Shown in pieces: positions 1 through 50,836 of a stretch of 50,836 bases of DNA. The notes under the pieces were generated by a model, which was not told the origin of the DNA, did no database searches, and saw only the letters and a program-made list of their open reading frames with translations. The DNA comes from an uncultured Porphyromonadaceae bacterium (GTDB lineage Bacteria > Bacteroidota > Bacteroidia > Bacteroidales > Muribaculaceae): assembly GCA_947174235.1 (NCBI GenBank), contig CAMWID010000017.1, forward strand, positions 1 through 50,836, in the 5' to 3' direction. The translations under genes were made by a program, and so were the position numbers. Positions within the stretch are counted from its first letter, which is position 1, and each line of letters opens with the position of its first letter.

Positions 1-25
1 GTATTTGAATTCTCGCATATGTCAT
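1..25 (-). CDS. possible start of a further island gene (partial)
   Basis: An ATG on the minus strand at 25..23 opens a frame that runs off the left edge, giving only eight codons (MTYARIQI). A second in-frame-independent ATG at 18..16 is also possible. An AGG lies six bases upstream, and the start is 24 bases after the stop of the GT14 fusion gene, the spacing expected of a next operon gene. Nothing can be said about function, and chance is a real alternative. Confidence 0.2.
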
Positions 26-49
26 CAAACCTCAATAATGTATCAATAA

Positions 50-1408
50 CTAAATCATCTTTTCAAGAAATAAAAAGCCACCAAAATTTTTATCCTCTGA
101 GATATTATTAAATTCTGTAGAAACAGATTTAATAACCTTGAATCCTGATTTTCTAAGAATTTTGATATATAACAATAAATTTTTAAATTCTGGACGATAC
201 CTTATTAATATATATCTTGATGAATTTCTTCCGATATTTGCCAACCAAATTTTCATACTATCATTATCTTTTGTAGGTGGATAAAACGCTATTATCATAT
301 CGATTGAATTATCAAACACAGCTGGAGAAAATAAATTAGCATAGCAACAATAATACCTGTTATTAAAAATAGGCAAAGATAAATTTTTAACATCCTGATA
401 CACATCAACTCCGTAGCATCTTATCCCGGCATCTTGTAGATATCTCACATATAATCCAGCTCCACAAGTTACATCACATATAGTCCTGACATTTTCAGAT
501 AGACTTAGCTTCAGAATTTGTCTTGCCAATTTAATATTGAAGGATATTGTATTATAATTAGATAACAATTCAAGAAGCTTTTTAGAATTATAGGAATTGA
601 ATTTGCGTGCGAAGATTGCATCCGATATTAATATTTCATAAATGTTATGATGTGTCAGAGTGAGAACAGCACCATTTTTCCATTTTATTAATCTCAAATT
701 GTTGTTTACTACAGAGGAAGAAAAATGAGAATTCATAACTACGGTATGAAAATATACTTCATCTGAACCGAATGTAAATCGAAGACTCCTAAGAAATTTT
801 CGGGATCTGCTATTTTGACTTATAATATATCTCCAACATTCTTTAGATAGGGACATCCAATTTGAACCTCCGTATAGACAAGGAAATTGATTTGGAATTT
901 TACGCTTAAATCCTATTTTTATCTGAATATTTGTGAAAAAATCAATTATCTTTTTTCCATACTTGCTATTATAATCAAACCAATCATTAAGTCTATAATA
1001 TTGGAACCTATCATATGTGCCGTTTTCCCATTTTTTAACAGGAATAAGATGATACTCCATAAATTGAGAACCATTGTTCATCTCGAAAAAATGATTTATA
1101 TATTCGGAATTTTTTATAGGTAAATCTTGTCCGCTTGCCAAATGGATATAATCATAATTACCGTTCTGTAAGGCGATTCTTACAAGACGCAATTGTGTAG
1201 TTATAATTTGTAAGCCTCCCCATCTCACATGCCGCCAACGGAAAAAATAGACTCGATTGCTTTGAACACTGAATAATCTGTCACACACCTTTTTATTTAT
1301 TCTTTTATCAAGGTGTACATAGAAATGATAATTTTGATCAAGAGTGTCAATTAATCTCATAAGTTGTTGCATATCTTGATGTGCAAGAACGATAACTGCA
1401 TGTGTCAT
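50..1408 (-). CDS. GT14 (core-2/I-branching type) glycosyltransferase fused to a methyltransferase-like domain
   Basis: This 452-residue protein has two parts. Residues 1 to about 270 resemble family 14 beta-glycosyltransferases: the N-terminal IVLAHQD and FYVHLDKR strands, the YIHLASGQDLPIK motif, GSNWMSLS, and SDEVYFHTVVM near the expected acidic active-site position. Such enzymes usually add GlcNAc or xylose to an acceptor sugar. Residues 309-452 carry a SAM-methyltransferase-like glycine motif (DVTCGAGLYVRYL) followed by GVDVYQD and a hydrophobic strand with AFYPP. The second domain is short, about 145 residues. No signal peptide or membrane segment is evident, so it probably acts in the cytoplasm. 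It is the last complete gene of the RiPP island, 77 bases after the preceding glycosyltransferase. The acceptor could be the peptide or a sugar on it; this is inferred from context only. Confidence 0.75.
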   Translation of the reverse strand: MTHAVIVLAHQDMQQLMRLIDTLDQNYHFYVHLDKRINKKVCDRLFSVQSNRVYFFRWRHVRWGGLQIITTQLRLVRIALQNGNYDYIHLASGQDLPIKNSEYINHFFEMNNGSQFMEYHLIPVKKWENGTYDRFQYYRLNDWFDYNSKYGKKIIDFFTNIQIKIGFKRKIPNQFPCLYGGSNWMSLSKECWRYIISQNSRSRKFLRSLRFTFGSDEVYFHTVVMNSHFSSSVVNNNLRLIKWKNGAVLTLTHHNIYEILISDAIFARKFNSYNSKKLLELLSNYNTISFNIKLARQILKLSLSENVRTICDVTCGAGLYVRYLQDAGIRCYGVDVYQDVKNLSLPIFNNRYYCCYANLFSPAVFDNSIDMIIAFYPPTKDNDSMKIWLANIGRNSSRYILIRYRPEFKNLLLYIKILRKSGFKVIKSVSTEFNNISEDKNFGGFLFLEKMI

Positions 1409-1485
1409 ATTAAATATTTTAGTTGCTGGATATATGATGCCAAAGTATTATCTTATGTGCAGAGCCAATCACAATATATAAGCTA

Positions 1486-2256
1486 TTATTTAATCCATTC
1501 CCATTCTGAAATATACATTTCAAGTTCTTTTGGAGTCATTGAACATACTTTCGCATATTCCTTCTTTGTTAGATAGGAAAGTTCATGGTCGACTGATCCG
1601 CTGTTGATACCTCTCGGATGATATAAATGATATAATTCAGAATCCACTCTCAAAGGGGGATGTCCCAAAATTTCCAGTCTCGCAAATCTCTCGGCATCTT
1701 CAGGACCCCATCCGCAGAAATATTCATTTTCCCATCCATATTTTCTATATAGTTCAACATCTACAATAAAGGCACCTCCCACAGAATGATACCCGCACAT
1801 AAGTGATTTAGGCTGAGGATAGCGTGTAAGCACATTAAGATCCAATGTATCACAAAATATTTCAGAATGCCACTGACCTATAGACCAAAAAATGCCATTA
1901 TATGGATATGACATAACTGCACCATTATTTTTGAGTAGATCTACAGCTTGTTCAATATTTGAAACCTCTCCTATGGCATCAGCATCCCACACTGCTGCAA
2001 ATTTCGTATCAATTATCCTAAACATTTCATTCACATATCGAGTGCGATGAAATATAGGATTACGGTCTTTTATGAAAATACATTTGCATCGATTGTTATC
2101 TGGTATACCTTTAATCCTAGATATGGAGTCTCCTTCCACTATAATGAATTTGGTGTCAGGAATGGTTGATAGATAATATCTTACAACCGATAATAGATTA
2201 CATAACCGATGATAGGAATCAATCCTCACAGGAATTATAAAAGTAATGTCTTTCAT
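1486..2256 (-). CDS. galactosyltransferase-like GT-A glycosyltransferase
   Basis: The start is taken at the ATG at 2256..2254, which overlaps the upstream stop as ATGA; a longer frame to 2307 exists but this overlap and the strand-one motif MKDITFIIPVR decide it. The 256-residue protein has a GT-A fold signature: an N-terminal IIPVR strand, a DAD metal-binding motif in AAVWDADAIG, and a C-terminal GGAFIVD...GWGPEDAERFARL block like the galactosyltransferase C-terminal domain (Glyco_transf_7C). The GWGxED block normally supplies acceptor or catalytic contacts. No membrane segment is visible. It is translationally coupled to the gene before it and sits among peptide-modification genes, which suggests an exporter-linked or maturation role. 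Donor and acceptor are unknown. Confidence 0.75.
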   Translation of the reverse strand: MKDITFIIPVRIDSYHRLCNLLSVVRYYLSTIPDTKFIIVEGDSISRIKGIPDNNRCKCIFIKDRNPIFHRTRYVNEMFRIIDTKFAAVWDADAIGEVSNIEQAVDLLKNNGAVMSYPYNGIFWSIGQWHSEIFCDTLDLNVLTRYPQPKSLMCGYHSVGGAFIVDVELYRKYGWENEYFCGWGPEDAERFARLEILGHPPLRVDSELYHLYHPRGINSGSVDHELSYLTKKEYAKVCSMTPKELEMYISEWEWIK

Positions 2257-3107
2257 CGTGAAATTTTTGAATGAGCTTTCCATATAAATGTTTCTATTGA
2301 CAAGCATTGATCTTCAATAAGTTTTGGAGAAGGCAATACATCATCTAAAGAACTGTCACATAGTATCCCGTATAAAAATAAAAAGAAAGCAGATGCCAGT
2401 TTTTCGCTTTCAGATAGGGTATTATCTATATTGGCAGAAGAAATCTTGTCTCTTACAATTATCCCTATATTGCGATTTACACTATCTTCCATTATTTCAA
2501 TATTATCAGAAAGCATTCTTATGATTGGCTTAACTTTAAAAGGATATACATTATATTGATCCATTTTCTGTAAGAAAAACAAAGCAGAATGCACAAATGA
2601 TTCAGATATACTGCAGCTGGGATAAAATTTATTTCCCGATTCGAATAATCGGTGTAGATAATTGATGTGGGATATAGCCCATTCTTGAATTTTATATCTT
2701 CCAAGATTGTCTTCATCCGATAACCATGTAGCCAATACAACTCCCTCCGCATCAATATGCCGTTCGTTGCGCGGGACATAAGTGGGACACGGATCCCAAA
2801 TTACATCAGGTCTAGAATAAAGACGTAGACATTCATCTTTTATTTTAGGAGAATCTTCCAAAATATCATTATTTAGAAGATAATTCAGTGCCCATATAAG
2901 CCATAATCTACCTTCGGAAAAAGAACGTTCCATAAATGGCGAGACTTTAACCAGAAGAGCTAATTCTTGTTGTACACTGTCAAGAACATGTTCATCTTCA
3001 TAGAGACATGCATACATTGAACTATAGACAAACGATGCAATGCGTTGGAATGCTATTCCCCTTTGAGACACAGGTATATATGGATCTATTGTAATATTTA
3101 TATTCAT
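2253..3107 (-). CDS. unrecognised helical protein, possibly a degenerate LanC-like subunit
   Basis: The start at 3107 makes an ATGA overlap with the previous stop; the longer frame from 3146 is unlikely. The 284-residue product is mostly alpha-helical. I do not recognise it with confidence. The stretch SEGRLWLIWALNYLLNN resembles the glycine-rich repeat helices of LanC-like alpha-toroid proteins found in RiPP loci, and SESFVHSALFFL could be a second repeat. The zinc ligands of true LanC cyclases (a Cys and a Cys-His pair) are not seen, so it would not be an active cyclase. It is coupled by 4-base overlaps on both sides, to the small membrane protein before and the glycosyltransferase after, so its level is tied to theirs. 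It could be a carrier or scaffold protein for modification. Function is open. Confidence 0.6.
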   Translation of the reverse strand: MNINITIDPYIPVSQRGIAFQRIASFVYSSMYACLYEDEHVLDSVQQELALLVKVSPFMERSFSEGRLWLIWALNYLLNNDILEDSPKIKDECLRLYSRPDVIWDPCPTYVPRNERHIDAEGVVLATWLSDEDNLGRYKIQEWAISHINYLHRLFESGNKFYPSCSISESFVHSALFFLQKMDQYNVYPFKVKPIIRMLSDNIEIMEDSVNRNIGIIVRDKISSANIDNTLSESEKLASAFFLFLYGILCDSSLDDVLPSPKLIEDQCLSIETFIWKAHSKISR

Positions 3108-3301
3108 GGTAACTTCATTATATAAATGAAATAAGACATAAAACACTCAAACCGATCATCCGGTGAAGGTAGTTTCAGAAGAATTATCACTGTAGAGACT
3201 AAGACTACTAACAAGACAATCCCACATACAAGTGTGAATCTTCGGGAGATCGGCTCCATTAGGTTTATTTCATTCTCTGTATTTGTTTTATATATTGGCA
3301 T
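3104..3301 (-). CDS. small single-helix membrane protein, resembling the anchor of an HlyD-type adaptor
   Basis: The ATG at 3301 lies one base after the exporter stop; a TTG start further upstream is less likely. The 65-residue protein has a charged N-terminus, ISRRF, then one strong hydrophobic helix (roughly residues 25-45) and a segment KLPSPDD. This arrangement is like the first 60 residues of HlyD-family adaptors that partner C39 exporters, where a cytoplasmic stub and one helix precede a KYPD-like turn. The remaining roughly 350 residues of an adaptor (barrel-sandwich and hairpin) are absent, and the frame ends in an ATGA overlap with the next gene. It is either a decayed adaptor whose N-terminus was kept for translational coupling, or a genuine small accessory membrane protein. 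Confidence 0.6.
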   Translation of the reverse strand: MPIYKTNTENEINLMEPISRRFTLVCGIVLLVVLVSTVIILLKLPSPDDRFECFMSYFIYIMKLP

Positions 3302-3302
3302 A

Positions 3303-5498
3303 TCAATCAATGATATTAAGTTGGTTTTTTACAAGTTCATGATATTTACCTTTTTTCTTATTGAGTTGTGTATGATTACCAATCTCAACAATTCTCCCCT
3401 TGTCTAATACCACAATCTGGTCTGCATTTTTAATAGTACTTAATCTGTGAGCTATAACTAAGACCGTCTTGTTCTTAAAAAAATTGGTTAGAGAAGAAGA
3501 GATCTTGCTTTCATTGATAGCGTCAAGAGAATTTGTTGCTTCATCAAAAAAAACAAATTCTGGATTTCTGTAGATTGCTCTAGCTATGAGGATTCTCTGT
3601 TTTTGCCCTTCGCTAATACCTTTGCCATTCCTGCCTATTACCGTATTGAATTTCAAAGGTTGCTTTTCGATGAAATCAAGAATATTGGCCATTCTTGCGG
3701 CTTCTATCAACCTAATATTGTCTATTTGAGTGTCGTCTGCGGCTATGTTTCGAGCTATTGATTCAGAAAAAATAATACCATTTTGCATTACAACACCACA
3801 ACGACTTCTCCACGATACCATATTGAGAGATTTCAAAGATATTCCATTAATTGAAATGCATCCTTCAAATGTGTCATAGAAGCCAAGAATTAGTTTCATT
3901 AAAGTTGTTTTCCCACTACCAGACAATCCCACGATAGCTGTGGTTTTACCGGCAGGTATGTCTAAAGATAAATTGTTGATTATTTTATTTTGCGAATATA
4001 TATCATATTTAAAAGAAAGATTCTCTATTTGTATACCTTTAGCTTTAGATAAATCTCCATGTAAATTGATGACACGCCCCTCGTCTTCATCTTTTTTAAA
4101 ATGGATTTCATTGATTCTGTCAAGAGATATTCTTACATCTTGAAGAGAGTTGATAAACCCGACAATTAACGAGACTGGAGCATTAAGCTGTCCTATGATA
4201 TATTGAATTGCAAGCATATCTCCAAATGATATTTTGCCGTTTATTACAGCTGTGGCAGATAAAACAGTGACAAAGACATTCTTTATTTCATTTATGAGCA
4301 CCTTTCCCGCATCTTGAATTTGGCTCAGTTTTAGGGATTTCAACTGTGTTGAAAATAAATTTTTTTGAGCCTCGTTCCATTGGCTACGACGGCGCAGCAT
4401 ACATCCTTGCAGTTTGATTTCTGGCAGAGATGTCATAAACTCAAATGTTATGTTATGATTAGTACATTTTTTCTCAAAATACTCGAAATCAAGAATCCTT
4501 CTTTTGTTTAGAAATATAACTATCCAAAAAGTATAGACTATGGTGCATATAAGATAAATGGTAAATATGTCAGGACTTAATACAAAGAGTGCTACACCGA
4601 AAGCAATAAAATTAAAAGTCGTGAATATTATACTAAGCGTATCATCGGTAAGAAAAGACTGAATTCTCATATGATCATTAGTCCGTTGCATGAGATCTCC
4701 AAGTAGTTTTGTTTCAAAAAAAGACATAGGAAGTTTTGTCAGTTTTGCGAGATATGAATTTATTAGGTCAAGATTAACCCTGACCGATATATGCAACATC
4801 AACCATCTGCGTATAAAATCAGATACATTCGAACCGATTACCATCATTACTTCTCCAAAAAGTATAAGCCATATTAATTGTATGTTCCGCTCCCCGATTC
4901 CCTTGTCAACAATTACTTTTGTTAAAAAAGGTACCACCATCTGCAAGACACTTCCTATTAGTAGGGCGATGCTGATCAATAAGAGATGAAGTTTGTATTT
5001 TGAGAAGAATCCTTTTATATGAGAAAAAGTATTAGTTCTTTTTTTCTCAGAGATATAGATCTCGTTGTCTTGCGTGTTTAAGGCAATAATTATACCTAAC
5101 CCTCTATCGGCAAATATGTCATTAGAGGCAATCCATTTTGATTTTAGTTCAGATTCAGAAACCGTATACTTTCCTTTCCCAGGATCAGCTATCTTATATT
5201 TATTAAACAAAGTTTTTCCATAATAAACTACAAAATGATTTTGATTCCAAAATAATATCGTAGGGCATGTGGTTTCTTTAAGTGATTTTATTGTCATCTT
5301 CATCGCTTTTGAGACAAGTCCAATTTTTTCTACGCCTTGTGAAATAGCCCACATGGAAACTCCACGGTTGCTTGCATGGCATAATGAATCCGCCTCATCC
5401 AATGATATTCTTATTCCATAATAATCTGCCACCATGCAAAGACATGCTGCTCCACATTGCATAGAATCGTGTTGTCGCACAAGTTTTATTCTCTTCAT
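3303..5498 (-). CDS. C39 peptidase-containing ABC transporter, double-glycine leader processing and export
   Basis: The 731-residue protein is a complete bacteriocin-type exporter. Residues 1-130 form the C39 cysteine protease, with Gln9, catalytic Cys15 in QCGAACL, His88 in NHFVVYY and Asp105 in ADPGKG. Five or six membrane helices follow (about 165-430). The C-terminal ATPase carries Walker A (GLSGSGKTT), the signature ISEGQKQR, Walker B (FVFFDEATNSLD) and the switch histidine in IAHRLST. It is expected to cut the peptide leader after Gly-Gly in the cytoplasm and pump the core out through the inner membrane. The obvious substrate is the precursor at 11117-11317, whose leader ends in LEEALGG. 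The gene starts nine bases after the DUF3405-like gene and is followed after one base by the small membrane protein. No full HlyD adaptor is present in the window. Confidence 0.93.
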   Translation of the reverse strand: MKRIKLVRQHDSMQCGAACLCMVADYYGIRISLDEADSLCHASNRGVSMWAISQGVEKIGLVSKAMKMTIKSLKETTCPTILFWNQNHFVVYYGKTLFNKYKIADPGKGKYTVSESELKSKWIASNDIFADRGLGIIIALNTQDNEIYISEKKRTNTFSHIKGFFSKYKLHLLLISIALLIGSVLQMVVPFLTKVIVDKGIGERNIQLIWLILFGEVMMVIGSNVSDFIRRWLMLHISVRVNLDLINSYLAKLTKLPMSFFETKLLGDLMQRTNDHMRIQSFLTDDTLSIIFTTFNFIAFGVALFVLSPDIFTIYLICTIVYTFWIVIFLNKRRILDFEYFEKKCTNHNITFEFMTSLPEIKLQGCMLRRRSQWNEAQKNLFSTQLKSLKLSQIQDAGKVLINEIKNVFVTVLSATAVINGKISFGDMLAIQYIIGQLNAPVSLIVGFINSLQDVRISLDRINEIHFKKDEDEGRVINLHGDLSKAKGIQIENLSFKYDIYSQNKIINNLSLDIPAGKTTAIVGLSGSGKTTLMKLILGFYDTFEGCISINGISLKSLNMVSWRSRCGVVMQNGIIFSESIARNIAADDTQIDNIRLIEAARMANILDFIEKQPLKFNTVIGRNGKGISEGQKQRILIARAIYRNPEFVFFDEATNSLDAINESKISSSLTNFFKNKTVLVIAHRLSTIKNADQIVVLDKGRIVEIGNHTQLNKKKGKYHELVKNQLNIID

Positions 5499-5507
5499 AT
5501 TCCTTAA

Positions 5508-6281
5508 TTATTTCACAGGATGACATAACAAATCTTTGTATCGTTTGATTTCATCTGACAAAAATACCGGTCTGTACCTCATTGATCCTTTGACAGGTTC
5601 GTAATGATTTATCGTATATACTTTGTTGATACATTCTTTACGAACAAACTCGCCTTCTCCGCCTAAGTCTTCCAATTTAAAACCGCTATAATACAATGAT
5701 GTCGGTATCAAGACTTCATGGTGACCATAAGATCCTTGTTTGAGGAATAAATCCAAAAATGATAATGCTCGTGCAGATATGCGATAAAATGGATTGAATG
5801 ATATTATACGTTCACAAGGATGTATTTTCAAAGAAGGTGAATAATACGCCCAAAGCCAATACCAATCCTGATGATACTTGCTACGACGAATGCAACAAGT
5901 CTGAAAATCTGCATCTGAGGAAGAAACGATATTAAGTAGATTTATCCAATTACCGGCATACTCTACATCGTATTCGATATTCCAATAAAATTTATATCCG
6001 GGGTTGTTCAAGTAAAACCAAAGCAAAATAAAGTGATTACTTCCCGGTACAATTTTGTCATTAAAGATTGGAGTATAGCCGATACCTTTTAAACTGTTCC
6101 AATCAAATACTATTATTGTAATATCTTTTGGAACAGTTCTTAAGGTATCATCGTTGTTAATATCAGTCAGAAAAAATATGTCGGCAAATCCATGAGCAGC
6201 ACGCATTATACGATAAAACCGATCAATAATCTTCTCTGATATCTTGTGGCTTATGAACAATATGGCGTTATCGCGCATCAT
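5508..6281 (-). CDS. DUF3405-like putative glycosyltransferase
   Basis: The start ATG at 6281..6279 overlaps the stop of the outer-membrane gene as ATGA. The 257-residue product has no signal peptide. The motif FYWNIEYDVEYAGNW is typical of the proteins grouped as DUF3405, where it follows a GT-A-like Rossmann half and probably includes the DxD-type acidic pair. Further features are a Trp/Tyr-rich centre (YWLWAYYS) and a conserved-looking HHEVLIPT segment. I read it as a glycosyltransferase acting inside the cell. Its tight coupling to the beta-barrel gene and its nine-base spacing from the exporter put it in the same transcript. Substrate unknown; assignment of the family is from memory of the motif. 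Confidence 0.55.
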   Translation of the reverse strand: MMRDNAILFISHKISEKIIDRFYRIMRAAHGFADIFFLTDINNDDTLRTVPKDITIIVFDWNSLKGIGYTPIFNDKIVPGSNHFILLWFYLNNPGYKFYWNIEYDVEYAGNWINLLNIVSSSDADFQTCCIRRSKYHQDWYWLWAYYSPSLKIHPCERIISFNPFYRISARALSFLDLFLKQGSYGHHEVLIPTSLYYSGFKLEDLGGEGEFVRKECINKVYTINHYEPVKGSMRYRPVFLSDEIKRYKDLLCHPVK

Positions 6282-9217
6282 TTCCTATTTCCCGGGCTTT
6301 TATTAAATTTCCATTGTATATGGAACATGAAATAACTCGGCAGAACAGTTCTGACCATCTCGGTGCGTGCCTGCGCATTGATAGTATACGACACGTTGCT
6401 GAGATTTCTGAGAATATCATATCCATCTGCCATAAAAAGAATTTTACCTTTGAATGCCTTATACGTAAGTCTGGCGTTCCAGACATAATTGTCTGTGTTG
6501 AGAGCGTTATCAGTAAAACCTCGACGGTTGTAGATTGAGAAATCCGTTGACAGCTGAAAATTGAACGGCAGATTTAATAACGTTCCTACTCCGGTCTGGA
6601 AAGTCCATGTGTCTTGTGAAGTGAATCCCGGCATAGGGGAGGAATAATTCCTATAGCCGCCGTCAAATCTTGCATAGACGGTCTGTGACCCGATATTGGC
6701 TGACAGATAAAGATTCTCATGAAGATCCCATGAGTTTACTTTGCTGCGCGAGAGTATGGGGCTATCAGTGCCTATCAGATCCACGCTCATTATCCTGCTT
6801 CCGTTCAAAGTGTTGCGCAGGCTTAGCATTCTGGTCAACGGTATGTTTGCTTCAGTTGACAGATTGAATGACCGGTTGCCGTCAACATTGTAATAACTTG
6901 AGGTCCTGACTCCTGTCTTTGTATCATAGACATACCCCATACCGATCGCGTCAAACATCTCCCGGTATTCAAAATTTATGGAAAGTGACCTGTTGGCTCC
7001 GAATGAGAACCAACTCCTTAAAGCTGCTGACAATTCCATGGATTTTTTAAGATCCGGATTGCCTTTCCGTATATTCAGCGGATCAGTATCATCGGTTATA
7101 TCCACCATGTTAAGAAGATCCGGTAGAAATCCTCTCACGGTGCCATGAAATCCTATATTGCTGTTTTTGGTTTCATGGCTCGCGGCAAGGTATATCCCGT
7201 CAAGATATACGTCGTTATGCAAGGAATTTGTATCATAATTTCCGCGCATATAATTTATCCTTCGGCGGGCAAATCTGACCGGTACCTCACATACGAGATC
7301 CCATTTTCCGTCATACTTCTCGATTCTCGGCGTAATCAGATGATAATTCTCTGTCCGCTTGCTGACATAGCTGTTGGCGGGATCTATAGTACCCGCATAT
7401 TCGGAATAAGAAGGAAGAGTGCCGAAGATGAGTTCATCCACGTTGTCCGCCATGTCGAGACGGTAAAGATCCGAAGTATTTCTTATAAATTTATGTTCAA
7501 AATTATATGATATTGAATAATATGTAGATCTGTTGAAATAATGTAGGTATCTTGCTTTTGCACTCAACCGGGAATTGAAATCGGGATGGTTCTTATAATA
7601 TCGGTCAGCCGATTCCGACGGCATCGGATTATCTCCGAAATTAACATTGAACCGTTCAAACCTGTCATCCTTACGCTTACTGTAATTCCCATCTACAGTG
7701 ACAGTAAGTTGATCTGATGTTCCGGGAATCGCGAGCGTATTTACAGTGTTTACATTTGCCGCGAGCCTGTATCCTTTAAGCTTGGACATCTCGATATTCC
7801 GGTTGATAAGATATTTCAATATTTTGTCGTGGTTTCCGTTGTAGATATCCCCGATAATATCAGGGTTGACATCTTCCACTTTCTCGCTGAATGTAGCCGC
7901 CGCGTCTTCATAATTCCTGTTCCATCGTTCGTAAGACCAATCAGGCACTATCTGCAGACCATATCCTTTGAGATTTTTGAATTTCATTATATATCTGTTT
8001 TCAATTTTGAAAACGCGGCTGCGGGATTTAGAGAAGGAGTTGTCATAGGTATCATTACCTGCGAGGAAATTGGTTCTGTAAGTGTCAGTACCGTCGTTGT
8101 CTCTTATATTGGATGCATCCGCGCCGGCGTAGAAATACCATTTTGTGTCTTTGGAATCGAGACCATATTTTACGCCTCCTTGCTCCACCCGTTTTGTCCC
8201 GGTAGGCATTGTTTCCGGTCTCCAGTCTGTGTCCTGCTGAGGTGACTGGCTTGAATTGACGTTGTTGAAGTTGGCATACAGCGCAAATCGACTTAGCGGA
8301 GTGAAGGTGCCGGCAAAAATTCTTGCAATATAACGGTCGTGTGTGCCATAGCCCCCCTCAAGGTTGCCCATGAGACCTACCATAAATTCCTTTTTAAGTT
8401 TTACATCCATCACCAACATCATGTCATCAAGCTTACGCCCTGCCACTTCGCTCTCAAAACCGTATTTCTCATATACCTTGATGTCTTTTACAGTATATGC
8501 CCCAAGGTTATCGAGCATGATTTGATTGTTGCCGTCAAAAAAATCCTTGCCGTCAAGCAGAAGGCTTTGTACTTTCTTTCCGGCAACGAATATCTCTCCA
8601 TCCTGAGTGAGTTTCACATCCGGAAGCTGGCGTATCAACACGTCGAGCATACTCCCTTCCGGTAGGTTAAACGCGTCGGCATTGTAGACAATGGTGTCTC
8701 CTTTGTTGTAAAACTTGATCTTTGTCGCATTTACCACCACTTCACTTAGATTCTTGGATTCCGGTTCCGGCGAAAGGCAAATTTTACCTAAATCTACAAA
8801 GAATTTACCTTTACTTAATTTTTCCTTATCCAGATCCATAAATAAGGTATCGTATCCGGGATAATCTATAGAAAGTATATATTTCTCTACATTTTTAGAG
8901 ATCTCCATGACAAAAGTTGGAAAATATGATATTTCTCCATTGTTGTTGAGAGATGATTCCGCCGTAGTGGTAAGCACGAGTGTGCTGTCGGAGGCGTTGA
9001 ACAGCTTTACAGTCGCCCCTATGAGAGGATCTTGCATTGGAAGTCCGAATACTCCTCCTCTTACCTCTACCGTTTCATCAGCAAGTGCCGGAACACTGTA
9101 AAACAGCAATATGAACAATATGCTTTTGAAAAAGGATAGAATTTTGTCAGAGCCGGATATCTGTTTCCTGATTCCGGCATTTTTGGATCTTGCAGATGCG
9201 GTCATGATGTAGGTCAT
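6278..9217 (-). CDS. outer-membrane beta-barrel protein with plug, TonB-receptor-like (OMP_b-brl_3 type)
   Basis: The 979-residue protein has a long basic N-terminus and a signal segment ending near PALA (residue 46). A beta-sandwich carboxypeptidase-regulatory-like domain follows (about 50-150, with IGATVKLFNASDSTLVLTT), then a plug-like domain (about 160-280, with PDVKLTQDGEIFVAGKKV and LLLDGKDFF) and a large aromatic-rich beta-barrel to the C-terminus. It matches the Bacteroidota outer-membrane beta-barrel family related to TonB-dependent receptors but is not a SusC. In this island it may let the mature peptide out through the outer membrane, or take something up. Its base composition is richer in G and C than the island genes around it. 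It overlaps the next gene by four bases. An ATG five codons in is an alternative start. Confidence 0.85.
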   Translation of the reverse strand: MTYIMTASARSKNAGIRKQISGSDKILSFFKSILFILLFYSVPALADETVEVRGGVFGLPMQDPLIGATVKLFNASDSTLVLTTTAESSLNNNGEISYFPTFVMEISKNVEKYILSIDYPGYDTLFMDLDKEKLSKGKFFVDLGKICLSPEPESKNLSEVVVNATKIKFYNKGDTIVYNADAFNLPEGSMLDVLIRQLPDVKLTQDGEIFVAGKKVQSLLLDGKDFFDGNNQIMLDNLGAYTVKDIKVYEKYGFESEVAGRKLDDMMLVMDVKLKKEFMVGLMGNLEGGYGTHDRYIARIFAGTFTPLSRFALYANFNNVNSSQSPQQDTDWRPETMPTGTKRVEQGGVKYGLDSKDTKWYFYAGADASNIRDNDGTDTYRTNFLAGNDTYDNSFSKSRSRVFKIENRYIMKFKNLKGYGLQIVPDWSYERWNRNYEDAAATFSEKVEDVNPDIIGDIYNGNHDKILKYLINRNIEMSKLKGYRLAANVNTVNTLAIPGTSDQLTVTVDGNYSKRKDDRFERFNVNFGDNPMPSESADRYYKNHPDFNSRLSAKARYLHYFNRSTYYSISYNFEHKFIRNTSDLYRLDMADNVDELIFGTLPSYSEYAGTIDPANSYVSKRTENYHLITPRIEKYDGKWDLVCEVPVRFARRRINYMRGNYDTNSLHNDVYLDGIYLAASHETKNSNIGFHGTVRGFLPDLLNMVDITDDTDPLNIRKGNPDLKKSMELSAALRSWFSFGANRSLSINFEYREMFDAIGMGYVYDTKTGVRTSSYYNVDGNRSFNLSTEANIPLTRMLSLRNTLNGSRIMSVDLIGTDSPILSRSKVNSWDLHENLYLSANIGSQTVYARFDGGYRNYSSPMPGFTSQDTWTFQTGVGTLLNLPFNFQLSTDFSIYNRRGFTDNALNTDNYVWNARLTYKAFKGKILFMADGYDILRNLSNVSYTINAQARTEMVRTVLPSYFMFHIQWKFNKSPGNRK

Positions 9218-9377
9218 ATATTTTAAATCGTTTATGTTTATTATATATAGGAGGTTAGTTTATTTACCAGTGAGCGTGGAATCTGTTTTATAGTAACAAA
9301 TATCCAATTTCTCAACGTATGATAAGCGATAGAATGGATAAATATTATAAAATTAATTCGTCGCCAATAGAGTTTTA

Positions 9378-10694
9378 TTAGCTTCCTTGTGAATTTTTAT
9401 CAGACGTACGCATCTTCTCTCTATATTTATAGTGTATCCATAAAAAATCGTCCGGCCTACTCTTGAAAAGTACACAAGGATTATTTGTCTTCCGTCCAGT
9501 ATCTTGTTCCTTGAGCCTAATATACGGGCATCCACCTGAACAAATGGGAAGGAATTTACAGGTGTCGCATGTTGGATCTGTAAGATGATCTGCATCAGTA
9601 AGATATTGAAATAGCAATCTCTCGTTGATGCGTTCGCCAAATACGGAACCATAAACCTTAGAAGAATCTCCAACATCATTCCAACATTTATATAGTTCTC
9701 CACTAGGACCAATTACAGCCGATGCTGGATTTCTAACTGAACATGATGATATATTACTGTCTGGATAAAACATCGGAATTATAACTCCATGTTCTTCATA
9801 TAACCTTATCAAGAAATTCACCATGTCAGATGTTTTATACAGGCACCCGTTGCAATCCTGTTCTGAAATATCTGTCACAAAACCCGGATAAACGTTCACA
9901 TTTGGCAGGTTCATTTTGCCAATGTAATTGTAAAGCCAGAGGAATTCACTTTCATTACTTCTGTCAATATTTACTCGTATTGCTATTCTTATATTTGGAT
10001 TCAATGTCTTAGTTAACAGAATGTTGTCTATAATTTTATGGAAAGTAGGTTTTCCTCCATGTAGACATCTACGTTTATTATGTGTCTTTGGGCTGCCGTC
10101 CAAAGTTATTTGTAAAGATGATATTTTAAGAGCATCGAGCCTACGGATTTTGTCTTCAGAAAGGAGGTATCCGTTCGTGATCATTCCGGAATTGTATTTT
10201 ATATCAAGATTCAATATTTTCTCAGTCAGAGTATGAATCCTGTTAAAAGCGAGAAGAGGTTCGCCACCAAACCATGTGACAAACAAATGTTTGACAAGTG
10301 GAAAATTACGTATATATTCTACAACTCCATTCTCTGTTTTATCATCCATAAAAACGGGAGTATGTTGTTTCTCAAAGCAATATGAACATGAAAAATTGCA
10401 TGCTAAAGTAGGGTTTATTGTCAATGAAAGTAAATATGGGTTAAACCTACTAGACATAACATAATACTTTATTTTTTTGATCTCTGTATCGTCATCCATG
10501 TCAACAGCCATCATTTTTTTCAATATGCCATAGGTCTCTTCGTCAAGTTCCTTAACATCAGATCCGCAATTTGCGGCTTCGTTAAGCATATCATAAAGAT
10601 CATTTTCTATCAATGCAAAACTGTTGGAAAGTGCATTATATAAAAACGATTTGTTTTCTCTTCTAAAGAAATGATTATATCGAGACAGTTTCAT
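9378..10694 (-). CDS. radical SAM/SPASM peptide maturase
   Basis: The 438-residue protein carries the radical SAM motif Cys99-x3-Cys103-x2-Cys106 (ACNFSCSYCFEK), which binds the 4Fe-4S cluster that splits S-adenosylmethionine, followed by WFGGEPLL and a TIM-barrel. The C-terminal third has a SPASM-type cysteine set (QDCNGCLY, SSCSV, KCWND, CDTCKFLPICSGGCPY) for auxiliary clusters. The first 90 residues resemble the leader-recognition region common in peptide maturases (YNHFF...LYNALSNSFALIENDLYDML). Such enzymes make Cys-to-carbon thioethers or carbon-carbon links in peptides. The five-cysteine precursor 422 bases upstream on the same strand is the probable substrate. A 33-nt perfect palindrome sits 25 bases before the ATG. 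Which crosslink is made cannot be told from sequence. Confidence 0.93.
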   Translation of the reverse strand: MKLSRYNHFFRRENKSFLYNALSNSFALIENDLYDMLNEAANCGSDVKELDEETYGILKKMMAVDMDDDTEIKKIKYYVMSSRFNPYLLSLTINPTLACNFSCSYCFEKQHTPVFMDDKTENGVVEYIRNFPLVKHLFVTWFGGEPLLAFNRIHTLTEKILNLDIKYNSGMITNGYLLSEDKIRRLDALKISSLQITLDGSPKTHNKRRCLHGGKPTFHKIIDNILLTKTLNPNIRIAIRVNIDRSNESEFLWLYNYIGKMNLPNVNVYPGFVTDISEQDCNGCLYKTSDMVNFLIRLYEEHGVIIPMFYPDSNISSCSVRNPASAVIGPSGELYKCWNDVGDSSKVYGSVFGERINERLLFQYLTDADHLTDPTCDTCKFLPICSGGCPYIRLKEQDTGRKTNNPCVLFKSRPDDFLWIHYKYREKMRTSDKNSQGS

Positions 10695-10719
10695 ACATAA
10701 GAGTAATACTATTTTGTGG

Positions 10720-10752
10720 TTCTATGATTATCTATTATAGATAATCATAGAA
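10720..10752. repeat. 33-nt perfect palindrome upstream of the maturase gene
   Basis: Positions 10720-10735 and 10737-10752 are exact inverted complements around base 10736 (half-site core ATGATTATCT). It lies 25-58 bases before the maturase ATG and six bases after the short frame ending at 10759. Its perfect symmetry and near-absence of a loop suit an operator for a dimeric regulator better than a terminator, but an RNA hairpin is possible. One half-site (AGATAATC on plus) recurs at 12613-12620 just before the GT4 gene. It falls in the 422-base gap 10695-11116, which otherwise holds only the short frame and the 19-bp hairpin. Confidence 0.75.
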
Positions 10753-10758
10753 ATATTG

Positions 10759-10875
10759 TCAGGAAGTCACGTGGTATTGAGTATTTGTACAAAAAAATAA
10801 ACAATCTTTTTGCATCATTATATTTTCACAAGAATTTTGAAGCATAATTTTATCTGTCTCATACTCATTAAACAT
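10759..10875 (-). CDS. short cysteine-containing open reading frame between precursor and maturase
   Basis: This frame encodes 38 residues beginning MFNEYETDKI and ending TQYHVTS, with three cysteines. Its ATG is preceded by GGAGGAA four bases upstream, a rare strong Shine-Dalgarno for this genome. An in-frame ATG at 10902 would give 47 residues. It has no Gly-Gly leader and no hydrophobic signal, so it does not look like a second exporter substrate. It ends six bases before the palindrome. It could be a small accessory peptide or a chance frame in AT-rich DNA. Confidence 0.3.
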   Translation of the reverse strand: MFNEYETDKIMLQNSCENIMMQKDCLFFCTNTQYHVTS

Positions 10876-11054
10876 CAGATTCCTCCAGAACACAAGTTCC
10901 ATAACTATTTATTTTCTTCACTCATTGAAGAACGAGACACAATCTGACACAAAATTAATATACGACAAAATAATTTGCTCGCAATTTATAATCTCATCCC
11001 CCTGTAGGGTTGTCAAGAAAAATTTAGATATATTTATGTAGAAATACCGACAAT

Positions 11055-11096
11055 ATATTATTTCATGCGTCAGCTTTCTGACGCATGAAATAATAT
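11055..11096 (-). terminator. 19-bp perfect hairpin just after the precursor gene
   Basis: Arms 11055-11073 and 11078-11096 are exact inverted complements with a four-base loop. The hairpin begins 20 bases after the precursor stop in the direction of transcription. It lacks a clear run of U on either side, so it may be a partial terminator or an RNA 3'-end stabiliser that lets precursor mRNA exceed maturase mRNA. The stem includes GCGTCAG, which makes it much more stable than the surrounding AT-rich DNA. Confidence 0.75.
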
Positions 11097-11116
11097 GTTC
11101 TGCCAAAAAAATTCAT

Positions 11117-11317
11117 TCAGAAAGATTTGGTTGAACATTTATATATTCCGCAGTAGTCAACATTGCCACCACATATGCCACTCCTATAAGTGTTACAAAT
11201 ATCGTTGTCAAAAGAACCGCAGTTCCATCCTCCCAGAGCCTCTTCCAATTCCTGGCGGAATATATCTTGATTTCCGTCTGAAGGAGCCTCGATCAATTGA
11301 ATTTTTTTTAATTTCAT
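11117..11317 (-). CDS. double-glycine-leader RiPP precursor peptide with five-cysteine core
   Basis: The 66-residue peptide starts MKLKKIQLIEAPS and has an acidic amphipathic leader ending in LEEALGG (Gly29-Gly30), the classic C39 cleavage site. The 36-residue core has cysteines at 33, 41, 49, 56 and 61, spaced x7, x7, x6 and x4, with many Gly, Asn, Asp and aromatic residues and Ser/Thr at 35, 43, 46, 62, 63 and 65. A basic MKLKKIQL-type start with a GG leader matches the Bacteroidota natural-product precursor family that occurs beside radical SAM/SPASM enzymes (I recall a TIGRFAM for it; not searched). It is predicted to be modified by the maturase, cut by the C39 exporter, and exported. It has a candidate promoter of its own at 11357-11389 and a hairpin just after its stop. 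Confidence 0.9.
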   Translation of the reverse strand: MKLKKIQLIEAPSDGNQDIFRQELEEALGGWNCGSFDNDICNTYRSGICGGNVDYCGIYKCSTKSF

Positions 11318-11356
11318 ATTTTTTTGATTTTAGAAAATAATTTTATTAAAACTAAA

Positions 11357-11389
11357 TAAATCTTATTCAATTCTCATAAAATTTGTCAA
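11357..11389 (-). promoter_or_regulatory. candidate promoter of the precursor gene
   Basis: On the minus strand TTGACA (11389..11384) is followed after 18 bases by TAAGATTTA (11365..11357), close to the Bacteroidota TTTG and TAnnTTTG boxes with one mismatch in the downstream box. It would give a leader of about 35 bases. It is the best match in the AT-rich gap 11318-11514, which contains no other gene. Confidence 0.4.
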
Positions 11390-11514
11390 TAAGTATATCT
11401 ATCTAACTATATTTGATAACTTATATTATATTGATAATGTGAATATATGTTAAATTGGTAAATATGATTACCGAATTAAAAAAAATATATACAACTTATT
11501 TTTGATGGTAAATG

Positions 11515-12606
11515 CTATCTGCGTATAAGATCCAAATAAGATTTCTCCATTTGTTCTATCTTGTAAAAAAACTCATAAAAATGACGTGCATTTATTCCAG
11601 TCATATTGAGATTAGGAGAGATTTGACAAACCCTTGATATAATATGAGAATTGTTTTCATTAAACATGTTGTTTAACCCGTGCCCCCCATAAATGAATAT
11701 TTCTTTTGAATGCATCATTGATTCTATCCCTACATAACTACATTGTTCGTGTCTTGAAGGAATAAACACGGCATCACTGTGTCTAAGAGCATCATGTATT
11801 TTTTTATGAGAAAGAATACCCCCATTTATAATAAATTCGGTCAAGTGCTCAGGTATAAAGTTTTCAAACTCATTGCTTCCAACGCATATGACACGCATAG
11901 CTTTCTCATAATCTTTAATGTGATTACCTAACTCAATAACTCTGTCCCACCCTTTTGAAAAAGTCGGACGTCCAATAAAAATTAAGTTATAAAATGATCT
12001 ATCAAACATCTTCGTAACATCCGGATTCTTAGTTGAATAAGGGGTATCAATTTTATAAAAATCTATTGATCCATTACGAATGAGATGCAGTTTATTCAAA
12101 GGTATGCCATAAACTTCATGCACAATATCAATTGTATCCTCACATAGACATACAACATCGTCACATAATTCAAATGCTTTTAAGGTATCAATTGTGGAAT
12201 AATACAACAAATTTTTAAAAGGTTTTTCAAAAGAGGAAAATCCCGTCTCGGATTCTTTTATGAAGGCTTCGCAATCTCCATTAAAAAATGTCATCCACGG
12301 AAGATCATGAACAATGTGTACGATTCGGCTGTTTGGTAAAACTGATTTGATCATTTCAAGCATAAAATATGCCGGCCAGATGTTGGATAATATTGTAATA
12401 CTAGACGAGTCTTTTATTTCTTTTGCCAAGCTACATATTTTTTTTTTAAGATTTGAATCTATATTAATAGTTATGCATGACATATTTTTATAGTTTCTGA
12501 GGACATTGGTAAGTTGATTAGCGAAAGTAGAAACACCATCTATTTTACACCCATTCAAAAGCATGCATACTGTGTATTTCTTTGTATTTTCTCTTTTTGC
12601 TTTCAT
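11515..12606 (-). CDS. GT4-like glycosyltransferase
   Basis: The 363-residue protein has the two-domain GT-B layout of glycosyltransferase family 4. The N-terminal half has VCMLLNGCKIDGVSTFANQL, where the Gly-Val region binds the acceptor side, and HIVHDLPW. The second half has FIGRPTFSKGWDRVIEL, VGSNEFENF and PSRHEQCSYVGIESM, the last being the usual E-x7-E-like sugar-nucleotide region in a diverged form. No signal or membrane helix is present, so it works in the cytoplasm. It is the first island gene in transcription order, 197 bases before the precursor, which has its own promoter candidate. A glycosyltransferase beside a radical SAM precursor hints at peptide glycosylation. The acceptor could also be a surface glycan. 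Diverged sequence leaves the sugar unknown. Confidence 0.8.
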   Translation of the reverse strand: MKAKRENTKKYTVCMLLNGCKIDGVSTFANQLTNVLRNYKNMSCITINIDSNLKKKICSLAKEIKDSSSITILSNIWPAYFMLEMIKSVLPNSRIVHIVHDLPWMTFFNGDCEAFIKESETGFSSFEKPFKNLLYYSTIDTLKAFELCDDVVCLCEDTIDIVHEVYGIPLNKLHLIRNGSIDFYKIDTPYSTKNPDVTKMFDRSFYNLIFIGRPTFSKGWDRVIELGNHIKDYEKAMRVICVGSNEFENFIPEHLTEFIINGGILSHKKIHDALRHSDAVFIPSRHEQCSYVGIESMMHSKEIFIYGGHGLNNMFNENNSHIISRVCQISPNLNMTGINARHFYEFFYKIEQMEKSYLDLIRR

Positions 12607-12790
12607 AATTTCAGATAATCAAATTCATATAATCAATACTTTGGTTATTTTTTTAAGTTTGTTAACGGCTACAAGGAATCAATTGCTTAATCCGTTAAAA
12701 ATCTGATACTTATCATGGAAATTTAATATTAAAAATAGGTCAAATCGCAGATTTTCAGTAACTTCATAGTTATTCAACGACTCTAAAGTT

Positions 12791-13716
12791 ATGCTGATAT
12801 TCGAACTGCTTGACCAATATGAGGGCATCTGCCGGAGATCTTTCTTCGGTTGCGCTACAAAGTTAAACAAAACTTTCAAGACAAACATCATCGAGGTACT
12901 GATTTTAATCATGTGTATATCGCGAAAGATAAACTTTCTTTAGTTTGGACGATACGGACGACGTGGAGAGCAGCACTATATATGTAGACATTCCGTAAGG
13001 ATTTCGACTGACTGAGCTTCAATATGAACCTCGCAGCCGACCGTTTTCAATATGGCATGAAACGTCTGGCTATCGCCATAGATCAAGTTATGTCTCCAAA
13101 GCGGGCAAAAAGACAGATCATATCGTTCGCTTCTGGTCGGGATGCGCCTCTGCTGTCAAACATGGACTTTAGATACTCAGTATCCCCGTAGTCGATGCTG
13201 ACATCAAAGACGCGATGATGCTCCGTACCGTTCAGACTTTCAATTGAAGAAAGGAATATGACTTTTAGTCGGTGGTATGTGTCGGTATTGAAAAAATATA
13301 GAACATATTTACCGAAAATCACTTCATTGCTCGTTGCCGATACTGCTTTCCCCGTATTGCCGTTTGTCGCGAGACTGGAAGAAATCGGTTTCTCCTTGAT
13401 AAGTCGTCTGGCTCCAACGCTGTACTGTATTACATATATGAATGTCCGCGCACCGGCAAAAGGGGACGCCCCAAGACCAAAGACGGCAAGATTGACTTCT
13501 CCAATCTTGACAAAAGCAGGATGACGCGGATTGATATCGCGCCCGAGGAAGACGAAACCTTTGAACTTGCGGCATGGAGCAAGTTTCTTAAACAGAAAAT
13601 ACGACTTGTAATCCATTATCTGCCCAGTGGCGGACACTATTTTGTATTTTTCGACCGATATCCCTGTCTGTGGCAAAGATGTCTATGGCATTTACCGGAC
13701 ACGGTTTCGGATCTAG
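12791..13716 (+). pseudogene. decayed IS4-like DDE transposase
   Basis: Fragments of one transposase can be read in order across all three plus frames: MLIFELLDQYEGICRR, KINFL(stop)FGRYGRRGEQHY, DFD(stop)LSFNMNLAADRF, AGKKTDHIVRFWSGCASAV, then VADTAFPVLPFVARLEEIGF, and finally YFSTDIPVCGKDVYGIYRTRF. The last block is the Y-x2-R part of the IS4-type YREK motif and stops at a TAG just before the expected Glu. At least three internal stops and several frameshifts are visible, so the element is dead. I see no clean terminal inverted repeats. It flanks the RiPP island, suggesting past mobility of this border. The minus-strand frames in this stretch are shadows. Confidence 0.8.
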
Positions 13717-13744
13717 TTCTGTTTCCTTGACGGTCACCGGTCCA

Positions 13745-13970
13745 TTGGACTGCTGGACTGTCAGGCGCGCGATGAAAAGGCTTTGGATTTTCCTACAATG
13801 CCTCGCTTAAGACGAAGCCGCACTACGAGAAATGGACGATAGACGGTATCCCCAAGCGTATCAGCTATCATCGCTTCCGAGACACTTTCTGCACTCTTCA
13901 GTTCGCTGCCGGGACAGACTTCTATACAGTCGGCAAGCTGCTTGACCATACCAACGTAACCACTTCCTAA
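13745..13970 (+). pseudogene. C-terminal remnant of a tyrosine recombinase/integrase
   Basis: A plus-strand frame reads YHRFRDTFCTLQFAAGTDFY followed by TVGKLLDHTNVTTS and a stop at 13968. This is the H-x-x-R box and the LLgHxnvxTT block of phage or conjugative-transposon integrases; in the intact family a catalytic Tyr would follow a few residues later and is missing. Only about 75 residues remain and the upstream part cannot be read in a single frame. It abuts the dead transposase directly, so the two elements were probably joined by a deletion. Confidence 0.7.
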
Positions 13971-14016
13971 ATAGGCTTCCTAAATATATGCAAAATTGGT
14001 GGATTCTTGTATCAAA

Positions 14017-14048
14017 TTTGCTGGAATGCAAAAAAAATGTTAACTTTG
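14017..14048 (+). promoter_or_regulatory. consensus Bacteroidota promoter before the UPF0371 gene
   Basis: TTTG at 14017-14020, a 20-base spacer, then TAACTTTG at 14041-14048 match both boxes of the primary-sigma consensus exactly. Transcription should start about four bases after the downstream box, near 14052, only about six bases before the ATG at 14058. Confidence 0.8.
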
Positions 14049-14057
14049 CAATCCGTT

Positions 14058-15521
14058 ATGGTATACGGATTTGACAACGACAAGTATCTCAGGATACAGT
14101 CCGAACACATCAAGGAGAGAATTTCCAAGTTCGGCAATAAGCTTTACCTCGAATTGGGGGGTAAGCTGTTTGATGACCATCATGCAAGTCGCGTTTTGCC
14201 CGGGTTTCAGCCGGACAGCAAGCTCAGGATGCTTCAGCAACTGAAAGACCAGGCGGAGATAGTCATCGTGATCAGTGCTCTTGACATAGAGAAAAACAAG
14301 GTAAGGAATGATCTGGGGATCACCTATGACATGGATGTGCTGCGTCTGCGCACTGAGTTCCAGAACCGCGGATTCATGGTAAGCTCGGTAGTGGTGACCC
14401 ATTATAACGGTCAGATAAGCGCTGATGCCTTCCGGCAGCGTCTTGAAAGGATGGACATAAAGGTGTATTACCATTATACCATCGAAGGGTATCCCAACAA
14501 CGTAGGTCTTATAACTTCAGACGAAGGTTTCGGCAATAATGATTATATCGAAACCACCCGTCCGCTTGTGATCGTGACTGCTCCGGGTCCCGGCAGCGGC
14601 AAGATGGCTGTATGTCTCAGCCAGCTCTATAATGAGAACAAGAGGGGAGTGGAGGCAGGTTACGCCAAGTTCGAGACTTTCCCCGTGTGGAGCTTGCCTC
14701 TTAAGCACCCTGTGAACATAGCCTACGAAGCCGCCACCGCCGACCTCAATGACGTCAACATGATCGACCCCTTCCATCTTGAGGCGTATGGCAAGACCGC
14801 GATCAACTACAACCGCGACATCGAGATCTTCCCGGTGCTCAACGCTCTTTTTGAAGGAATCTATGGCGAGAATCCGTATAAATCGCCCACCGACATGGGG
14901 GTGAATATGGTAGGATTCTGCATCAACGACGATGAGGTGTGCTGCAACGCCTCTAAAAATGAGATAATCCGCAGGTATTTCACAGCTCTCAACCGTCTTG
15001 CGCAAGGCGACGGAAATGATGACGAGGTTAATAAAATAGCGCTTCTTTTCAAGCAGGCGAAGATCGACATATCTTATCGCCGACCGGTAAAAGCCGCCCG
15101 CGACCGCGCCCAGGCAAGCGGGCTGCCTTGTTCGGCTATCGAACTTTCTGACGGGACTATCATCACGGCAGAGACAAGCGAGCTGCTCGGACCCAGTTCG
15201 GCACTCATATTGAATGCTGTCAAGCATCTTGCCGGGATTGACCACAGTGTAAAACTGATACCGCAGGATCTTATAGAGCCGATCCAGCATACCAAGCTGA
15301 ACTATCTGCGCAGCAACAATCCCCGTCTGCATTCGGATGAGGTGCTTGTGGCACTTTCGGTGTTGAGCTCGCGCAATGAGGACTGCCGCAAAGCGCTTGA
15401 GAAGCTTCCTGAGCTAAGAGGATGTGAGATGCATTCCACCGTCATGCTCGGAGAAGTTGATCACAAGATATTCAAGAAGCTCGGGGTGGGACTCACATGT
15501 GATCCGGCTCGGAAAAAGTAA
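14058..15521 (+). CDS. UPF0371/DUF1846 family protein
   Basis: This 487-residue protein matches the DUF1846 family from end to end: the N-terminal GFDNDKYLRIQSEHIKERI, FGGKLxxDxHASRVLPGF-like block (here LGGKLFDDHHASRVLPGF) and the internal TAPGPGSGKMAVCLSQLY loop, which looks like a phosphate-binding loop. Family members are soluble and have solved structures, but I know of no settled biochemical role. The family begins at GFDN, so the ATG at 14058 is the start; the frame opened by a TTG at 14007 would have to be read from sequence containing the promoter. Its GC-richer codon use matches the chromosome, not the island, so it marks the first ordinary gene to the right of the mobile remnants. 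Confidence 0.92.
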   Translation: MVYGFDNDKYLRIQSEHIKERISKFGNKLYLELGGKLFDDHHASRVLPGFQPDSKLRMLQQLKDQAEIVIVISALDIEKNKVRNDLGITYDMDVLRLRTEFQNRGFMVSSVVVTHYNGQISADAFRQRLERMDIKVYYHYTIEGYPNNVGLITSDEGFGNNDYIETTRPLVIVTAPGPGSGKMAVCLSQLYNENKRGVEAGYAKFETFPVWSLPLKHPVNIAYEAATADLNDVNMIDPFHLEAYGKTAINYNRDIEIFPVLNALFEGIYGENPYKSPTDMGVNMVGFCINDDEVCCNASKNEIIRRYFTALNRLAQGDGNDDEVNKIALLFKQAKIDISYRRPVKAARDRAQASGLPCSAIELSDGTIITAETSELLGPSSALILNAVKHLAGIDHSVKLIPQDLIEPIQHTKLNYLRSNNPRLHSDEVLVALSVLSSRNEDCRKALEKLPELRGCEMHSTVMLGEVDHKIFKKLGVGLTCDPARKK

Positions 15522-15733
15522 TTTTTGACCAATATATAATTAAGGTGTAAATCGCTCCGGAATTGAACATTGATCCGTAAATATCTGTTAACGTCTTGGT
15601 TAATGAAATTTAAAATCGAAACTCCGGTTAAACTAATTCTGATTGTTGCGGTCAAAGAATCGTAAACAGAACAAAACAGATGAAGTTTAACCGACTTCGA
15701 CGAAAACGAATAACCAACAAAACATTTACAGAT

Positions 15734-16291
15734 ATGAAGAAAGTAATTTTGAGTCTCGCAATTCTCGTGGCAACCTCGATCTCGGCATTTGCCGCAACCG
15801 ACAACAAAACCGAAACCGGCGCCCCCGCTTGCAAAACTCAGACAGCTTGCTCCACCAAAGGTGCCTGCGGAGAGAAAAAGGAGAAAGGGAACCGGGCAGA
15901 CAAAGCCTTCGAGGGTCTGGGTCTCACCTCCGAACAGCAGGCAAAGCTCGCAGAGCTCCGCAAGTGCTGTTCTTCCGGCAAAGAAAACAAGGAAGCCAAG
16001 GACAGCGCCAAGAGCAATCTCACCGACGAGCAGAAGAAGCAGCTGAAGGCAGAACGCCGTGCCAAGCATCTTGAAGCGTGCAAGAAATATCTTGAGAATG
16101 TGAAAGCTATCCTCACTCCCGAGCAATACGACAAATTTCTTGAGAACAGTTATCTTTCCAAGGCTAACAAAAAATCAGATGGAAAAGGCAACGGCAAGAA
16201 AATGCATCGCAAAGGGAAAGACGGTAAAAGCGGAGACAACAAAATGGCTCGCAGAGGCGACCGTCAGAACAAAAATATGAACCGTGCATAA
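15734..16291 (+). CDS. Spy/CpxP-like secreted protein, cysteine-rich with a basic tail
   Basis: The start MKKVILSLAILVATSISAFA gives a clean signal peptide, so the upstream ATG at 15680 is not used. The mature protein of about 165 residues has three LTxxQ-like motifs (LTSEQQAKL, LTDEQKKQL, LTPEQYDKF), the hallmark of periplasmic Spy/CpxP chaperone-like proteins. Six cysteines are unusual for that family: PAC, TAC and GAC in the first part, a KCC pair, and one in EAC. The last 45 residues are Lys, Gly, Asn and Arg rich and probably disordered. It may bind metals or act as an envelope-stress chaperone; both are inference. It stands alone, with a strong terminator right after it. The upstream gap 15522-15733 shows no clear promoter. 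Confidence 0.8.
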   Translation: MKKVILSLAILVATSISAFAATDNKTETGAPACKTQTACSTKGACGEKKEKGNRADKAFEGLGLTSEQQAKLAELRKCCSSGKENKEAKDSAKSNLTDEQKKQLKAERRAKHLEACKKYLENVKAILTPEQYDKFLENSYLSKANKKSDGKGNGKKMHRKGKDGKSGDNKMARRGDRQNKNMNRA

Positions 16292-16298
16292 GTGCAAT

Positions 16299-16345
16299 GA
16301 CACAAAAAAAGAGACGGATAGCAATATCCGTCTCTTTTTTGTGTC
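16299..16345. terminator. bidirectional rho-independent terminator
   Basis: A long inverted repeat with arms 16299-16320 and 16325-16345 (core AGACGGATA / TATCCGTCT) is flanked by A-runs on the left and T-runs on the right, so it can end transcription from both the Spy-like gene and the convergent GH43 fusion gene. Confidence 0.9.
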
Positions 16346-16409
16346 ATCACATTTTAAAGAACGCGCTTTTATGACCGACAATGTTGAAACATAATCCGGG
16401 TCAGTTGAT

Positions 16410-18734
16410 TTATGGGTTCACTTCAAGCACATATACCGGGGTGGGAGCTTTTTCAAGCGCCACTTCTCCGTCACCCTGGAACGTGTTCTGCACGAACAGG
16501 TGCAGCTTCTTTTCTTTTTGCCAGAGTCCGGTATCAAGCGACGGTTCCCAGGCGTTGACACTGAATGTGGTGAGATCGCGGGTAATCCATTTCCCGGCAG
16601 GTCCTGAAGATGAGGACGCCAACGTCACGCCTCCGCCTCTTTCCATGTCACGGTATACCACGTGAATATCGTTCCCTTCCGCCACAATTCTCGGGCGGGA
16701 AACCGGTATCATCTTTGTTCCTCCGCCTGAGAGAGAGAAGGGTGTCATCCTGTAGGAGATGGCGGTATTGTTCCAGCGTCTGCCGTCGTGCCATACGATC
16801 CTGTATTGGGGAACGTCGGAACCTTCCGATCTCCAGTATGAAACGATATATGGCAACGACCTGCTGTCGGCAGTCATGGAAGTCTGGTTGATAAGTTCTG
16901 AATTTTGAGGGATCCGGCATGCATACTCGCAGTTGGAGGCGGTGATGGGAAGTTCATAAGCGGTTCCGTCGGATCTCTCCCAGGTTTTCCCTCCGTCGGA
17001 CGATCTTGCATAGCAGAGGTCGTGGTTTGTCTCCACAAGCCAGGTCTCCCGCCATACCCAGGAGACGTGTATCACGTCGTTGGCGTCGATATATAGCTGC
17101 CAGTAAGGGCTGCGCTGCTCCTCGCCGTCGATCAGGGAGTCCTGCACTCTTGTCCACCGTTTCTCCTTAACGTCATAGCGGTTGATAGCCATGTTTCCTC
17201 TGCCCGACGCTCCCGAACGGTAGACAAATAGGAGATCTCCGTTTTTCATAGAGTAAAACTCAGGATAGGTCACTTTCTGTTCGTCTATACCTGTCATCGG
17301 AGACATTTCTCCGAGTTCCAGACCTCCCGGTTCGGTGGATTTCGCGTAGTGCAGCGGGTGCCCGTGATGGTCAAACGCCACATGCAGATAGCCGTCGCCG
17401 TCTATCCCCATGCTTATCACGTTGTGTCCGTCCTTGACATTCCCTTTATATACGGTCTTGTTGAGAGTCCAGTCGTCTGATCCGAGCCTGCGCTTTCCCA
17501 ATGTCACGTATCCGTCAGGGTCATAATAGGATATATATTGAAATCCTTCGTGCGACAAAATGGAATTCGCACGAAACACAGCCGTATTTACAGATGTGCC
17601 GCTATACCCTTTGCCTGCCTCCACGAGCCTTGACCCGCGGGCATCGTCAGTGAGCCCGTCATATTTTATCACCGGAGTCCCGTTGCCGTCAAAAGATATC
17701 GGAAGCCAGAGGTGGCGTGAATCCGGAAGGTTTTTAGGGTTCCACATGTCAGCCATAAAAATGAGCGAATCGCCGTTCTGAAGAATAAAAGAGCCCTGAC
17801 CACCGAACGTAATGTCGGCTCCGGGACCTTTGAACGGGGTGGGGAGGAGGTGCCATTCCCCGAAAAGATCGTCCGCCCACATCATCCGTGCCTCATTGGG
17901 TGCCCATCCCGTGCATCCTGAAGTTATCATCCAGTATTTTCCATCTTTCTTGAAGATGGTCGGAGCCTCGTTGTGGCCGCCGGGAAATAGGCGCACATAT
18001 TTCCCTGTATGTTTTGTGAAAGTTTTGTCAAGCTCGGCTATCTGTAGCGTGAGATTCTCTTCCGACGAATATATGTGGTATGCTTTCCCGTCATCGTCGA
18101 TGAAGAGAGTCATGTCGCGCGACATCTGTCCCCCTTTCATGTCTCTGAATGTCAGCAGACCGTTCTCTATATCCCTGCGCCATTCCGGAGTCCACCATTC
18201 CTGTTCGAGACGGGAATCGTCAGGTTTCTGCGATTTTTTGAGGTTCAACGGCATTTTTCCGGGATTTACCCTTGCGCTTCTGACAGGTTTGAACGGTCCG
18301 AGAGGATTATCGGCTATAGCCACCGCGGCGTGAGCCGCCGCATAACCTTTCCCTTTCAGCTCATGATGGAACCACATCACATATTTTCCGGTTTTCGGAT
18401 TATAGATCACTTTGGGTCGTTCTATGGTGGATCCTCTTTCCACGACAGCGTTTTCCGTGTCGCTCACAGGCATGACAATTCCCCTGTTCTCCCAATTTCT
18501 CAGGTCGGTGGATGAATAGCAAGCCACCCCTTCCTGGGGAGCCTTGAACATTCTGTTCTCGCCATACCAGTAGTAGACACCGTCAGGGGCTTTGAGAATC
18601 CCGCCGCCATGGCAGTTGATATGATTCCCTTCGGTATCATTCCATACACCCCCTTTGTCAGGAGGGAGTTCACCCGACATCACTCCACATGCGGCGATGA
18701 TGGTGAATAACGTCAATGTCAATTTTTTCAACAT
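16410..18734 (-). CDS. GH43 (subfamily 24/34-like) fused to a BNR_4 seven-bladed propeller (GH145-like)
   Basis: The 774-residue protein starts with a signal ending TIIAAC (Cys16), a fair lipobox. Residues about 25-350 are a GH43 five-bladed propeller: GGVWNDTEGNHINCHGGGI and YYWYGENR match the 24/34 subfamilies, which include exo-beta-1,3-galactosidases. Residues about 360-774 form a second propeller of the BNR_4 kind (YVTLGKRRLGSDDW, FDHHGHPLHYAKS, ETNHDLCYARSSDGGKTW, ACRIPQNSELINQTSM, RPRIVAE). That fold includes GH145 rhamnosidases acting on rhamnosyl-glucuronate and PL24/25 lyases; the sequence reminds me most of GH145. It probably trims an arabinogalactan in the periplasm or at the surface. 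It lies downstream of the sensor gene, 105 bases away, on the same strand. Both activities are inferred. Confidence 0.82.
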   Translation of the reverse strand: MLKKLTLTLFTIIAACGVMSGELPPDKGGVWNDTEGNHINCHGGGILKAPDGVYYWYGENRMFKAPQEGVACYSSTDLRNWENRGIVMPVSDTENAVVERGSTIERPKVIYNPKTGKYVMWFHHELKGKGYAAAHAAVAIADNPLGPFKPVRSARVNPGKMPLNLKKSQKPDDSRLEQEWWTPEWRRDIENGLLTFRDMKGGQMSRDMTLFIDDDGKAYHIYSSEENLTLQIAELDKTFTKHTGKYVRLFPGGHNEAPTIFKKDGKYWMITSGCTGWAPNEARMMWADDLFGEWHLLPTPFKGPGADITFGGQGSFILQNGDSLIFMADMWNPKNLPDSRHLWLPISFDGNGTPVIKYDGLTDDARGSRLVEAGKGYSGTSVNTAVFRANSILSHEGFQYISYYDPDGYVTLGKRRLGSDDWTLNKTVYKGNVKDGHNVISMGIDGDGYLHVAFDHHGHPLHYAKSTEPGGLELGEMSPMTGIDEQKVTYPEFYSMKNGDLLFVYRSGASGRGNMAINRYDVKEKRWTRVQDSLIDGEEQRSPYWQLYIDANDVIHVSWVWRETWLVETNHDLCYARSSDGGKTWERSDGTAYELPITASNCEYACRIPQNSELINQTSMTADSRSLPYIVSYWRSEGSDVPQYRIVWHDGRRWNNTAISYRMTPFSLSGGGTKMIPVSRPRIVAEGNDIHVVYRDMERGGGVTLASSSSGPAGKWITRDLTTFSVNAWEPSLDTGLWQKEKKLHLFVQNTFQGDGEVALEKAPTPVYVLEVNP

Positions 18735-18790
18735 ATCATATGAGATTTGATTATTAGGCGGATAAGGCTTTTCGCGGAGGAGATCAGGTG

Positions 18791-18807
18791 CAGCGGATGA
18801 TCCGCTG
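18791..18807. repeat. 17-bp palindrome between sensor and GH43 fusion genes
   Basis: CAGCGGAT and ATCCGCTG are exact inverted complements around base 18799. It lies in the 105-base gap, 32 bases past the sensor stop and 57 bases before the GH43 fusion start. Too little loop for a stable terminator; a regulator site is as likely. Confidence 0.45.
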
Positions 18808-18839
18808 TGTGAAATCTCCGGAAACGGTTTGATATATTA

Positions 18840-21800
18840 TTATTTCTGTTGTATATATTCCGATGGAGAAACTCCAAATTCTTTTTTAAAGACTCTCCTG
18901 AAATAAGCCATGCTGTTGAATCCCGTGCGGAATGGGATGTCGCACAACGGAATTTCTCCTCCCGACATCAGTTCCACCGCTTTGGTCAGCTTGATCTTGC
19001 GTATGAACTCATTCGGGGTGAGACCGGTCACGCTTTTCACTTTACGGTAGAGTGTGGAATGACTCATACACATTTTGTCGGTAAGGAACGGCATATCCAT
19101 CTCTTCCAGTTCTATGTTGTCTTCTATAAGCCTGCGAAGTTTGGATATAAACTCCCTGTCGAGAGGAGAGAGTGTCGTTTCGGGAGAGTCAACATGTTGA
19201 TTATCAATTGAATTTTGAGAATTCGGGGGGGTAATTTCCTCTTTATCAGACGGTTGGGAGAGAAGTTTGAGCGAGAGTCTGTGTCGGGTGTCAAGAATGT
19301 TGTTTATCCTTGCCATGAGGAGTCTCGCGCTGAACGGTTTCGTCATGTAGGAGTCCGCTCCGGAATTATATCCCTCCTCCTTGTCGAGCATGGAGTCTTT
19401 CGCCGTCAGCAATATCACGGGGATATGGCTTGTAGTCATGTCGGATTTAATCGCGTTGCACAATTCAATGCCATCCATTTCCGGCATCATAATGTCGGAA
19501 ATGACAATATCCGGAAAGAACGAGTGTACTTTGGCAAGACCTTCCTTTCCGTCGTTGGCACATTCCACGTCATATTGATCTGTGAAAGAGCTGGCGATAT
19601 AGTCCCTTACGTCTTCGTCATCCTCCACGACAAGTATTTTAAGGCGCTCCCCTTCGGCGGCCGTCTCATTCTCCGCCACATCATGCTCGGTCGTGTTTTC
19701 TTCCGCCACTTCTTTGTGGAAAGCGGAAGGGTAGCTGTTGTCGCGAACAAACCTTACGGTGAACACGCTCCCTTTTCCTTTCTCCGAATCCACGCTTATA
19801 GTGGCCTCATGCAGTTCCACAAGGCTTTTTGTAAGGGCGAGTCCGATTCCGGTACCCGCGATTTTTTTGTTGTGGCTTGCCTGATAATATCTTTTGAAGA
19901 TATGTGGAAGTTCCTCTTTGGCTATACCTTCCCCGGTGTCAGCCACCGAGAGATCCACATAGTCCACCCCGTCGATCTTTTCCGGCTTCAGGGAAAGTGT
20001 GATGCTTCCCTTGCGGGTATATTTCAGGGCGTTTCCCATCAGGTTGTTGAGAATGGTGGTGATCATTTCGGGATCATAATACATCTCGGTGTCCTCCATT
20101 TCAGAGACATCTATCAGCACAGACACGTTTTTGTTTCCGTTCAGCTCCTTGAACCGCAAGCCGATCTCCCTTACGAAGTTGGCAAGATTTCCCGTCACAA
20201 CCTCAAGACGCCGGTGGCGGGTCTCGGTTTTACGGAATTCGAGAATGCTGTTTATCAGATTGAGGAGCCGCATGGAGCTGCCTCTTATGACCTGAAGCTT
20301 CGCCCTGTGTTTGTCGCGCAGTTCGGGATCGTTGATCAGGTCTTCTATGGGTCCTATAATCAGCGAAAGGGGAGTGCGTAGCTCATGAGTCACATTTGTG
20401 TAAAACACAAGGCGCTCTTCATTGAGAAGGAGATTGTTTTTGCTGTTTTCCTTTTCAATCGTAAGGTCTTTTTCGAGGTTGAGCTTATACTTATAGAAAT
20501 AGATCACGGAAAGGATTATGGCGGCTGTAGCCACGGCATACAAGAGCTTTGCCCACCAGGTAAGATAGCCCGGAGGGTCTATCCTTATGGTAAGCAATGT
20601 TTCCGGTTCAGACCATTCTCCTCCGAATGTGCGTGTGCTTATGCGGAACTGATAGGAGCCGGGTTCAAGATTCCTGTAGACGGCTTCGTTGTCGTCGCCG
20701 GCTTCCGACCAGACGTCGTTGACTCCCTTCATGTTGTAACGCACTTCCGTGTTGATCGCCTTTGAAAAGTCATGATGATGAAACTTTAACGTGAACGTGT
20801 TGAGGTTGTGCGGCAGGGTCACCATATCAGAATTTACGGGGATCGCTATTTCAAGTCCGTTTTCATTGCTGTCGGCGTCATGTGCCAACAACGAATTTAC
20901 CGAAATATCCCCTTTGCTGAACTCAAAGCCGGAAATATTGGATGGATTGAAGAATGCGAGTCCGTTGAGCGAACCGAAGAAAACCGTGCCGTCGTCGCTT
21001 GTGCAAGAACTTCCCTCAAGAAATGAGTTGAGAGAGGAGCGGTGGCATCTGGTGTATGTATTTACCGACCCTGATTCAGGGTCAAGACAAGATATGCCGT
21101 TCTCGGAACTCATCCAGATCTTTCCGCTTGCGTCTTCTTCGATAGATTTTATGTTTATGGAAGATCCTCCGGCAGCAAGATCGAATCTTTTGACATCGGT
21201 GTACATGTCGGAAGATATCCTTGCCACACCTCCTCTGGTCGCGATCCAGATATGTCCCCGTGAGTCTTCAAAGATGGAATTGATAGTGTTGGAAGGGAGA
21301 CCTTTCCCGGTGTTAAGGGTGGCTATATTTTTGCAAGATCCGTCTAATATTGTCAGCCCTTGTCCGAAAGTGCCTATGAGCAGATTGCCGTGACTGTCAT
21401 TGAGCATACAGGTGACGTATCTGTCCTGCAGGGCGTCGTTGATACTATTTTCCGCACATGCTTCGAGCTGTCCGTTGATCCTGTAGACACCGTTATGGGT
21501 TCCCGCGAGAATGTCTCCCGCCGTTCCCTCTATAAAACATCTCACTTCCCTGTCGATAGAGTTTACCTTTTTTAAAGAACCGGATTTGGTGTCAAGCACG
21601 TAGGCACCGGAATTATGAGTCCCCATCCATAACCGGTCTTTGTCATCTGCATATAGTGTCCTTACCGGGGTGTTGTGGTCATAAGATTTTCCCGGAATGA
21701 GATAACGGGAAGAGAGTACGGAGCCTAATTTTGCGATCTCCCGTTCGCCCGCGATCCACACGTTTCCGTCGTTGTCTTTAGTCATGCTCCATACGGCGGG

Positions 21801-22901
21801 ATGTGGAGTATCGAGGTCATATTGTCCGAACATCGATACCTGGCGGATGATAGGGATGTCGTATCCCACCACATCGATGCCGTCGCTTTGATATCCGATC
21901 CATTTGTTGCCGAAAGAATCCTCAAAGATTATATAAGGAGATGAAGAATACAGTTTCTCGTTGATATTTCCCGACATGCCCGGCGTCAGGTTGCGGAAAC
22001 TGATATTCTTGTTTCTGTGCCGCCCCTCTTCCACAATGCTTATGCCTCCTCTTGAGGTGGCTATCCAGATCTCTCCGTTTTTCATCAGGCGTATGCTTCT
22101 TACCGCTCCCGGCAGAATAGACGCGGGTGACGAGTCGTGAATGAACGACATAAATTCACGGGTTTCGGGATCAAATACCGAGACTCCGTTTTCCGTGCCT
22201 ATCCACACCATGTCATGCTGGTCAATAAATATGGAATAGACCGTGTTTCCGCAGATCGAGCTTTCATCACCCGGGATATGTCTGTAATTTGTAAATTTGA
22301 GAGTCTTGAGGTTTACTGAAGTGAATCCTCCGTTCTCATGTCCCACATAAAGGTATTGCCTTTTTGGATCTTCCTGAAGGCACCATATGGGGAGCGGAAA
22401 ATCATCTGGCCGTGACTTGAAAAGCCGCTCCGTCTTTCCTGTGGCAGGATCAAGCTTCTCCGGCGGTTTGTGGTAATGGGTGACCCAAATTTTATTGTCG
22501 GACGACGCCGACAGGGAAGGGACGTCGGGAGTATACAGCTCTCCGTCGAATTTAGAGATTTCTCCCGAGTTGTAGTCATATATGTAAAGACCGTCATGGC
22601 GTGATCCGATCCATACTTTGTCCGGATTGGACGGGTCTGCCACCACGCAGTTGAGTTCATTGCTTCCGAGTCCGGAGTTCTCCGCATCATAAGTGATGAA
22701 CCCTTTCCCGTCAAAACGGCTCAGTCCGGACCCTGTCACGACCCATATGTGGCCATGCGCGTCCTGGCTGATGTTTCTGATATAATTGCTTCCCAATCCG
22801 TCGCGGTGATCAAGATGGGATTTGTAGAACTTCTCATTTGCAGCCGCCGACGAATACAAAGAGAAGATGAAAATGAATAGAAAGATAAAAATCGTTCTCA
22901 T
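18840..22901 (-). CDS. hybrid two-component system sensor/regulator (HTCS) of the PUL
   Basis: The start is set at ATG 22901 because MRTIFIFLFIFIFSLYSSAA is a good signal peptide; the frame opens at 23126, but that lies upstream of the promoter. The 1353-residue protein has, in order, a periplasmic double propeller of two-component-type repeats (many GxIWIAT / xVWIGT units), a Y_Y_Y domain, one membrane helix near 775-800, a HisKA domain with the phosphorylated His near 839 (NVTHELRTPLSL), an ATPase domain (DTGEGI, GTGIGLAL), a receiver with phosphoacceptor Asp near 1136 (DIVISDIMMPEMDG), and an AraC-type helix-turn-helix at the C-terminus. It senses an oligosaccharide and switches on the divergent susCD genes. 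All key residues are intact. Confidence 0.95.
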   Translation of the reverse strand: MRTIFIFLFIFIFSLYSSAAANEKFYKSHLDHRDGLGSNYIRNISQDAHGHIWVVTGSGLSRFDGKGFITYDAENSGLGSNELNCVVADPSNPDKVWIGSRHDGLYIYDYNSGEISKFDGELYTPDVPSLSASSDNKIWVTHYHKPPEKLDPATGKTERLFKSRPDDFPLPIWCLQEDPKRQYLYVGHENGGFTSVNLKTLKFTNYRHIPGDESSICGNTVYSIFIDQHDMVWIGTENGVSVFDPETREFMSFIHDSSPASILPGAVRSIRLMKNGEIWIATSRGGISIVEEGRHRNKNISFRNLTPGMSGNINEKLYSSSPYIIFEDSFGNKWIGYQSDGIDVVGYDIPIIRQVSMFGQYDLDTPHPAVWSMTKDNDGNVWIAGEREIAKLGSVLSSRYLIPGKSYDHNTPVRTLYADDKDRLWMGTHNSGAYVLDTKSGSLKKVNSIDREVRCFIEGTAGDILAGTHNGVYRINGQLEACAENSINDALQDRYVTCMLNDSHGNLLIGTFGQGLTILDGSCKNIATLNTGKGLPSNTINSIFEDSRGHIWIATRGGVARISSDMYTDVKRFDLAAGGSSINIKSIEEDASGKIWMSSENGISCLDPESGSVNTYTRCHRSSLNSFLEGSSCTSDDGTVFFGSLNGLAFFNPSNISGFEFSKGDISVNSLLAHDADSNENGLEIAIPVNSDMVTLPHNLNTFTLKFHHHDFSKAINTEVRYNMKGVNDVWSEAGDDNEAVYRNLEPGSYQFRISTRTFGGEWSEPETLLTIRIDPPGYLTWWAKLLYAVATAAIILSVIYFYKYKLNLEKDLTIEKENSKNNLLLNEERLVFYTNVTHELRTPLSLIIGPIEDLINDPELRDKHRAKLQVIRGSSMRLLNLINSILEFRKTETRHRRLEVVTGNLANFVREIGLRFKELNGNKNVSVLIDVSEMEDTEMYYDPEMITTILNNLMGNALKYTRKGSITLSLKPEKIDGVDYVDLSVADTGEGIAKEELPHIFKRYYQASHNKKIAGTGIGLALTKSLVELHEATISVDSEKGKGSVFTVRFVRDNSYPSAFHKEVAEENTTEHDVAENETAAEGERLKILVVEDDEDVRDYIASSFTDQYDVECANDGKEGLAKVHSFFPDIVISDIMMPEMDGIELCNAIKSDMTTSHIPVILLTAKDSMLDKEEGYNSGADSYMTKPFSARLLMARINNILDTRHRLSLKLLSQPSDKEEITPPNSQNSIDNQHVDSPETTLSPLDREFISKLRRLIEDNIELEEMDMPFLTDKMCMSHSTLYRKVKSVTGLTPNEFIRKIKLTKAVELMSGGEIPLCDIPFRTGFNSMAYFRRVFKKEFGVSPSEYIQQK

Positions 22902-22948
22902 GGTGCCGGTAAAAAATCCATGCGCCATCATCATGATGCCGCCGGATG

Positions 22949-22956
22949 CAAAATTA
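22949..22956 (-). promoter_or_regulatory. -7 box of the HTCS gene
   Basis: TAATTTTG on the minus strand matches TAnnTTTG. Transcription would begin near 22945, giving a leader of about 45 bases to the ATG at 22901. No clear TTTG is found at the usual distance upstream. Confidence 0.55.
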
Positions 22957-23218
22957 GCCAATAATTTTCTAAAATATAATACATATATTTCAAGAACGGT
23001 CATTTTTTTGTCAGAATCAGAATTTGATTGCCGGGCTATGCACGCGCCGGGTGGCAGCCGGGAAAGCAACGGATCCGGGAGAAATACGTCTGAAAAAGAA
23101 GCCGGCATTGCCAATGCCATTGTCAATGATTGGTTTTCCTTATGGAGCCGAGGTTGAAAATTATGTCATCCGGGAGATTTTTATATCAAAATCCTTTATG
23201 AAATATTTTTACATCATC

Positions 23219-23242
23219 TTGACAGATTAGTGCCCCTGTCAA
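23219..23242. promoter_or_regulatory. candidate HTCS operator upstream of susC
   Basis: TTGACAG and CTGTCAA are perfect inverted repeats separated by ten bases. The centre lies about 37 bases before the predicted susC transcription start, overlapping the place where a -33 box should be but is not. That is the position of an activator site. Confidence 0.45.
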
Positions 23243-23256
23243 ATGTGAACAGATAT

Positions 23257-23264
23257 TAATTTTG
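23257..23264 (+). promoter_or_regulatory. -7 box of susC
   Basis: TAATTTTG followed by CGGC matches the Bacteroidota downstream box. It has no TTTG partner 19-21 bases upstream, as expected for an activator-dependent promoter. The leader to the susC ATG would be about 145 bases. Confidence 0.6.
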
Positions 23265-23415
23265 CGGCACGAATCGAAAAATACAGGTATCAGATCAATG
23301 TAATGGTTAAAGGTTGTTGTCGCAGCAATTGCTGCCGGCTTACAGGTTGACAACTTAAGGTAAAAAAGATTGTTTCTACGCTCAGACATTTATTTTTTAA
23401 TTAACCTTAATATAA

Positions 23416-26400
23416 ATGAAACAACGATTTCTAATCTGGCTCGCGTTCTTCCTTGCAGGAGCAATGAGCCTACATGCACAAGATTACTCGCTGAGAGGAA
23501 AAGTGCTTGATTCCACAGGGGAAGCGTTAATCGGCGCTACCGTGAGAACTAAAGAGAAACCCGCTGCAGGTGTCGTGACAGACATCGAGGGTAATTTCGT
23601 GATCAATGTGGCAAAAGGGAATACCCTTGAGATCACGTATGTGGGATATGACCCGCAGACAGTGGCTATCACAGGACAGAATGACATCACCGTCACTATG
23701 TCGGAAAACAGCCAGGTGCTTGATGACGTAGTGGTGATCGGCTACGGCACAATGAGGAAAAAAGATCTCACAGGTTCTGTCACTCAGATCAACCCTGACA
23801 AGATCGCCGACCAAAACCCCGGCACAGTGCAGGATCTTCTGAGGGGTACGCCCGGTCTTCAGATCGGTTATGATGCATCGGCAAAAGGTAGCGGGGCATC
23901 GATCAAACTCCGTGGAGAAAACTCCCTCGGCACAAATGTAAGCCCTATGATCGTGGTTGACGGAATGCCGTTCTACGGAGAATTGTCAGAGATCAATCCT
24001 GATGACATCGGTCAGATCGACATTCTCAAGGATGCCTCTTCCACAGCCATCTATGGTGCCCGCGCAGCTTCAGGTGTAATCATCATCACCACGAAGAAGG
24101 GTAAGACCGGCAAGCCGACAGTAACCCTCAGCGCAAATGTCGGCGTGACAAACAAAAGCGCATACAGGGATTACATGACAGCTTCCGAGTATATGCGTTA
24201 CCGTGAGGACTACTACATGATGAACTATACATATGGTATGGGCGACAACGGTCTTTACGGATATTACAACGTGAAGGACGGCAATGGAAATCTCGCTTAT
24301 CCTCAGGGTTATTTCAACAATCCGTCTTCACTTTCGGGCTCTGCCGCTGAAAACTGGGCTTCAAATACCGGTGTGAGCGGTTTCGGTGCTGCATCCGGAG
24401 AATCCATGCTCTCGCTTTATGCCCGCCGTCTTGAAATGAACAATGCGGATCTTGTCTTTGACAATTTCCTCGCAGGCAATATCTACGACTGGAATGACGC
24501 CACGTTCCGCACAGGTGTCAACCAGGACTACAATGTAAGTCTTTCCGGAGCGACCGACCATGTCAATTATTATCTTTCCGCCGGCTACCTCAGCAATGAA
24601 GGTGCCGTAAGGGGTAATGACTACAAGGCTTTCCGCGCCAACATGAAATTGAACGCAAAGGTCACAAGCTGGCTTGAACTTGGTGCGAACGTCAATTTCC
24701 AGGAGCGTACCGACGGTGATATCCAGGTATCTCTCGGCAGCAACTATTGGGACAACAATATGCTCCGCAACTCTCCTTATGCTTCTATGTATAAGGAAGA
24801 CGGAAGCTACCAGCAGTATCCTATGACCGGGAAACAGACCAACGGCGGCTACAACTATTTCTTCGACCGTCAGTATTATGATCTCGACAAGGGTTATACC
24901 AACCTTAACACAATTTTCACTGCCAAAGTGAATCTTCCTTATGGGTTTACTTATTCATTCAACATCTCGCCGAGATATCAGTGGTTTCATGACTATTACT
25001 TCATGGATTCTGCCCTGCCGAATGCGGCTGCAAATACAAGAGGTGTGAACCGCGAAAATTATAAGGCTTTTGAATGGAACCTCAACAACACGCTTACCTG
25101 GGATAAGGAATATGGAGACGTACATCATGTTCAGGTGACTCTCGTTCAGGAAGCCGAGGATCATAAGACATATAAAGACAGAATTGAGGCACGCAACATT
25201 TCTCCTACAGACGCACTCGGTTTCCACTGGACTGACGGCGCCAACAAGGAACAGAGCGGATTCTCCACATACGACAGCCACTACAGCGGCGCTTCATATC
25301 TCGGCCGTGCTTTCTATAGCTATGACAACCGTTATATGATCACAGCGTCTTTCCGTCGTGACGGTTTCTCCGGCTTCGGTCGCAACAATGTATGGGGTAA
25401 CTTCGGGGCAGTCGGTCTCGGCTGGAATTTCTCTGATGAGAAGTTTATGGAGTCCACACGCGACTGGCTGAACAATGCCAAGCTGCGTCTCTCTTGGGGT
25501 ACCAACGGTAACCGTGACTTCGGCAGCAACGGCAGCACCGATCCTTATCTGACAATGGCGAATCTCTCTATGGGTGGTTCGATGGTATACTACAACGACG
25601 GTACGTCTACTGTAGTGAAGAGCCTTTACATGAACCGTCTCGCGGCTCCTAACCTGCGTTGGGAGAAGACGGAGGCATATAATATCGGTCTTGATTTCGG
25701 AGTTATCGACAATCGCCTGACCGGTGCGGTTGACTGGTATTTCAAGAAAACCAAAGACATGATCATGAACCAGCGTCTGCCGTCATTCACCGGTTTCGGC
25801 AGCATTTACTCAAACCTTGGAGAGGTTCAGAACAGCGGTATCGAGATCTCGCTTACCTCTGTCAATATCGAAAAACAGAATTTCACATGGACCACTTCGG
25901 CTGGCTTCTCTTACAACCGCAACCGCATCAACCATATCTATTATGATTATGACGAAAACGGCAAGGAGAATGACGATACCTCAAACGGTTGGTACATCGG
26001 TCATCCTATAGGTGAGATCTGGTATTATGAGAGCGACGGCGTATGGCAGAACACTCCGGAGGATATCGCTCAGGCAGCTCTCGTAGGACAGCGTCCCGGC
26101 GACCCGAAGGTCAAGAACAACTATACCGAGGATGACAGGATCGTGACAAACGCCGATGGCACAACCACACGTATCCCTGTCTACAATGACAAGGACAAAG
26201 CTTATCTCGGCACAACCAATCCTCCGATCTATTGGAACCTCAAGAATGATTTCGTTCTCTGGAAAGATCTGACAATCTCGTTCTCCCTGTATTCATATAT
26301 GGGTCATAAGAGCCTCGCGTCATATTGGCTTAACCAGGACAACGGCGGATCTCAGGTGATCAATGCCTGCAACCTTCCCGCGAAAGAATACTGGACACCG

Positions 26401-26685
26401 GAGAATCCTACAAACGATTACTGCCGTATCATGGCTGTAGGCCCCAATACAGGTCTCGCAGGTGGAATCAGCAAACTTTATAACCGTAATTTTGTCCGTC
26501 TTGACAACATCTCCATAGGTTATACTCTGCCTCAGAAATGGACCCGTCAGGCTATGCTCGAGAAAGTGCGCCTTACAGTAAGCTGCAACAATGTATGCAC
26601 CATTTCAGGATGGGAGTACGGAGATCCGGAGACCGGCGGTCTCGCGAGACGTACATTCAATTTCGGCGTGAATGTCACATTCTAA
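23416..26685 (+). CDS. SusC-like TonB-dependent outer-membrane transporter
   Basis: The 1089-residue protein has a signal peptide ending LHAQ, a carboxypeptidase-regulatory-like domain (LRGKVLDSTGEALIGATVR), a linker with VVVIGYGTMRKKDLTGSV, and the plug motifs SIKLRGENSLG and ILKDASSTAIYGARAASGVI. The rest is a beta-barrel ending in the aromatic VNVTF. These are the hallmarks of SusC transporters, which import oligosaccharides across the outer membrane with TonB energy. It pairs with the SusD-like lipoprotein 38 bases downstream. That spacer holds an exact 14-bp tandem duplication (26682-26709). Regulation is probably by the divergent HTCS. Substrate is inferred from the neighbouring enzymes to be an acidic arabinogalactan fragment. 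Confidence 0.97.
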   Translation: MKQRFLIWLAFFLAGAMSLHAQDYSLRGKVLDSTGEALIGATVRTKEKPAAGVVTDIEGNFVINVAKGNTLEITYVGYDPQTVAITGQNDITVTMSENSQVLDDVVVIGYGTMRKKDLTGSVTQINPDKIADQNPGTVQDLLRGTPGLQIGYDASAKGSGASIKLRGENSLGTNVSPMIVVDGMPFYGELSEINPDDIGQIDILKDASSTAIYGARAASGVIIITTKKGKTGKPTVTLSANVGVTNKSAYRDYMTASEYMRYREDYYMMNYTYGMGDNGLYGYYNVKDGNGNLAYPQGYFNNPSSLSGSAAENWASNTGVSGFGAASGESMLSLYARRLEMNNADLVFDNFLAGNIYDWNDATFRTGVNQDYNVSLSGATDHVNYYLSAGYLSNEGAVRGNDYKAFRANMKLNAKVTSWLELGANVNFQERTDGDIQVSLGSNYWDNNMLRNSPYASMYKEDGSYQQYPMTGKQTNGGYNYFFDRQYYDLDKGYTNLNTIFTAKVNLPYGFTYSFNISPRYQWFHDYYFMDSALPNAAANTRGVNRENYKAFEWNLNNTLTWDKEYGDVHHVQVTLVQEAEDHKTYKDRIEARNISPTDALGFHWTDGANKEQSGFSTYDSHYSGASYLGRAFYSYDNRYMITASFRRDGFSGFGRNNVWGNFGAVGLGWNFSDEKFMESTRDWLNNAKLRLSWGTNGNRDFGSNGSTDPYLTMANLSMGGSMVYYNDGTSTVVKSLYMNRLAAPNLRWEKTEAYNIGLDFGVIDNRLTGAVDWYFKKTKDMIMNQRLPSFTGFGSIYSNLGEVQNSGIEISLTSVNIEKQNFTWTTSAGFSYNRNRINHIYYDYDENGKENDDTSNGWYIGHPIGEIWYYESDGVWQNTPEDIAQAALVGQRPGDPKVKNNYTEDDRIVTNADGTTTRIPVYNDKDKAYLGTTNPPIYWNLKNDFVLWKDLTISFSLYSYMGHKSLASYWLNQDNGGSQVINACNLPAKEYWTPENPTNDYCRIMAVGPNTGLAGGISKLYNRNFVRLDNISIGYTLPQKWTRQAMLEKVRLTVSCNNVCTISGWEYGDPETGGLARRTFNFGVNVTF

Positions 26686-26723
26686 ACATACGATCCTAAA
26701 CATACGATCTTAAAGAAAAAAAC

Positions 26724-28733
26724 ATGAAAATTTCAAAATACAGCATATTGAAGGGATTCTCAGCCGTGGCTGCGGTATCGATGCTTTCCGGCTGCTCTGA
26801 CAATTTCCTTGAGCAGGATCCCCTCTCGTTTTTCGAACCTACGAAAACGTATACAACGGAGGCAGGTCTGAAATCGGCTCTCGCACAGTGCGACCTCCAT
26901 TATAAGACAATGCTGATGGACGGCAACGGCAACGTGCTTCCTATCGCATCGGTATATTTTATGTCCGATATAGGTCTCTATGCCAAGACTGACGCGGGCG
27001 GCGGCATAATGGATGACTTCGCCAACAAGATCACTCCTACTTCCGGTATGGCAGGCGGTGGCGACTCGAATGCAATGAGCCGTTTCTATTCGGAGTCTTG
27101 CAACGGTATCAAATATGCCAACACAGTCCTCTCATATGTGGATCAGGTGGAAGGTCTTGCCGAGGATGTGAAAAACGAATACAAGGGACGTGCATATTTC
27201 CACAGGGCATACAAGTATTATCATATGGTGCTTCTGTTTGGCGACATACCTTTGATCACCAAGATCATCGACAAGGCGAAACAGGATTATCAGTCCACAT
27301 CGAAGGAAGCTATCTTCAAGATGCTCGTGCATGACCTCGAGTTTGCGGTGGAACACGTGCCAAGCCAGAAAGACATGCCTTATTACGGACCTGTCAACAA
27401 AGAGGCGTGCATGCAGCTTCTCGTGAAGTGCTATCTCACAGTAGGAGAGTTCGCCAAGGCGGAGACTATGGCTTCGGATCTTATCAATAATCATGGACTC
27501 GCCCTCATGCAGCAGCCTTTCGGAGAATTTGTTCCTTCAGGCAACCCCGAGACATGGAATGTGGAGAGAAACGTGATGTGGGATCTTCACAGAGGTCAGA
27601 ACATCGCCATTTCCGCAAATACGGAGACCATTCTTCCTATCCTGAACTATCACAACGAGAATTTCACCCAGTATCTTACCATGCGTGCCCTCGGAGTGCA
27701 CTGGAGCAACGGTGACATCATGGATCCCTCTGGGATTGGCTCGCCCACATACAACTGGTCGCGCGGAGACGGTGAGTACAGCTCGGATCTTGACTGGCTC
27801 AGGGTTCTCGGCAGAGGTATCGGCTGCTTCCGTACATCTCACCATTACAACAAGACAATCTGGAGCTATGACGGAGAGGTGGACACACAGGACCTTCGCC
27901 ACAACCGTGCCATCGGCAACTGGGTCGAGATGGAAGACATAAGGTATAACAGGAAAAATTCACCGTTCTATGGCAAGAACATGCAGCTTTATGCTACGGA
28001 AGACTATGTTGACGCTAATGGCAATGTCACGATAGAGAAGGGTACGCTCCTTTGCCGAGACACCATCCGCAGCTGGTATCCTATTCCACTTTACAAGATG
28101 TATATTCTTGACCAGGCGGCTGAGGAAAACTGGTGGGCTAACCAGTTCAACGGCGCCACAATGGGATCAGTGCCTTCCAACGGCAATATGTACCTGTTCC
28201 GTCTCGCCGAGACATACCTTCTCCGTGCTGAGGCTAAGTTCTATCAGGGTAACGCTTCAGGCGCCGCTCAGGATGTCAATGTTGTTCGTCAGCGTGCTAA
28301 CGCCAAGAAAATGTTCAGCACTGTCACTATCGGCGACATCTGCGACGAACGTGCGAGGGAACTCTATATGGAGGAATGGCGTCAGCCGGAACTTACCCGT
28401 ATCTCATGGTGTCTTGCCCGCAGCGGTCAACCGGATGAGTGGGGCAACACGTATTCTCTTGACAATTGGGACAAGCAGAGCGGCACTGACCTTCAGGGTG
28501 GCAGCTATTGGTTCCAGAGATGTGTGCGCTACAGCATCTTCAACCATGGTCCGATCCTCTCAAAGGTGGAGCTGAACTATCAGGTAGACAAGCACAATCT
28601 GTTCTGGCCTGTACCCAATTCAGTCATCACAGCCAACATCGGGGCAAAACTCCGTCAGAATTACGGTTACGACGGATATGATGCCAATGTCCCCATGTAT
28701 GAAGACTGGGAAGAAGCTGTTGCGAATGAGTAA
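26724..28733 (+). CDS. SusD/RagB-like surface glycan-binding lipoprotein
   Basis: The 669-residue protein begins with a lipoprotein signal whose lipobox is LSGC (Cys24). The mature N-terminus NFLEQDPLSFF and the helical tetratricopeptide-like body with YFHRAYKYYHMVLLFGDIPLI are typical of SusD. The C-terminal part has RLAETYLLRAEAKFYQGNA and ARELYMEEWRQPELTR, conserved in the RagB/SusD family. It sits on top of the SusC barrel as a lid and binds the incoming glycan. It is somewhat longer than the usual 500-600 residues. It follows susC in one operon and is ended by a strong terminator. Confidence 0.96.
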   Translation: MKISKYSILKGFSAVAAVSMLSGCSDNFLEQDPLSFFEPTKTYTTEAGLKSALAQCDLHYKTMLMDGNGNVLPIASVYFMSDIGLYAKTDAGGGIMDDFANKITPTSGMAGGGDSNAMSRFYSESCNGIKYANTVLSYVDQVEGLAEDVKNEYKGRAYFHRAYKYYHMVLLFGDIPLITKIIDKAKQDYQSTSKEAIFKMLVHDLEFAVEHVPSQKDMPYYGPVNKEACMQLLVKCYLTVGEFAKAETMASDLINNHGLALMQQPFGEFVPSGNPETWNVERNVMWDLHRGQNIAISANTETILPILNYHNENFTQYLTMRALGVHWSNGDIMDPSGIGSPTYNWSRGDGEYSSDLDWLRVLGRGIGCFRTSHHYNKTIWSYDGEVDTQDLRHNRAIGNWVEMEDIRYNRKNSPFYGKNMQLYATEDYVDANGNVTIEKGTLLCRDTIRSWYPIPLYKMYILDQAAEENWWANQFNGATMGSVPSNGNMYLFRLAETYLLRAEAKFYQGNASGAAQDVNVVRQRANAKKMFSTVTIGDICDERARELYMEEWRQPELTRISWCLARSGQPDEWGNTYSLDNWDKQSGTDLQGGSYWFQRCVRYSIFNHGPILSKVELNYQVDKHNLFWPVPNSVITANIGAKLRQNYGYDGYDANVPMYEDWEEAVANE

Positions 28734-28753
28734 AAACTCATATCGAAATCAAT

Positions 28754-28791
28754 AAAAAAATTCCTCTTCATTTGAAGGGGAATTTTTTTTT
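28754..28791 (+). terminator. terminator after susD
   Basis: An AT-flanked stem (AAAAAAATTCCTCTTC pairing with GAAGGGGAATTTTTTT) with a tiny loop ends in a T-run. It separates susCD from the GH105 fusion gene, which has its own promoter box. Confidence 0.85.
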
Positions 28792-28926
28792 GCGGCTATA
28801 CATTTCGGATAAAAAGCTATAAGACTATCAATATCCGTAAAAATTTTTAAACAACTTCAATGTATGTTGACATAAAATTATACTTTTTTGAATGATAAAA
28901 TCCCTTATGGAAGCTACATTTATTAT

Positions 28927-28934
28927 TAAATTTG
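28927..28934 (+). promoter_or_regulatory. -7 box of the GH105-GH154 gene
   Basis: TAAATTTG followed by C matches the downstream box. Transcription would start near 28938, which excludes the ATG-less longer frame opening at 28932 and leaves ATGs at 28995 and 29010 as starts. Confidence 0.55.
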
Positions 28935-28994
28935 CAAAGAAGATGCCTCTTAAAGAAGCATAGACTTCGATTAACGGAACAAAACCCAATAATC

Positions 28995-31340
28995 ATGAAT
29001 CTCGATATAATGAAAAGTATTTTAAAATCTTTACCGATCGTTGTCGCGGCTGTGTCGATGAGCATTGCCGTCGAGGCGGCTCCCAAACAACCGGATGCGC
29101 TTAAGGAGGCTTCCGATGTGAGGGGGATTATTTCCAAAGTAAACAATTACTGGCAGAAGAACAACAAAGCTGAGGTGAATCCTTTCTGGCACCATGCAGC
29201 TTATCACACCGGCAATATGGAGGCGTATCGCCTGACCGGCAATCAGGAATGGCTGGACTATACTCAGCGCTGGGCAGAACACAATGAGTGGAAAGGCGCA
29301 AAAAGTGCAGACCGCAGTAAATGGAAATATGATTATGGCGAGACCGACGAGCATGTGCTTTTCGGCGACTGGCAGATATGTTTCCAGACATATGCCGACC
29401 TTTACAATATCCTCCCCGACGACAAGAGAATCCGCAGGGCAAGGGAAGTGATGGAATATCAGATGTCGACTCCCAACAACGATTACTGGTGGTGGGCTGA
29501 CGGTCTTTACATGGTCATGCCGGTGATGACCAAGATGTATAAGATCACAGACAATAGGAAATATCTTGACAAACTTTACGAATACATCACTTTCTCCGAC
29601 AGCATAATGTTTGATGCAGATGAAAATCTGTATTATCGCGATGCAAAGTACACCTATCCCAAACATGAGAGTGTGAACGGGAAGAAAGATTTCTGGGCGA
29701 GAGGTGACGGCTGGGTGCTTGCCGGACTTGCAAAAGTGCTTCAGGATCTTCCTGCTGAATATAACCATAGAGATTTTTTCGAGAAAAGATATAAGGACAT
29801 GGCGGACGCTGTGGTGGCATGCCAGCAGCCTGAAGGGTATTGGACCCGTTCTATGCTTGACAAGGACCATGCTCCGGGGCCTGAGACTTCGGGCACAGCA
29901 TTCTTTACTTATGGTCTCCTTTGGGGAATAAACAACGGCTACCTCACCGATTCAAAATACATGGATTCGGCTCGTAAGGGTTGGAATTATCTTAAGACGA
30001 CAGCGCTTCAGAAAGATGGCAGGGTTGGTTACGTGCAGCCGATTGGGGAGAAGGCTATTCCCGGTCAGGTGGTGGATGCAAATTCCACAGCTGATTTCGG
30101 TGTAGGGGCGTTCCTTCTTGCTGCATGCGAATATGTAAGGATGCTTGAGTCTGACCATTCGCAGGACCGCGCCTATTGGGTAGACCTTCTGTACAAGATG
30201 GCTCATCCTGTGCTTAGCAATATGTCGAAGGGTGAGCTTCAGAAGAATATGCTCGTGGAGGTGAGCCCCAACTGGGACGGCAGAAACAAAGGCGTGACTT
30301 ATATGGAGACATTCGGCAGACTTATGGCAGGTATCGCGCCCTGGCTGTCTCTTCCGGATGACGCCACCGCTGAAGGAGCTAAGAGAAAGGAGCTTCGTGA
30401 GATGGCTCTCGCGTCGTATAAGAACGCTGTGGATCCCGCAAGTCCGGATTATCTTCTCTGGAGAGGGCACGGTCAGGCTCTTGTGGACGCTGCGTATGTG
30501 GCGGAAAGTTTTCTCCGAGGATATGACGCGCTTTGGATGCCGCTTGACGAGACAACCAAGAAACGTTATGTAGAGGAATTTACCCAGCTGCGCCGTGTGG
30601 ATCCACCTTATACCAACTGGCTGCTTTTCTCTTCCACCATTGAGAGCTTTCTTGCCAAAGCGGGTGCCGAATGTGATGAATATCGCGTCAACTCTGCTAT
30701 CAGAAAGACAGAGGAATGGTATGTAGGCGACGGCTGGTATGCCGACGGTCCCTCTTTCGCATATGATTATTACAGCAGCTATGTCTTTCATCCCATGATG
30801 CTTGAGACGCTTCAGGCAATGAAAGATGCCGGCAAATACACTCGCATTCACTATAGCAAATACTATAACAGGGCGATAAAAAGAACTCAAAAGTTTGCGA
30901 TTGTACTTGAAAGAATGATTTCACCTGAAGGAACCTTCCCTGTGTTCGGACGGTCGATACCTTACCGTATGGCGACCCTTCAGCCGCTTGCGTTGATGGC
31001 ATGGTATGAAAAACTCCCCTCCGGGCTTACCAACGGACAGGTGCGTTCCGCTCTTACAGCTGTTATGAAAAGAATGTTTGACGGAAAGGAAAATTTCAAC
31101 GAGGGTGGCTTTCTTACGATAGGTTTTTCCGGCAGGCAACCAAACATTGCTGACTGGTATACCAACAACGGCTCTCTCTACATGACCTCACTTTCATTCC
31201 TTCCTCTTGGACTTCCGGCAACACATCCATTCTGGACTGACGCTCCGGCGGCATGGACCAACAAGAAGGCGTGGGGTGGCGAACCCTTCCCGAAGGACCA
31301 CCATTGGGGTGATGGTGAAAAAATCCACGATCTTTTCTAA
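28995..31340 (+). CDS. GH105 unsaturated uronyl hydrolase fused to a DUF2264/GH154 domain
   Basis: The start at 28995 (or 29010) gives a signal ending near VEA-APKQ, so the protein is secreted to the periplasm. Residues about 35-390 are an (alpha/alpha)6 barrel of GH105, with YWWWADGLYM (Asp about 169) and FWARGDGWVLAGLA (Asp about 238) as the catalytic region and TSGTAFFTYGLLWGI as a further core motif. Residues about 395-781 match DUF2264, the domain I recall as GH154 beta-glucuronidase (MLVEVSPNWDGRNKGVTYMET, DYLLWRGHGQALVD, GWYADGPSFAYDYYSSYVFHP). GH105 removes 4,5-unsaturated uronic acid, and GH154 removes glucuronate. A fusion of the two would clear both kinds of acidic cap. It is in the PUL behind susCD. 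Each activity is inferred from family. Confidence 0.88.
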   Translation: MNLDIMKSILKSLPIVVAAVSMSIAVEAAPKQPDALKEASDVRGIISKVNNYWQKNNKAEVNPFWHHAAYHTGNMEAYRLTGNQEWLDYTQRWAEHNEWKGAKSADRSKWKYDYGETDEHVLFGDWQICFQTYADLYNILPDDKRIRRAREVMEYQMSTPNNDYWWWADGLYMVMPVMTKMYKITDNRKYLDKLYEYITFSDSIMFDADENLYYRDAKYTYPKHESVNGKKDFWARGDGWVLAGLAKVLQDLPAEYNHRDFFEKRYKDMADAVVACQQPEGYWTRSMLDKDHAPGPETSGTAFFTYGLLWGINNGYLTDSKYMDSARKGWNYLKTTALQKDGRVGYVQPIGEKAIPGQVVDANSTADFGVGAFLLAACEYVRMLESDHSQDRAYWVDLLYKMAHPVLSNMSKGELQKNMLVEVSPNWDGRNKGVTYMETFGRLMAGIAPWLSLPDDATAEGAKRKELREMALASYKNAVDPASPDYLLWRGHGQALVDAAYVAESFLRGYDALWMPLDETTKKRYVEEFTQLRRVDPPYTNWLLFSSTIESFLAKAGAECDEYRVNSAIRKTEEWYVGDGWYADGPSFAYDYYSSYVFHPMMLETLQAMKDAGKYTRIHYSKYYNRAIKRTQKFAIVLERMISPEGTFPVFGRSIPYRMATLQPLALMAWYEKLPSGLTNGQVRSALTAVMKRMFDGKENFNEGGFLTIGFSGRQPNIADWYTNNGSLYMTSLSFLPLGLPATHPFWTDAPAAWTNKKAWGGEPFPKDHHWGDGEKIHDLF

Positions 31341-31375
31341 AAAAAATTATAACATAAAAAATTATAACATAAGAG

Positions 31376-31408
31376 GCGGCGACTTCCGGGATAAGAGGAA
31401 GCCGCCGT
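31376..31408. terminator. terminator between the PUL and the kinase gene
   Basis: Stem CGGCGACTTCC pairs with GGAAGCCGCCG with one mismatch, followed by TTTTTA on plus. It serves the GH105 fusion gene and lies at the 3' end of the convergent kinase gene, which stops at 31411. Confidence 0.8.
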
Positions 31409-31410
31409 TT

Positions 31411-32403
31411 TTATTGAGCCGGCAATGTGATATGGATTGACAATCCTTTGCCCGGATGATTGTGTAAGCGGATCTCTCCGCCGTGCAATCGTATAATCTG
31501 TCGGCTTAGGAACAGTCCTATCCCGCTACCGTTTTTCTTGGTTGTTACAAAAGGTTGGAATGGATTCTTTGCGATTTCGTCAGGAAGCCCTTTTCCGTTG
31601 TCGGCTATCATAATAAGACTCCTGCCTGACGATCTTGTCGCAGTGATATTTACACAAGGTTGAGGATTATCCTTTACAGCTTCCAATGAATTCTTGATAA
31701 GGTTGACCATCACCTGAGACAGCAGACTATCGTCGATGAATAAGACAGTTTCCGCACCAATATTATAATCCACTATCCCCTTGCGGGTAAACATGGATTC
31801 CTCAATGCACGAAATAGATTTCTGAAGTTTGTGGAAAAAGGATGCTGCGTCTACCGGTTTTTGTTCAGGTGGAGGCAAATGTGTAAGTGCATGATAAGAA
31901 TCAAGAAATCGTTTTATCCCCTCACTCTGACTTTTGATAATTTCCACCGCCTCTTTTCTTTCAGGTTCTCCATAGTTGCCGGGATTGTCATGCATATCTG
32001 TAGATAAGGCTACAATAGGAGCTATTGCGTTTCTCATCTCGTGGGTCATGACCCTGAGAATCCGGTCGTAATAAAGCTTCCGGGTTTCCAGCTCTCTTTT
32101 GTTTTTCACATACATGGCTGTGATCCGGTTCATACTTTGTGCCATTTCAAACAGTTCGGCATCATTTGTGTCGGCTTCAAACCTCATGCTCGTGTCATTC
32201 ATCTCCAACCCTCTCACAAATGATGACATAGAATTGATCAGTTTGCTTATAAACGATTGGTTTATAAAGATGAATATGGGAATGGTCAGAGAAATTAAAA
32301 TCCCCGGCGCTACATGATGTGCGGAGAATGTTATTGCCGCGCATGCCGAAGCAACTACAATTGCCAAAAGTGTCAGGAATATTTTAAGTTTGAGATGTTT
32401 CAC
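31411..32403 (-). CDS. sensor histidine kinase (NtrB/NtrY-like)
   Basis: The start codon is GTG at 32403..32401 and overlaps the regulator stop as GTGA. The 330-residue protein has two membrane helices in the first 55 residues with only a very short periplasmic turn, a HAMP-like linker, and a kinase core: H-box MTHEMRNAIAPI, N-box MVNLIKNSLEAV, G1 DNGKGLP and G2 GSGIGLFLSRQI. The HExxN form of the H-box is typical of NtrB-type kinases. With so little periplasmic sequence, it probably senses something in the membrane or cytoplasm. It is cotranscribed with the response regulator and faces the efflux genes, so it may control them. Confidence 0.92.
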   Translation of the reverse strand: MKHLKLKIFLTLLAIVVASACAAITFSAHHVAPGILISLTIPIFIFINQSFISKLINSMSSFVRGLEMNDTSMRFEADTNDAELFEMAQSMNRITAMYVKNKRELETRKLYYDRILRVMTHEMRNAIAPIVALSTDMHDNPGNYGEPERKEAVEIIKSQSEGIKRFLDSYHALTHLPPPEQKPVDAASFFHKLQKSISCIEESMFTRKGIVDYNIGAETVLFIDDSLLSQVMVNLIKNSLEAVKDNPQPCVNITATRSSGRSLIMIADNGKGLPDEIAKNPFQPFVTTKKNGSGIGLFLSRQIIRLHGGEIRLHNHPGKGLSIHITLPAQ

Positions 32404-32984
32404 TTCTTCTTTAGAATATTATAAAGTGTCTGTCGGTTGACTCCCAACTTTTCAGCTGCAGCTGAGAGGTTGCCGCCGCACATGTCGATCACATGTCTGA
32501 TATGCGACATTTTAAGCTCATCAAGAGTCATGTCATTTTGGAGCTTCTCCTTTTCCTCTATTTTACGTGCGTTTGCCATAGATTCACGCTGAAGGAGTGT
32601 TTCCCTGTTTTTCTTGATTGCACGGTGAAGTTTGTCTATCAGATCTTTATTGTCCCAAGGTTTGGTCACAAAATCTTCGGCTCCGTTTTTCATGGCTTCC
32701 ACTGCAAGGGGGACATCACCGAAAGCGGTGATAAGCACAACTGCAGGAGCTTTCTCCCTTTCTTTTATATGGGAGAGCCAGAAAAGACCTTCGCTTCCAT
32801 CAAGATGAGTATTGTCGAAATTCATGTCAAGAAGCACGGCGTCCACATTTCCCGCATTGAGAATTGCAGGGATAAGTTTTGGGTCGCCGACAGTGGCGAC
32901 TTCATCAAATTCTTTCGCCAGGAGCAGCTTAAGCGTGGTCCTGACAGCCGCATTATCGTCAATAATCAATAATTTCATGTTCAA
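32400..32984 (-). CDS. short response regulator: receiver plus Fis-type helix-turn-helix, no AAA domain
   Basis: The 194-residue protein has a receiver domain (acidic pair Asp9-Asp10, phosphoacceptor Asp53 in VLLDMNF, Thr in LITAFGD, Lys in TKPW), a charged coiled linker (residues 130-155) and a C-terminal HTH_8 (NLSAAAEKLGVNRQTLYNIL). NtrC-type regulators carry a sigma-54 AAA ATPase between these parts, and it is absent here, giving the PrrA/RegA architecture. The HTH motif is intact, so it should bind DNA. The ATG at 32984 or the one two codons in could be the start. A promoter lies just upstream. Probable targets are the divergent lipoprotein and efflux genes. Confidence 0.92.
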   Translation of the reverse strand: MNMKLLIIDDNAAVRTTLKLLLAKEFDEVATVGDPKLIPAILNAGNVDAVLLDMNFDNTHLDGSEGLFWLSHIKEREKAPAVVLITAFGDVPLAVEAMKNGAEDFVTKPWDNKDLIDKLHRAIKKNRETLLQRESMANARKIEEKEKLQNDMTLDELKMSHIRHVIDMCGGNLSAAAEKLGVNRQTLYNILKKK

Positions 32985-32999
32985 AAATTTTTCTCAATG

Positions 33000-33029
33000 C
33001 AAAAATACAATAAAATTCAATTTTCCAAC
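33000..33029 (-). promoter_or_regulatory. promoter of the regulator-kinase operon
   Basis: GTTG (33029..33026) and TATTTTTG (33007..33000) on the minus strand are spaced 18 bases apart, close to the consensus. The leader to the ATG at 32984 is about 12 bases. Confidence 0.55.
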
Positions 33030-33236
33030 CCTGCCATCTCAAAATTTTACAATGCTAATTGCGATGACTGAATATAATGCATTATTAATTATGCATTGAG
33101 AAGAAAAGTTAAGTTCTCATTTCAGGTATTTGTCCAAAGACAGGACACCGGTTTCCTCCTCACTCACAAAAATCATGAATGGAATGATTGTGATATATAT
33201 CTATATGGAGTGGTTATGGTTATTTTAAAACAATCG

Positions 33237-33272
33237 GGTAGCTTGTCCGTTATATATGACGTACAAGCTACC
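33237..33272. repeat. 36-nt near-perfect palindrome before the META lipoprotein gene
   Basis: Sixteen of eighteen base pairs match around the centre 33254/33255, with ten perfect outer pairs (GGTAGCTTGT / ACAAGCTACC). A -7-like TATAGTTTG follows at 33281-33289. It lies about 85 bases upstream of the lipoprotein start, in the gap 33008-33354, and looks like a large operator or a stable RNA hairpin. The gap also contains a 7-bp inverted repeat (AATGCAT/ATGCATT, 33076-33097). Confidence 0.65.
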
Positions 33273-33354
33273 TTGAGGAGTATAGTTTGCGCTTTTATCC
33301 ATTTATTACATTATGATATTTAAAGAATTGATTTATTTAAAGAAACATATAGAA

Positions 33355-33834
33355 ATGAAAAAATTGGGAATTACATTTGCTGCTTTGGCGGCAGCCGGTA
33401 TGATCTTGGGATCATGCACAGGAAAGACATCAAAGGAACTTATTGAAGAGAGTCCCACAAAAGATTTCTCTATAGTAGGACAATGGCGTATGGAGAATAT
33501 AGCCGTAAATGATTCTGATTATGTAAGACCGGCAGTAGTTACACCGGATGAGGAACAGTATGTGGTCTTTACTGACAGCACTTATTCCTTCCACACCAAT
33601 TGCAATACGATATTCGGATATTACACACTTTCCGGTGATTCTCTGAAATTTGATGATGGCGGTATGACTCGTATGGCGTGTCCAAATATGGAATCTGAAC
33701 AGATTTTGATACGTGTCATTCCTGATATCCAGACTTATGAGGTGCAGAATGACTCAGTGGTTCGTCTTAACGGCACAACGCCTGCCGAATGCATACTTTT
33801 GGTAAAGGAATTAAACAGTATGGCAGCAGAATAA
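33355..33834 (+). CDS. META/HslJ-domain lipoprotein
   Basis: The ATG at 33355 gives a lipoprotein signal with lipobox LGSC (Cys21); the frame open from 33313 does not. The mature protein of about 139 residues has a META-like fold: IVGQWRMENI, SFHTNCNTIFGYYTLSGDSL and the GGMTRMACPNMESEQI block typical of HslJ. Two cysteines (CN and ACP) may form a disulfide. Such proteins are linked to envelope stress and drug tolerance in other bacteria. The gene stands alone between the regulator pair and the efflux operon and is followed by a terminator, so it has its own promoter. Its role here is unknown. Confidence 0.85.
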   Translation: MKKLGITFAALAAAGMILGSCTGKTSKELIEESPTKDFSIVGQWRMENIAVNDSDYVRPAVVTPDEEQYVVFTDSTYSFHTNCNTIFGYYTLSGDSLKFDDGGMTRMACPNMESEQILIRVIPDIQTYEVQNDSVVRLNGTTPAECILLVKELNSMAAE

Positions 33835-33885
33835 TATTTGCGGAACCAAACGTGTGATCGCGATAATGAATCTGTAAATGTCATT

Positions 33886-33914
33886 TAGCCGCAGGGTGAC
33901 GAACCCTGCGGCTA
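33886..33914 (+). terminator. terminator after the META lipoprotein gene
   Basis: A 12-bp perfect stem (TAGCCGCAGGGT / ACCCTGCGGCTA) with a five-base loop is followed by TTTTGTTG. Confidence 0.85.
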
Positions 33915-34162
33915 TTTTGTTGTTCGCCCGACATGGGCGTGGTGGAAGTCCCGGTGCGATCCCTACGACCGCGAAATTTTGAGGGACGCTTATCATGTAT
34001 AATATTTGAGCTGTTAGCGCAGTATACGATCCTACATGCCGAAGATTATTGTTTTTGCGATAAAAGCGAATGTCATTTGGAACGCTGTCTAATTTTTAGA
34101 CATTTTTTGTCTTGAAAAGCGGATTTCATGCCGGGAATAATGTGGTGTCGGTATAGTGGATG

Positions 34163-34170
34163 TAATTTTG
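34163..34170 (+). promoter_or_regulatory. -7 box of the efflux operon
   Basis: TAATTTTG followed by CGGC ends only four bases before the first possible ATG (34175). Transcription should start near 34174. No TTTG partner is visible 19-21 bases upstream, so activation may be needed. Confidence 0.55.
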
Positions 34171-34201
34171 CGGCATGAAAAATCATAAATTCAGATTCCG
34201 C

Positions 34202-35488
34202 ATGAGACTACATGTTTTCATATCATTGCTCTTGTTTGCAGGTCATGGCGTATACGCGCAGATGTCGCTTAACGACTGCCTCATATATGCCAGAGATCAT
34301 GCCCATAAAAATATTATCAGCCGTCTTGAAATTGACAGGGCGAAGGCTGATGTAAGGCTGACGGCATCCAATCTTATGCCGTATGTCTCAATGTCGGCAA
34401 GCGGTAATATGAGTTTCGGTCGTAATATAGATCCGGAAACAAATACCTACGACAACAAGCAGACGTTGTCAACGGGATTCGGACTACAGATGTCCGTACC
34501 TCTTTTTGACGGACTCGTGAACATCAACAATCTTAAATCCGCACGGGTGGCGAGAGAGCGTCTCCGGCAGTCCGCCCGTATAGATGAGGATGCCATATCC
34601 ATGGAAGTGATAAGGGCGTTCTATCAGGTTTCGTATTGTAAAGCCATGACGCTCCAGATGGAAGAGCAGCTCAACCGTGACAGGGAAGATCTCAAGGCTA
34701 CCGAGAGAGGTGTGGAGATAGGTAGTAAAAGCGGTGCCGATGTGGCTGAGCTGAAAGCTATTGTGGCAAACGACGAATATGAACTGCTCAATCAGCGGAA
34801 TCTTCTTGCCAAGGCATATCTCAACCTACGTTCACTCATGGGAATGGATCTCACGGACGAGCCCCTTGACCTTGTGGAGACGGATGTAGAGGAGGAGAAT
34901 ACAGAGACCGTGAAACATCCTAAGATAGCGGAGGCGGAATTGGCTGTGAAAGGTAGCCGGTATGACCTCAGAGCCGCCAAGGGAAGCTATTTCCCGTCAA
35001 TATCACTAAACGGCGGTGTCTCTACTTCATATTACAAAATGATAAATACCCATGCAGTCTATCCATCGTTTGCCAGACAATGGCGCGACAATTTAGGCGA
35101 GTACGTTGGACTTTCTTTCTCATTTCCGATTTTCAACGGATTTGCATCCGCAAATAAGGTGAGACGCGCGTCGATAGCCTTGAAAGAAAATGAAGTGAGA
35201 CTGGAACAGACGATATATCAGCTTGAAAAGGAAACCAGAGAGGCGGAACTCGACTATCTCTCTTCATCAGATGAACTTGATGCCGCCACACGCAGGCTTG
35301 AGGCGGAAGAGATAGCGTTCACAGCCACAAGACGTAAATTCGAGCTCGGGCAGTCGTCGGCGATAGATTTATATACGTCGGCAAGCAAGCTCGCGGCTGC
35401 AAAAGCGGGGGTGGAAGGTAAAAGGATTCAAAAGATTATCAATCTGATAACTTTGAGATATTGTAAAGGTGGAAAACTGATAAATTAA
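34202..35488 (+). CDS. TolC-like outer-membrane efflux protein
   Basis: The start is set at 34202 (MRLHVFISLLLFAGHGVYAQ), which gives a standard signal peptide and a 28-base leader after the promoter box; ATG 34175 would be leaderless but cannot be excluded. The 428-residue protein has the two-repeat TolC layout: an N-terminal helix MSLNDCLIYARDHA, DGLVNINNLKSARVARERL as the first barrel-to-helix turn, and FNGFASANKVRRASIALKE as the matching second one. It would form the outer-membrane tunnel. It is first in an operon with adaptor (four-base gap), permease, ATPase and second permease. The substrate is unknown. Confidence 0.9.
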   Translation: MRLHVFISLLLFAGHGVYAQMSLNDCLIYARDHAHKNIISRLEIDRAKADVRLTASNLMPYVSMSASGNMSFGRNIDPETNTYDNKQTLSTGFGLQMSVPLFDGLVNINNLKSARVARERLRQSARIDEDAISMEVIRAFYQVSYCKAMTLQMEEQLNRDREDLKATERGVEIGSKSGADVAELKAIVANDEYELLNQRNLLAKAYLNLRSLMGMDLTDEPLDLVETDVEEENTETVKHPKIAEAELAVKGSRYDLRAAKGSYFPSISLNGGVSTSYYKMINTHAVYPSFARQWRDNLGEYVGLSFSFPIFNGFASANKVRRASIALKENEVRLEQTIYQLEKETREAELDYLSSSDELDAATRRLEAEEIAFTATRRKFELGQSSAIDLYTSASKLAAAKAGVEGKRIQKIINLITLRYCKGGKLIN

Positions 35489-35492
35489 AGAT

Positions 35493-36746
35493 ATGGATAC
35501 TGAGATAAAAGTGAAGCATCCGTTGCTGAAAAAATACGGATGGTGGGCGGCAGCCGGAGCAATAGTGGCAGGAGCGCTGATATGGGGGCTTGTGAGGTCA
35601 GGACATTCCACCTACAGGACAGATTCATCAGGACTTCTGGTGGGTGAAGTGACGGAAGGTACGTTCAATGATTTCATACGGATAAACGGTAAGGTGGAAA
35701 CCGGTGTCATTGTGCAGGTCTCGGCGCTGGAGACAGGTATCGTAGAGAAAAAATGGGTGGAGGAGGGCGCCATGCTTCAACCCGGGGATATCATCCTGAC
35801 TCTTCGCAACCCCAACCTGCAGCAGCAGATACTTGATTCCGAATCACAGCTTGCGGAGAAACAGAATATGCTGCGTGACACGGAACTTGCCATGGAAAAA
35901 GACAGACTGCAGGTGAGGCAGGACCTGCTTGCCGCCAAGACACAGCTTAACCAGAAACGCCGTCTGTATGAACAGCAGAAAACTCTTTATTCGGAGAATC
36001 TTATATCGAAAGAGGAATATCTGAAGGCGGATGAGGATTACCAGCTTGCCCGCGAGAACCTGAAGCTGTTGGAAGACCGTCTTCGTCAGGATTCCATCTA
36101 TAGAAAGGTGCAGCTTGCACAGATGCAGGAAAGTCTTGACAATATGCAACAGAATTTTGCCATAGTGCGGCAGCGCGCCGACAATCTGAATATCCGCGCC
36201 ACACATGCCGGGCAATTAGGCAATCTCACAGCGGAATTGGGACAGAATATCGTTTCCGGTCAGCTTGTGGGTCAGATAAATATACTTGACAATTATAAGA
36301 TAGTGGTAAATATCGACGAGCATTACATCGACAGGGTCTCTGCCGGGCTTGAAGGGAAGTCGCAGAAGCAGAACAGGCAGTTTGATGTGGTTGTCAAGAA
36401 AGTGTATCCGGAGGTAACGTCCGGTCAGTTCAGGGCAGACCTTACGATAGAAGGGGATTTGCCATCTAATATAAGGGTGGGTCAAAGCGTGCCGATAGAT
36501 CTTCTTTTGGGAGAACCCTCGCAGGCGATAATGATTCCGAAAGGTTCGTATTTTCAGAGCACGGGTGGAAACTGGGTGTATGTCATGAGTGAAGACGGAA
36601 AATCCGCACGGCGAAGGGAGATAAGGATCGGCAAGCAGAACCCGCAATATTATGAAGTGCTCGAAGGGCTTTCGCCGGGAGAGAAAATCATAATCAGCTC
36701 TTATATCAATTACGGTGATGCCGATGTCATCAGGATCTCCGATTGA
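35493..36746 (+). CDS. HlyD/MacA-type periplasmic adaptor
   Basis: The 417-residue protein has a single N-terminal membrane helix (about 18-36), a barrel-sandwich half (FIRINGKVETGVIVQVSALE), a long coiled-coil hairpin of about 150 residues (105-250) rich in Glu, Gln and Leu, a second half (NIRATHAGQLGNL) and a beta-barrel plus membrane-proximal domain (MIPKGSYFQSTGGNWVYV). It bridges the inner-membrane permeases and the TolC-like tunnel. The gene begins four bases after the tolC-like stop. It resembles adaptors of MacAB-type exporters in Bacteroidota. Confidence 0.92.
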   Translation: MDTEIKVKHPLLKKYGWWAAAGAIVAGALIWGLVRSGHSTYRTDSSGLLVGEVTEGTFNDFIRINGKVETGVIVQVSALETGIVEKKWVEEGAMLQPGDIILTLRNPNLQQQILDSESQLAEKQNMLRDTELAMEKDRLQVRQDLLAAKTQLNQKRRLYEQQKTLYSENLISKEEYLKADEDYQLARENLKLLEDRLRQDSIYRKVQLAQMQESLDNMQQNFAIVRQRADNLNIRATHAGQLGNLTAELGQNIVSGQLVGQINILDNYKIVVNIDEHYIDRVSAGLEGKSQKQNRQFDVVVKKVYPEVTSGQFRADLTIEGDLPSNIRVGQSVPIDLLLGEPSQAIMIPKGSYFQSTGGNWVYVMSEDGKSARRREIRIGKQNPQYYEVLEGLSPGEKIIISSYINYGDADVIRISD

Positions 36747-36819
36747 ACCCGATGGCAGACCGTATGACCGAGATCTGAATGCATGAACGGCAAATAATGA
36801 ATCTATAATACCTTAAACA

Positions 36820-39174
36820 ATGTTGAAGACCTTTACATCTGACCTGAGGCGGAATATTACAAAAGTATTATGTCTGACAGTAGGAATGGCTGTAGGCATG
36901 ATCCTGATCGCAAAGATTTATTATGAGGAGACTTATGATGCGTTCTTTCAGGATTCCGACAGGATATTCCTTGTGTATGAAAAGTTTAATGATCCGGAAA
37001 ATCCATTTGATTTCGACCAGACTTCCGGGGCATACGCCCCGGCTATGAAACGCTATCTCCCGCAGGTGGAGACATCCACGCGATATACCTGGTTCAGCAG
37101 CGGAGACGTTGTGCTGGATGATCAGCGCAGATTCGATTCAAATGGGATCAAAGTGGCAGACAGTTGCCTGTTTGATGTCTTTTCCAATAAAATCATCACC
37201 GGAGATCCTCATGAAGTTCTCAGTGTAAATCATTCGTGCATGATTCCGAGGTCGCTTGCCGATAAAATCGGAGGAAACGTGACAGGTCTTGAAATCACCA
37301 TTCCGAAAATGTCGGATGATTTCAAGGTTACGATAGGTGGCGTATATGAAGATTTTCCGAAAAACTCTACTGTCCCTAATTCGATCTATGTGAGTATTTC
37401 GACATTGGAGGCTATCGGTTGGGGCGGAACGGAAAACTGGGTAGGCAACGATGCCTATAAAAGCTTTGTCAAGCTCCGTAAGGATGTAAGGGTGGAAGAC
37501 CTGAAAAGCGGAATCCGGAGGATGCTTGAGGAAAATGTAGACAGACACATTCTTGATGAAAGATATATGGATATAGGTATCAAGCCTCTTGTCGGTTACC
37601 ATATGTCGGGTGAAGATGTGAAAGAAATGGTTTTCATGCTGTCGATACTTGTTGTCCTGATCCTGATGTGCTCGTCAGTAAACTATCTTCTGATCGTGAC
37701 CGGACAGATTTCTTCCAGATCTAAATCCATGGCGGTAAGAAAGTGTTTCGGCACCGGCAATGCGAGATTATTCTTCATGGTCATAGGGGAGAGCATGGCT
37801 TATATCGTTGTGTCGTTCTGTCTTGCGTGTGTCTTGATCTTTTCTTTAGGAGATTTGTGCAAAGAGCTGCTCGGATTGTCGCCTGATCAATTGTTTGCGA
37901 CAAAATACATATGGGCGGTTGAAGGGGTGACAATGTTGATGTTGCTTCTGGTGACCGGAGTGATCCCCGCGGTCATATATTGCCGCACTCCCGTGGCACA
38001 GGCGTTCAGGGGAGACACCCGCAAAAGGAAGATATGGAAGCTTGCCATGCTTGCGCTTCAGTTTGTGGTAAGCGGATTCCTTTTCAGTCTGCTTGTCCTT
38101 ATAGGGAGGCAATACCGGCAACTCACCAATTTCGATGTGGGTTATGATTACAGCGACATAGGCATGATCTCATTGGGATCTAACAAAGACCATGCCGACA
38201 GACTGAAGAAAGAATTGCTCAGACTCGGATGTGTGGAGAACGTGGCGGGTGCCACTCAGAATTTTGTCACCCAGTCTTCCGGAGGAGAGGCAATAATAGA
38301 AGATAATGAATCAGACAAACTTCAAATAGCGGATATGCTTTGGACAGACAGGGAGATATTTGATGTCTTGGGTCTGAAATTCATTCAGGGTACGACTTTC
38401 AGAGAGAACGCCGACACGACACTCCATGAGGTTGTAGTGGAAGAAAGGATGATAGATGCGTTGCGCACCCGTTATGGCATAGACAGTCCGGCGATAGTGG
38501 GCAAGACTTTCAAATATGGCGGTCACGGAGAACTCCGGGAATATACGATATGCGGTGTCGTGAATAATATCCACAGAGGGGGATTCGTAGACGAGCATAT
38601 TGACCGCCGCCCGGGTATATTTTTCCCGCCTGAAAATAATGCATGGACATTATATGTGAGGTTTAATGAAATGAATCAATCAAACATGCACATGGCGCAG
38701 GAGGTGATAGATTCCATTCTTGGTGATTCCGACACGTATATAGTCCCTTACAAAAATCAGTTTGAGAGATATACGTATGACATAGAAAAATTTGCCACTG
38801 CGGTTCTGGCTGTCGGTATAGCCATTCTTCTGATCGCGTTGTCAGGGTTGTTGGGATATGTGGCTGACGATGTTGAAAGCCGGTCAAAGGAGATCGCCAT
38901 AAGAAAAGTGACCGGAACGTCCGAATACGGTATCTTGAAACTCTTCTGCCGTGATGTGGTGATCGTGGCTTTACCCTCGCTGGCGATCGGAGCTGTGGCA
39001 GCCATGATAGCCGGTAAAAGCTGGCTGTCAAGATTCTGTGATCAGGTAAGCCTTTCTCCTGCAGTCTTCCTGCTTTGCGTGATAGTTCTGTTGCTTCTGA
39101 TCCTCGTGATGGTGGTGGTCAACAGTCTTAAAGTTGCCCGCAGCAATCCGGTCAGATTCCTGAGGAATGAATGA
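36820..39174 (+). CDS. MacB/FtsX-like ABC permease (first copy)
   Basis: The 784-residue protein starts MLKTFTSDLRRNITK, with one membrane helix, a large periplasmic domain (about 45-270), three helices (about 275-395), a second periplasmic section, and three further helices ending SNPVRFLRNE. RSKSMAVRKCFGTG and RSKEIAIRKVTGTS are the two FtsX-type coupling helices that contact the ATPase. The protein has a doubled FtsX layout, so one polypeptide may form a complete channel. It lacks its own ATPase domain, unlike MacB of Proteobacteria. It has clear sequence relation along its whole length to the second permease in this operon. Confidence 0.9.
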   Translation: MLKTFTSDLRRNITKVLCLTVGMAVGMILIAKIYYEETYDAFFQDSDRIFLVYEKFNDPENPFDFDQTSGAYAPAMKRYLPQVETSTRYTWFSSGDVVLDDQRRFDSNGIKVADSCLFDVFSNKIITGDPHEVLSVNHSCMIPRSLADKIGGNVTGLEITIPKMSDDFKVTIGGVYEDFPKNSTVPNSIYVSISTLEAIGWGGTENWVGNDAYKSFVKLRKDVRVEDLKSGIRRMLEENVDRHILDERYMDIGIKPLVGYHMSGEDVKEMVFMLSILVVLILMCSSVNYLLIVTGQISSRSKSMAVRKCFGTGNARLFFMVIGESMAYIVVSFCLACVLIFSLGDLCKELLGLSPDQLFATKYIWAVEGVTMLMLLLVTGVIPAVIYCRTPVAQAFRGDTRKRKIWKLAMLALQFVVSGFLFSLLVLIGRQYRQLTNFDVGYDYSDIGMISLGSNKDHADRLKKELLRLGCVENVAGATQNFVTQSSGGEAIIEDNESDKLQIADMLWTDREIFDVLGLKFIQGTTFRENADTTLHEVVVEERMIDALRTRYGIDSPAIVGKTFKYGGHGELREYTICGVVNNIHRGGFVDEHIDRRPGIFFPPENNAWTLYVRFNEMNQSNMHMAQEVIDSILGDSDTYIVPYKNQFERYTYDIEKFATAVLAVGIAILLIALSGLLGYVADDVESRSKEIAIRKVTGTSEYGILKLFCRDVVIVALPSLAIGAVAAMIAGKSWLSRFCDQVSLSPAVFLLCVIVLLLLILVMVVVNSLKVARSNPVRFLRNE

Positions 39175-39259
39175 AAACATATCCGGTCTTGGCTGAACGG
39201 TCGCGCCGGTGGAATATAGTATGTTAAAAATTTAAACGAAAACAAATCAACAAAAGCAT

Positions 39260-39943
39260 ATGAAAATCGAAGTCAAAAACCTGGAAAAAGTTTTCCGTAC
39301 AGAAAGTGTGCAGACAGTAGCCCTCAACAATGTAAGCCTCACCATAGAGGATGGATCGTTTGTGGCGATCATGGGTCCGTCAGGATGTGGCAAATCCACC
39401 CTGCTCAACATACTTGGATTGCTTGACAATCCCACCAAAGGTAATTATCTCCTTGACGGTGAAGAGGTCGGCAGACTTAAGGAGCGTGAGCGCACGTCAT
39501 GGAGAAAAGGGAAAATCGGATTTATTTTCCAGTCGTTCAATCTGATCGAGGAAATGAACGTGAAAGACAACATAATGCTTCCGCTCAACAATCTTAGCAT
39601 GTCGAAAGAGGAGAAAAATAAAAGAGTGGAAGAGGCTATGAGGAGAATGGGAATCTCCCACAGGAGCCGGCATTACCCATCCCAATTGTCAGGAGGGCAG
39701 CAGCAGAGAGCAGCGATAGCAAGGGCGATAGTGTCGAAACCCGGGCTGATACTTGCCGATGAGCCTACGGGAAATCTGGACTCCACCAACGGCGCTGAAG
39801 TTATGGAGATTCTCAACGAGCTTCATAAGGAAGGGGCGACAATTGTAATGGTGACGCATTCCCATAAGGATGCGACACATGCCGACAGGATCATCAATCT
39901 GTTTGACGGGCAGGTGGTCGACAACCTGAATAATCTGATGTGA
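39260..39943 (+). CDS. MacB/LolD-type ABC transporter ATPase
   Basis: The 227-residue protein contains Walker A (GPSGCGKSTLLN), Q-loop FIFQSFNLIEEM, signature LSGGQQQR, Walker B (LILADEPTGNLD) and the switch His in VTHSH. The subfamily that powers FtsX-like permeases shows this QSFNL and EPTGNLD combination. It lies between two permease genes and is the only ATPase in the operon, so it probably serves both. There are 85 bases before it and 83 after it to the next permease start. Confidence 0.95.
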   Translation: MKIEVKNLEKVFRTESVQTVALNNVSLTIEDGSFVAIMGPSGCGKSTLLNILGLLDNPTKGNYLLDGEEVGRLKERERTSWRKGKIGFIFQSFNLIEEMNVKDNIMLPLNNLSMSKEEKNKRVEEAMRRMGISHRSRHYPSQLSGGQQQRAAIARAIVSKPGLILADEPTGNLDSTNGAEVMEILNELHKEGATIVMVTHSHKDATHADRIINLFDGQVVDNLNNLM

Positions 39944-40026
39944 AACGTGAATATGAGTCTCTTTTCCGGACATGCCGCTGACACGGCGGCATGTCTGCGG
40001 AAGAAAGTTCTTCAAAAATCATAGAC

Positions 40027-42393
40027 ATGATAAAAATATTTATAAGTGATCTCCGTCGCGACATCGTCAAGATCTTGTGTCTCACCATTGGTTTGGCGAT
40101 AGGATTTATCCTTGTGGCGAAGATATATTTCGATAAAACATACGACAGCTTTTTTCCGGATTCCGACCGGATCTACATGGTGACGGAAATGGCTGAGGTC
40201 AATGGCGAGTTTCAGGAGTACAATCAGATCCCCGGAGGTACGGCACCGGGCATCAAACGCTATCTGCCACAGGTGGAAGCGGCGACAAGATACACATATC
40301 TGGCTCCTTCGGGGAAAATAACTCTCGCAGACGACAGATCGTTTGAGATAAACGGTGTCACTCTTGCCGACAGCTGTTTCTTCGATGTCTTCAATGTGGA
40401 TATCGTTGCCGGAGATTACAAGGCGGTTTTGTCTTCAAAAGACGGATGTATGATCCCTGAGTCACTTGCCAAAAAGATAGGAGGCGATGTGATAGGACTT
40501 AAATTCAAGATGCCGGAATATCATCCCACGTATGAAGCCACTGTCATGGGTATATATCGTGATTTTCAGGAAAACACGACATTGCCGAAAAATATCTTTA
40601 TCGGATTGCCTACGATCTCAAATTTTTACTATGACGGTACTGACAATTTTGTGGGAAACGACCGTTATGTCGGTTATGTGAGGCTTGCAGAGGGTGTGGA
40701 TCCTGAATCTCTGAAGTCCGGTATCAGGAAGATGCTTGAGGACAATGTGGATAAGGAGATGATTGACATGTATCATTTCAATCACGGTCTGAAACCGCTG
40801 GTAGGGTTGTATTCCTCTCAGGACGGAATCAAGACAATGGTAGGGATGTTGTCTCTGCTTGCCGTGATCATCCTGTTGAGTTCCGGCGTGAATTATCTTC
40901 TTGTGGCTGTCGGTCAGTTTAAATCCCGTTCAAAGGAGATGGCGGTCCGGAAATGCTACGGGACAGGAAATATGAAACTGTTCCTTATGGTAGTGGGGGA
41001 GAGTGTGATCTATATGGCGGTTTCGCTTCTGTTTGCTGTGATCCTTATATTTTTAGCTTCTGATCTCTGTGATGATCTTTTGGGCGCTTCCCCTTCTGAA
41101 CTGTTTTCTGTACGCAAGGTCTGGATCGTGGAAGGGGCGGTGATTTTGTCTCTCTTGATTCTGACAGGAGTGGTGCCCGCGTGGATGTACTGCCGCACCC
41201 CCGTGTCGGCAGCTTTCCGAGGAGACCGCAGAAGCAGGAGGGTATGGAAACTTGCGATGCTCTCATTGCAGTTTTTCTCCGCCGGACTTCTCATATCTCT
41301 TCTTGCATTGGTGGGACGGCAGTTCAATAAGCTTTCCAATCTTGAGTGGGGATTTGATTATGAAAAGATCTGCCAGATCAATGTGCAAGGTCTTGATAAA
41401 AATGAGGCACGACGGATAGCGGAGGGATTGAAAAGTCTCGGTTGTGTGGAGGCTGCAGCATTTTCGGATCATAATTTTGTAAGCTGGGGTGACGGCAACA
41501 ACATATATACAGGCGATGTCATGGAGCAACAGGTAAACGTGGCGGATCTGAATTTTTCCAATCCCGAGATAATAGAAGTCATGGGACTGAAATTTGTTGA
41601 AGGGGGCAATTTTACGGAATCTGCGGATTCAACGATAAATCAGGTCATTGTCGAGCAACGTATGGCGGATGTGTTCAAAAAATTCTTTGGAGCCGGAGAT
41701 GAAAGTCTTGTGGGAAAAACGTTTCGCATCACGGGGCATGGTGATGACTACATGTCGGAATATACGATCTGCGGAGTGGTGGGGAATATGAGAAGGGGAG
41801 GGCTTGAATCCTCTGCCGCCGACACAAGGGCGGGCGTAATATTTCCGTCATCAAGAGTGAGGAGTAATCTGTTTATAAGATTTACCGACATCAATGAAGC
41901 AAATCTCAATGCCGCTCAGGATAAAATAAGTTCCATGGTGCCTGACAAGGAGCTTTATCTCACTCCGGTAAAGAATGATGTGGATTATAAATTGGTTGGA
42001 GTAAGACGTTTCCAGAAATCTGTGATGGTAGTCGGGATCGCGATCCTTCTCATAGCGCTGCTCGGTCTTGTGGGATATACTTCTGATGAGGTTCAACGGA
42101 GATCTAAAGAGATAGCGATAAGGAAAGTGGCAGGCACCACAGATATGAAGATCCTTAAACTCTTCTGTATTGACATAATGAAAGTCGCGTTGCCGTCGCT
42201 GGTTGCCGGAGGGATTGTGGCTTATGTCGTAGGAAGACATTGGATTTCCCAATATACCGAACAGGTGTCGATGAATCCTATGGTTTTCATATTGTGTACG
42301 GTCATTCTTTTGCTTATAATATTATCGGTGGTGGCGCTCAACAGTCTTGGTGTGGCGCGAAGCAATCCGATAATCTATCTCAGAAACGAATAG
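40027..42393 (+). CDS. MacB/FtsX-like ABC permease (second copy)
   Basis: The start at 40027 (MIKIFISDLRRDIVK) is chosen because it aligns with the first residues of the first copy; a longer frame opens at 39991. The 788-residue protein has the same layout: one helix, periplasmic domain, three helices, RSKEMAVRKCYGTG coupling helix, second periplasmic domain, RSKEIAIRKVAGTT coupling helix, three helices and an SNPIIYLRNE end. It is an ancient tandem duplicate of the permease at 36820-39174, diverged but alignable along its whole length. A terminator closes the operon. Confidence 0.9.
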   Translation: MIKIFISDLRRDIVKILCLTIGLAIGFILVAKIYFDKTYDSFFPDSDRIYMVTEMAEVNGEFQEYNQIPGGTAPGIKRYLPQVEAATRYTYLAPSGKITLADDRSFEINGVTLADSCFFDVFNVDIVAGDYKAVLSSKDGCMIPESLAKKIGGDVIGLKFKMPEYHPTYEATVMGIYRDFQENTTLPKNIFIGLPTISNFYYDGTDNFVGNDRYVGYVRLAEGVDPESLKSGIRKMLEDNVDKEMIDMYHFNHGLKPLVGLYSSQDGIKTMVGMLSLLAVIILLSSGVNYLLVAVGQFKSRSKEMAVRKCYGTGNMKLFLMVVGESVIYMAVSLLFAVILIFLASDLCDDLLGASPSELFSVRKVWIVEGAVILSLLILTGVVPAWMYCRTPVSAAFRGDRRSRRVWKLAMLSLQFFSAGLLISLLALVGRQFNKLSNLEWGFDYEKICQINVQGLDKNEARRIAEGLKSLGCVEAAAFSDHNFVSWGDGNNIYTGDVMEQQVNVADLNFSNPEIIEVMGLKFVEGGNFTESADSTINQVIVEQRMADVFKKFFGAGDESLVGKTFRITGHGDDYMSEYTICGVVGNMRRGGLESSAADTRAGVIFPSSRVRSNLFIRFTDINEANLNAAQDKISSMVPDKELYLTPVKNDVDYKLVGVRRFQKSVMVVGIAILLIALLGLVGYTSDEVQRRSKEIAIRKVAGTTDMKILKLFCIDIMKVALPSLVAGGIVAYVVGRHWISQYTEQVSMNPMVFILCTVILLLIILSVVALNSLGVARSNPIIYLRNE

Positions 42394-42426
42394 TATAGGC
42401 TCAGACCAATAACAATCTGTTCCGCT

Positions 42427-42467
42427 TAAGGGGGTTGAATCTCTAAATCAGAAATTCAACCCCCTTA
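42427..42467. terminator. terminator of the efflux operon
   Basis: A 14-bp perfect stem (TAAGGGGGTTGAAT / ATTCAACCCCCTTA) with a 13-base loop lies 34 bases past the second permease gene. The T-run after it is weak. Confidence 0.75.
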
Positions 42468-42712
42468 CCGTTCATTTTGTGACAACATCTGTATTTGATC
42501 CACGATCCGGCTTTTTCAAGTGCAACCATAGTAACTAAGTGGCGGTTATCTTTAATATAGTCGATATTTTTGGATTGATTTAATGTTTTTTATTTTTGTT
42601 TTAAAATTTTAATTAACAATTTTGTGATTATCTGAAAAATACATATTTTTGTGATTCTAAATCAAGCTATCATGGAAACGTATCATTTTTCATAGGATGC
42701 AAGCATTTATTA

Positions 42713-42720
42713 TAAATTTG
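42713..42720 (+). promoter_or_regulatory. orphan -7 box in the convergent gap
   Basis: TAAATTTG followed by C points rightward. A transcript from it would run into the ilvC terminator about 115 bases later, so it could make a small RNA. The upstream box is poor. Confidence 0.3.
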
Positions 42721-42812
42721 CAACAGCCTATTTATAGCAAAGACATGAAGGCATATGTGCATTATTGAATGGAATTATCAGGACGCACACATATCATTCT
42801 TGTGAATAAGAA

Positions 42813-42843
42813 GAAAGCCGCCTTACGATTCAAGGCGGCTTTC
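42813..42843. terminator. terminator of the ilv operon
   Basis: A 12-bp perfect stem (GAAAGCCGCCTT / AAGGCGGCTTTC) with a seven-base loop, followed on the minus strand by TTCTTATTC, lies 43 bases after the ilvC stop. Confidence 0.85.
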
Positions 42844-42885
42844 AAATTTATTTAGATTGCGTCAGATGTTCAATGCAATCCCGGA

Positions 42886-43929
42886 TCAGTTGTTTTCGGG
42901 ACGGAGACCGCGAACGGTTGCACCTGCCTGCCACATTTCGCTTTCACGAAGAGCCTTGAGTTCCGCCTCAAGACCTTCGCGATAACCGGGCTTGGAGTTG
43001 GAGTCGATAGAGTTCTGAGCTTCCTGACCACAGGCTACGCTTGCATAAAGCTTCTCAACAACGGGTTTGATGGCGTCGTGGAAAGGACCCATCCAGTCGA
43101 GGGCGCCGCGCTGAGCTGTGGTTGAGCAGTTTGCATACATCCAGTCCATACCTTTTGCTGCGAAAAGCGGCATAAGAGACTGGGTGAGCTCCTCGACAGT
43201 TTCGTTGAATGCCTCGGAAGGAGTGTGCCCGTTCTCACGGAGAACCTCATACTGAGCAAGGAGAAGACCCTGGATGGCACCCATAAGAGATCCGCGCTCT
43301 CCTGTAAGGTCACTGTATGCCTCACGCTTGAATGTGGTCTCGAAGATATAGCCGGATCCGATGCCGATGGCAAGTGCGAGTGTGCGGTCGAGCGCTTTGC
43401 CGGTATAATCCTGCTCGATAGCGTAGCTTGAGTTCAAGCCGCGTCCTTCAAGGAACATTGTGCGGAGAGATGTGCCTGAACCTTTGGGGGCTACAAGGAT
43501 AACATCCACGTCCTTGGGAGGAACAACACCTGTGCGATCGGGCCATGCGATTGCAAAACCGTGAGAGAAATAGAGCGCTTTGCCTGCTGTAAGGTGTTCT
43601 TTGATGGTAGGCCATACAGAAAGTACGGCTGCATCAGAAAGAAGGCACATGATGATAGTGCCTTTAGCGCAAGCTTCTTCGATAGAGAAAAGAGTTTCTC
43701 CGGGCACCCATCCGTCTGCAACGGCTTTATCGTATGTTTTGCCCTCACGCTGACCGACGATTACATTGAAACCGTTGTCACGGAGGTTAAGGCTCTGACC
43801 GGGACCCTGTACGCCATAGCCGATTACTGCGATTGTCTCATCCTTAAGAATTTCGCGGGCCTTCTCCAAGGGGAATTCCTCGCGGGTGACAACAGTTTCT
43901 TCAACGTTGCCGAATTTAAGTTTTGCCAT
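42886..43929 (-). CDS. ilvC: ketol-acid reductoisomerase
   Basis: The 347-residue enzyme converts acetolactate or acetohydroxybutyrate to the dihydroxy acid with NADPH and Mg in valine, leucine and isoleucine synthesis. The N-terminal Rossmann motif IGYGVQGPGQSLNLRDNG binds the cofactor, and GQREGKTYDKA follows as the specificity loop. The C-terminal knotted domain carries the metal ligands in SDLTGERGSLMGAIQG and ETVEELTQSLMPL. Length and motifs fit the compact class I enzymes. It is the last gene of the ilv operon, 83 bases after ilvN, with a terminator downstream. Confidence 0.97.
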   Translation of the reverse strand: MAKLKFGNVEETVVTREEFPLEKAREILKDETIAVIGYGVQGPGQSLNLRDNGFNVIVGQREGKTYDKAVADGWVPGETLFSIEEACAKGTIIMCLLSDAAVLSVWPTIKEHLTAGKALYFSHGFAIAWPDRTGVVPPKDVDVILVAPKGSGTSLRTMFLEGRGLNSSYAIEQDYTGKALDRTLALAIGIGSGYIFETTFKREAYSDLTGERGSLMGAIQGLLLAQYEVLRENGHTPSEAFNETVEELTQSLMPLFAAKGMDWMYANCSTTAQRGALDWMGPFHDAIKPVVEKLYASVACGQEAQNSIDSNSKPGYREGLEAELKALRESEMWQAGATVRGLRPENN

Positions 43930-44012
43930 AATTAATTGTCAATTATGATTATAAAAGTATTGTTTGTTCAATGATTGTGTAGTCTGCCGCCGTTTCCGGA
44001 TATGGTGGAGGA

Positions 44013-44561
44013 TTATCTGGAAAGTCTGTCGCGACGTTTCTCCTGACGTTCAAGAAATTCATCCACAAGCTCCAGTGTTGCCTTTGTCACGGCAATCCTT
44101 CCGGAACGTACAAACTGGCGTAGACCGAGGGGTTTCAGACGGTCGAACAATGCTTTCACCTCCACGGTATGTCCGGTCTTTTCAAAGACAGTGTATTCAG
44201 GCTGTATCTCAAGCACCCTGGCACCGTTCTGACGGACTATATCTTCTATCTGTCCGCTTTCAAGCACACTTGATGTAGGCACCTTATATAGCGCGACCTC
44301 CTGAAAAACGATCTCGTCATCAGTGTGGAGAAATGCCCGAAGCACTTCGATACGTTTCTCGATCTGCTTCACAACATGCTCCATCATCGGACGCGTGCTT
44401 TTGCAGGTGATGGTGAATTTATGTACCCCGGGAATAGAGCACGCGCTCACCGAAAGACTTTCGATATTGAGACATCTCCTGCTGAAGATCATAGAGATCT
44501 GATGAAGCAGGCTTACCTGGTTTTCTGTAAAAACAGATATAGTAAAGAGTTGGTTTTCCAT
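44013..44561 (-). CDS. ilvN: acetolactate synthase small (regulatory) subunit
   Basis: The 182-residue protein has an N-terminal ACT domain (LFTISVFTENQVSLLHQISMI, RRCLNIESLSVS) that binds valine for feedback control in this family, and a second domain after residue 85. It activates and regulates the large subunit IlvB, whose gene ends 14 bases upstream. The sequence in the second half is diverged from the better-known proteobacterial proteins but typical for Bacteroidota. Confidence 0.93.
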   Translation of the reverse strand: MENQLFTISVFTENQVSLLHQISMIFSRRCLNIESLSVSACSIPGVHKFTITCKSTRPMMEHVVKQIEKRIEVLRAFLHTDDEIVFQEVALYKVPTSSVLESGQIEDIVRQNGARVLEIQPEYTVFEKTGHTVEVKALFDRLKPLGLRQFVRSGRIAVTKATLELVDEFLERQEKRRDRLSR

Positions 44562-44575
44562 TTCAGAGAACGTGC

Positions 44576-46297
44576 TTATACCGGTTTGTAATATTCTGTG
44601 GAGTTAAGGAGGATCTCATCCACTCCGTGTCCGCCGGGAGTCATCGGGAATATCATACCCATCTCCTCGATATTTACATTAAGGAGATACACCCCTTTGT
44701 GAGCTTTCATTCTTTCGATAGCCTCTCCGAGAGCGTCGCGGTGCTCCACGTTTTCTCCGGCAATGCCGTACGCGTTGGCGAGGGCGACAAAATCCGGATT
44801 TTTCATCGGGGTGGCGCTATATCTGCTGTTGAAGAAGAGTTCCTGCCATTGGCGTACGTTGCCAAGATAATTGTTGTTGAGAAGAATTATCTTGACTCCG
44901 ACATTATATTCCATGATCATTCCGAGTTCTTCGATTGTCATCTGAAGTCCGCCGTCGCCGACAAAAAGGACCACGTCTCTTTCAGGCACCGCGATTTTAG
45001 CCCCTATGGAAGCAGGAAGTCCGAACCCCATCGTGCCGAGTCCTCCGGAAGAAATGCAGCTCCTTGGAGAGGAGAATGAGAAGTATCTCACGGAAAACAT
45101 CTGGTTCTGTCCCACGTCTGTCACAAGCACGGCATCGTGTCCGAAAGCCTCGCTCACCTTGTTGACCACTTCTCCCATATGCATCTTGCCGTCTTCGTTG
45201 TCAGGGAAGAGCTCCTGTTTTTTCACCCTTTCAGTCTCCACTTTCTCATGACGTGCGAAAGATTCCACCCATGCCTCATGTTTTGTCTGGTTGACAAGCG
45301 CTGCGATTCTGCCGAGAGCTTCTTTGGCGTCGGCATGGATATGCAGGTCGCTTCCGACTGTTTTGTCGAATTCGCTTGAGTCAATGTCTATGTGGATTAT
45401 TTTTGCACCGGGAGCATATTTGCCGGTATCTCCGGTCACACGGTCGTCAAACCTCATTCCCACGGCGAGAATCACGTCCGCCTTATTGGTGTTGATGTTT
45501 GGTCCGAGATTGCCGTGCATGCCGAGCATCCCCTTGTTGAGAGGGTGTGCGGTAGGGATGGAAGAGAGTCCGAGCATTGTGCATGCCACCGGAATGTCGG
45601 CTTTCTCGGCAAGTTCAATAAGTTCGGATCCTGCGCCCGCTATTGTCACTCCGTGACCGGAAAGTATCATAGGGCGTTCGGCTGCATTCAGCATGTCTGC
45701 CGCCGCCTGTATTGCCGATTCGTCTATCTCCGGCTTCGGATCGTAGCTACGTATGAAATTGCATGAGGAATGTCTGTATTCAGCCATACCTACCTGCGCG
45801 TCTTTCGCTATGTCGATCACCACGGGACCCGGTCTGCCTGAATTGGCGATATAGAATGCCTTCGCAACGGCAGGGGCGATCTCCTCAGGAGTCCTCACGA
45901 GAATTGACCATTTGGTGACCGGCAGAGTTACGCTCACCACATCCGACTCCTGGAAAGCGTCTTTCCCCAGAAGGGTGGAAGGCACCTGCCCGGTGATGGC
46001 GACGACAGGAGTACTGTCCATAAGCGCGTCGTTAAGTCCTGTTATCAGATTCATGGCGCCCGGACCGGATGTGGCTATCACGACCCCTGTCTTGCCCGAT
46101 GCCCTTGCGAATCCCTCGGCTGCATGTATCGCACCCTGTTCATGGCGGGCAAGATAGTGCTGTATCTTATCCGAATAATCATAAAGACTGTCATAGACAG
46201 GCATTATCTGACCGCCCGGATACCCGAATACTTTGTCGACACCCTGATCGATCAGGGCACGCATCAGTATCTCGGAACCTTTTATAATATCGCTCAT
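44576..46297 (-). CDS. ilvB: acetolactate synthase large (catalytic) subunit
   Basis: The 573-residue enzyme joins two pyruvates, or pyruvate and 2-oxobutyrate, with thiamine diphosphate, Mg and FAD. Visible motifs are GYPGGQIMPVYDSLYD, the catalytic Glu region in ARHEQGAIHAAEGFAR, the FAD-domain block RFDDRVTGD, and the thiamine diphosphate motif GDGGLQMTIEELGMIMEYN with NNNYLG. The C-terminal MTPGGHGVDEILL is as expected. It lies between ilvD (77 bases upstream) and ilvN in one operon. Confidence 0.97.
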   Translation of the reverse strand: MSDIIKGSEILMRALIDQGVDKVFGYPGGQIMPVYDSLYDYSDKIQHYLARHEQGAIHAAEGFARASGKTGVVIATSGPGAMNLITGLNDALMDSTPVVAITGQVPSTLLGKDAFQESDVVSVTLPVTKWSILVRTPEEIAPAVAKAFYIANSGRPGPVVIDIAKDAQVGMAEYRHSSCNFIRSYDPKPEIDESAIQAAADMLNAAERPMILSGHGVTIAGAGSELIELAEKADIPVACTMLGLSSIPTAHPLNKGMLGMHGNLGPNINTNKADVILAVGMRFDDRVTGDTGKYAPGAKIIHIDIDSSEFDKTVGSDLHIHADAKEALGRIAALVNQTKHEAWVESFARHEKVETERVKKQELFPDNEDGKMHMGEVVNKVSEAFGHDAVLVTDVGQNQMFSVRYFSFSSPRSCISSGGLGTMGFGLPASIGAKIAVPERDVVLFVGDGGLQMTIEELGMIMEYNVGVKIILLNNNYLGNVRQWQELFFNSRYSATPMKNPDFVALANAYGIAGENVEHRDALGEAIERMKAHKGVYLLNVNIEEMGMIFPMTPGGHGVDEILLNSTEYYKPV

Positions 46298-46374
46298 ATA
46301 ATTATAGTTTGTCGAAATATGTTGAACGTTGGCATGCGGATGTCCCGCATGTCGTATATGTCTGAGAAGCGAGA

Positions 46375-48207
46375 TCAGATTTCGCCTCTTACCCCTCCCT
46401 TGTCGGCAGACTGCACGAGCGATGCGTAAGCTCTGAGTGCCTTGCTCACCTGACGGTCACGTCCGCGCGGAGTGAATGCCTCTTTACCATGCGCTTCCTC
46501 TTCTTCACGGCGCTTTGCAAGTTCTTCATCTGAGAGCCTTACATTGATCGTGCGTTCGGGGATATTGATGTCGATTATGTCTCCGTCACGCACAAGCGCG
46601 ATGTCGCCGCCTGCCGCCGCTTCGGGAGAAATATGCCCGATGGAAAGTCCTGATGTGCCTCCGGAGAATCTTCCGTCGGTGATTAGCGCACATTCCTTCC
46701 CGAGATGTTTGCTCTTGATGTAACTGGTGGGGTAGAGCATTTCCTGCATACCCGGTCCCCCTTTGGGCCCTTCGAATGTGATGACAACCACGTCACCGCT
46801 TTTGACCTCATCTTTAAGAATCCCTTCTACCGCCTCTTCCTGACTGTGGAACACTTTCGCCGGTCCGGAAAAGACAAAAATGCTTTCATCGACGCCTGCG
46901 GTCTTTACCACACATCCGTCTTTCGCGATATTCCCTTTTAGCACAGCAAGACCGCCGTCTTTCACATAAGCATGTTCAAAATCTCTTATGCACCCTTCCG
47001 CACGGTCTGCGTCAAGGGTCTTGAACCTGTTGTCCTGGCTGCCCATAACAGTTGTATGGATATGTCCCGGTGCAGAATGCCACAGATCGCTTGCCTCCTG
47101 ACAGAAATTGTCACCCTCTATGGCATATTTGTCGATAGCTTCTTCCAAAGTCATGCCATCAACTCTCTTTACGGAGGTGTCGATGAGTTTGCTGTCAGCA
47201 AGCTGCTTCATTATCGAGAGGATACCACCGGCGCGGTTGACATCCTCGATGTGATATTTATTTGTGTTGGGAGCCACTTTGCACAGCACGGGCGACTTCC
47301 TTGACAGCTTGTCGATATCTTCCATTTTGAAGTCGACTCCTGCCTCGTTCGCTATGGCGAGAAGATGCAGAACGGTGTTGGTGCTTCCCCCCATTGCGAT
47401 ATCAAGAGCCATTGCATTCAGCATTGCCTGCCGGGTGGCTATCGATCTGGGAAGTACACTCTCGTCGCCGTCACGGTAATATGCGTAGGTGTTTTCAACA
47501 ATCTGACGCGCGGCTTTCTTGAAGAGCCTTATGCGGTTGGAATGAGTGGAGAGGACAGTGCCGTTGCCCGGAAGTGCGAGGCCTATTGCCTCGTTAAGGG
47601 AGTTCATCGAATTTGCCGTGAACATTCCCGAGCAAGAACCGCAGGTGGGGCAACCTTCTTTTTCGAGGGCTTCCACATTGTCGTCTGACACGGATGAATC
47701 CGCAGAGTCGATCATTATATCTATGAGGTCGAGCTTTCTACCGTTGATGTCTCCGGCTTCCATCGGGCCTCCCGATACAAAAATCGCGGGTATGTTCAGT
47801 CTCATTGCCGCCATAAGCATCCCCGGGGTTATTTTGTCGCAATTGCTTATGCAGACCATCGCGTCAGCCTTATGGGCGTTTACCATATATTCCACTGAAT
47901 CCGCTATCAGGTCGCGCGAAGGCAGGGAATAGAGCATTCCGTCATGTCCCATTGCAATCCCGTCGTCTATCGCTATCGTGTTGAATTCGGCGGCGAAGCA
48001 TCCGAGGCTTTCAATTTCGTTTTTTACGGTCTGTCCTATTTCATGGAGGTGGGTATGACCGGGTACGAACTGGGTGAACGAATTTACGATGGCAATAATG
48101 GGCTTCCCCATTTGTTCTTCTTTCATGCCGTTTGCCCGCCAGAGGGCGCGCGCCCCTGCCATTCTTCTACCAAATGTGCTGGCATAACTTCTGAGCTGAT
48201 GTACCAT
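46375..48207 (-). CDS. ilvD: dihydroxy-acid dehydratase
   Basis: The 610-residue iron-sulfur enzyme dehydrates 2,3-dihydroxy acids to 2-oxo acids in branched-chain amino acid synthesis. Motifs include [47 protein letters not shown] (cluster cysteine) and [15 protein letters not shown] (second cysteine), and the C-terminal [23 protein letters not shown]. It is the first gene of the ilvD-ilvB-ilvN-ilvC operon and has a consensus promoter about 80 bases upstream. Confidence 0.97.
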
Positions 48208-48285
48208 ATTAGTTTACCTGTAGAATTAGACACGCGCGATACGGAGACAGGAAGCGTGTCGGAATGTCATAATATGAAATTTTGG

Positions 48286-48317
48286 CAAAATTATGCAAGA
48301 TTTTTCATATGAGCAAA
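48286..48317 (-). promoter_or_regulatory. consensus promoter of the ilv operon
   Basis: TTTG (48317..48314), a 20-base spacer, and TAATTTTG (48293..48286) on the minus strand match both boxes. The leader is about 75 bases and contains a 7-bp stem (48229-48260). I see no leader peptide rich in Ile, Leu or Val codons, so classical attenuation is not evident. Confidence 0.75.
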
Positions 48318-48417
48318 TAGTTTTGAATGTTTTTTTATCTGTAATGGCGAAATGCGTAAATTCATGTCCAAAGGGAGAATTATGCGTTTGTAGTTGATAT
48401 TTGGAGAAATAAAGTCT

Positions 48418-48441
48418 GGCAGACGCGTATATGCGTCTGCC
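48418..48441. terminator. hairpin downstream of asnA
   Basis: GGCAGACGC and GCGTCTGCC are perfect 9-bp arms around a six-base loop, 66 bases past the asnA stop. The T-run is weak, so termination is likely but not sure. It lies in the 300-base gap 48208-48507, which otherwise holds only the ilv promoter. Confidence 0.6.
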
Positions 48442-48507
48442 GAACGTAAATGTATAAATATTCAATGTTTATATGCAAAACTGTCCTGTAAGAAGGGGAT
48501 GCGGTTG

Positions 48508-49542
48508 TCACATGAGCATTATGCCGGCATCATTACATTTCCGTATTTGTTCTTCCGGCCATATCGATGCCTGGACTTCACCTATGTGGGCTTTCTGGAG
48601 CAGGTACATACAGAGACGGCTCTGTCCGATACCACCCCCGATTGAATAGGGAAGCTCTCCGTTGAGCAGACGTTTGTGGAAATTAAGCTTCTTGCGGTCT
48701 TCACATTCACGTTGTTTCAATTGCAGATCCAAGGACTCCGGACTTACGCGGATCCCCATTGAGGATAATTCAAAAGATCTTTCCAAAATAGGATCCCATA
48801 CGATGATATCGCCGTTAAGTCCTTGATACCCTTCTTCATTAAGCGTGATCCAGTCGTCATAATCCGGAGCTCTGCCGTCGTGTGGCTTGCCATCGCCGAG
48901 AGGGGCGCCGATGCCGATCAGGAAAATCGCCCCGTATCGTTTTGCGGCTTCAGATTCCCTTTCGACAGGCGACAGATCCGGATACTCCCTTCTGAGCTCT
49001 TCGCTATGGATGAACGTGATTTCCTCGGGTAGCCGAGGAGTGATGTGTGGAAACCGTTCAAACACCTTGCGTTCGGTCTCTTTCATCGCCTTGTAGATTT
49101 TCCTTACGGTATCCTTTAGGAAATCCAGATTCCTGTCCTCTTCGCGAATTGTCTTTTCCCAGTCCCATTGGTCAACATATAACGAATGCAGATTGTCAAG
49201 TTCTTCGTCGGCGCGGATAGCATTCATATCGGTATAGATGCCGTATCCGGGGGCGATATCATATGCTCCAAGTTTCACCCTTTTCCATTTGGCAAGGGAA
49301 TGTACCACTTCCGCCTTTCTGTCTCCGAGATCTTTTACCGGAAATGTGACAGCGCGCTCCACTCCGTTCAGATCATCGTTGAGCCCTGTCCCCGAAAGCA
49401 CGAAAAGGGGTGCGGTCACTCTTCGGAGCCCAAGTGCCTCAGACAGTTTCTTCTGGAAATCTCCTTTTATCATTTTGATTGCCAGTTCTGTCGTCTCTGG
49501 CAGTAATTTCTGTTTATATTTCTTGGGAATTATAAGGCTCAT
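48508..49542 (-). CDS. asnA: aspartate-ammonia ligase (asparagine synthetase A)
   Basis: The 344-residue enzyme makes asparagine from aspartate, ammonia and ATP. It has the class II tRNA-synthetase-like fold, seen in APLFVLSGTGLNDDLNGVERAVTF, VHSLAKWKRVKLG, YTDMNAIRADEELDNLHSLYVDQWDWE and the C-terminal YSIGGGIGQSRLCMYLL, which is motif 3. Length agrees with the family. The gene stands alone with a promoter at 49580-49610 and a hairpin after it. Confidence 0.97.
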   Translation of the reverse strand: MSLIIPKKYKQKLLPETTELAIKMIKGDFQKKLSEALGLRRVTAPLFVLSGTGLNDDLNGVERAVTFPVKDLGDRKAEVVHSLAKWKRVKLGAYDIAPGYGIYTDMNAIRADEELDNLHSLYVDQWDWEKTIREEDRNLDFLKDTVRKIYKAMKETERKVFERFPHITPRLPEEITFIHSEELRREYPDLSPVERESEAAKRYGAIFLIGIGAPLGDGKPHDGRAPDYDDWITLNEEGYQGLNGDIIVWDPILERSFELSSMGIRVSPESLDLQLKQRECEDRKKLNFHKRLLNGELPYSIGGGIGQSRLCMYLLQKAHIGEVQASIWPEEQIRKCNDAGIMLM

Positions 49543-49579
49543 ATTGAATAAATTTAATTTATAAATGTAATCACAGCTG

Positions 49580-49610
49580 CAAAGTTAATAACATAATTTT
49601 ATAATTCCAA
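49580..49610 (-). promoter_or_regulatory. promoter of asnA
   Basis: TTGG (49610..49607), a 19-base spacer, and TAACTTTG (49587..49580) on the minus strand fit the Bacteroidota promoter. The leader to the ATG at 49542 is about 33 bases. Confidence 0.7.
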
Positions 49611-49720
49611 GAAAAATGCTTGCAATTTGATAAAATTGCCGATATGTTGCCTTGTGATGTATGATCCGACGATCAGGATTCTTATTTCTCGAAATTACGC
49701 GCTCTTGCGGCGGCTACCAA

Positions 49721-50722
49721 TTATATAAGGAGGATGCGGTCGATAGCGTCAAGCTCATCTTCGGTGAAATCCGGTTTTTCAAGAGACCGGAGGCTTTGGG
49801 AAAGTTGTCGCACCGAACTGCTTCCTACTATTACTGATGTGACCTTGTTGTCTTTGAGCAGCCAGGACAAAGACATGCCCGCAAGCGTCTGCCCGCGTTC
49901 AAGGGCGATAGCGTTTAATGAGTTAAGTCTCGCCACAAGCTCCGGTGTGATATTTTCAGCTTTAAGGAAATTCCCTTTTGAAGCTCTTGACCCTTCCGGA
50001 ATCCCGTTAAGGTATCTGTCTGTGAGTATGCCTTGCTCCAGAGGGGAGAAGGCGGTGAACCCTACACCGTTTTCATAAGCCTGGTCAAGAATGCCGGATG
50101 TTTCTACACCCCGGTCTATCATATTGTATCGTCCCTGATAAATAAGACATGGCACGTCACGTTGCTTTAAATAAGCATAAGCGTATTCGGACTGTTTGAA
50201 AGGCCATCTGGAAATCCCTATGTATAGAGCCTTCCCGTTTCTTACTATATCCACAAGCGCCTGCAGAGTCTCTTCAACGGGGGTCTCGGGGTCATAACGA
50301 TGGCTGTAGAATATGTCGACATAATCCAGATTCATGCGCCGTAGACTCTGGTTGATGGATGCGAACAGATATTTCCGTGATCCCCAGTTGCCATATGGTC
50401 CGGGCCACATGTCATAACCCGCTTTGGTCGTGATGACCATCTCGTCGCGATAGGGCATGAACGATTTCTTCATTATCGCGCCAAAAGTTTCTTCAGCCGA
50501 TCCATAAGAAGGTCCGTAATTGTTGGCGAGGTCGAAACATGTTATCCCGTGATCAAATGCATAATGAAGTATGTCGCGGCTGTTGGACAGCGTGTCCACA
50601 TCTCCGAAATTGTGCCAGAGACCGAGGGAAATTTTAGGAAGAAGAAGTCCGCTTTTTCCGCATCGTGCAAACTTCATGTCGCTGTAGCGGCTTTCCGCCG
50701 CATGATATGGTGGGTTGATCAT
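49721..50722 (-). CDS. YghZ-like aldo/keto reductase
   Basis: The 333-residue protein aligns along its length with the YghZ (L-glyceraldehyde 3-phosphate reductase) group: YCGKSGLxLP-like RCGKSGLLLPKISLGLWHNFG, FDLANNYGPSYGSAEETFG with the catalytic Asp and Tyr, TTKAGYDMWPGPYGNWGSRKY with the Lys, and VDIFYSHRYDPETP with the His. NADPH-binding segments FTAFSPLEQGILTDRYLNGIP and SVIVGSSSVRQL are present. It reduces small aldehydes in the cytoplasm. The C-terminus is slightly shorter than the E. coli protein. It lies 178 bases upstream of asnA on the same strand, but asnA has its own promoter. Confidence 0.93.
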   Translation of the reverse strand: MINPPYHAAESRYSDMKFARCGKSGLLLPKISLGLWHNFGDVDTLSNSRDILHYAFDHGITCFDLANNYGPSYGSAEETFGAIMKKSFMPYRDEMVITTKAGYDMWPGPYGNWGSRKYLFASINQSLRRMNLDYVDIFYSHRYDPETPVEETLQALVDIVRNGKALYIGISRWPFKQSEYAYAYLKQRDVPCLIYQGRYNMIDRGVETSGILDQAYENGVGFTAFSPLEQGILTDRYLNGIPEGSRASKGNFLKAENITPELVARLNSLNAIALERGQTLAGMSLSWLLKDNKVTSVIVGSSSVRQLSQSLRSLEKPDFTEDELDAIDRILLI

Positions 50723-50801
50723 ATTTGTTAATGGTTTTAAGAGTTGTTGCCTTTAAAGGTGGCGACTAAGAGTAAACATACTCTAAGAAACTGTTTAAAA
50801 T

Positions 50802-50836
50802 TTATTTTATCTTGTCATTGAGGTCTTTGCCGGCAT
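50802..50836 (-). CDS. possible C-terminal end of a further gene (partial)
   Basis: A minus-strand frame enters from the right edge and reads AGKDLNDKIK before a TAA at 50804..50802. This looks like a natural protein end, but ten codons are not enough to be sure. A small inverted repeat (AGAGT/ACTCT, 50770-50785) lies between it and the reductase gene. Confidence 0.2.
   Translation of the reverse strand, partial: AGKDLNDKIK

Follow-up and report, generated by a model that had tools for sequence, protein, structure and literature searches.

The window, i.e., the whole stretch of DNA analyzed (50,836 nucleotides), carries genes for glycosyltransferase-like proteins next to those of a ribosomal peptide and a radical SAM enzyme, which raises the question of whether the sugar enzymes and the peptide belong to one pathway. 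These genes form an island of ten ORFs, all on one strand, as the earlier note had it, namely the minus strand, from position 12606 down to 50 (Table 1). In this direction they encode a GT4-type protein, a precursor peptide, a radical SAM/SPASM enzyme, an outer-membrane barrel, a DUF3405 protein, a C39 exporter, a small ORF product, a putative LanC-like protein, a GT7-like protein and a GT14–methyltransferase fusion. Four-nucleotide ATGA overlaps, counted from the ATG starts at 3301, 3107 and 2256, were found at three of the nine junctions (barrel/DUF3405, small ORF/LanC-like and LanC-like/GT7), and the remaining gaps are 1, 9, 77, 160, 197 and 422 nt. By these sizes, 5/9 junctions are coupled or nearly so.

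Table 1. Features of the island and its right border
Feature	Position	Strand	Remarks
Tyrosine recombinase remnant	13776..13967	+	Near right border; PF00589 20.9 bits (cutoff 27.1), E 3.4e-4
GT4-type glycosyltransferase	11515..12606	-	EX7E motif (HEQCSYVGIE); NCBIfam TIGR04157 129.5 bits, cutoff 400
Precursor peptide, 66 aa	11117..11317	-	30-aa leader ending GG (LGG), 36-aa core with 5 Cys
Hairpin, 22-nt arms	11052..11099	-	Directly after precursor; candidate attenuator or terminator
Radical SAM/SPASM peptide maturase, 438 aa	9378..10694	-	Pfam, NCBIfam, alignment
Outer-membrane beta-barrel protein, 979 aa	6278..9217	-	PF14905 (OMP_b-brl_3) 44.6 bits, cutoff 27
DUF3405 protein, candidate glycosyltransferase	5508..6281	-	PF11885 26.8 bits, cutoff 25
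C39 peptidase-ABC exporter (PCAT)	3303..5498	-	Over cutoff for PF03412, PF00664 and PF00005
Small ORF, 65 aa from ATG / 68 from TTG	3104..3301	-	Single hydrophobic stretch (by eye)
Putative LanC-like protein without zinc ligands, 284 aa	2253..3107	-	Assigned via L090 homolog
GT7/beta-4-galactosyltransferase-like transferase	1486..2256	-	PF02709, alignment A2; ORF extends to 2307
GT14 (Branch/xylosyltransferase-like) + SAM-methyltransferase-like domain fusion	50..1408	-	PF02485 94.1 bits, cutoff 23.4

The GC content is 29–44% in the thirteen 1-kb segments of positions 1–13000 and 45–54% in 34 of the 37 later ones. The island is flanked by GntR and DUF1846 genes; other neighbors, assigned by eye, are ABC genes, lspA and ileS, and the contig continuing its left end contains other, non-polysaccharide genes. 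An empty site between GntR and DUF1846, without the island, was found in one of the four relatives examined (G022, as against G033, G004 and G024); DUF1846 lies near ABC genes in a different arrangement in G033 and was not present in the examined stretch of G004 and G024. An Rfam search of 1–14100 gave no match. Overall, the island looks like a compact acquired ten-gene set, apparently dedicated to the production, crosslinking, glycosylation and export of a single small peptide. The earlier note had named a capsule or O-antigen locus without linkage to the precursor as one finding that would overturn its proposal. Such a locus was looked for and not found, given the non-capsule neighbors, the empty site and the recurrence of the gene set in Prevotella described below; the capsule or O-antigen reading was rejected on the genes of the continuing contig together with the empty G022 site. 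No flippase, polymerase or lipid-carrier transferase was present among the Pfam families matched in the island.

The ORF list, Pfam, NCBIfam and motifs agree with the proposed GG-leader precursor with a five-cysteine core, radical SAM/SPASM enzyme, C39 exporter and barrel. The precursor gene adjoins that of the radical SAM enzyme, and the leader and the core cysteines are conserved across related loci. Folding of the hairpin region (11030–11116) gave −32.3 kcal/mol with a z of −6.85. The maturase matched Radical_SAM in Pfam with 52.4 bits (cutoff 29.5) and the SPASM domain model TIGR04085 with 54 bits (cutoff 27). Its CX3CX2C motif (C99, C103, C106) and SPASM cysteines are invariant in 12 sequences (the window and 11 relatives), which, with the adjacent Cys-rich GG precursor, places it among SPASM-type RiPP maturase systems. 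The best 25 of 70 NCBIfam families included no maturase-specific model over its cutoff; the nearest were Clo7bot, TIGR04463 and CefB (243.5, 217.1 and 206.1 bits; cutoffs 600, 525 and 600). No glycosyltransferases are known to be linked to the maturases of these three models. As for the chemistry, the enzyme might make aromatic crosslinks or epimerisations via Cys-x2-Tyr/Phe instead of Cys thioethers, the cysteines then forming extracellular disulfides; this is possible but unlikely, and it would be compatible with the pathway proposed below. C-x2-[YF] recurs in the core peptides from the window, L089, L090, L084 and L085, which fits this alternative, as does the lack of a known-chemistry model at cutoff among the best 25 families, but two of the three nearest models (TIGR04463 and CefB) have Cys-rich targets by name. 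Moreover, in 13 aligned precursors (the window and 12 ORFs of related radical SAM loci) three core cysteines are invariant and a fourth is present in 12/13, while the aromatic residues are less conserved. That a core Ser-Gly serves as a xylosylation signal is only a guess: L082, in which no homolog of the glycosyltransferases was seen, has it too, and it is missing from both L090 precursors.

The exporter matched Peptidase_C39 (PF03412) with 103.4 bits (cutoff 22) and ABC_tran with 100.9 bits (cutoff 25), which, together with the double-glycine leader, is the combination expected of a C39 (PCAT)-exported peptide. Among the 13 loci with 41–46% radical SAM identity, 11 (all but L086 and L087) have a barrel homolog after the radical SAM gene. 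The small ORF begins 1 nt past the C39 gene, its stop overlaps the ATG of the LanC-like gene, and neither Pfam nor NCBIfam matched it over cutoff. It is perhaps a remnant or stub of the membrane fusion protein (MFP), which is absent or reduced in the island and which some relatives carry at this place. This ORF, the orphan DUF3405 protein and the recombinase remnant near the border could also be read as signs of a decaying island without product, and related genes are broken in L103; nevertheless, all ten ORFs are open, their overlaps are kept and their motifs are intact, so that decay appears very unlikely.

The next protein shares 20% identity over 196 aa with its L090 homolog (blastp E 1e-5). 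PF05147 (cutoff 23.2) matched the L090 protein (23.6 bits), one of two L083 proteins (23.6 bits) and the L179 protein (25.4 bits); the window protein had no Pfam match, PF05147 included. Its predicted model is all-helical, but with a pLDDT of 54 and a best PDB match at E 0.32, and a search at E 1e-5 in the family found it in its own genome only (1/247). These similarities weakly suggest a LanC-like protein. The CH dipeptide of the zinc ligands (C...CH) is absent from it, and no LanB/LanM family was found among the Pfam and NCBIfam families listed for the ten island proteins. Catalytic lanthionine synthesis was rejected, since the zinc ligands are missing and no dehydratase was seen among those families. 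Both this protein and the methyltransferase-like domain fused to GT14 were missing from the earlier note.

Four glycosyltransferase-like proteins had been proposed. The GT14 and DUF3405 domains are over cutoff; the GT7 and GT4 proteins are just below it with their motifs present. For the GT4 protein, the best Pfam GT4/GT1 model gave 24.5 bits (cutoff 28.5). The GT7 protein, whose start at 2256 was picked from the gene overlap and homologs, matched PF02709 (Glyco_transf_7C) with 22.2 bits (cutoff 23, E 1.1e-4); its DxD and GWGPED motifs are invariant in the four sequences of alignment A2, and its only PDB match was beta4GalT7 at E 0.56. The best PDB match of the GT14 protein was xylosyltransferase 1 (E 5e-12). 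Its C-terminal methyltransferase-like domain scored 19.5 bits, below the cutoff of 27, and the L090 homolog has the same fusion with PF13489 at 41.4 bits (cutoff 27). A glycosyltransferase role for DUF3405, a domain of unknown function, is possible but unproven. Its fold prediction had a mean pLDDT of 34, a search at E 1e-8 found homologs in none of the 246 other family genomes (own genome only, 1/247), and a pattern scan of the genome contigs gave no match.

Related loci, in which genes were called with a simple ORF caller, were compared in order to evaluate the linkage between sugar and peptide genes. In a Prevotella MAG (L090/L101), the order is precursor, radical SAM enzyme, split barrel, second precursor, C39 exporter, GT4, LanC-like protein, GT7 and GT14–methyltransferase fusion; compared with the window, the gene order departs only in the place of GT4, and DUF3405 is missing. 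Hoylesella timonensis (L083/L104) has GT4, precursor, radical SAM enzyme, barrel, C39 exporter, MFP, LanC-like protein and GT7. In the radical SAM tree, the window and two Prevotella MAGs (one sequence partial) form a single branch (96/95). L083, which carries GT4 and GT7, pairs with L082, which lacks them, and the clustering of glycosyltransferase-bearing rows was no rarer than 28/500 shuffles. A DNA pattern count across the loci was uninformative. The GT7 (A2) and GT14 (A3) profiles were made from sequences near radical SAM or C39 genes, and the searches with them were context-blind. GT7 relatives across the order lie near LanC-like and/or C39 exporter genes in 6/8 other genomes, or 7/8 if a C39-domain protein accompanied by a GG peptide is included; L122 is a short contig with a LanC-like gene only. 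LanC-like, GT7 and C39 genes also occur without a homolog of this radical SAM enzyme in the examined stretch of L118, L120, L121 and L123. TIGR04157 matched in 295/295 genomes and all 14 controls, never over cutoff, and therefore cannot show linkage; this search also yielded L106, with GT4, LanC-like, C39 and MFP genes.

It is unlikely that the glycosyltransferases have another target, for example the barrel, a lipid or (for self-protection) the cell surface, and are only passengers alongside the peptide genes. GT14 relatives often lie outside peptide loci: those below 200 bits are in peptide context in 1/17 places. Those of at least 200 bits, a line drawn after the result was seen, lie near C39, LanC-like or radical SAM genes in 4/5 places. 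These four places all belong to a single genus (g24), where they are spread over two genomes, and two of the four share a locus. Besides the window's own, 29 GT14 places were found, of which 22 were inspected and 7 left out; one weaker place is near the stretch edge, several contigs are short, and ATPase-only similarity to C39 (L184, L186) was excluded from the count. Heminiphilus L084 also fits another target, as it keeps precursor, radical SAM enzyme, barrel and C39 exporter with no homolog of the window glycosyltransferases within 10 kb. No such homolog and no cytidylyltransferase was found in the examined stretch of 7/13 loci with 41–46% radical SAM identity, including L084 and L087, for which 10 kb to either side was covered; such a homolog was found in 0/15 more distant same-genus radical SAM loci (16 places besides the window's own, 15 extended). 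Many related radical SAM loci thus lack these enzymes, and GT7 was present in just 3/10 genomes with a related radical SAM locus that were searched whole, so the glycosyltransferases are accessory. Against another target, GT14 follows LanC-like and GT7 genes in the same order in Prevotella L101, the flanking genes are not polysaccharide genes, and the families of lipid-linked glycan assembly named above are lacking among those matched. Since several sugar enzymes stay beside peptide genes in related sets, the two probably belong together. The Prevotella and Hoylesella linkage, the surroundings of GT7 relatives and of close GT14 relatives and the lack of capsule genes around the island support the assignment of the glycosyltransferases to the radical SAM precursor.

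Taken as a whole, the product of the island is probably a glycosylated, perhaps methylated, radical SAM-crosslinked ribosomal peptide. The radical SAM/SPASM enzyme would crosslink the Cys-rich core, after which GT4, GT7, GT14 and perhaps DUF3405 would glycosylate it stepwise, and the domain fused to GT14 may methylate the product. The LanC-like protein, given the missing zinc ligands, would more likely bind or present the peptide than make lanthionine. The C39 exporter would cleave after Gly-Gly and then export, with the barrel as a putative outer-membrane partner. The gene content, the intact motifs, the conserved linkage and the borders of the island are observed. The step order, the crosslink type, the sugars and their sites, the methylation, the roles of the barrel and LanC-like protein and the biological activity, probably competition or signalling, are what we infer for this pathway.

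A further proposal, highly improbable, is that GT14, GT7, TIGR04157-type GT4, the zinc-less LanC-like protein and C39 constitute a transferable glyco-module for GG-leader peptides unrelated to one another, working alongside two different radical SAM lineages or without any such enzyme, and that in this branch the glycan would start like the animal proteoglycan linker, GT14 adding xylose to a core Ser and GT7 then galactose. As a guess, the site might be Ser35, within the sequence C-x-S-[YF], or else the Ser-Gly that precedes the third Cys. The proposal draws on the PDB likeness of GT14 to xylosyltransferase 1 and the faint likeness of GT7 to beta4GalT7; if true, this would make the module the bacterial equivalent of the pathway that builds the proteoglycan linker, acting on a crosslinked peptide. 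Whether a single glyco-module serves several maturases becomes testable.

The earlier note knew of no characterised pathway with so many sugar-transfer enzymes around one radical SAM precursor, which overstates the rarity. The maturase of mycofactocin is a radical SAM enzyme. According to PMC7491314, the characterised mycofactocin is a ribosomal peptide product with a long, partly methylated glycan; it is a small redox cofactor and has a single glycosyltransferase, MftF, whereas several transferases and C39 export are expected for the window. Mft models (MftC-type radical SAM, MftF) were not among the matches listed for the ten island proteins. Several glycosyltransferases and a LanC-like protein also occur in L179 and L180, loci of the GG-Bacteroidales radical SAM system known in silico (TIGR04148, TIGR04149, TIGR04150, TIGR04157). 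L179 shares with the window a GG-leader peptide, a radical SAM/SPASM enzyme, TIGR04157-type GT4, GT14, LanC-like protein and C39; there is no C39 in the stretch of L180. However, L179 has GT14–GT2 fusions in place of GT7 and the GT14–methyltransferase fusion, and the window maturase belongs to another subfamily and has no pseudo-radical SAM partner among the matches listed. TIGR04148 (cutoff 300) is missing from the maturase's best 25 of 70 families (the last listed at 46.8 bits), the precursor matched no NCBIfam family, TIGR04149 included, at E up to 1, TIGR04150 was not among the matches listed for the ten proteins, and the TIGR04157 cutoff was exceeded in L179 (400.6 bits) and not in the window. 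With none of the four models at cutoff among the matches listed, membership of this system was rejected; the island is best read as a variant, outside those models, of a kind already known in silico.

The Bacteroidales RiPP clusters BGC3-5 of PMC10352776 are like the window in having a radical SAM enzyme and LanC-like proteins without catalytic motifs, with a glycosyltransferase in BGC3, and unlike it in having pseudo-radical SAM proteins; BGC3 and BGC5 have no C39 exporter, and section 3.2 of that paper reports no product for the clusters. Searches of an open-licence library listed no Bacteroidales radical SAM peptide that is both glycosylated and characterised. The island and its relatives form a compact set with comparators, namely Hoylesella timonensis S9-PR14 (GT4, GT7) versus Heminiphilus faecis AM35 (none), which makes it testable whether exported Bacteroidales radical SAM peptides are glycopeptides and which role the zinc-less LanC-like protein plays.

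The ten-gene island in the window is best explained as a locus for a radical SAM-crosslinked peptide that would be glycosylated, perhaps methylated, and exported by the C39 peptidase-ABC exporter; judged from sequence, we consider this reading fairly probable. Five of the nine gene junctions are overlaps or gaps of 9 nt or less, and the small ORF between the exporter and LanC-like genes encodes 65–68 aa with one hydrophobic stretch. The GC content is 29–44% in window positions 1–13000 versus 45–54% in 34 of the 37 kilobase segments at the positions beyond. The precursor may be expressed at a higher dose than the enzymes, since two strong inverted repeats, for which no Rfam match was found, separate it from the radical SAM gene.

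Location of the island and of related features; positions without a locus name are those of the window
Feature	Position	Strand	Remarks
Ten-ORF island	12606 to 50	minus	GT4, precursor, radical SAM/SPASM, outer-membrane barrel, DUF3405, C39-ABC exporter, small ORF, LanC-like, GT7-like, GT14-methyltransferase fusion
Hairpin 3' of precursor	11052–11099		22-nt arms (95% complementary), z -6.85
Second inverted repeat	10720–10752		Perfect; between precursor and radical SAM gene
Transposase-like ORF (by eye)	13083–13676		No Pfam match
Tyrosine-recombinase remnant	13776–13967		Near right border; E 3.4e-4, below cutoff
Cytidylyltransferase, sister branch	L078:1482–2114; L079:1564–2223; L080:1257–1952		Just before precursor; PseF best model, below cutoff
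Barrel gene in two pieces, Prevotella MAG	L101:12270–15119
Truncated TIGR04148-type radical SAM piece	L124:11645–12061		157 bits (cutoff 300)
LanC-like and radical SAM domains fused in one ORF	L187:4819–6585

The window spans contig C17 in full, one of the 138 contigs of a 3.44-Mb assembly (96.6% complete), and its positions 1–55 are identical to the final 55 bases of contig C112. The latter carries a GntR gene and, as read by eye, an ABC pair, signal peptidase II and isoleucyl-tRNA synthetase. In the same-genus genome G022, 333 bp separate GntR (79% identical) from the DUF1846 gene that comes after it (95% identical), which constitutes an empty site; this arrangement was seen in one of four relatives examined. 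Between these two genes, the window's genome carries the island plus about 1.4 kb containing the recombinase remnant. Because of the contig overlap, the neighbouring genes and the empty site, the island looks whole and acquired, the C112–C17 join being based on the 55-base overlap and the single empty site in G022. The possibility raised in the earlier note that the glycosyltransferases belong to a capsule or O-antigen locus was not borne out, as no such genes adjoin the island on the GntR or the DUF1846 side.

The CX3CX2C and SPASM cysteines of the radical SAM enzyme are invariant among 12 aligned sequences including that of the window. Of the NCBIfam models, Clo7bot, TIGR04463 and CefB matched the enzyme best, all well under their cutoffs. 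Three core cysteines of the precursor are invariant and a fourth is present in 12 of 13 aligned precursors, so these conserved residues are likely crosslink sites. All four window-Prevotella branch precursors, and that of Hoylesella timonensis (L083), have Ser at position 35, where the others carry Thr, Lys, Arg or His; we infer Ser35 as a candidate sugar site. After leader binding, the radical SAM enzyme would crosslink the C-x2-aromatic core, sugars would be transferred to the peptide in the cytoplasm, where methylation might also occur, C39 would cleave after GG30 and export the peptide, and the barrel would act at the outer membrane.

The earlier note had counted four glycosyltransferases. 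Motifs or matches supported GT4 (EX7E), GT7-like and GT14 proteins, but the DUF3405 protein matched a family of unknown function (E 2.9e-6). The top PDB match of GT14 was xylosyltransferase 1 (E 5e-12); in this alignment the Glu residues of PAESFFHTV and GSDEVYFHTV coincide, this Glu being the catalytic base in the GT14 family. The fused methyltransferase part scored 19.5 in the window (under the cutoff of 27) and 41.4 in the Prevotella MAG locus L090 (over it). In GT7, DxD, GWGPED and two His are invariant (four sequences); its sole PDB match, beta4GalT7, was non-significant (E 0.56). The window LanC-like protein had no Pfam match and showed weak homology to that of L090 (20% over 196 aa, E 1e-5), which barely exceeds the PF05147 cutoff (23.6 against 23.2), as does one of the two Hoylesella proteins. 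No CH dipeptide occurs in the window's LanC-like protein or in 11 of the 12 relatives compared, and that of L179 lies at residue 41; LanC motif loss is reported for Bacteroidales RiPP clusters in PMC10352776.

Radical SAM relatives at E 1e-30 or better were found in 14 of 149 other genomes, all of the same genus, and a scan of genome contigs with the radical SAM pair gave 17 loci, 13 at 41–46% identity and four at 25–32%. Among the 13, L090 contains a precursor, radical SAM enzyme, split barrel, second precursor, C39, GT4 (30%), LanC-like protein, GT7 (50%) and GT14-methyltransferase fusion (36%). L083 contains GT4 (25%), precursor, radical SAM enzyme, barrel, LanC-like half, C39, membrane fusion protein (MFP), LanC-like protein and GT7 (40%). 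In a second Prevotella MAG, the stretch L089 ends inside the barrel gene; another contig end (L103) carries C39, GT4, LanC-like, GT7 and GT14 genes, several frame-broken, GT4, GT7 and GT14 among them, and a second set (L102) comprises barrel, LanC-like, GT7, C39 and an MFP stub. The split barrel and these broken genes reflect either assembly error or decay. The conserved synteny for which the earlier note suggested searching was seen in part: GT4 and GT7 are linked in L090 and L083, and GT14 in L090, but window glycosyltransferase homologs were absent from the stretches covered of all 15 same-genus loci (C39 being present in eight) and, together with the cytidylyltransferase, from those of seven of the 13 related loci (L081, L082 and L084–L088; L084 and L087 were covered with 10 kb on both sides). 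In the tree, the window, L089 (partial sequence) and L090 enzymes grouped with 96/95 support, and L083 paired with L082, which shows no homologs of the window's glycosyltransferases. The cytidylyltransferases of the sister branch L078–L080, and a 433–437-aa protein weakly resembling a glycosyltransferase or surface-carbohydrate protein that L080 and L088 encode after the barrel, hint at a CMP-sugar route. Whole-genome search found GT7 relatives in three of ten genomes with loci among the 13, one having an extra weak match at a locus with many glycosyltransferase-like ORFs. The window's genome has at least three further radical SAM genes of the same general type (C34, C131 and C60), those on C34 and C60 followed by a 690–718-aa ORF; the stretches examined around them contained no window glycosyltransferase homologs.

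In silico, radical SAM loci that carry glycosyltransferase genes are already a known kind in Bacteroidales, because L179 exceeds the cutoffs for TIGR04148 (454 bits, 300), TIGR04150 (265.8, 250), TIGR04149 (46.1, 25) and, barely, TIGR04157 (400.6, 400), L180 exceeds those for TIGR04148 and TIGR04149, and PMC4573289 describes TIGR04149 clusters in which radical SAM proteins are paired, one of them having a bacteriocin exporter. Like the island, both loci have GT14, GT4 and LanC-like genes; L179 also has C39, as the island does, and MFP. However, both GT14 proteins of L179 are GT14-GT2 fusions, whereas that of the window is a methyltransferase fusion, and the island differs in its radical SAM subfamily and precursor, the lack of a pseudo-radical SAM protein and the presence of GT7. 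Mycofactocin, a comparator for the putative product, shows that such peptides can bear long glycans with a methylated sugar (PMC7491314).

At E 1e-12, the GT7 profile had matches in nine of the 393 genomes of the order. In six of the eight non-own genomes (L118, L120–L124) LanC-like genes, C39 genes or both lie near GT7; in L119 there are a protein with a C39 peptidase domain and a GG peptide, and the fragment L125 has none of these. The radical SAM piece of L124 shares its stretch with GT7, GT4, C39 and MFP genes. The GT14 profile matched 23 of the 393 at E 1e-25. Among the 22 non-own places covered, C39, LanC-like or radical SAM genes accompany GT14 in four of five at 200 bits or more (L179 twice, L180 and L181, not L182) and one of 17 below (L187), which suggests that the GT14 branch nearest the island is peptide-linked and GT14 at large is not, a contrast that comes from one genus (the four places lie in two of its genomes) with the 200-bit line set after the result. 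The fusion ORF of L187 lies near GT14 and, by eye, GT2-like genes.
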